In this document: positions 1 through 30,577 of the stretch, in pieces
Layout: each line of letters begins with the position of its first letter
Position numbering within the stretch: position 1 is the stretch's first letter
Virus record (IMG/VR): IMGVR_UViG_3300030406_005436
Location: 1 to 30,577 of that record
Direction: 5' to 3' (one strand)
DNA length: 30,577 nt
Source of the DNA: a virus
The notes under the pieces: model-generated
Database searches by the model: none
The model's input: the letters and a program-made list of their open reading frames with translations, nothing else
What the model was told of the DNA's origin: nothing
Program-made: the position numbers and the translations under genes

Positions 1-840
1 CTCCTTTTTTACGCAGTTTGGATACCTCTTACCAAACATTGTCTTCATACCTTTCTTTTCATATCCCTTCCAGCATTTCTCTGAAAACTGTTGAAATGAA
101 ATACCAGTTGGTTCAAACTCTTCTTTCTTACTACTATTACCCCAATTCGCAGCACCTACCTTACGACATTTAACTAATGCACCTGATGCATATGCAGATG
201 GCCAAACTGAATATCTTGACTTGACTTTATGATAACAGGCATCTTTTGTACCACTGCCCTTACCTTTTTTATCTGCTTCAGAAATCACTGTTTCATTTCT
301 CCAATCAGAAGATTCTTTTTTCATTTTCTTTTTCCTTGGACTATCAGTTGATACGTATGTTGGTTTTGCAGCACCAGTTTTTTGTTGTTGACCAGGATCT
401 GCTTTCTTTTTACGACGTGCAGCAGATAATCTTTCTGCCTTTGTCATACTTGCTCTTTTTGAAGACGAGACACATTTAGGTGTTCCTTCACCAGGTTCGT
501 CACTTGCACAGGTTCCACCTGTGACTACATTGACCCAACCACCTTTACCATCTTTGGATTTAGAACCTTTGAACCATTTATGTAATGATCCTTCACTCAT
601 TCCTCCTCCATTACCACCTGAACCGTTGCCCCCACCGTTGCCACCATTACCATTACCACCACCATTACCATTACCGTTACCATTTCCATTACCTCCATTA
701 CCATTTTTCTTTTTGCCATTGTCATCATCGTCTTTTTCATGACGTAGATAACCACCATAACCGATGCGATAACCCTTTGGAATAGGCTTACACTTCTTTT
801 CAGTGTAACAATAATAGTATCCAGTTTTACACTTTTTCAT
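1..840 (-). CDS. Partial Cys/Gly/Asn-rich phage protein (DUF5872-like), 3' end outside window
   Basis: An open frame of 280 codons runs from an ATG at 838-840 to the left edge with no stop, so the C-terminus is missing. I see three modules. Residues 1-36 are Cys/Tyr-rich (MKKCKTGYYYCYTEKKC, with C4, C11 and C17). Residues 37-80 are an acidic patch, then a Gly/Asn linker. From residue 81 there is a basic module starting MSEGSLHKWFKGSK, with GGW and two Cys, then SKRASMTKAERLSAARRKKK, which resembles DUF5872. Residues ~198-280 hold TKDACYHKVKSRYSVWPSAY, VKCRKVGAANWG and FGKRYPNC, a segment I associate with marine phage hypotheticals. The start overlaps the end of gp16 by 14 bases, so it is probably translationally coupled to it. 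The basic, Cys-containing modules suggest nucleic-acid or metal binding, but this is only inference. Function unknown. The reading frame is very likely real: no stops, clear modules, and placement within the operon. Confidence 0.82.
   Translation of the reverse strand, partial: MKKCKTGYYYCYTEKKCKPIPKGYRIGYGGYLRHEKDDDDNGKKKNGNGGNGNGNGNGNGGGNGNGGNGGGNGSGGNGGGMSEGSLHKWFKGSKSKDGKGGWVNVVTGGTCASDEPGEGTPKCVSSSKRASMTKAERLSAARRKKKADPGQQQKTGAAKPTYVSTDSPRKKKMKKESSDWRNETVISEADKKGKGSGTKDACYHKVKSRYSVWPSAYASGALVKCRKVGAANWGNSSKKEEFEPTGISFQQFSEKCWKGYEKKGMKTMFGKRYPNCVKKE
601..705 (-). repeat. Low-complexity GGT/AAT triplet repeat (Gly-Asn linker)
   Basis: This stretch encodes residues 46-80 of the partial left-edge protein, an uninterrupted Gly/Asn run (NGNGNGNG, GGGNGNGG) with a single Ser. 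At DNA level it is an imperfect array of GGT and AAT triplets. It separates the Cys-rich N-terminal module from the basic module beginning at residue 81. It probably forms a flexible linker whose length could change by slippage during replication. Confidence 0.9.
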
Positions 841-1282
841 TCTTTGGATTCGGTGCCTCTTTATTATTTAGAAAACCTTTCTTTAGTATCTTTGATAGTT
901 CTGAAGTAGATCCAACAAATAAGGCATTATTTGTTACATTATTTGTTGTTTTATTTGCATCTTCTTCGACTTCTTTTACCTTCTTCTGCAAGTCCATAAG
1001 TTTATCAGTCGTATCTGCAACTGACTTGATTAATTGACCTGCAACCTCATATGCTCTTGGACTTGCAGTCTCACCAGCAACTTCCATGATACCATTAATT
1101 GCTTCCTGACCTTTCTCAATTAGAGAATATAAATTACCTCTTGTATAATCATAATCTTTTCCTACATCCTTTTCCTCAACTTTTTTAATTTGATTTTTCT
1201 TTTTAGAAACAACATCCTCTGGTGTTGGAATGATTTCGGACTTTACGTTTAAAGCCTCGTCGATAGGATCATAGTTAGTCAT
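827..1282 (-). CDS. 16: gp16, terminase small subunit
   Basis: The 151-residue product fits the small terminase subunit of T4-like phages (T4 gp16 is about 164 residues), which forms a ring that recognises the DNA and stimulates the gp17 packaging motor. The evidence is its place directly after gp15, its size, and its composition: an acidic/polar N-terminus, a central helical region with DYTRGNLYSLIEKGQEAING at about residues 46-65 and ARAYEVAGQL-like helix, then a Lys/Glu coiled-coil stretch (LMDLQKKVKEVEEDANK) and a polar tail. The central coiled coil is what the family uses to oligomerise. The ATG shares one base with the gp15 stop (TAATG). Odd point: the next gene is not gp17 but a Cys/Gly-rich protein overlapping its last 14 bases. 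The large subunit may lie further left. Confidence 0.85.
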   Translation of the reverse strand: MTNYDPIDEALNVKSEIIPTPEDVVSKKKNQIKKVEEKDVGKDYDYTRGNLYSLIEKGQEAINGIMEVAGETASPRAYEVAGQLIKSVADTTDKLMDLQKKVKEVEEDANKTTNNVTNNALFVGSTSELSKILKKGFLNNKEAPNPKNEKV

Positions 1283-2079
1283 TAGATGTCAGTTTGCCTT
1301 GTAGGACTATAAGATTTAGAATCAGAGAAGAATGAAGTTGTTTCACTGAATCCAAAATCATCATCTGGACCTGCATCAACAGGATCAGGTGTTACTGTGT
1401 ATCTTACCTCACGTTTTGAATTCTTAACGTCGGTATTAGCAGCATAATCGATTTGAACTTTTTTGATAAGTCCATCAGAAGATTCAGCAACAGGACCGAA
1501 TAGATAAGTTTTTGCAGTAAAACCAAGAGTATATATTAATGCTCTTCGAGTAGAAAAATCTCCTTCATAATCATCTTGAAAATTTATACTATCTAAAACT
1601 ATTGGTATATCTCTTTTCTCTCCAATTGATTTAACTAAATCCACAGTTAAATTAAAAGATGGTTGAAAATATGGTAGTATCTGTTCAATAATTTGTAAGG
1701 CATCATCATTTAACTTAGCAAGAATATTCAATTCAAATCCAATGTTATAGGGAACAGGCATGAAAACTTTCTTAATATTATTACCATCAGATGCTTTGAA
1801 TGTTTGTGTAACTCCTGTTTTTCGAGTTGAATCATAAGAAACATTATTCATTTCAAATGACATTCGAGGAAGAGTAATTCCAACAGGTTTGTTTAAGTCT
1901 GCTTGTTGTTCAAGTCTTGCAAGAAATTTTTGTGAAGGTCCATATGCCAAAGGAACTTTTAATTCACTATAAGTATTACCCGACTTATCATCATGCCGAA
2001 TATTAATCGCATTAAATAATGTTCCAAAAGAAACAATTGTCTTTCTAATTATTTCGTGATAGTAATAAGTTCCTAACAT
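1282..2079 (-). CDS. 15: gp15, tail completion and sheath stabiliser (tail terminator)
   Basis: The 265-residue product is close to T4 gp15 (272 residues). In T4, gp15 forms a hexameric ring that caps the sheath and tube and docks the finished tail to the head neck. Recognisable features are the start MLGTYYYHEIIRKTIVSFGT, typical of the family, then GTLFNAINIRH, and a beta-rich body with PVPYNIGFELNILAKLNDDA at about residues 112-131 and LPYFQPSFNLTVDLV. These match the conserved tail-terminator core. The C-terminal ~40 residues are polar and acidic (PVDAGPDDDFGF) and look disordered. The start codon shares one base with the gp14 stop and the stop shares one base with the gp16 start, so 14-15-16 form a translationally coupled run in T4 order. 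Confidence 0.92.
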   Translation of the reverse strand: MLGTYYYHEIIRKTIVSFGTLFNAINIRHDDKSGNTYSELKVPLAYGPSQKFLARLEQQADLNKPVGITLPRMSFEMNNVSYDSTRKTGVTQTFKASDGNNIKKVFMPVPYNIGFELNILAKLNDDALQIIEQILPYFQPSFNLTVDLVKSIGEKRDIPIVLDSINFQDDYEGDFSTRRALIYTLGFTAKTYLFGPVAESSDGLIKKVQIDYAANTDVKNSKREVRYTVTPDPVDAGPDDDFGFSETTSFFSDSKSYSPTRQTDI

Positions 2080-3506
2080 TAAAATGTACCAAATGGGTTT
2101 CCTTCTGAGAAATCAATAATTGCATCTGCTTCTGTTTCGATTTCCTCACCTTTATCATATTTATCAGCAAACTCTGCCGACTCAATGAAATCAACAGTAT
2201 AACTTGCAGAAGATTCTGCTCCTACAATTACATCACCTGCTACAAAAGTTCCGTTAGTGGTGCCTAATTTTAATTCATTTGTAGTAGTATTCCATGATTT
2301 AACTCTACCTTGTGCACCTGAACGTGATCCAGTAACAAGTTCATTAAATTGGAACGTTCCGATACCAGTAATTACTGGAGGAGGTGAAACTGTTGCTATG
2401 CCTGATAGTGAATTATATCCAAAACCAGCATCTGATATTAAAACTTGAGTAATAGTATTTGCAGCACTTACCAAAACTTTTCCAGTTGCAGTTCCGATTC
2501 CTGATTCTGGAGTTCCAAAGAATAATGTTGGTGGAGTGGGATATCCATCACCACCTGTTATTGTGACATTTTGAATACCAGCAGAATCTGTTACCAATGT
2601 TGCAGTTGCTGCAGCACCCACACCATATGTTGTTGATCCAATACCTAGTATTGTAGATGCAGCACTCACAATTGTGACAGTTGGTGTAACAGTATATCCA
2701 GCTCCTGCATTTGTTAATAATATTTCTTTAACAGAATTTACTCCATTTATTGACGTTGTAATTGCAACTGCAGTCGCATCTACTCCCCCTGCAGGTGCGG
2801 TGCTAATCTCAACAGTAGGAACTTTATCATAATCATATCCATCATCGTTCAAGAATATGTTACGAATATATCCAGATGATGTTGTTACTCCTAATGTTGC
2901 TGTTGAACCAACCGATATAAGTTTGAGAGATGTAATATATCCTTGGTCAACTAGAGCATCATCAATTTCATCTGTCGTTGTGCTAAGTTGATCCCATCCA
3001 CCCACTTCGTCTTCAAGTTCGAATAGTTCACATCTGAGTTCATACACATAATTCTTACCTAACTGGTAGAATGGTTTCTCATGCTCCACAAATTTGATTT
3101 CAAAAAGTCTACTACCTAAAGGGAAAAATATCAAATCACCTTCATTTGGTCTACTTGTAACTTCTACTTCACCAGCTGGTAAATCCACAAGAAATGGTGA
3201 AATAAAATCTTCAAATCTTTCTTTTGATATTGTAACTATGAGTTCATCTTTTAAACTCATACCAAATTTAGTCATAATATCACCTGCACCACCATATCCA
3301 TCAAAAGTATTTACGTATGCCTCAATTGAAAAATTATCACCAAATCTTGATGATTGAACTTCAGTGAAAATATTATCTTTTTTGATAATTCTTCGAGGTA
3401 AATATTTTACTTCGACACCATAAATTCTTAGTTGTTCATTAATTAAATCTTGAACAAGTCTTTGCTCACTTTGTGATCCTTGTAGAAAAAAGGGATTTAA
3501 TGCCAT
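2079..3506 (-). CDS. 14: gp14, neck protein with large repeat insertion
   Basis: The N-terminal ~185 residues fit T4-type neck protein gp14, a head-tail connector component added after packaging: MALNPFFLQGSQSEQRLVQD, then IYGVEVKYLPRRI, FGDNFSIEAYV, DELIVTISKERFEDF and FEIKFVEHEKPFYQLGKNYV. The protein is 475 residues against about 256 in T4. The excess is a middle section (about residues 190-440) made of four GG-x-GY repeats and an SGA-type module, after which a typical acidic C-terminus resumes (SAEFADKYDKGEEIETEADA, ending SEGNPFGTF). The start is an ATG six bases after the gp13 stop, with GGATAG just upstream as a weak ribosome site. The stop shares one base with the gp15 start. The core identity is secure; the role of the insertion is unknown, possibly an exposed neck or whisker-like decoration. 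Confidence 0.92.
   Translation of the reverse strand: MALNPFFLQGSQSEQRLVQDLINEQLRIYGVEVKYLPRRIIKKDNIFTEVQSSRFGDNFSIEAYVNTFDGYGGAGDIMTKFGMSLKDELIVTISKERFEDFISPFLVDLPAGEVEVTSRPNEGDLIFFPLGSRLFEIKFVEHEKPFYQLGKNYVYELRCELFELEDEVGGWDQLSTTTDEIDDALVDQGYITSLKLISVGSTATLGVTTSSGYIRNIFLNDDGYDYDKVPTVEISTAPAGGVDATAVAITTSINGVNSVKEILLTNAGAGYTVTPTVTIVSAASTILGIGSTTYGVGAAATATLVTDSAGIQNVTITGGDGYPTPPTLFFGTPESGIGTATGKVLVSAANTITQVLISDAGFGYNSLSGIATVSPPPVITGIGTFQFNELVTGSRSGAQGRVKSWNTTTNELKLGTTNGTFVAGDVIVGAESSASYTVDFIESAEFADKYDKGEEIETEADAIIDFSEGNPFGTF
2190..2870 (-). repeat. Beta-repeat insertion inside gp14
   Basis: Four related units at about residues 218, 267, 318 and 362 of gp14 carry the signatures LNDDGYDYDKVPTVEI, LTNAGAGYTVTPTVTI, ITGGDGYPTPPTLFF and ISDAGFGYNSLSGIATV, spaced about 45-50 residues apart. 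They are followed by a unit reading FNELVTGSRSGAQGRV, then GTFVAGDVIVGAESSASYTV. Between the signatures the sequence is rich in Ala, Thr, Gly and Val. Closely related units occur in gp8, the 2444-residue protein and the 4224-residue giant in this window. Confidence 0.85.
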
Positions 3507-3512
3507 TATACA

Positions 3513-4358
3513 CTATCCTATAAAATCAAGAGGTGGTAACTCATATTCAGATATGAGTCTTTCTCTAATACTTTCTAGTTCTCTCTCAGCATCATCATAT
3601 ATTTGTCTTCCATTCATTTCTAAACCACCTGGCAATTTAACACCTTGGAACTTAATTAAATTTTGTCCCCATTGTCTTTTTATCAATGATGTAAGGTATA
3701 GTTTTAAGAAACTATCATTGTAAACACCAGTAAAGTTATCAGGATCTAAAATTCGATCACATTGAATAACTAAGAATGTTCCTACTTCTTGTGCTTTCCA
3801 ATCTATATCTAGATATAATCTATTTTGCCTCTTGTTAAATCTTATCTGTTTATCTGTAGTTAATAAGAAATCTATATCTTCCAAATATCTTTTGGTCATT
3901 GAATATTGTAGAAGATTGACGGAATTAAAGTAATATAAGTCATTTAAAAATAACTGATACTTAATACTAAACATTCCACCAGATATTGAACTTGTATCAA
4001 ATTTAAATATTCTATCAATCCCAACAACTGAATCTGGTACTTGTATAAAGTTTGATGTTTCGTAAAAATTAGAAGTGACAGTTCCTAAACCACTAATGTT
4101 TGTAGAATTTCCAGTGGTAGTAACAATTCCAACACCTGATGTTCCAGCTGCTTTACCTCTATCAATATCTTCTTGTGTTAACTCATATTTGAGGTACATT
4201 CTCTCAATACCATCAAAATGTCTCTCTCCAAATAATTGAAGAGCATCATCGACTAGATCATCTGCTTGATCATCATCGACGTTAATTTCTAATACTGGTG
4301 CACCTAATTTGCGAAAACAGTAATCAATTAATTCTTGTCTAGTGCTTGGTTTAGCCAT
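3513..4358 (-). CDS. 13: gp13, neck protein
   Basis: The 281-residue product fits gp13 (T4: 309 residues), a neck component that binds the portal and, with gp14, completes the filled head and receives the tail. Diagnostic parts are MAKPSTRQELIDYCFRKLGA, then VDDDQADDLVDDALQLFGER, HFDGIERMYLKYELTQEDID, DLYYFNSVNLLQYSMTKRYL and the C-terminal FLKLYLTSLIKRQWGQNLIK with LPGGLEMNGRQIYDDAERE. A short Gly/Thr/Ser-rich stretch at about residues 73-97 (GVGIVTTTGNSTNISGLGTV) breaks the conserved part and resembles the fibre-type sequence elsewhere in the window. The ATG shares one base with the stop of the fibre gene (TGATG) and has a strong Shine-Dalgarno at 4368-4372. Confidence 0.93.
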   Translation of the reverse strand: MAKPSTRQELIDYCFRKLGAPVLEINVDDDQADDLVDDALQLFGERHFDGIERMYLKYELTQEDIDRGKAAGTSGVGIVTTTGNSTNISGLGTVTSNFYETSNFIQVPDSVVGIDRIFKFDTSSISGGMFSIKYQLFLNDLYYFNSVNLLQYSMTKRYLEDIDFLLTTDKQIRFNKRQNRLYLDIDWKAQEVGTFLVIQCDRILDPDNFTGVYNDSFLKLYLTSLIKRQWGQNLIKFQGVKLPGGLEMNGRQIYDDAERELESIRERLISEYELPPLDFIG

Positions 4359-5389
4359 CAGAATGAGCCTCCATCTATAATTCCTGCGGTTAGTGTTCCG
4401 TCAACAAAAACATCATTAGTAAAAGTTGCTATTGCACCAAAGGTAGAAATACCAGCAGTTATCATTAAACCACCATCAGATATTCTAACTCCTGATTGTG
4501 CAGTAATTATACCAACTGAATCAACATTAGTAACATCTTCATATGTTAATGTTCCAGCAACCGATACATTTCCAGTAAAAATACCATCTAATGCGGTTAT
4601 TGTTCCAGCAGCACCAGCTGCACCATTTGTGATTTCAATTCCATTAGTAGTGGTTCTAAGACGTTCAGAACCATCATGAAATAATCGAGTATTAGTGCTA
4701 GCTGCCTTGAAATATTTGTTACCATTGGAGTCTTGTAGAGTTATGCCCGGTGATTGTAGGATAAGTTGATTTCCACTAGGAGCAACAATAAATGCAGAAT
4801 TAGCAGCAGAAAGATAACTGAGTTGCATATCACCAACTGATAAAAATTTATCGTCGGCAACAAAAACGTGATCATTGAATGTAGAAACACCACTAGTAGT
4901 TATTCTGTTAAATTTTGATAATCCTGTAGTATCAATACCAGTAACTGTCACTCCAGTTAGATTTGATGCATCACCATATAGATTACTTATGGTGGTGATA
5001 CCAGTAGCATTAAGATTACCAGAAATCTCAGTGGGTGCTATGATGCTTAAGGAATCATTTACACCACCTATTACAGTATTACCATATAAATTTGTAAATC
5101 CACCAGTGTTTTGAATACCACCTGATTGTGTAACATAAAGTATATCACCAAGATTAATATCATTGGTAACAGTTAAATCATCACCAACATACAACTTATC
5201 ACCAACATATAAGTCATCTGCGAATGTGCCGATACCAGTGAATGTAGATAATCCAGATACACTTAATTGGCTGACTGATCCAATTCCACCAATAACATTA
5301 ACAGCATCCTGTGTAGACACAGAACCGCCACCTTTGCTTGATAGTATTTTTACTGCTTCAGTTTGACCAACTCGTACTTTGATAGGCAT
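4358..5389 (-). CDS. Tail-fibre-like repeat protein
   Basis: This 343-residue protein is dominated by short fibre-type repeats: GLSTFTGIGTF, LYVGDKLYVGDDLTVTNDIN, GVSTFNDHVFV, GNVSVAGTLTYEDV and GISTFGAIATF, ending VDGTLTAGIIDGGSF. The G-[VIL]-ST-F and V-x-G-T-L-T patterns are typical of fibre-like proteins of marine T4-like phages and suggest a beta-helical, probably trimeric rod. The N-terminus (MPIKVRVGQTEAVKILSSK) may be the attachment part. I see no receptor-binding head, intramolecular chaperone or autocleavage signature at the C-terminus. It lies between the baseplate genes and gp13, where T4 carries gp12 and fibritin (wac), so a short fibre or whisker role is plausible but not shown. 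It starts at the base shared with the preceding stop (TAATG), with AAGGGG about ten bases upstream. Confidence 0.78.
   Translation of the reverse strand: MPIKVRVGQTEAVKILSSKGGGSVSTQDAVNVIGGIGSVSQLSVSGLSTFTGIGTFADDLYVGDKLYVGDDLTVTNDINLGDILYVTQSGGIQNTGGFTNLYGNTVIGGVNDSLSIIAPTEISGNLNATGITTISNLYGDASNLTGVTVTGIDTTGLSKFNRITTSGVSTFNDHVFVADDKFLSVGDMQLSYLSAANSAFIVAPSGNQLILQSPGITLQDSNGNKYFKAASTNTRLFHDGSERLRTTTNGIEITNGAAGAAGTITALDGIFTGNVSVAGTLTYEDVTNVDSVGIITAQSGVRISDGGLMITAGISTFGAIATFTNDVFVDGTLTAGIIDGGSF
4368..4372 (-). promoter_or_regulatory. Shine-Dalgarno (GGAGG) for gp13
   Basis: On the minus strand GGAGG lies nine bases before the gp13 ATG. It is inside the last codons of the upstream fibre gene, whose C-terminus DGGSF it helps encode. 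It is the clearest ribosome site in the window and supports the chosen gp13 start. Confidence 0.8.
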
Positions 5390-5730
5390 TATCTTGTCAC
5401 CCCTTCTCGAACAAGAACAGATCCCTCAATCACTCTTGTTTTTTCTCCAGCTCCGTTTGTTATAACAATGTCATATAAATGACGACCAGGTTTTAAAGAT
5501 CCTGAATCAGTTGCAGATAAAGAAATTTTTATCTGACCATTACTGGCATTAACAATAGTAGTTGAAAAATCAGTTTTTTTAATACTTCCAGGATGTTTTC
5601 TAATCTGAGCTGCTACTGTAAATCCAACCAAACTTAATGGACCAGAATCATCACTCTCAATCAGATCAAAATCTTGATCGAAAGTAGCTCCTGCATTAAT
5701 CACCAAATTTGAAACATATACAGCTGACAT
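5389..5730 (-). CDS. Small beta-rich virion-region protein
   Basis: The 113-residue product has alternating hydrophobic strands and no membrane segment or signal peptide. Key parts are AGATFDQDFDLIESD near the N-terminus, LVGFTVAAQIRKHPGSIKK, then GQIKISLSATDSGSLKPGRH, LYDIVITNGAGEKTRVIEGS and the end VLVREGVTR. This strand order (QIR...F...G.I.I.L.A..T..L..G...YDI......TR..EG...V...VTR) is a pattern I recognise from small phage proteins next to fibre genes and resembles the N-terminal domain of phage baseplate upper proteins (BppU-like). It may be a fibre-attachment or baseplate accessory protein; the exact role is unknown. It is the first gene after a late promoter box at 5756-5763, and its stop overlaps the fibre gene start by one base. 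Confidence 0.7.
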   Translation of the reverse strand: MSAVYVSNLVINAGATFDQDFDLIESDDSGPLSLVGFTVAAQIRKHPGSIKKTDFSTTIVNASNGQIKISLSATDSGSLKPGRHLYDIVITNGAGEKTRVIEGSVLVREGVTR

Positions 5731-5755
5731 CTATTTAAATAATATTTCCTGTTTG

Positions 5756-5763
5756 TATTTATG
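5756..5763 (-). promoter_or_regulatory. T4-type late promoter box CATAAATA
   Basis: The minus strand reads CATAAATA, one base from the T4 late consensus TATAAATA, recognised in T4 by the gp55 sigma factor with gp33 and gp45. It lies 25 bases upstream of the ATG at 5730 and overlaps the last codons of the preceding 68-residue gene. It would start transcription of the small beta-rich protein, the fibre gene, gp13-gp16 and the left-edge gene. Confidence 0.65.
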
Positions 5764-5965
5764 TCTTATTATTACCATCCACTAAAATTTTCAACAAAGA
5801 CTTGATTTCATCAATATCTTTTTTCATATCAGAGATCTCACGTTTACGTTCTTTACTCTTCTCAATAGACTTTACATACTGATCATAACCTGCATCATCA
5901 CAATTTATGATTGCTCCAGTTTTTTCATCTCTATAAAGATGTGGATATCCTTCAACTTTAATCAT
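5759..5965 (-). CDS. Small coiled-coil protein, unknown function
   Basis: The 68-residue product starts with a compact motif, GYPHLYRDEKTGAIINCDDA, followed from about residue 28 by a strongly charged helix with heptad-like spacing (YVKSIEKSKERKREISDMKK, then DIDEIKSLLKIL). It is soluble, with no signal or membrane segment. I recognise the pattern RDE-TGAI-N-DD followed by a Lys/Glu helix ending EIKSLLK as a small protein common in marine T4-like phages, with no assigned function. Its ATG shares one base with the stop of the 2444-residue gene, so the two are probably translated together. A chaperone, assembly factor or small baseplate part for its giant neighbour is possible but only suggested by location. 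Confidence 0.72.
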   Translation of the reverse strand: MIKVEGYPHLYRDEKTGAIINCDDAGYDQYVKSIEKSKERKREISDMKKDIDEIKSLLKILVDGNNKT

Positions 5966-8900
5966 TACTTAATTGCTATTGATCTTAACTCTTTAATACT
6001 AGGTGGTTGTGCCTGATTTGTTCCTGACATAACAATTTTAATTGTAAATCCAGTAAATTCTGGTAAATTATCAGCAGTAAATTGATACTCTCTAAATTCA
6101 CCATCAACACTTTCAGGTACAAATACATCTGGTCTACCATCATTATTTGAACTATCTGTAACTAAAAATCCATCGTTGTCTAATTTGGTTACATTATTAA
6201 AACCAGGAAATAGTTCAAATGCTTGTTCAACTTCACTTGAGTCTGATCTAATCAAACTATACAATACTCTGAAGTCAGCTGATTCTGGTCTAAATGCTGT
6301 TAGAATAACTTTCAACGAAGTTGCAGGTTTAGAAAGATTGACTGTATTTGAGATGTATGTTGTAGCATGAGGATCATCTATGATAGAATTAACTCTACCA
6401 TCTGTGCTGTAATTATCAAGTCCAATTGGATTATTTAATCTATGATTAATAAATTCAGTTTCAGATCCACTACTTAATCTTATAACTGGAGAAATATTCT
6501 CATCATTTGAACTTAAATTCAAAATTGTTGTAAATGATTTGCTAGAAGGAAGTGATCCTAAGTACTGATTTTCATTTACTTTTGAAGAAACTAATCTTAC
6601 AGTATCTAAAGCATTATATGTGTTTAATTGAACTGGTTGGAATCCATTATCAACAAATGATGGTTCGTTTCCACCTACACTTGTTCCTGATACAGTTCTA
6701 ATTGAAGCATCTATGCCTGTTACAGCACCTGCAACACCAGATGGTGTCAATACATCATATCTTGGTATTAAAGCACCATAGAGAATGTTTTGAGATGCTC
6801 TGACATTAGATCCACCAGTAAATGATTCACTATTAAATGAAAGTTGTGGTGCACCAACAGCATCTACACTCCTATTTTTTCCATGAGTCGCATCCCTATT
6901 AAATGTAACATGATAACTATCTAAATCTATTGGATCACTAATATCTAAAGATGCAGAATCAGGAACCTCAAGTCTTCTAATCGAAACACCAGAAATTTCA
7001 TGTTTTCTAACTACCGCACCTATTTGGTGTGCAATTGGTATTGTATCATCAACACCCCTTTGATTTCCTAATCCAGATGCAATTTGTAAACTACCTTCAT
7101 TAATTGACTGGTAACCAATTATTTCATCACCAATTTTCACATATCCAATATTTGTAGGAGTCACAGGAATTCCTTCAAAATTAACAAATTGAGATGTAGA
7201 ACCAACACTTATTTTTGTTGTATCAGTGCTTGATAATTGTTCTGTTAGTGTTGTAGGAGATACGTCGGACTCAATACCTCTAATTTTAACTTTATTATCT
7301 GTTGAATGCATGCCATGATTGAAATGATTCACTTTCATCACATTTCCTGCGTTTACACCTGTTGTATTAAAGTTTCTCCTTATAACAACCCCAGTTGATG
7401 CTAATGAAACGGGAGTGTTACTATTATCAAAATATTTCACAGAATCTGTGTTTATGATAAATGAATTGTCTTCTGCCTGAATATCTGTTAGATATAAAGT
7501 ATCAATTCCATAAGTTTCTGTAACTGTAAATCTTGCACCCTCTCCTTGACCACCAGCACTACTTGTAACAATACCAATTACATCACCAACCTGATAACCT
7601 GTTCCATTATCAACAATTGAAACTCCAGTAATACTGTTTCCTGTACCAACAGAAGCAATATCCAATTTAAATCCACTTCCCTGACCTGTAAATGCAAAAG
7701 TATCTACATTACTTGCAGTTGTATAATTTTTTCCACCTTCTGTAGAAATAGCAACAACTGAAGAACCAGTAGAAACAATTACAGCAGTGCTCGAATCTTT
7801 ATTACCACATATTTTTCTACCTGGTGTTAAAATACTTGCAATCTGAGCATCTGCGTTAGTTGTAATACCTATACTTCCAGTTTTAGGTAATGTTTGGATT
7901 GGATTTTCATTTAATAATGGAACATATCCATTACTACCACTTAGATCTGGGTTATTAAAGAATGCAGAACCTGATAATGAAGTAAACTTAGCTTTATATA
8001 ACTTAAATGTCATATCTTGAGTTTGATCTTCAGTCCAAAGAGAACCATTTTGAGATTTGAATAATGCACCTGCACCATATTGTGTGGTGTATATTAATGA
8101 TGCTCCAGAGTCTGCAGACTGTATTGAACTTGCATTTACAGCAACTCCACCATGTCTTCCAGTCCAGACATTGTAAGCAGTACTATTAGGTGCTACCAAT
8201 ACAAAGGAATAAGTATTGCCTGGTGGTAAATATATTGGTTCTGGGAAAGTAAATTTAGTTGGTTTACTTGCAGAATTAGGATCAGATTCGATCAACGTAA
8301 TTTCGTTTCCATTTGCATCAACACCCTTTGGTCTTAGAGTTTTACTTCTTCCAAGTAAAGTCATTGATGGTCGGGCATCACCAGTTGTGCTTCTAATTTC
8401 ACAAACAATTGGTGTATTTGATACGGTATCAACTGTGGCAAAATAAACTTCAACAGATGTGATGAATACACCATTAAAATCTTTATTTGCTTCAGATGCA
8501 CTTGGTGCTTTAACGTTGCCACCAACTAAAAATGTCTGTGCTAGAGGATCTCTTCTTCTTGCAGGTCTATTTCTTCTTGATCCTCCTCTTCTTCTAGTAG
8601 CAACCCTTGGTTCTGCTCTGAAATTGATTGTAGTTGTGTTTGTTGTTACTGTGATTGTATTTTGCCACTCTTCAACTGTACCGAAAGCAGAGTAGTTTGT
8701 TTCTGCTGTTAAAACTCCAAATTTTTCTGTTGTATCTACAATTTCATTTGTAGGACTTGTTGTTAATTTTAAATTTTTTCTACCACTTTGTATTTTTACA
8801 ACAGGAGATGGTTGAGTATGTGGATCTCTCAAGAAACATGATCCAATTAAATCACCATAAGCATCAGTAATTAATCTTAAGTCCTTAACATATGCAGTAG

Positions 8901-11900
8901 CACCACTTTCTTGTCCAACAAGAAGTGTATTTTTTGTTAGATATCCAAAGAAATCACCTTGTGCTTCTTCTGACAAAGATTTAGTATCGACATTTAATAC
9001 TGTAGATGATTGACTATAGTTATTTTGTAAAGGATTTATACCTGAACTGTATGGATCATTTAGATAAACCTCTGATGGATTACTAAATGATCCAGACTTA
9101 TGATTTGGTTGACATACTCTGAATACCATACTCTCAACACTACCAGAATTTGGATATGCTCTTACAGTTTCTCCAATTTTAAATGATCCATTTGAACCAT
9201 ATTCTGTTCCATTTATACTTGGTGTAATCTCAAGTAATTTTGGAATTACATCAAATATTTTTTGACCATCTAAGAATAAATACACTTCAACATAATCTAA
9301 AAATCCACCTGAAATAAATTGAATATTTCTAGACCTCATAAAATCATCTGCTAACGAAGATACAAGAGCATTTTGAATAGTTCTATCAACATTACTAACT
9401 GTTACAGATCTATTGGTTGTTCCAGCAGTAATATTTTGAACTGTGTTAGTTCCTGTTTGCCTTATAACTTGATCTGGAAGACGAACTGTTCTTGTCCATA
9501 TATCTTCTGGTGGATCCAATTCCACATTACCCTCAAATGAAGGTAACTCATAAGGGTTAACATTAATAATGTCATCAACTTCACCAGTTCTTGTTGCATA
9601 CGGTTGAGTTATCCATTCAACTTCTTCATAATTTAATGTGACAATATCTCCTGTTTTTCTCACATTTGAATCAAATAATTCAAAATCTGTATTAAAATCT
9701 AAAACAGAACTAATTGTAGATTCTTTTGGGGTTATTTGAGATGCTAAAGTATCTCTTGTTCTAAAAGGTATTAATTCTTGAGCTATTGGATTTACCTGTA
9801 CAGATGATAAATCTGTATTAATAAAATCGTAATTTCTAAAAGCATCTACAAAAAATCCACTTTTAAATCTATTTTTACCCTCATCATCTAAGATTTGCAA
9901 AGATTGTGCATTAACTTCTAATAATGATAAAGTTGTGGTTTCTTCTAGATTTGACACTCTATCTTCAATATCACCAATATCTCTCATGGTAAATCTTCGA
10001 TTATCATCAAGTGTTAGTAATGCATTTTGAGTATTGTAAAGATATGGTGGTAACTCAATAGTTGCTAACTGCATCACCTCATCATTTTTAACTGGAGGTT
10101 TTGGATCTAAAGATGAGATTCCTTTTTCATAAACAAAATCTCCAAATTTATTCAAATAAACTCTATCAATTCTTGGTAAATAATATTCAAATGAAGCTGA
10201 GGAACTTTCATTAGGTTTTAAATATTGTAAAATAGATGTTCCACTGAAATCTCTATGTGAGAAATCAAATGGTGATTTTGTTTCAGTAGTTGCATCATAA
10301 GCAGAAACTCTTGGTCTAAAATCAAAAGTATCGGTTGCTCTTACTTCAGATAATCCAATAGATGGAATATCATTTGAGAATCTTTCCTCATCGTAACTAA
10401 AGACTGTAAATACATCACCATCATCATTACTTGGAACATCATAATAATCAAATACAACTAGTAAAGGACCTTTTGGTTCTGAAACATTTTTTGTTCTAAC
10501 CAATCTAGAATAATCATAAAACTCATCTTTTTGTCCTTTATCCAAAGTGAATGAATTTGTGATATTTTTATAGACACCAATCTCAATTGCTTGAATTTCA
10601 GTTTTTATATTTGAATCTAAAAATGTTACTTCATCAGAAGAATTAAATTTATTCGCAGTTAAGTAAACAATAGATATTTTATTTTGGGATGGTTTTCCTA
10701 CAATTCTTGCTAATGCTTTACTATCTTTTGCTAAAATGTTTTCACCTATAATAGCATTTGTATCAACATCAACAGTACTTGAAAATTGTAAAACATCCAA
10801 AGTTGGTGTTTGACTATCAATAGATTCATAAACTGCTAAAAATTTAACTACATCTGGATAATTGAGTGATATCTCTTCATCTTGAACTCTCAAACCATAT
10901 CTAGCATCAAAAACTAAACCATCAGATACTTCTGCAGCACCATTTCCAGTTGCAGTGCTTCCTGATTTTGAATATTTTGATCTTGTAACATTCAAAACTT
11001 GACTTCGTTTATAATTTTTAATCTTTGATTTAACAGAATTTTTTGTAAGAGTTACATCTATAGTCTTAGAAGTATCAGTACCAGCATTTGCAATTTCAAT
11101 ATCTATTCCAGCATTATTGTATGAAAAAGCATCTTTTGTAATTGCTATGGGTGCACCACTTGATGTCTCAAATAAGGAATATCTTTCTTGATCAAAAACA
11201 TCAAACACTGCTTCTGCTGCAGAAAATCCCAAATTAGTAGTAATATCTAGAGGTAATTTACCACCACTTGCAGAATTTGATACTTTTTTTGTAATTTTTA
11301 TCTTAGACTTAGTTAAATCAACACTCGATATATTATCATTTGGTAAATGAGCATATAAAGTTCCTTGTCCTGAAATTAAAGGTGCACCTAAAAATGCAGG
11401 TAATGATGTAGAACCTGAAGTAACAAGGTTTCCGTCAAAAACATTTGCTACTGAATTTGCAGCAGATAATGTTAACTCTGTGCCACTAGCATTAATAGCA
11501 GTAACAATATTAAAAGTTTCTAATGAAAAACCTGGTCTTTGAAATCTAATAACATCTCCTACTTTAATACCAGAAAATTCTTGACCACTTGCAGCCATTG
11601 TTTGACCACTATTTGTAATAGTTACTGTGTCAATATTATTGGGTAGTTTAAATTTTTCAAGGACTACATCAGCTTCAAAAGTTGCACCCTCTCTAATAGA
11701 TTTTATATCTTGAGAGGTATATGCGATAAAACTATTAATTGTTCTTGGAAAATCAACACCATTTATTTGTAATTGTTCTCCCTCTACAAAAGTTCCTGAA
11801 GTCTGATTCAATGTTACACTTGTAGTATTATCACCAACAGCAGCAAATCCACTTGCACCACTATTTTTTCCTTTTACAAAAGATCCTGCTGTTAATTCAG

Positions 11901-13299
11901 AAGGACTAATTGCTTCATTTAAGGATAAAACAGTATTTGTTTGAATATCAAACAATCTTAATTCCCATCTTGTAGACTGATTTACATATGGTGCGTCTTC
12001 TAAATTAAAAGAATAAGCTCTTGCACTTCCAACAGTAGTGCCAAGAGTATTCAATAATGTAACCACATTTCCTGAATTTATAATTCCTTTCGTAACATTA
12101 TTGACTTTAATAAGATTACCCATTTCATATGATAATCCAATATCACTTCTTATACCAACATCTCTTGGTTTATCAATATCAATAATAGTTGTTCCTACCT
12201 TTTCTACATTATATCCTCTTACATATGCTTCACCTGCAGATAATTTTAGACACATCAAATCATCAGATGGTTCATTTCCCTGCTCTGTAGTGTCGTCTGA
12301 GAAGAATAAACCATTGTTTCCTATATTGTCATTCAATGAGTTAAATACTCCCATTCTAAAGGGTGTGATGCTATAATCACCCGACTCTTCATATGTCCTT
12401 TCAGCAACCCAATCACGAATTTTATTATATTCACTCTTAGGTTGCATTACTTTTAACTTACCTTCATCCAATCTCATCAATTCTATGAAATCTGTATCAT
12501 TCTTATCTGTTATAGGTTTTTTAAATAATACTAAATTTATTTTAAGTCTGTCTCCACCTGGTGCAGCAAAATTAGTAAATCCTTTTGCATTGTCAAATAA
12601 TGAATTATCTTCTTTCGCATTTACTATTGTTTCTTCTATTTTCAAACCCACACGATATGAAGGGGTATTTGTATAATTGTCTAATATAATGGTTTGATCA
12701 GAAACTCTTACAAAAAATCCTCTAATGAAAAAGACACCTTGAGATATAAAAGCTGCAGATCCTATTGATGTTGCATTTTCAGAAATTAGTGATGCAAACG
12801 GTGTATTTGCAGTGATTGTTGTATTTCCGTATATAACATTCTCTGTACAAGTTAAAGTTTCTCCATCAGTGAAAGCACTAATTTTTGAGTTACTATCTCC
12901 TGTTACATAATTTACGTATAATGTAACATCAGATACATCCTCATTATCAGGTAAAGATATAAATTTTACGATAGCCTGAATACCAGATTCACTACCAATA
13001 ATTTTTTTACCTAAAAATTCATTTATATAGACAGATATATCTAAATTGAAATTGGTTTTGTTTAACTTTACGGCACTAAAGTTTGTATCAAATCCAATTC
13101 CACCAGGTATAACGACAGATCCCTCTTTGAATACATGTTCACCAAAAGATTGTATTTGATCTTGTAATATTGATTGTTGAGTCGTTAACTCCCTTGCTTG
13201 TACTGGAAATCCTGGTTTATATAAAACCTTATAAAAATTTTTCTCACTATCATAGTCATCATAATACGGACTTACATTAAGATTAATTTTTTGTGCCAT
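5965..13299 (-). CDS. Giant DUF4815-type virion structural protein (2444 aa)
   Basis: This is probably a baseplate or fibre protein. The N-terminus reads MAQKINLNVSPYYDDYDSEK, then FPVQARELTTQQSILQDQIQ and FGEHVFKEGSVVIPGG, which is typical of DUF4815 phage structural proteins, as is RATDTFDFRPRVSA near residue 985. An SGA-type unit (FVKGKNSGASGF) sits at about residues 468-487. An Arg-rich patch (RRRGGSRRNRPARRR) at about 1566-1582 directly precedes DPLAQTFLVGG and a conserved-looking block (FITSVEVYFATVD, LLGRSKTLRPKG). Later come one GG-x-GY unit (IVDNGTGYQVGDVI), one NHG unit (VNHFNHGMHSTDNKV) and a YVKIGDEIIGYQ...RG unit at about 2050-2098. The C-terminal ~250 residues look globular. No signal peptide or membrane segment is seen. 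It occupies the interval where T4 has gp9-gp12 and wac. Start: ATG five bases after the gp8 stop, with a purine-rich weak ribosome site. Confidence 0.88.
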   Translation of the reverse strand: MAQKINLNVSPYYDDYDSEKNFYKVLYKPGFPVQARELTTQQSILQDQIQSFGEHVFKEGSVVIPGGIGFDTNFSAVKLNKTNFNLDISVYINEFLGKKIIGSESGIQAIVKFISLPDNEDVSDVTLYVNYVTGDSNSKISAFTDGETLTCTENVIYGNTTITANTPFASLISENATSIGSAAFISQGVFFIRGFFVRVSDQTIILDNYTNTPSYRVGLKIEETIVNAKEDNSLFDNAKGFTNFAAPGGDRLKINLVLFKKPITDKNDTDFIELMRLDEGKLKVMQPKSEYNKIRDWVAERTYEESGDYSITPFRMGVFNSLNDNIGNNGLFFSDDTTEQGNEPSDDLMCLKLSAGEAYVRGYNVEKVGTTIIDIDKPRDVGIRSDIGLSYEMGNLIKVNNVTKGIINSGNVVTLLNTLGTTVGSARAYSFNLEDAPYVNQSTRWELRLFDIQTNTVLSLNEAISPSELTAGSFVKGKNSGASGFAAVGDNTTSVTLNQTSGTFVEGEQLQINGVDFPRTINSFIAYTSQDIKSIREGATFEADVVLEKFKLPNNIDTVTITNSGQTMAASGQEFSGIKVGDVIRFQRPGFSLETFNIVTAINASGTELTLSAANSVANVFDGNLVTSGSTSLPAFLGAPLISGQGTLYAHLPNDNISSVDLTKSKIKITKKVSNSASGGKLPLDITTNLGFSAAEAVFDVFDQERYSLFETSSGAPIAITKDAFSYNNAGIDIEIANAGTDTSKTIDVTLTKNSVKSKIKNYKRSQVLNVTRSKYSKSGSTATGNGAAEVSDGLVFDARYGLRVQDEEISLNYPDVVKFLAVYESIDSQTPTLDVLQFSSTVDVDTNAIIGENILAKDSKALARIVGKPSQNKISIVYLTANKFNSSDEVTFLDSNIKTEIQAIEIGVYKNITNSFTLDKGQKDEFYDYSRLVRTKNVSEPKGPLLVVFDYYDVPSNDDGDVFTVFSYDEERFSNDIPSIGLSEVRATDTFDFRPRVSAYDATTETKSPFDFSHRDFSGTSILQYLKPNESSSASFEYYLPRIDRVYLNKFGDFVYEKGISSLDPKPPVKNDEVMQLATIELPPYLYNTQNALLTLDDNRRFTMRDIGDIEDRVSNLEETTTLSLLEVNAQSLQILDDEGKNRFKSGFFVDAFRNYDFINTDLSSVQVNPIAQELIPFRTRDTLASQITPKESTISSVLDFNTDFELFDSNVRKTGDIVTLNYEEVEWITQPYATRTGEVDDIINVNPYELPSFEGNVELDPPEDIWTRTVRLPDQVIRQTGTNTVQNITAGTTNRSVTVSNVDRTIQNALVSSLADDFMRSRNIQFISGGFLDYVEVYLFLDGQKIFDVIPKLLEITPSINGTEYGSNGSFKIGETVRAYPNSGSVESMVFRVCQPNHKSGSFSNPSEVYLNDPYSSGINPLQNNYSQSSTVLNVDTKSLSEEAQGDFFGYLTKNTLLVGQESGATAYVKDLRLITDAYGDLIGSCFLRDPHTQPSPVVKIQSGRKNLKLTTSPTNEIVDTTEKFGVLTAETNYSAFGTVEEWQNTITVTTNTTTINFRAEPRVATRRRGGSRRNRPARRRDPLAQTFLVGGNVKAPSASEANKDFNGVFITSVEVYFATVDTVSNTPIVCEIRSTTGDARPSMTLLGRSKTLRPKGVDANGNEITLIESDPNSASKPTKFTFPEPIYLPPGNTYSFVLVAPNSTAYNVWTGRHGGVAVNASSIQSADSGASLIYTTQYGAGALFKSQNGSLWTEDQTQDMTFKLYKAKFTSLSGSAFFNNPDLSGSNGYVPLLNENPIQTLPKTGSIGITTNADAQIASILTPGRKICGNKDSSTAVIVSTGSSVVAISTEGGKNYTTASNVDTFAFTGQGSGFKLDIASVGTGNSITGVSIVDNGTGYQVGDVIGIVTSSAGGQGEGARFTVTETYGIDTLYLTDIQAEDNSFIINTDSVKYFDNSNTPVSLASTGVVIRRNFNTTGVNAGNVMKVNHFNHGMHSTDNKVKIRGIESDVSPTTLTEQLSSTDTTKISVGSTSQFVNFEGIPVTPTNIGYVKIGDEIIGYQSINEGSLQIASGLGNQRGVDDTIPIAHQIGAVVRKHEISGVSIRRLEVPDSASLDISDPIDLDSYHVTFNRDATHGKNRSVDAVGAPQLSFNSESFTGGSNVRASQNILYGALIPRYDVLTPSGVAGAVTGIDASIRTVSGTSVGGNEPSFVDNGFQPVQLNTYNALDTVRLVSSKVNENQYLGSLPSSKSFTTILNLSSNDENISPVIRLSSGSETEFINHRLNNPIGLDNYSTDGRVNSIIDDPHATTYISNTVNLSKPATSLKVILTAFRPESADFRVLYSLIRSDSSEVEQAFELFPGFNNVTKLDNDGFLVTDSSNNDGRPDVFVPESVDGEFREYQFTADNLPEFTGFTIKIVMSGTNQAQPPSIKELRSIAIK
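8549..8602 (-). other. Arginine-rich patch in the DUF4815-type protein
   Basis: These bases encode TRRRGGSRRNRPARRR, ten arginines in sixteen residues, mostly AGA codons, in a protein otherwise acidic to neutral and rich in Ser, Thr and Asn. It sits immediately before the DPLAQTF motif, which looks like the first strand of a new domain. It could be an exposed linker, a protease-sensitive site, or a contact for a negatively charged surface such as lipopolysaccharide. None of these can be decided from sequence. Confidence 0.75.
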
Positions 13300-13304
13300 T
13301 TTCT

Positions 13305-14891
13305 TTAGAATTCCAGAATGATTTTAACGTCTTCTTTTTGTCTGATGTTTCTTTCAACTTCTTGTCGATTATCAATGTAAATAACATTACCAGTCTTTTT
13401 ATTTATTTCAGGATTAGCAAGACCATTTGTGAACTGCACACCTAAATTGACTAATTTATTATTAACCGATGTTGAGATACCTGTAAAATTTTCTATTGCA
13501 GAAGAAAAACTTACTGAACCACCAGTAGAGAAGATTTTCCTCCCAGATTCAAAGGATAATACTTTTGAAGATGATTTTATACCATCAAAATCAGTATTGT
13601 CATGAGTAGTTTGATTTAAATAGGAATTTCTATCTTGAATATATTTCAAGACTCTAGTATCTCTATCATATGAAGACACAATTCCTTTTGCTAAATTTCC
13701 ACTTGAAGTTGTTTGTGCAATACCTACACCTATCATGTCATTATATGCTGATTCGGGTGTAAGACCTGGATCAGTGGTTAATTTTGCTGCAAATAAAGAT
13801 GAAAATTGTGATGTTGTAAGTATACCCGAATTTGAAGAATCTAAAGGATTTTTCAAAATTCCAACTTGCCCAAAATGTGTGTCAGTAGGAAAATCTTTTG
13901 TTGAATCATCAAAACGTGAATATACCAAAACTTTATCGGCACCTAGTTCAGTGTAAATATCAGTTCCATGACCTTTTGATGGTGGAATAATCGGTATTAA
14001 CTTTGCTCTAGTTGTTACGTTATTGTCGATGTCTGTGAGATCAACCATACCAAAAGTATATCCTGATCCACCATTAGTTATAAGTGTATCAGTAATTTTT
14101 CCATCACTATTAACTGTAACTCTTACTTGTGCTTCACTTCCATCACCAAGTATATTACATGAATGAGATCCTTCTGCATAACCAAAACCACCATTTTCGA
14201 TATAAACCTTTCTTATTTGATTTTTGTTTATATCAGAGTCTCCTGCTTCCCTTACTGCCTGTATTTGTGAATCAGTAGAAGTTGCCCAATCATTTGGTAA
14301 AACAATGTACTCTGTTGAATCAAATTTTACTACGTCACTTGGTGAAACTGTAAACAAATATTTCCATACATATGGATCTTGTGTACCAGCAGCTGCTGGT
14401 TCTAAATCAGTGAATGTTGGTTCGTCTAAAGATTCAACTCCTTTTGCATCAGTTGCAGTGGGATCACCAAATCCTCCATTTGATAAACAGATGTAAACTT
14501 TAAATTCAGAAGTTATTACATAGTAGTTTGTTTTGTATAAACTTCCAGTTTTAGAATTTGGTGCTTGATTTGTTTGCTCATTATAATCATGACGATAAAT
14601 ATCGTATCTTGTATTAGCTGCCCAAGTATGTTTTTTTACTACCCTTCGAATATTTGAAGAATTTATTTTTTTACCGAATAGTGAAGTATCTCTGTAGTGA
14701 GTTAGATATTGTTGATTATCGACAGGATCAGATGGCCAAGTCGGATTATCTGAGGTTGTTCTACCAAAACCAGCAGCTGATGGATTTGGCAATCCCAAGA
14801 ACACATAATAAGAATTACTAGAGTCTAAAACAGAATCTACAAAATTACCTGCGTTTACTATTCTAAATTGATCTGTTACTACCGCTGGCAT
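13305..14891 (-). CDS. 8: gp8, baseplate wedge protein (enlarged)
   Basis: The N-terminal part fits T4 gp8, a dimeric wedge protein that joins the gp10-gp7 complex during baseplate assembly. Diagnostic parts are MPAVVTDQFRIVNAGNFVDS, SNSYYVFLGLPNP, NIRRVVKKHTWAANTRYDIY, NYYVITSEFKVYICLSNGG and DPYVWKYLFTVSPSDVVKF. The product is 528 residues against about 334 in T4. The extra length includes two GG-x-GY repeats (IENGGFGYAEGSHS near residue 230 and ITNGGSGYTFGMVD near 275). The C-terminus NVIYIDNRQEVERNIRQKED, then VKIILEF, fits the family end. It starts 43 bases after the stop of the gp7-like giant, 17 bases downstream of a perfect TATAAATA box. There is no clear Shine-Dalgarno before the ATG. 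Confidence 0.93.
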   Translation of the reverse strand: MPAVVTDQFRIVNAGNFVDSVLDSSNSYYVFLGLPNPSAAGFGRTTSDNPTWPSDPVDNQQYLTHYRDTSLFGKKINSSNIRRVVKKHTWAANTRYDIYRHDYNEQTNQAPNSKTGSLYKTNYYVITSEFKVYICLSNGGFGDPTATDAKGVESLDEPTFTDLEPAAAGTQDPYVWKYLFTVSPSDVVKFDSTEYIVLPNDWATSTDSQIQAVREAGDSDINKNQIRKVYIENGGFGYAEGSHSCNILGDGSEAQVRVTVNSDGKITDTLITNGGSGYTFGMVDLTDIDNNVTTRAKLIPIIPPSKGHGTDIYTELGADKVLVYSRFDDSTKDFPTDTHFGQVGILKNPLDSSNSGILTTSQFSSLFAAKLTTDPGLTPESAYNDMIGVGIAQTTSSGNLAKGIVSSYDRDTRVLKYIQDRNSYLNQTTHDNTDFDGIKSSSKVLSFESGRKIFSTGGSVSFSSAIENFTGISTSVNNKLVNLGVQFTNGLANPEINKKTGNVIYIDNRQEVERNIRQKEDVKIILEF

Positions 14892-14908
14892 ATTATTAGT
14901 TTTTTAGA

Positions 14909-14916
14909 TATTTATA
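14909..14916 (-). promoter_or_regulatory. T4-type late promoter box TATAAATA upstream of gp8
   Basis: The minus strand carries an exact match to the T4 late promoter consensus TATAAATA in the short gap between the giant gene and gp8. The box ends 17 bases before the gp8 ATG, so a transcript would have a leader of only about 10-12 bases. The gap (14892-14934) is AT-rich and has no hairpin that would act as a terminator, so readthrough from the giant gene is also likely. Confidence 0.75.
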
Positions 14917-14934
14917 CATTATATTTAACATTAT

Positions 14935-17900
14935 TTAAGATGGTGTAATTAATCCACCTGTTTTTGCAAGTGTATCCGATCCACCAGTTCTATTAATTGA
15001 TGGGAAAGTTGTTAATCCTGAGTCAACAATGAGTCCTTTTACATTAAATATTATAGGTGAGGATGATCTAGTGAATCCACTTATTTTTCCTACAGAGTAT
15101 TTTCCAACTGGTGCTGTTGCAAATCCAACAGCACTCATACCTGTTGTACTTGAATCTATACAACAGGTAACAAAACCAACATCACCATTACTGGTAAAAC
15201 TTGCAACCTGGTAGATGTTATCAACAAAAGTAACTCCAATACCTACAACTGCATCATCTTCCCCACCACTTATTAATGATCTTACCCCATCACCAACATT
15301 TGTATCAAAGATATAAATTGGATCACCAACTGCTATTGGATTAAAATCAGCACCACTTCTCTTAATTGTAAATTTGATAGCCAAATTAGTATTGAACATT
15401 GTAGTTGTAATACCAGTTACAATACCAGTGCTTTCTGTAATAGTAATTCCATTAGTTGTTAAATTTTCATATATTAATGGTGGTCTTTCAATTATTGTTT
15501 GAGGTGGATTTGTGTTTGTATAACCTGCACCAGCATTTGTAATCGTAGTAGATGTAACTGATCCGCTAGTTACCACAGCAGTAGCAGTAGCAGTTGTTCC
15601 AACACCGATTGGTGCAGCAAACTTAATAGCAACATTTCCAGAATATCCTGAACCAGCAGTTCCTATTGTTAGTGCAGTAATTGAACCAAGTCCAGAAACT
15701 GTGGCAGTAACTGCTGCACCAACTGTAGGTTTTCCTGAAATAAGATCAGCATTGAAAATAGGAGTAGCTTCATCTTCATAATTGAAATAATCCGCATTAT
15801 CAACAAAGAAGAATGTATCGGATTGAAGAACATCATCAATAATTTTTGCAGTTGGATTTATTCTTGGTTCAAGTTCAGCTCTCTTTTTAGAGAAGAAAAC
15901 TTTATTGATTGTTTTGTCAACTTTTTGTCTAATAAGTGTTAAAGGTCTTGATACAGTTTCACTAATACCTTGATTTTGATATACATTTGTTTCTAATGTG
16001 GTAGATGTTCTTATTCCTGTTACAGTACGATTATCCTGTGTTTGTATTTTGTTTCCAAGAGAATCAATAAATGACTCGATTCTAACTTCATCACCAGTTT
16101 TTATAATAGATTTTTGACCATCCACCACTTCAGAATCAATTCCTCCAGTACCTTTATAGAATAATATACTTATATCATCTCCTTTATCTTCACCTGATTC
16201 CCCGACTGGTGGTTCACTGAAGTTAATGGCAGTTCCACCTGTTATTGTATATGCTTTAATTGGTTCTTGGATTATACCATTAACTGTTACTAAAAATATA
16301 TTTTCAATTGATACTGAACTTAGTAAACTTTGAGAAGGCTCAACACTTATCAATTCATTATTAAGATTCAATGGGAATTTAGTTCTAACACCATTTTGAA
16401 GTGGTTTAATTGAATCTATATAATCAAATTCACCAAATTGCCACATTGCAAAAGAATCTGAATATATTTCATCTACAGAAAGAGTTGATTTTGGTGAAAA
16501 TGAACCCATTCCCTTGGCAGTAACTAAACCGACAGCCTCAACAACATCACCTTTTTTAAATGCAAAACCTGAATTAACTATTTCATATCTTGAAACTTCA
16601 AATAAAGTTGAACCAATTCCAGTTGTTGAACTTGCACTAACAATTGCATTTACTCTCAAATCAGTTCCTGTATCTGTCGTAGCACCAATACCTAATCTTG
16701 AAACACCAGTCACTGATAAATTTGAATATGATGGTTCAGACACAAAGACTTGAGGATCTTGATAACCTGATCCTTCAGCATCAATCGTAAATATCGCAGT
16801 TCCACCAACTCCAGCCACAGCACTTACCTGTGCTCCTGTACCAACATTAGTACCTACATTTACACGGAATACATTAGGAGTTATTTTAGTAACAACTGTA
16901 TTAATACCAGCAACTGGGTCAGTTGATCTTGGATATCCGTGAACAGTTTGGAAATTGTCTCTTGAACATGTGAATCTTATAGAAGCATCTTTTATCTTAA
17001 CTAAATCACCATCATTCATCCCATGGTTAGGAGATGTTATTATCATAATACCTGTTGTAGGATCATACTCAGCATTAGTTGCTGTAATATCAGCACCACC
17101 GTTTTTATCAAGACCATTTACATCAGCAGACACAAAACGATGCTCATATCCAAAGTCTTTAACAGTTACTCCTATTGATACTAGTCCATTATATCCAGAT
17201 CCAAATCTTAAACCACCAAACCAAGGATATGCATTACCAGATCCAACGTAGGTATGAGGAATTGTGCTTACACCTATTTTAACACCAAATACATTTGTTG
17301 CTGCAATTGATACTACGGGGAATTTATATCCTATCGTTCCATCAGGGAAGATAGTTGTTGTAACTCCAGCATAAGAAGGAGCACAATCAAATTCTAAACC
17401 TCCCAGTAATACTTCTTCATTAGAATTAATAAATCGATGTTCATTAACAGTTTTAATTGTCATTATACCTGTCACTTCATTATAGATGGCAGTTTGAATT
17501 CCTAATGCAGATCCACTATATGCAACCCCTACAATACTTGTTATTGTTCCACCAGCACCAGTAAGTGCTTTTACTTTTGCACCAACTGTAGGTGCATATC
17601 CTAGACCTGTAACTGTAGATCCGAATGAAATGGGAACTCCTCCTCTTGGCAACTCATTTAAGTTAATATTATTATTGGATATGAAAGGTGATCCATCAGA
17701 TGATGTAATTCCTGTAAAGAATACACTTGTGACACCACTTGCACCAGTTCCACTTTCAAGTATTTTAAAGTTTTTACTTGGATTGTTAATTGTTGATGGG
17801 GACTGGAATACACCGTTTATAAACAAAATACCAGATCCACCAGTCGTTCCTAAACCAACAGTATTTGCTCCACCCACTTTAAGAGTAAACGTAGTTGTTA

Positions 17901-20900
17901 CACCTGTAAATTGATCTGAAATATCATCATAAATTTCATTTGTGCCATAATCATTTCTCAAATAAACTCGACCATTAAAATCTGATCTTGGAGTATCTAA
18001 ATTACTTTCATCTTTGTCTGTATTAGGATTACCTCTTGGTGCATCAGTAAAGAACACTTTACTTCCAACAATATTATAATTACCTTTAAATCTCTCAACT
18101 ATAGTTCCATCAGAATGTGTGCTATTAATAGTACCAACAAATGATCTATCAACTTCAACTAAAGCAAATGTTCCTGAAGTTCCAACTGGTGATCCATTAG
18201 TTGTTGCAAATCCAACGTTTCTTACTCTAACATGCTCATCATCTATTTTTAATATATCATTTACAGATATTGTGCTAATACCACTTAAGTTAATAATTGT
18301 TGTGGTTAAACCTACTTGAGATCCCACATTATTTTCTAAAGTGTGTGTTACGTCTGTTCTAATTAGAGGGTATTGTGCAGTATCGTCAACTGATATTAAT
18401 GTCTTCTCATTACGTTTTGCCATGATAAATTCATGAGAATTACCTTCACCAATTCCAGTAAATGTAACTGCAGTACCTGCTCTTGTTGTGGATATAAAGA
18501 ATGCCTCCTTTGTAACTGATTTTGCAAAAACAGTTGTTGGTAAGGTATCAATTATTGATCCATTTTTAAATTGCATTGGAGTTGAACCTACACCAACAAA
18601 TGTAGATTTTGGTGTATAAATCAATTCTTCGTTCTCTCTAAAGAAATGATTAGGTATGGTAAATTTACCTGTAGATAAAATTACATCTGATGTAAGAGAT
18701 GGATTGAAATTTTTTGAGAAGATTGGAACATTATTATTTCTCAAATCAAATTCCACTCTATTAACTCTCTCACCTTCAAGTGCATTAAATTCTAGAACAG
18801 TATTATCTTCTACAACTGGTCCATATGTTAAGTTTAACGGATCGTTTACTTTATCAAGAGTGGTATAGAAACAGTGATTCAAAGAGACAACTGTAGAAAC
18901 ACCAACAGAATCGTCTGGATGAAATTTTATTTCAAAATGACTTGCTGTATAAGAAGCACTAAATGTTCCCAACCCTGATGAAGGATCGTACTCTGTATTA
19001 CTATCTTTTGTAACCGATAATGATCCAGATGGTTGAACATAAGCATTTACACCATCATGTAGTGCTGTGACTTCATGTACTGCCTTAGAAGCACCAATGC
19101 TAACTTCAACAACAGATTTTACAGTATTGAACAATTGTGAATTTAAACTAAGGAAAGTAGAAATACCTGTATTTACTGTTGTAATTCCTGAATATATTGA
19201 AGTTCTTTCAGAACCATTTAACTGATTGGGTGATTTAAATCTATATGTACCATTAGCATTTCCAACCGTTCCAAAACCAATATTTTTAGATTTTACTTTT
19301 ACTGGATTTGAACTGTTATTCACAAACGTCACAAACATGTAAGGATCAGAACCAATATTTCCAATGTAAGATGTTACAACACCAATTCGATTCAGGGTTA
19401 AACCATTAGAATCTGTATCAGCATATGCTTGTGCAATAAATGTATCATCACCTGAGTTTGTAACAAATGCTTCGATGAAATTCATGCTATTATCTACCGT
19501 ATCAATCGCATGAATAGAAGAATAATTTGATTCATAAAAAAGATCAGAACCAGTATTGTTAGTTAAATTATATATTGCAACAAGTGTTGTGTCATTTGCT
19601 GCACATGTTTGAATTCTAGAATTCAAGAATATAGGACCAACTATTTGTGCTCCAATACCATCAAGGTCTGTATTGAATTCTGATGTAAATATTTTTAAAT
19701 CATAATCAATGTCGGAGTTGGGATCTGATGTTGGTTCAAATCTAAATGTATCGATATCAGTTACATTATCTTTGTTTAATTTAAATGTTGCAAAATTAGA
19801 CTCTTCGGTAGTAGTTAACCCTATGCCAGAGTTTATTAATTTTGATTTTTCTAATAAAATGTTATTAGAACCATTACTTAATAATATAAACTCAGAAAGT
19901 TGTATTCGATTGGATGAACCTGAAGCACTTGACACTCTCACTAACAAATTCTTAAATACTCGTTGTGAACCAAATGTAAATAAATCAAGAAACTGATTAG
20001 GAGCTCCTTCTAAATTAGAGAATTGTTGATTTATATCATCAATAACTAATACATCATTTGAGTTACAACTTACATAACTAGATAATCTTATATTATCGAA
20101 GGATATTTTTCTTGTTGTATTATCTTCAAGAACATCCTCATCTCTAACTGTATCAATATTTCTGATTTCATCAACTCTTCTATCAGCAAATAAATCTAAT
20201 GTTACATCTAAACTCTCTGTGGATCCTATACTTGCACTACTTGTTGAGGTAATACCAGTGTCTGCAAAATTTTTCATTCCACTAGTATGTAAAATATTAT
20301 TCACAGAAGTTCTTAAATCTCTCCATTCAACAGGACTTTGAACAGAATATGACATGTTCTGATAATAATCATTATCAGGTATAACTTGAAAATCTTCACT
20401 CAATTTACCTATGTTGTCATTCCATCCAATATCTTTAAGAATTGAAAAGTCAGTTTTTAACCTTGCTTTATTATTAGAAACTTTTGATATTTTTGCTTGA
20501 CTTCCACTAATTTTACCTACTATTCGATCACCAATAAACAAAGTTTCTTTTGTAAATACTTTTAAGTTACCTACACTAGTTCTAATAATCTTAAATCTCC
20601 CAGATATTGCATTATTATTTCTAAAGACATTTAATTCTTCTCCTTCTACAAATCTGGATTGATTTTGGGTTACAAAAAATTGTGGATAATCTTGTTGATT
20701 TATTACATTTGCAAATGATGTTACAATAGTTTTTGCAATACCTGTATTACTTGTTCCATATTCTGATACATCAATAGTCACCTCTGCAAAACCACCAACA
20801 TTCCCATTAAAACCAGTTACCTTCAGTAAATTATATCCATAATCTTTCGAATTAAATCCTGATCCTGTACCAGAAATTTTTTCTATACCTTCAATAAATA

Positions 20901-23900
20901 CCCTGTCATTAACAGCAAATGGATTTGAAGAGAATTGTCCTTGAGGTGTTGCTAATTTACATGTATAGGATGTACCTGCATTTGATTTGACTTCTAATAT
21001 AGTGATACCATTAGTATTATTAATAGTTCTTAAGGTAACTGTATTTGCAGGTAATCCAACTGGAACCTCATTTACATTTACCGAAAGAATACTATTTTCT
21101 AACATTACGGGTTCTAAGAATCCACTTTCAATTTCTTGACCATTGTCTGAGTTTACAATTACTATATTTGGAGCAGTGATAAAATCAGATCCACCATTTG
21201 TTACACTTACAATACCTAAAGTTTGAGAATTTACTATTTCTATGGTTGGAGATATTAAACCTTCTGGTTCTAATGTTTTATCTGATGAGTATTCGAATCC
21301 TTCATTTATGACTCTTACAGATTCTACAAATCCAATTGTTTTTGATTTTGGTATAATTATTGCATCTCTACCAACTGAACTCTCCTGTACACCTACAAAA
21401 TTAGGTAATTTCTTATAATCTGACCCACCACTTATAATATTAATTTTATTAATACCACCAGACGCACTTTTGGATGATGTATTATATTTGATTACATCGC
21501 AGTCAGCAGGTGTGTATGATAGTTTTTCAGGTTTTTTATTTAAAAATATACTAAACGAAGTATCATCAATTTTTGTTATATTATATGATCCTGTGTATTC
21601 ACTATCAATAAATTTAATTTTAGAATTATTTTTAACATCTACATCAGTTGTGGTAGTAAATCCAGTTTTTTCTAGATTGTAATATAAGAATTCTGGTAAA
21701 CTAGTGCCATATCCGATAGTCAAAGTAGTAGCACTAGTAGTAGTTGCTATTCCGACTGTTCCAACACCTGTTATATTGAAATTATCAGTTTTTCCATCAG
21801 ATATAAATTCATTTTTAAATTCTTCATCATAAAATAATTTAAATTTATACCCTAATAGTGAGGCATCTGATAAATCAAATGTTAAATTATTATTTTTAAT
21901 TGAATGTATTTCTGGATTAATTTTTGAAATTGTTTGTGATGATCCACCAGTCGATCCTATACCTATTACATTAGGAATATTTTTAGTTGCATCAATTAAA
22001 GTTTCACATAATTTTATGTTATTGCTGTCAACTTTGTATACGAAATAATTTTTATTAAATAATCCCTCTGGCAATAAATTAGATGAATACTTAATTTTAT
22101 CTCCAGTCACAAATTCGTGATTGTCAATATTAATTGAATTGGTGGTGGTGTTTATACTTGTTGAATTGAATCCAATAGGATTGAATAAAATAAATCCAGT
22201 TTCTAAATCTCTAGAAATCCTGATCGCAGTTGATGTTCCAATACCAACTGACAATTTAGGATTGACTGTCAAATTAATTTGATCATCAGTCTCCAAACCA
22301 TGAGTTGGAACAGTCGGAGAAGTTGATATACTTACAACTGTGTTTATCTTTTCAATATCACATTTTACTTGATCAAAATCAGTTTCTAGTAAGAATTTAT
22401 CATTATCTCCATTTGTTAAACTTGTAAAATAAACCTCATCAAAGTTAGCACCTAATCCAGTTTTTATTCCAATTGTATCCTTATTCCTATTAACAGCATA
22501 TAGTGTTGAAGGTATATTAAAAGTAGTTGCTGGATTATTATCTGTAGATATTGCAATGTTAGCACCAGCTGGTTTAGTTAATAATAATTTTTGATTTGTC
22601 TTTAATCCATGATTTTCTAAAGTAATCTGTCTTATAGGTGTATTTCTTATTACATTTTTTCCAGCAAAATCGAAGGTAACTGTATGTTCAGTTCCATCAA
22701 ATGTACCAACTCCAACTGTTTGATTTGGATTAAAAAATATTTTTTTGTTAACTTGTGATTCAAATTTTGGTATTGATTTATCAAATGTGAATTCATTTGA
22801 TATAAAGTTAATTTTTGAACCTTTTGGATGTTCAGTTCCAAATGATGGATCAGAAGATCTCTCTACTGTTAAAACATTTATATCTTTGTATATGTTTAAA
22901 ATTTTAAGAGTTTCAGTCCCTATACCAATACTATTTCCTACAGAAATATTGGATGGTACATTAGATACAAATATTTCAGTTGTTAATCCTGCAGATGGTG
23001 ATCCACTAATTGTTGAAATTGAAATACAAGAAATTGTATTTACTCCAATTTTAACTTGTCCATTTAGAGGTGATAAATCTGTGGTTAATCCTGCAATGCT
23101 TACAACATCATCAGATTTAAAATTATGACTATTTAATGTGGATGCAGTTATAGTCTTTTCAGACCATGTAAGCACCACATCTTCTATTTTTTCTACAGTT
23201 GTATTTAAATTTGATATAGATTTACCATTTACTTCTGATATTTCTGCTGACAAATTGCTACCACCTGTATTAGTATCATCAAATTTTAACAATTCACCAA
23301 CTTTATAATCAGATCCATTATTTAAAATATCAAATCCTGTAATGGATCCAGAGGATATGGAAGTAATTTCTATCTGTTGATCATTTATCTCATTAGTCTC
23401 AACTAGAAAATCATTATTAGCAAAATCGTCTGATACTTTATATGGGAAAGTATTTCTTAAAATATTTCCTTCATTAAAATTAAATTTATTTTGTAAAATA
23501 TTATTAAAGTTATGTTCTATTTTTTTAGATCTGTAAGTTGATCCTATGAAGTAAGGGAAAACAGGTTTATTATTTGAGTCTACAGTAGCATGATAAACAT
23601 ATGTTCCTTGAGGAAATTCTATAGTTTTTTCAAATCTACCGTTGTGTTCATCCAAATCTCCATTATCTGTAAAAGTATAATCTTCTACAAAGTATCCATT
23701 ATCAAAATCAGGTCTATCAATAACATTTGATGGTATTAATTCATATCCAGATTCTAATATTTTTTTACCAACATTATTACTCGGAAGGTTTGATGGGTCT
23801 GCAAAACCAAATGGTCCGTAAATTGGGTTACCATCATAAGACCATCCAATTAATCCAGATACCTTATCACTACCATCTTTAAATGGACTTGTAGAGTATC

Positions 23901-26900
23901 CAATGTAACTAAATTTTAACTTATTATCAGACTCCTCTAGGTTCTCAAAATTTCCTCCAAAATTTTTATTTAGAGTTAAAGATCTTACATTTGGATCAAA
24001 TAAAGCATTAGTCCCTGTAGACTTAACTTTAATATTAGTTGACGTTGAATATCCAATACCAGAATTGATTATAATAACATTTTCTAATTTTTGATTTACA
24101 ATAACTGGTCTCAATTGAGCACCAAAACCTAGACCTGTTGGATCCTCAATGACAACATCAGGAACTGAGAAATACTCACTTCCCTTATTTTCAATATTAA
24201 TATCAATTATTTCTCCATTTTCAATTACTGGTTTTAATGATGCATTCTTACCATTTTTTAAAGTTACTAAGGGTTTTCTGTGATTATTCAGTACTGTTGA
24301 TCCATATCCAGTTCCTGATTCATAAAGATATAATTGTTGTATTGTTCCTTTTACTTTTGGTGTTGCGACTATTGTTTGTGATGCAGGTATTGTTGTTCCA
24401 CTTCCGAGAGTGTCAAAATTAACAAAAATTTTTATATCAGGGAACATAAAAGTTTGTAAACCTGTTCCAGATTCTCCAAATATAGTTTTTTCACGTCTGA
24501 TGTAATTTGATTGAATTGTCCCTCCAATTCCAGCATTACTTAAACTAAATGAATTATCATCATTTTTTAAAACATAATATTTGTTATTTGTATTCAAACC
24601 AACAATGTTACCAGAATATTCAATTAAATCACCATCCTGAAATCCATGATTGTTGAAAGTGATTCTATTAGTAATAGAGGATATCCCAGACTGTTTTACG
24701 AAAAGTTTTCTATTTGTATAATTTTGTCCACCATCTACAACATTAACACCTAATAATGAGTTTCTTAAACCAACTTTAAATACTTGATTTCCTAGACCAG
24801 TATTTACTTTAAAATTAATTTTTGGAGCACCTGCTTGGTAGTTTTCAAAAGTTTCAAATAATTCTATTGTTGTACTATTGGTCTTTCCAACATAATAAAT
24901 TGCACCATTTGATAATCTATCAGTCCCTACACCCACAATATTAATTGGTTCACGAGAATTAGAATCATAAATTACAGATTCTCCATCTGCAAAATTATGA
25001 TCCCCAATAAATGTTATAGTTTCAGATACAGTATTGATACCACTACCACCATTTGTTTTAGGTTCAGTGTTAAAAAATACTTTTCTATATCTTGTTCCTA
25101 TTACAGGTTCCAATACACATCCTGTACCATTACCACCCGTAACACCAATTGATACTACTTTATCAATATCAAAATCTTGAGGATCTATCAACACATCTTC
25201 AATTCTACCACTAATGACAGGTTGAACTAAAGCAGTTGTACCAATTCCATTTGATATGGTAATGTTAGGTAAATTAATAACATCATAATTATTACCACCA
25301 TTTAATAAATCAACAGATTCTAAAGGTCCAAAAAATATTTTGTCTTCAGATTTATAGTTTGTAATTTCAACTCCATTAACTAACATTCCTGTCTGTCCTA
25401 TGGGGGTTGGATCATCATTACCATTTGAAATGTTTTCACTCAAATTAAATTTTTTAAATAATTTCTGAGATCCAATTTCGTTTGATCTTTGAGAAAATAA
25501 TGTAAAATTATGAATACTAGTATCTGAGTCTTTCTTGAATGTTAGATTTTTACCATTATCAATTGCCGAGGGAGATCCATATAACTTAAATGTTTTATTA
25601 TTAACGAGTTTTACAAAATAAGAACCTGTCTCCAACCCTACAAGTGAACCACCTTGGGATTCGTAAAATATTTTTTGTCCATTTTTAAATGGAACAAGTA
25701 CTCCTAAAGATATGCTTGAAAATATATCATCATTTACAACATCAGTGAGAGTTGCAATTCCTGAAGATGCTGAAGTTACAGTACCAAATCCCACTGAAAC
25801 AGATTTTGTATCTTCAGTTATCTGATTGAAATATGGATGTGATTGATTAGGATTATTTGTAAATGATGGTAACGAATTAGATGCTACATATGCCGTATCA
25901 CCTTGAGTATAAACATTTTGAATATCAGATATTAAATTAGTTCCAAATTCAATTGGTGTGTTTAAACTATTTGGTTTATTAAGTCTTTTTCTTAACTTAT
26001 ACTTACTTTTATCTTCTTCTGTTACAAAATCTGGGATAATATCATTATCACTTAATGTGATTGTATTACCTGCAATACCATTTACGTAGATTGTGTTTGA
26101 AGATTCCACTATAGTATTAGTTCCTCTATTCACAATGTCTACAATATCTCCCTCCTTTAAACTTGATCTATCAATAGTTCCTCCCAATGTCATTCCATTA
26201 GAATCTTTGTCAACGATAAAATATGATGAACTGGTGTTATAAATCCAAGAATTGCAAAAAATTTCTTTGAATGATGTTTTATTATTTTCGACTTTATCAC
26301 CAATATTCTTAACCGTTATTACTTCACCCTCATTGACATCAATTATATCACTTTGTTCAAATTCAGATAAAACTCCAGTTAATCTGAGAACCACCTTTCT
26401 ATTCAAATCACCATCTTCAAATCCAAAATATGTAATATTTGATCTTACATTCTGTACTGGATCAATTGTGACACCTACACCTGTACAATTTAAAAACTGA
26501 TTTACTGTTTTATCAGTGTATGTTATTGTGTTTGTTCCAGATATAATAGTTCCTGCAGTTCCAAAACCAACAGTTGAATCAACAGTAATCACACTTGAAT
26601 TAGGTTCAACCTTTTCAATTGCTTTTGTATTTGGTACAACTACAAAATCCCCTGCAATATCAGAACTTTCGTCATAACCAACAAATAAACCAATTTTATA
26701 ATATGTGGTAATTCCACTCAATCCAGAATCTTTTCTTTCAAAAGGTTCAATTTCGGATATTGAGGCATTTACATCTATATCAAGATCACTTCTGAATAAA
26801 GTTTGTCCTGTTAAACCTTTTAACAATGATTGTCCCTTCAATCTTCTAGGATTACCTTCTAAGAGTTCTGCAACACAAACTCTTCTTCTAACATAATCAG

Positions 26901-27609
26901 ATGATGACGGTTTTATTAATCTTTCTTCTAAATTTAAAATATTAGGTGTTATACCATATAAAATGTTAAAAAGTATTCTAAATGATTCTTCTGTTCCTTT
27001 TGTTTGATATAATGATCTTGCTTCACCTATGAAAGTTCCAACATCCAAGTTTGATTGGAAATTAGTTTCTTCTAATCCTGGTAAAAATGTTTTTTTGAAT
27101 TTTTTATAAAATTCTTTTAGAAATAAAGAACTTAAATTTTGAACTATGGATGAATTTGTATGCTCTGCTGCAGATGAAGAACTGAATACTAAGTCTTCTT
27201 TAGTTGTTTCCGAATGATAACTTGTAATACCACTAAATCCACGTTCACATCCTGTAAAAGTATTAGTTGTAATTCCAGTGTAAGTGATTATCTCATTATC
27301 AATTTTTAACAAACCATATTGATTTGGAAATCCTTTCGTACTAGTAACATTAATTATTTTATCACCAATAGTAGTGATACCAACTGTAGTCGAACTATCA
27401 ACTATAACTTCTGGTGTTAAATTAGTAACATTTAAATATTGATCTAAATTATCAACTAAATCACTTGAACCACCTTGAAATTCTTGAGAAATATAATATT
27501 GTTTTAAAAAATCAACAGTCAGAGGACTTTCATCCCGAATAAATTCAGGAAGTTGATTTGATAATATATCACCTATTTTGACTTTACTTACAATCCCTGT
27601 TTGTATCAT
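14935..27609 (-). CDS. 7: Giant gp7-like baseplate wedge protein with YHYH domain and repeats (4224 aa)
   Basis: At 4224 residues this gene takes 41% of the window. Residues 1-280 resemble the conserved C-terminal core of T4 gp7: LPEFIRDESPLTVDFLKQYY near 16, RSLYQTKGTEESFRILFNIL near 200-220 (T4 gp7 has a very similar RS...STKG.E.S...LF..LY block) and LKGLTGQTLFRSD near 262. Its place between gp6 and gp8 fits gp7, the organiser of the wedge. The remaining ~3900 residues are beta-repeat modules: about 13 GG-x-GY units, about 10 NHG/HNF-GD units, two DNEIITYTG-type units, a YHYH domain at about 1250-1355, two VNGxxQ modules (about 3225-3275 and 3730-3805) and a PTAKIIDDVL...FFVDNAD block at about 3914-3942. 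There is no signal peptide. The ATG overlaps the gp6 stop (ATGA) with AGGAC upstream. The repeat part probably forms a large baseplate extension or adhesin. The gp7 assignment is from memory of the family, not an alignment. Confidence 0.85.
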   Translation of the reverse strand: MIQTGIVSKVKIGDILSNQLPEFIRDESPLTVDFLKQYYISQEFQGGSSDLVDNLDQYLNVTNLTPEVIVDSSTTVGITTIGDKIINVTSTKGFPNQYGLLKIDNEIITYTGITTNTFTGCERGFSGITSYHSETTKEDLVFSSSSAAEHTNSSIVQNLSSLFLKEFYKKFKKTFLPGLEETNFQSNLDVGTFIGEARSLYQTKGTEESFRILFNILYGITPNILNLEERLIKPSSSDYVRRRVCVAELLEGNPRRLKGQSLLKGLTGQTLFRSDLDIDVNASISEIEPFERKDSGLSGITTYYKIGLFVGYDESSDIAGDFVVVPNTKAIEKVEPNSSVITVDSTVGFGTAGTIISGTNTITYTDKTVNQFLNCTGVGVTIDPVQNVRSNITYFGFEDGDLNRKVVLRLTGVLSEFEQSDIIDVNEGEVITVKNIGDKVENNKTSFKEIFCNSWIYNTSSSYFIVDKDSNGMTLGGTIDRSSLKEGDIVDIVNRGTNTIVESSNTIYVNGIAGNTITLSDNDIIPDFVTEEDKSKYKLRKRLNKPNSLNTPIEFGTNLISDIQNVYTQGDTAYVASNSLPSFTNNPNQSHPYFNQITEDTKSVSVGFGTVTSASSGIATLTDVVNDDIFSSISLGVLVPFKNGQKIFYESQGGSLVGLETGSYFVKLVNNKTFKLYGSPSAIDNGKNLTFKKDSDTSIHNFTLFSQRSNEIGSQKLFKKFNLSENISNGNDDPTPIGQTGMLVNGVEITNYKSEDKIFFGPLESVDLLNGGNNYDVINLPNITISNGIGTTALVQPVISGRIEDVLIDPQDFDIDKVVSIGVTGGNGTGCVLEPVIGTRYRKVFFNTEPKTNGGSGINTVSETITFIGDHNFADGESVIYDSNSREPINIVGVGTDRLSNGAIYYVGKTNSTTIELFETFENYQAGAPKINFKVNTGLGNQVFKVGLRNSLLGVNVVDGGQNYTNRKLFVKQSGISSITNRITFNNHGFQDGDLIEYSGNIVGLNTNNKYYVLKNDDNSFSLSNAGIGGTIQSNYIRREKTIFGESGTGLQTFMFPDIKIFVNFDTLGSGTTIPASQTIVATPKVKGTIQQLYLYESGTGYGSTVLNNHRKPLVTLKNGKNASLKPVIENGEIIDINIENKGSEYFSVPDVVIEDPTGLGFGAQLRPVIVNQKLENVIIINSGIGYSTSTNIKVKSTGTNALFDPNVRSLTLNKNFGGNFENLEESDNKLKFSYIGYSTSPFKDGSDKVSGLIGWSYDGNPIYGPFGFADPSNLPSNNVGKKILESGYELIPSNVIDRPDFDNGYFVEDYTFTDNGDLDEHNGRFEKTIEFPQGTYVYHATVDSNNKPVFPYFIGSTYRSKKIEHNFNNILQNKFNFNEGNILRNTFPYKVSDDFANNDFLVETNEINDQQIEITSISSGSITGFDILNNGSDYKVGELLKFDDTNTGGSNLSAEISEVNGKSISNLNTTVEKIEDVVLTWSEKTITASTLNSHNFKSDDVVSIAGLTTDLSPLNGQVKIGVNTISCISISTISGSPSAGLTTEIFVSNVPSNISVGNSIGIGTETLKILNIYKDINVLTVERSSDPSFGTEHPKGSKINFISNEFTFDKSIPKFESQVNKKIFFNPNQTVGVGTFDGTEHTVTFDFAGKNVIRNTPIRQITLENHGLKTNQKLLLTKPAGANIAISTDNNPATTFNIPSTLYAVNRNKDTIGIKTGLGANFDEVYFTSLTNGDNDKFLLETDFDQVKCDIEKINTVVSISTSPTVPTHGLETDDQINLTVNPKLSVGIGTSTAIRISRDLETGFILFNPIGFNSTSINTTTNSINIDNHEFVTGDKIKYSSNLLPEGLFNKNYFVYKVDSNNIKLCETLIDATKNIPNVIGIGSTGGSSQTISKINPEIHSIKNNNLTFDLSDASLLGYKFKLFYDEEFKNEFISDGKTDNFNITGVGTVGIATTTSATTLTIGYGTSLPEFLYYNLEKTGFTTTTDVDVKNNSKIKFIDSEYTGSYNITKIDDTSFSIFLNKKPEKLSYTPADCDVIKYNTSSKSASGGINKINIISGGSDYKKLPNFVGVQESSVGRDAIIIPKSKTIGFVESVRVINEGFEYSSDKTLEPEGLISPTIEIVNSQTLGIVSVTNGGSDFITAPNIVIVNSDNGQEIESGFLEPVMLENSILSVNVNEVPVGLPANTVTLRTINNTNGITILEVKSNAGTSYTCKLATPQGQFSSNPFAVNDRVFIEGIEKISGTGSGFNSKDYGYNLLKVTGFNGNVGGFAEVTIDVSEYGTSNTGIAKTIVTSFANVINQQDYPQFFVTQNQSRFVEGEELNVFRNNNAISGRFKIIRTSVGNLKVFTKETLFIGDRIVGKISGSQAKISKVSNNKARLKTDFSILKDIGWNDNIGKLSEDFQVIPDNDYYQNMSYSVQSPVEWRDLRTSVNNILHTSGMKNFADTGITSTSSASIGSTESLDVTLDLFADRRVDEIRNIDTVRDEDVLEDNTTRKISFDNIRLSSYVSCNSNDVLVIDDINQQFSNLEGAPNQFLDLFTFGSQRVFKNLLVRVSSASGSSNRIQLSEFILLSNGSNNILLEKSKLINSGIGLTTTEESNFATFKLNKDNVTDIDTFRFEPTSDPNSDIDYDLKIFTSEFNTDLDGIGAQIVGPIFLNSRIQTCAANDTTLVAIYNLTNNTGSDLFYESNYSSIHAIDTVDNSMNFIEAFVTNSGDDTFIAQAYADTDSNGLTLNRIGVVTSYIGNIGSDPYMFVTFVNNSSNPVKVKSKNIGFGTVGNANGTYRFKSPNQLNGSERTSIYSGITTVNTGISTFLSLNSQLFNTVKSVVEVSIGASKAVHEVTALHDGVNAYVQPSGSLSVTKDSNTEYDPSSGLGTFSASYTASHFEIKFHPDDSVGVSTVVSLNHCFYTTLDKVNDPLNLTYGPVVEDNTVLEFNALEGERVNRVEFDLRNNNVPIFSKNFNPSLTSDVILSTGKFTIPNHFFRENEELIYTPKSTFVGVGSTPMQFKNGSIIDTLPTTVFAKSVTKEAFFISTTRAGTAVTFTGIGEGNSHEFIMAKRNEKTLISVDDTAQYPLIRTDVTHTLENNVGSQVGLTTTIINLSGISTISVNDILKIDDEHVRVRNVGFATTNGSPVGTSGTFALVEVDRSFVGTINSTHSDGTIVERFKGNYNIVGSKVFFTDAPRGNPNTDKDESNLDTPRSDFNGRVYLRNDYGTNEIYDDISDQFTGVTTTFTLKVGGANTVGLGTTGGSGILFINGVFQSPSTINNPSKNFKILESGTGASGVTSVFFTGITSSDGSPFISNNNINLNELPRGGVPISFGSTVTGLGYAPTVGAKVKALTGAGGTITSIVGVAYSGSALGIQTAIYNEVTGIMTIKTVNEHRFINSNEEVLLGGLEFDCAPSYAGVTTTIFPDGTIGYKFPVVSIAATNVFGVKIGVSTIPHTYVGSGNAYPWFGGLRFGSGYNGLVSIGVTVKDFGYEHRFVSADVNGLDKNGGADITATNAEYDPTTGIMIITSPNHGMNDGDLVKIKDASIRFTCSRDNFQTVHGYPRSTDPVAGINTVVTKITPNVFRVNVGTNVGTGAQVSAVAGVGGTAIFTIDAEGSGYQDPQVFVSEPSYSNLSVTGVSRLGIGATTDTGTDLRVNAIVSASSTTGIGSTLFEVSRYEIVNSGFAFKKGDVVEAVGLVTAKGMGSFSPKSTLSVDEIYSDSFAMWQFGEFDYIDSIKPLQNGVRTKFPLNLNNELISVEPSQSLLSSVSIENIFLVTVNGIIQEPIKAYTITGGTAINFSEPPVGESGEDKGDDISILFYKGTGGIDSEVVDGQKSIIKTGDEVRIESFIDSLGNKIQTQDNRTVTGIRTSTTLETNVYQNQGISETVSRPLTLIRQKVDKTINKVFFSKKRAELEPRINPTAKIIDDVLQSDTFFFVDNADYFNYEDEATPIFNADLISGKPTVGAAVTATVSGLGSITALTIGTAGSGYSGNVAIKFAAPIGVGTTATATAVVTSGSVTSTTITNAGAGYTNTNPPQTIIERPPLIYENLTTNGITITESTGIVTGITTTMFNTNLAIKFTIKRSGADFNPIAVGDPIYIFDTNVGDGVRSLISGGEDDAVVGIGVTFVDNIYQVASFTSNGDVGFVTCCIDSSTTGMSAVGFATAPVGKYSVGKISGFTRSSSPIIFNVKGLIVDSGLTTFPSINRTGGSDTLAKTGGLITPS
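23530..23865 (-). other. YHYH domain within the gp7-like giant
   Basis: Residues ~1250-1355 of the giant match the YHYH domain (PF14240) in order: IGWSYDGNPIYGPFGFADPS, then DLDEHNGRFEKT, FPQGTYVYHATVDS and VFPYFIGSTYR. The name-giving Y-H-Y-H is Y-V-Y-H here, so the first histidine is replaced. The domain occurs in secreted bacterial proteins and in structural proteins of marine T4-like phages; its function is unknown, with metal or ligand binding a common guess. Confidence 0.85.
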
Positions 27610-29525
27610 GTCCTAATTATACTTCCATTTGGATAACTTGATGAATAAAAATCTCTGGTGAATTGTACTCCAGAAACTTCATCACCTGATGTAATTACAT
27701 CCCTAACCATATTTATTGAACTATTTGAGATGTTTAATGAGATGTATAAATCTTTCAAACCTACAACATCATTAGATCTTGGAAATGCTTGAACTTCAAT
27801 AACATTATTGGGTTTAACTGTTGATATGATATTGATTGTTGACACATTTACTTCTCCTTTTTCATAATCTATTGATCCTGCAGAAGAAATTACATTTCCA
27901 ATACTACCATCATCTAAAATTTCAATAATTCTTAAAACTCCAGTTTTTAAATCACTATTTGGAACATCCGACATATAATATGTTCCACTTTTTCCAAAAA
28001 TACTAAAACCAGTTGATTTTATATTATACCCATTTGGATCTACATAAAATTTATTTCCAAAACATAATTCATATTGTGTAAATTGATTTACAGATGCCTG
28101 TAAATTTCTTCTCATACGAATTTTTGTAATATTTGATGTTATTCCTTGATCAGTGTCATCAATAACCTTTAACAATTTACTGTATTTTAATCTTCCACCA
28201 AATTGATTCAAATTAATTGATTTTGAATATAAATTTAATGAATTTACGATATTTGTTCTTAAAAAATTTGGTGATGATACAAATGAATCATTATAATATA
28301 CATTTGACTCTAGTTCAACATATAAAATTTTCAAATCTACGATTTTTTGATTGATTCCTGAAATTGTATATTGCTTTAACTTTGATAATATTTGATTTTT
28401 TGTAAAATCTGATATTAAATCACCATTTTGAGGTTTAATACTAATTACAACTGTACCAAACTCTGGTGGATCTAGTTCTTCACCTCCAATTACCGAAACT
28501 GACTCCGTATTTGGATATATTTTCTTAATTACTGCTTCATAGTCTCTTGATGTGACTGCTCGATTCTGTGAAGAGTAAGTAATCGGTGAAAAATACTTAA
28601 TTGAGTCAATTGATTCAATATCTCCTCCATTTTGTGCCTTTTCATTGGTAATTACTTCAGGAGTATCAAAATCAACTCCTTCAATTTCACCATTTAATGA
28701 ATTTATTTTTGTTAGTCTACCAGAGAAAGAAAAATTAGTTGCACCGTTACCATTTTTCCCATCTGTTGTAATATATTTGACAATAATTTCATCACCATCC
28801 TGATTAGCACCATTTCCTAATTTTTTACCAAAAAATCCATCTCCAAATTTTAATTCATATCTTTCATCTTGAATTTCACTAATTAAAAATATTTTTGAAT
28901 CTGAATTTACGTCAATTATATCGTTTACTAGTGTATATTCAGTTCCATTTCCCTTCGAACCAGATGGTCTGACATGAACTACAATTTTTGAAGTATCAAT
29001 AAATGCATTATCTAATATAAATCTTTGATCAAGTGATCCATCGTATGTAAATGTCTTTTCAAGATAGGTTCCTTGATAGATATTGATATTTTCAAACTTA
29101 GCAATGTTGTCTACAACGTTTGCAGTGATAGGTTCGACAATTGCATATGTATATGACTCATTATCAACATCACCAACGCAAACTATACCAGGTTCTAAGG
29201 TGACTGAACTCACACTACTATTGATAGTAACGTCAAATGACACCTGTGCGTCTGCTGCGGTTCTGGAACGTGGTCTGTATCCAATATTTCCAGCCAAAGA
29301 CACGACATTTTGTCTCAAAGTGGCAGAATCTAAGAAAGATTCGTTAACTGCCATGTTTGAGTTGAATGCAGTGATGTAAGTATTGTATGCAAGAGTGTCA
29401 ATTAAGACAGAAAAGTTCGAACCATCGAAGTCAAAGTCCGAAAAATCGGAATTTGCACGTAAATAGTCCTTAATTGACGTTTTGATTTGATCGAAATCAA
29501 GATTTGTGAAGTTTGAGAAAGGCAT
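27606..29525 (-). CDS. 6: gp6, baseplate wedge protein (gpJ-like)
   Basis: The 639-residue product matches T4 gp6 (660 residues), the baseplate J-like protein. Gp6 dimers form the continuous inner iris of the baseplate that opens on sheath contraction. Features are MPFSNFTNLDFDQIKTSIKD, NFSVLIDTLAYNTYITAFNS, then FLDSATLRQNVVSLAGNIGY and RPRSRTAADAQVSFDV, all characteristic of the family N-terminus. The middle has ERYELKFGDGFFGKKLGNGA and ITYSSQNRAVTSRDYEAVIK with IYPNTESVSVIGGEE, typical of J-like proteins. The length is normal, with no repeat insertion, unlike gp8 and gp14. The ATG lies one base after the gp25 stop with AGG upstream, and the stop overlaps the giant gene start by four bases (ATGA). 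Confidence 0.95.
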   Translation of the reverse strand: MPFSNFTNLDFDQIKTSIKDYLRANSDFSDFDFDGSNFSVLIDTLAYNTYITAFNSNMAVNESFLDSATLRQNVVSLAGNIGYRPRSRTAADAQVSFDVTINSSVSSVTLEPGIVCVGDVDNESYTYAIVEPITANVVDNIAKFENINIYQGTYLEKTFTYDGSLDQRFILDNAFIDTSKIVVHVRPSGSKGNGTEYTLVNDIIDVNSDSKIFLISEIQDERYELKFGDGFFGKKLGNGANQDGDEIIVKYITTDGKNGNGATNFSFSGRLTKINSLNGEIEGVDFDTPEVITNEKAQNGGDIESIDSIKYFSPITYSSQNRAVTSRDYEAVIKKIYPNTESVSVIGGEELDPPEFGTVVISIKPQNGDLISDFTKNQILSKLKQYTISGINQKIVDLKILYVELESNVYYNDSFVSSPNFLRTNIVNSLNLYSKSINLNQFGGRLKYSKLLKVIDDTDQGITSNITKIRMRRNLQASVNQFTQYELCFGNKFYVDPNGYNIKSTGFSIFGKSGTYYMSDVPNSDLKTGVLRIIEILDDGSIGNVISSAGSIDYEKGEVNVSTINIISTVKPNNVIEVQAFPRSNDVVGLKDLYISLNISNSSINMVRDVITSGDEVSGVQFTRDFYSSSYPNGSIIRT

Positions 29526-29526
29526 T

Positions 29527-29928
29527 TTACCTTGTTGCCTCTAATATAAATGAATATTCTTGAGTTGGGAACTCTTGACCGACGATATCATAAATTATGG
29601 TGACTTCAAACTGATTCGAATCAGGTTGAGGGTCAACTTCAACCCTTACATTATCAACTCTTGGTTCAAAATTTATAACTGAGGTCTTAATTTGCTCTTG
29701 AATCTCGTTTGCAGTACCAAAATCAACAAAATCAAAGAGACTTCGATACACATCTGATCCAAAATCAGGATTAAAAAACTTTTCAGTTGGTATTGTTTCG
29801 ACAATATTACGTACAGAACGACTAATTGCCCTCTCATTCTTGAGAATTGGTAAATCTTTAGTAACTGGATGGGGTTCAAACGATAAACTTATGTCTTTAA
29901 ACGCTTTCGACACCCTTGTATTTGCCAT
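29527..29928 (-). CDS. 25: gp25, baseplate wedge protein (GPW/gp25 family)
   Basis: The 133-residue product is the length of T4 gp25 (132 residues) and has the family pattern: DISLSFEPHPVTKDLPILKN at the N-terminus, AISRSVRNIVET, the FNPDFGSDVYRSLFD motif, then EIQEQIKTSVINFEPRVDNV with the conserved E-P-R-V, and VDPQPDSNQFEVTIIYDIVG near the end. Gp25 sits at the junction of sheath and baseplate, with gp6 and gp7 in the wedge core. P2 gpW and T6SS TssE are its relatives. It is the first gene after a TATAAATA late promoter box and is followed by gp6 with a one-base gap. The leader before the ATG has no good Shine-Dalgarno. Confidence 0.96.
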   Translation of the reverse strand: MANTRVSKAFKDISLSFEPHPVTKDLPILKNERAISRSVRNIVETIPTEKFFNPDFGSDVYRSLFDFVDFGTANEIQEQIKTSVINFEPRVDNVRVEVDPQPDSNQFEVTIIYDIVGQEFPTQEYSFILEATR

Positions 29929-29945
29929 GAACCAAGTTTTATATT

Positions 29946-29953
29946 TATTTATA
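29946..29953 (-). promoter_or_regulatory. T4-type late promoter box TATAAATA upstream of gp25
   Basis: An exact TATAAATA on the minus strand lies in the 42-base gap between the right-edge gene and gp25. It ends 17 bases before the gp25 ATG, the same spacing as at gp8. It would start the gp25-gp6-giant transcript. The gap also holds a run of seven A residues on the minus strand just before GGG, but no stem that would form a terminator. Confidence 0.75.
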
Positions 29954-29970
29954 CCCTTTTTTTAACAAAA

Positions 29971-30577
29971 TTATCCGAGTTCTGGTTCAATTGCTGTATT
30001 TCCTGCTCCAATATTCGGATCTGCTTCAATAATTAAGTCATTTGATGTCCTTTCTTTGGCAGTTTTCCAAAAATAATTCTCTTCTGACCCTAATCCGTCA
30101 CGATCATGACCGTTCTCCACCTGATAATACACGGTTGATACCTTAAAATCAGGAATCTTAGGTGTCTCAGGAGTGATACTGTTGTCATATATCCTCATTC
30201 TGTTGTTTGGATAGAGACAAAACTGCCCATTGTCCAATTCAAGAAGGTTATGAGACTTATGTTCGGCAGGTTGTTCACTTGTTGAGTAGTCAATTGCGTC
30301 TACGTCCTGATGATAATTGTCTAATGTACAGATATATGTACCCGTCTGAGTGCCATAATCCCTTGTGTACACTTCATAGTGCATACTTCCAATAAACTGC
30401 TTCTGAACAGCAACCACACCATAGTCCATACAGTTCCAAAACTGTAGATTATGAAGTGTCATATCAGGATCAGGTATCTCTGGGGACGAGAGAAACGCAG
30501 AAATCGGCAACTTATCAAATATTGCTGCATACTCAGGTAAATAAGTTTCAAAATAAAAGGCACGACCAGGTATACTC
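29971..30577 (-). CDS. Conserved phage protein of unknown function, 5' end outside window
   Basis: The frame is open from the right edge (first full codon at 30576) to a TAA at 29971-29973, giving at least 201 residues. The TTG at 30508-30510 is inside the frame, and upstream codons (PGRAFYFETYLPEYAAIFDK) look like genuine protein, so the true start lies beyond the edge. Recognisable parts are LHNLQFWNCMDYGVVAVQKQ, MHYEVYTRDYGTQTGTYICT, EHKSHNLLELDNGQFCLYPN, NRMRIYDNSIT and PDFKVSTVYYQVENG. I recognise this as a protein that recurs near baseplate genes in marine T4-like phages, but I know no function. It is soluble-looking and rich in Tyr and Trp, with no membrane segment. Its end is 42 bases from gp25. 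It could be a virion or assembly protein; it does not look like T4 gp5 or gp53. Confidence 0.8.
   Translation of the reverse strand, partial: SIPGRAFYFETYLPEYAAIFDKLPISAFLSSPEIPDPDMTLHNLQFWNCMDYGVVAVQKQFIGSMHYEVYTRDYGTQTGTYICTLDNYHQDVDAIDYSTSEQPAEHKSHNLLELDNGQFCLYPNNRMRIYDNSITPETPKIPDFKVSTVYYQVENGHDRDGLGSEENYFWKTAKERTSNDLIIEADPNIGAGNTAIEPELG

Follow-up and report, generated by a model that had tools for sequence, protein, structure and literature searches.

A giant gp7-type baseplate wedge protein of a marine T4-like phage, with a core that appears split by a large insertion

What does a phage encode in an uninterrupted reading frame of 4,224 codons lying between two baseplate genes? The question is raised by a virus record of 30,577 bases, analysed here in its entirety and referred to as the window, in which the minus strand carries all the credible genes and this frame encodes the largest protein. 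A preliminary description of the locus had regarded the product as the conserved core of the T4 baseplate wedge protein gp7, confined to the first ~280 residues and followed by some 3,900 residues of modular beta repeats. The frame on which that description was based is open throughout on the minus strand (Table 1). A frameshift or assembly artefact was considered and set aside, as neither the window gene nor any other full-length gene in the comparison has an interrupted frame. Broken copies, real or due to sequencing error, are found in the S-SKS1 record (16992-29387), where the gp7 gene lies in four frames and is partly unannotated, and in contig G001 (2281-14894), where it lies in two.

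The gene is located directly between gp6 and gp8, the position held by gp7 in T4, and the overlap of 4 nt between the gp6 stop and its own start is likewise found in T4. The order gp25-gp6-X-gp8 is common to the window, P-SSM2, S-T4, HTVC008M and phiM12, and gp6-X-gp8 is also the order in Cr30 and T4. Beyond the VrlC-type gene, neck and terminase genes follow in the order of T4 gp13-gp16, the assignments of gp13, gp15 and gp16 being based on position relative to P-SSM2.

Table 1. Location of the gp7-slot gene, its neighbours and its putative internal parts in the window
Feature	Residues	Position	Strand	Basis or remark
gp25		29527..29928	-	PF04965 3.5e-15
gp6		27606..29525	-	PF21379 3e-18; phrog_219 2e-193; 4-nt overlap with gp7 start
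gp7-slot gene, 4,224 aa, 456 kDa		14935..27609	-	ORF; phrog_2885 'baseplate wedge subunit' E=0; gp6-X-gp8 slot
Element H, N-terminal helical part of gp7-like core (QLPxFI...FLxxYYxSQE)	5-61	27427..27597	-	profile
Beta-barrel module 1, inserted	about 66-150	27160..27414	-	AlphaFold and VIA-align
Element S, TKG-E-S-LF-LY block	153-242	26884..27153	-	T4 gp7 profile match
Probable gp7 domain V equivalent, broken by beta-barrel module 2 (324-392)	~238-415	26365..26898	-	AlphaFold model
Insertion between domain V and M, ~1,976 aa, 215 kDa, mostly unique sequence		20437..26364	-	S-M spacing; colinear in 10 phages
YHYH domain, within insertion	1246-1346	23572..23874	-	PF14240 4e-18
Element M, second conserved gp7 element (DxxYYQ..SY...W......H..G)	2392-2477	20179..20436	-	profile, hhalign
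C-terminal tail, 1,747 aa, 186 kDa	2478-4224	14938..20178	-	separate downstream gene in DSL-LC02
Least conserved stretch	2600-2800	19210..19812	-	mean identity 0.22-0.26, lowest together with 601-700
Only clearly copy-number-variable zone	~3412-3600	16810..17376	-	ten-phage alignment
gp8		13305..14891	-	PF09215 6e-12; phrog_438 1e-140
DUF4815/VrlC-type protein, 2,444 aa		5965-13299	-	downstream of gp8

Over residues 2-3566 the product matches phrog_2885, a profile of 4,179 residues, nearly at full length (3,136 bits), and copies in P-SSM2, P-SSM4, ACG-2014f and other genomes are named 'gp7' or 'baseplate wedge initiator' in GenBank. The giant gp7s of cyanomyoviruses in this family (P-SSM2, 5,195 aa; S-T4; ACG-2014f; S-CAM7) share with the window protein the slot and colinearity over the whole length, and differ from it in length and in the variable zone. 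A giant cyanophage gp7 is an existing annotation; the less ordinary part is the split core with its detachable tail. Naming is inconsistent across the relatives, which appear as 'putative fiber' in syn9, 'head closure Hc2' in HTVC008M and 'virion structural protein' in S-PM2. The HTVC008M name, borne by the gp7-slot protein I899_gp055 (23436-26486), is wrong and probably reflects small beta modules that it shares with gp14-type proteins (phrog_460).

The gp7-like core begins at about residue 5 with element H, whose profile is found once in each of 20 gp7-slot proteins (kyanoviruses, phiM12, Cr30, pf16, BUCT-ZZ01) and gave no direct sequence detection in T4 gp7. The beta-barrel module that follows, modelled with AlphaFold, was aligned by VIA-align to 9in6_M, 8rk3_b and 8jov_1 (Z 9.9-10.7). 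Cr30, pf16 and phiM12 lack this module and have 3-21 residues between H and S; the gap amounts to 3 residues in Cr30, to 91 in the window (one beta-barrel module) and to about 597 in syn9, S-RIM8 and P-SSM4. The STKG-E-S-LF-LY block and the GQ segments noticed in the preliminary description are present in the N-terminus, the TKG-E-S-LF-LY block at residues 201-217 and the GQ segments after it. The S profile matches T4 gp7 at 725-758 (iE 2.2e-7), with a score that none of 2,000 shuffles of T4 gp7 reached, and hhalign pairs window residues 183-331 with T4 gp7 703-829 (E 2.2e-5).

Downstream of S, a domain V equivalent is suggested by modelling. The AlphaFold model of residues 240-415 superposes on T4 gp7 765-844 (5iv5_BJ) with an rmsd of 2.1 over 79 residues and a Z of 7.5, which lies in the background range for such models; a second VIA-align match of the region is 5hx2_A (Z 7.1), and the register of the structural alignment is the one predicted by the S sequence match. 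The model of residues 1-620 is of moderate confidence (pLDDT 65), Foldseek returned nothing for it at E<0.001, and T4 gp7 was listed only by a second look with VIA-align. The domain V profile alone has no sequence match to T4 gp7, and phmmer and hmmsearch with the N-terminal core and M found nothing relevant among PDB sequences. The gp7-like part is not restricted to the first ~280 residues as had been proposed, since domain V appears to reach ~415 and a further gp7 element, M, lies far beyond it. The N-terminal ~640 residues of T4 gp7 have no counterpart in the window protein, much as had been described: domains I-IV are absent, and the T4 gp7 profile matches in relatives are confined to 720-790. 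HTVC008M, Cr30 and phiM12 also begin with H, so domains I-IV mark the T4 form and not the core; the membership claimed here is that of the gp7 core family only.

Element M reads NDYYQNMSYSV...EWRDL...ILHTSGM in the window and SLYYQDYSYIIK...EWRDYL...HPAGF in relatives, so that an element of the YY...HP-GF type follows domain V, as in gp7. It corresponds to about 864-910 of T4 gp7 (profile match 865-908, iE 1.2e-4; hhalign 3.7e-4), with a score reached by one of 2,000 shuffles, and to positions 671-740 of phrog_17744. In PF23786, a family of 284 positions, residues 164-242 of HTVC008M align with 153-230 and its M region with 231-276. As S ends at about 230 and M starts at about 231, nothing separates the two pieces in the compact family, and the long spacing elsewhere represents an insertion.

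Twenty gp7-slot proteins ranging from 523 to 7,312 aa each contain a single H, S and M, always in that order, and S and M are also present in T4 gp7. The distance between S and M amounts to 107 residues in T4 and rises through BUCT-ZZ01 (190), pf16 (236), Melnitz-2 (377), HTVC008M (507), Cr30 (538), phiM12 (797), S-PM2 (1,572) and S-CREM2 (1,625) to the window (2,150), P-SSM2 (2,213) and P-SSM4 (2,795). DSL-LC02 has 3 residues after M, S-CREM2 6 and T4 124, against 1,747 for the window protein and 3,692 for P-SSM4. The plan of a core followed by an extension of ~3,900 residues consequently gives way to that of a gp7 core split by an insertion of ~2,000 residues, with a separable tail behind it. 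An incomplete search of the literature found no published description of this split-core architecture.

Direct similarity to T4 gp7 is weak, though in the right place; one shuffle in 2,000 reaches the score of M, and H and V are undetected by sequence. Profile searches link the two ends of the size range through intermediates. T4 gp7 matches phrog_2885, phrog_17744 and phrog_26741 within 646-759, the window protein matches these families with both S and M, and HTVC008M also matches phrog_17744 and phrog_26741. Gp7-slot proteins bearing S and M are likewise encoded by Sinorhizobium phage phiM12 (1,007 aa), Caulobacter phage Cr30 (767 aa), Pseudomonas phage pf16 (523 aa) and Synechococcus phage BUCT-ZZ01 (607 aa). 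The Pfam models PF21427, PF21428 and PF21456 give no match to the window protein at E<=1; they were built on the T4 branch and match T4 gp7 itself. PF23786 does not match the window protein, and HTVC008M, Cr30, pf16, phiM12 and Melnitz-2 score above its curated cut-off. The full core is found once per genome in seven complete phage genomes, in four of which the T4 gp7 profile detects only the gp7-slot gene and in three nothing; a second gp7 gene, named beforehand as counter-evidence, was not found in these seven relatives. The identification as a gp7-type wedge protein is upheld by gene order, by the profile matches through intermediates and by the fold match of domain V in the expected register, its Z of 7.5 being within the background range. 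On this comparative evidence, the frame very probably encodes an orthologue of gp7, in a T4-like phage of the sea (Kyanoviridae-type), with the core split by an insertion; this degree of confidence refers to identity and split architecture, not to the function of the extra mass.

The sequence added to the core is not an array of modular beta repeats, as first thought, but nearly all unique. TRF detected no DNA tandem repeats in the frame, a self-scan in 80-residue pieces returned a single pair of internal repeats with E<1e-3, and iterated profiles recovered three small module families with three, four and two units (about nine). Moreover, the protein is colinear with nine others, eight of them at 34-48% identity and the closest contig at 97%. 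On these results the repeat-array reading was rejected. Across the ten phages the sequence is single-copy except in the variable zone, where P-SSM2 (407+122+120+113 aa, some 800 residues in all), Sf-CH8 and S-T4 carry insertions and which is mostly lost in S-SRM01.

The YHYH domain within the insertion belongs to a type that has been predicted to act as a metal hydrolase (PMC7824862). Three Asp are invariant in all 47 sequences compared, and the His positions are kept in 32, 19 and 11 of the 47, the first being missing in the window, so that a conserved His triad with Asp is not seen. Since the His are not conserved and the Asp are invariant, binding or structure is expected rather than catalysis, and the residue pattern suggests that the domain here is probably not an enzyme. 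A model of residues 1080-1420 (pLDDT 77) resembles Ig-like folds weakly at most (Z<=4.3), and it yielded no fold for the domain. The gp7 proteins of HTVC008M, phiM12 and Cr30 gave no YHYH match.

The separability of the tail is documented by the freshwater phage DSL-LC02, whose gp7 of 2,514 aa can be aligned over its full length to residues 2-2455 of the window protein and has its stop directly behind M. Another gene begins 3 nt on and encodes 1,432 aa that align to window residues 2954-4207 (E 4e-44). A sequencing error was rejected as the cause of this split, because the stop and the ATG recur in related contigs that are 96, 66 and 59% identical. In S-CREM2, gp7 is without the tail and is directly followed by gp8, and tail content varies among lineages. 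The proposal that the extension is fused to the wedge, instead of docked as a separate fibre, depends on the lineage, since DSL-LC02 and its relatives encode the tail as a gene of its own directly after gp7. Two contigs close to DSL-LC02 have a D/G-rich low-complexity end after the M of gp7, with no stop there, and in the group of P-SSM4 (24113-29677) and S-RIM8 (22006-27897) two additional genes, one gp9-like and one for a protein of 1,443-1,550 aa, are located between gp7 and gp8.

In T4, gp7 joins the inner wedge to the periphery of the baseplate and swings in the hexagon-to-star switch. There are six copies of it, in contact with gp6, gp8, gp9 and gp10 (PMC3004832), and the wedge is common to T4 and the type VI secretion system (T6SS), as (gp6)2-gp7 and (TssF)2-TssG respectively (PMC6300606). 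With T4 gp7 (PF21428, PF21427, PF21456; 5IV5, 5HX2) the window protein shares the gene order, S, a probable domain V fold, M and a presumed gp6 partner, whereas it differs in the absence of domains I-IV, in the S-M distance and in the length of the tail. The gp7 proteins of the PF23786 (Baseplate_wedge) type, including those of Cr30, pf16, phiM12, BUCT-ZZ01, Melnitz-2 and HTVC008M, carry H, S and M in order and represent a compact or intermediate state of the core, of 523-1,016 aa against 4,224 in the window. TssG of T6SS, P2 gpI and TIGR02242 have the same wedge role (PMC6300606); residues 18-127 of phiM12 gp7 (H and S) match TIGR02242 at 1e-5, below the model cut-off, and the window protein gave no match to it.

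By analogy with T4, six copies of gp7 would be present, each on a gp6 dimer. Both ends of the insertion lie within the wedge core, so the insertion is expected to be looped out from the wedge and held at both ends, and the tail would hang from it by one end. Together they may form the periphery of the baseplate and do the work of T4 gp7 domains I-IV and of gp10-gp12. The mass of about 2 MDa per baseplate given in the preliminary description is of the right order: with six copies as in T4, the whole proteins would amount to 2.7 MDa, and insertion plus tail to roughly 2.4 MDa. Cyanomyoviruses have been reported to be without wac, g10, g11, g12, g34, g35 and g37 (PMC2984593), and the periphery may accordingly be supplied by the enlarged gp7. 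A putative role of the extra mass as a skirt or adhesin is plausible; the likeliest function of the extension is to touch the surface of the host or to place receptor-binding proteins on it, a putative function to which we give about an even chance.

In S-CREM2, gp7 has been detected in virions by mass spectrometry, with 91 unique peptides (PMC10665884). The gp7-slot protein of S-PM2d, S-PM2d081 (3,048 aa), acquired one non-synonymous mutation early in chemostat coexistence with the host (PMC9910659), in a phage other than that of the window. No kyanovirus baseplate structure was found in the literature searched. Tentatively, and with a probability of little more than a third, the wedge organiser can be pictured as a host-contact platform, in which a double-anchored loop of ~2,000 residues and a detachable tail would replace T4 domains I-IV and gp10-gp12 and couple host contact to the trigger of sheath contraction; as part of the same tentative picture, the tail would be fused, split off or lost according to lineage.

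Different accounts of the locus have to be weighed against this interpretation. Gp7 was listed among the non-cyanophage core genes by Sullivan 2010 (PMC3037559), and a 2020 study stated that cyano- and pelagimyophages lack T4 gp7 and that VrlC apparently takes its place (PMC7029224), which would make the frame an unrelated structural or fibre protein. This agrees with the annotation of the syn9 copy as a fibre. However, S and M are significant in the gp7-slot protein, whereas the VrlC of the window, P-SSM2 and HTVC008M gave no significant match to either and an insignificant score for H, and gene order places the frame in the gp7 slot. VrlC was rejected as a gp7 substitute because it is without S and M while the gp7-slot protein has both, and the whole account is very improbable. 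A gp7 core extended at the C-terminus alone, in which the M-like stretch would be an unrelated recurrent motif, is unlikely as well. The strongest single T4 match does fall in the N-terminal part, but M occurs once per gp7-slot protein examined and always after S, even in the small proteins of pf16 and Cr30; it aligns to T4 gp7 865-908 and, in PF23786, right after S, and the gp7 of DSL-LC02 stops just past it.

A stronger contender, to which we give somewhat less than an even chance, accepts the gp7 identity and the split and takes the extra mass for an inert scaffold that makes the baseplate wider or stiffer and supports fibres without host contact. It accords with the colinearity of the protein throughout, at 34-48% identity in most of the ten phages, with the non-conserved His positions of the YHYH domain, and with the fact that T4 gp7 carries gp9 and gp10 and is itself not receptor-binding (PMC3004832). 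In contrast, the differing content of the tail among lineages, the fast-evolving stretch at 2600-2800 and the early mutation in S-PM2d081 (PMC9910659) speak against inertness. For the interpretation as a split gp7, the fixed order of the core elements and their presence once each, the slot, the colinearity of insertion and tail and the separability of the tail were obtained by computation. Identity and split are well supported by these sequence comparisons; what the extra mass does is an inference.

In the injection machine of T4, gp7 is a part of medium size; here it is the largest protein encoded in the fragment. Its detection, in split form and at up to seven times the size, in phages that are abundant in the sea contradicts the published statement that it is missing. 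The graded series from 523 to 7,312 aa, with fixed core elements, names the sites at which the extra mass would have to be attached. How cyanomyoviruses do without gp10-gp12 and classical tail fibres becomes a testable structural question.

Further observations concern other genes of the window. Beta modules of the GSGY and TKGF types are also present in its gp8, in gp14 (2079-3506) and in the VrlC-type protein; unrelated virion proteins of this phage draw on a common pool of small domains. Upstream of gp25, a gene at 29971-30576 matches phrog_3704 ('ferredoxin' in PHROGs) at 1e-88 and no Pfam family, and its name looks doubtful. At the opposite end, the gene at 1-840, cut by the end of the window, contains an N/G-rich low-complexity stretch at 643-705 with a 6-base tandem repeat.
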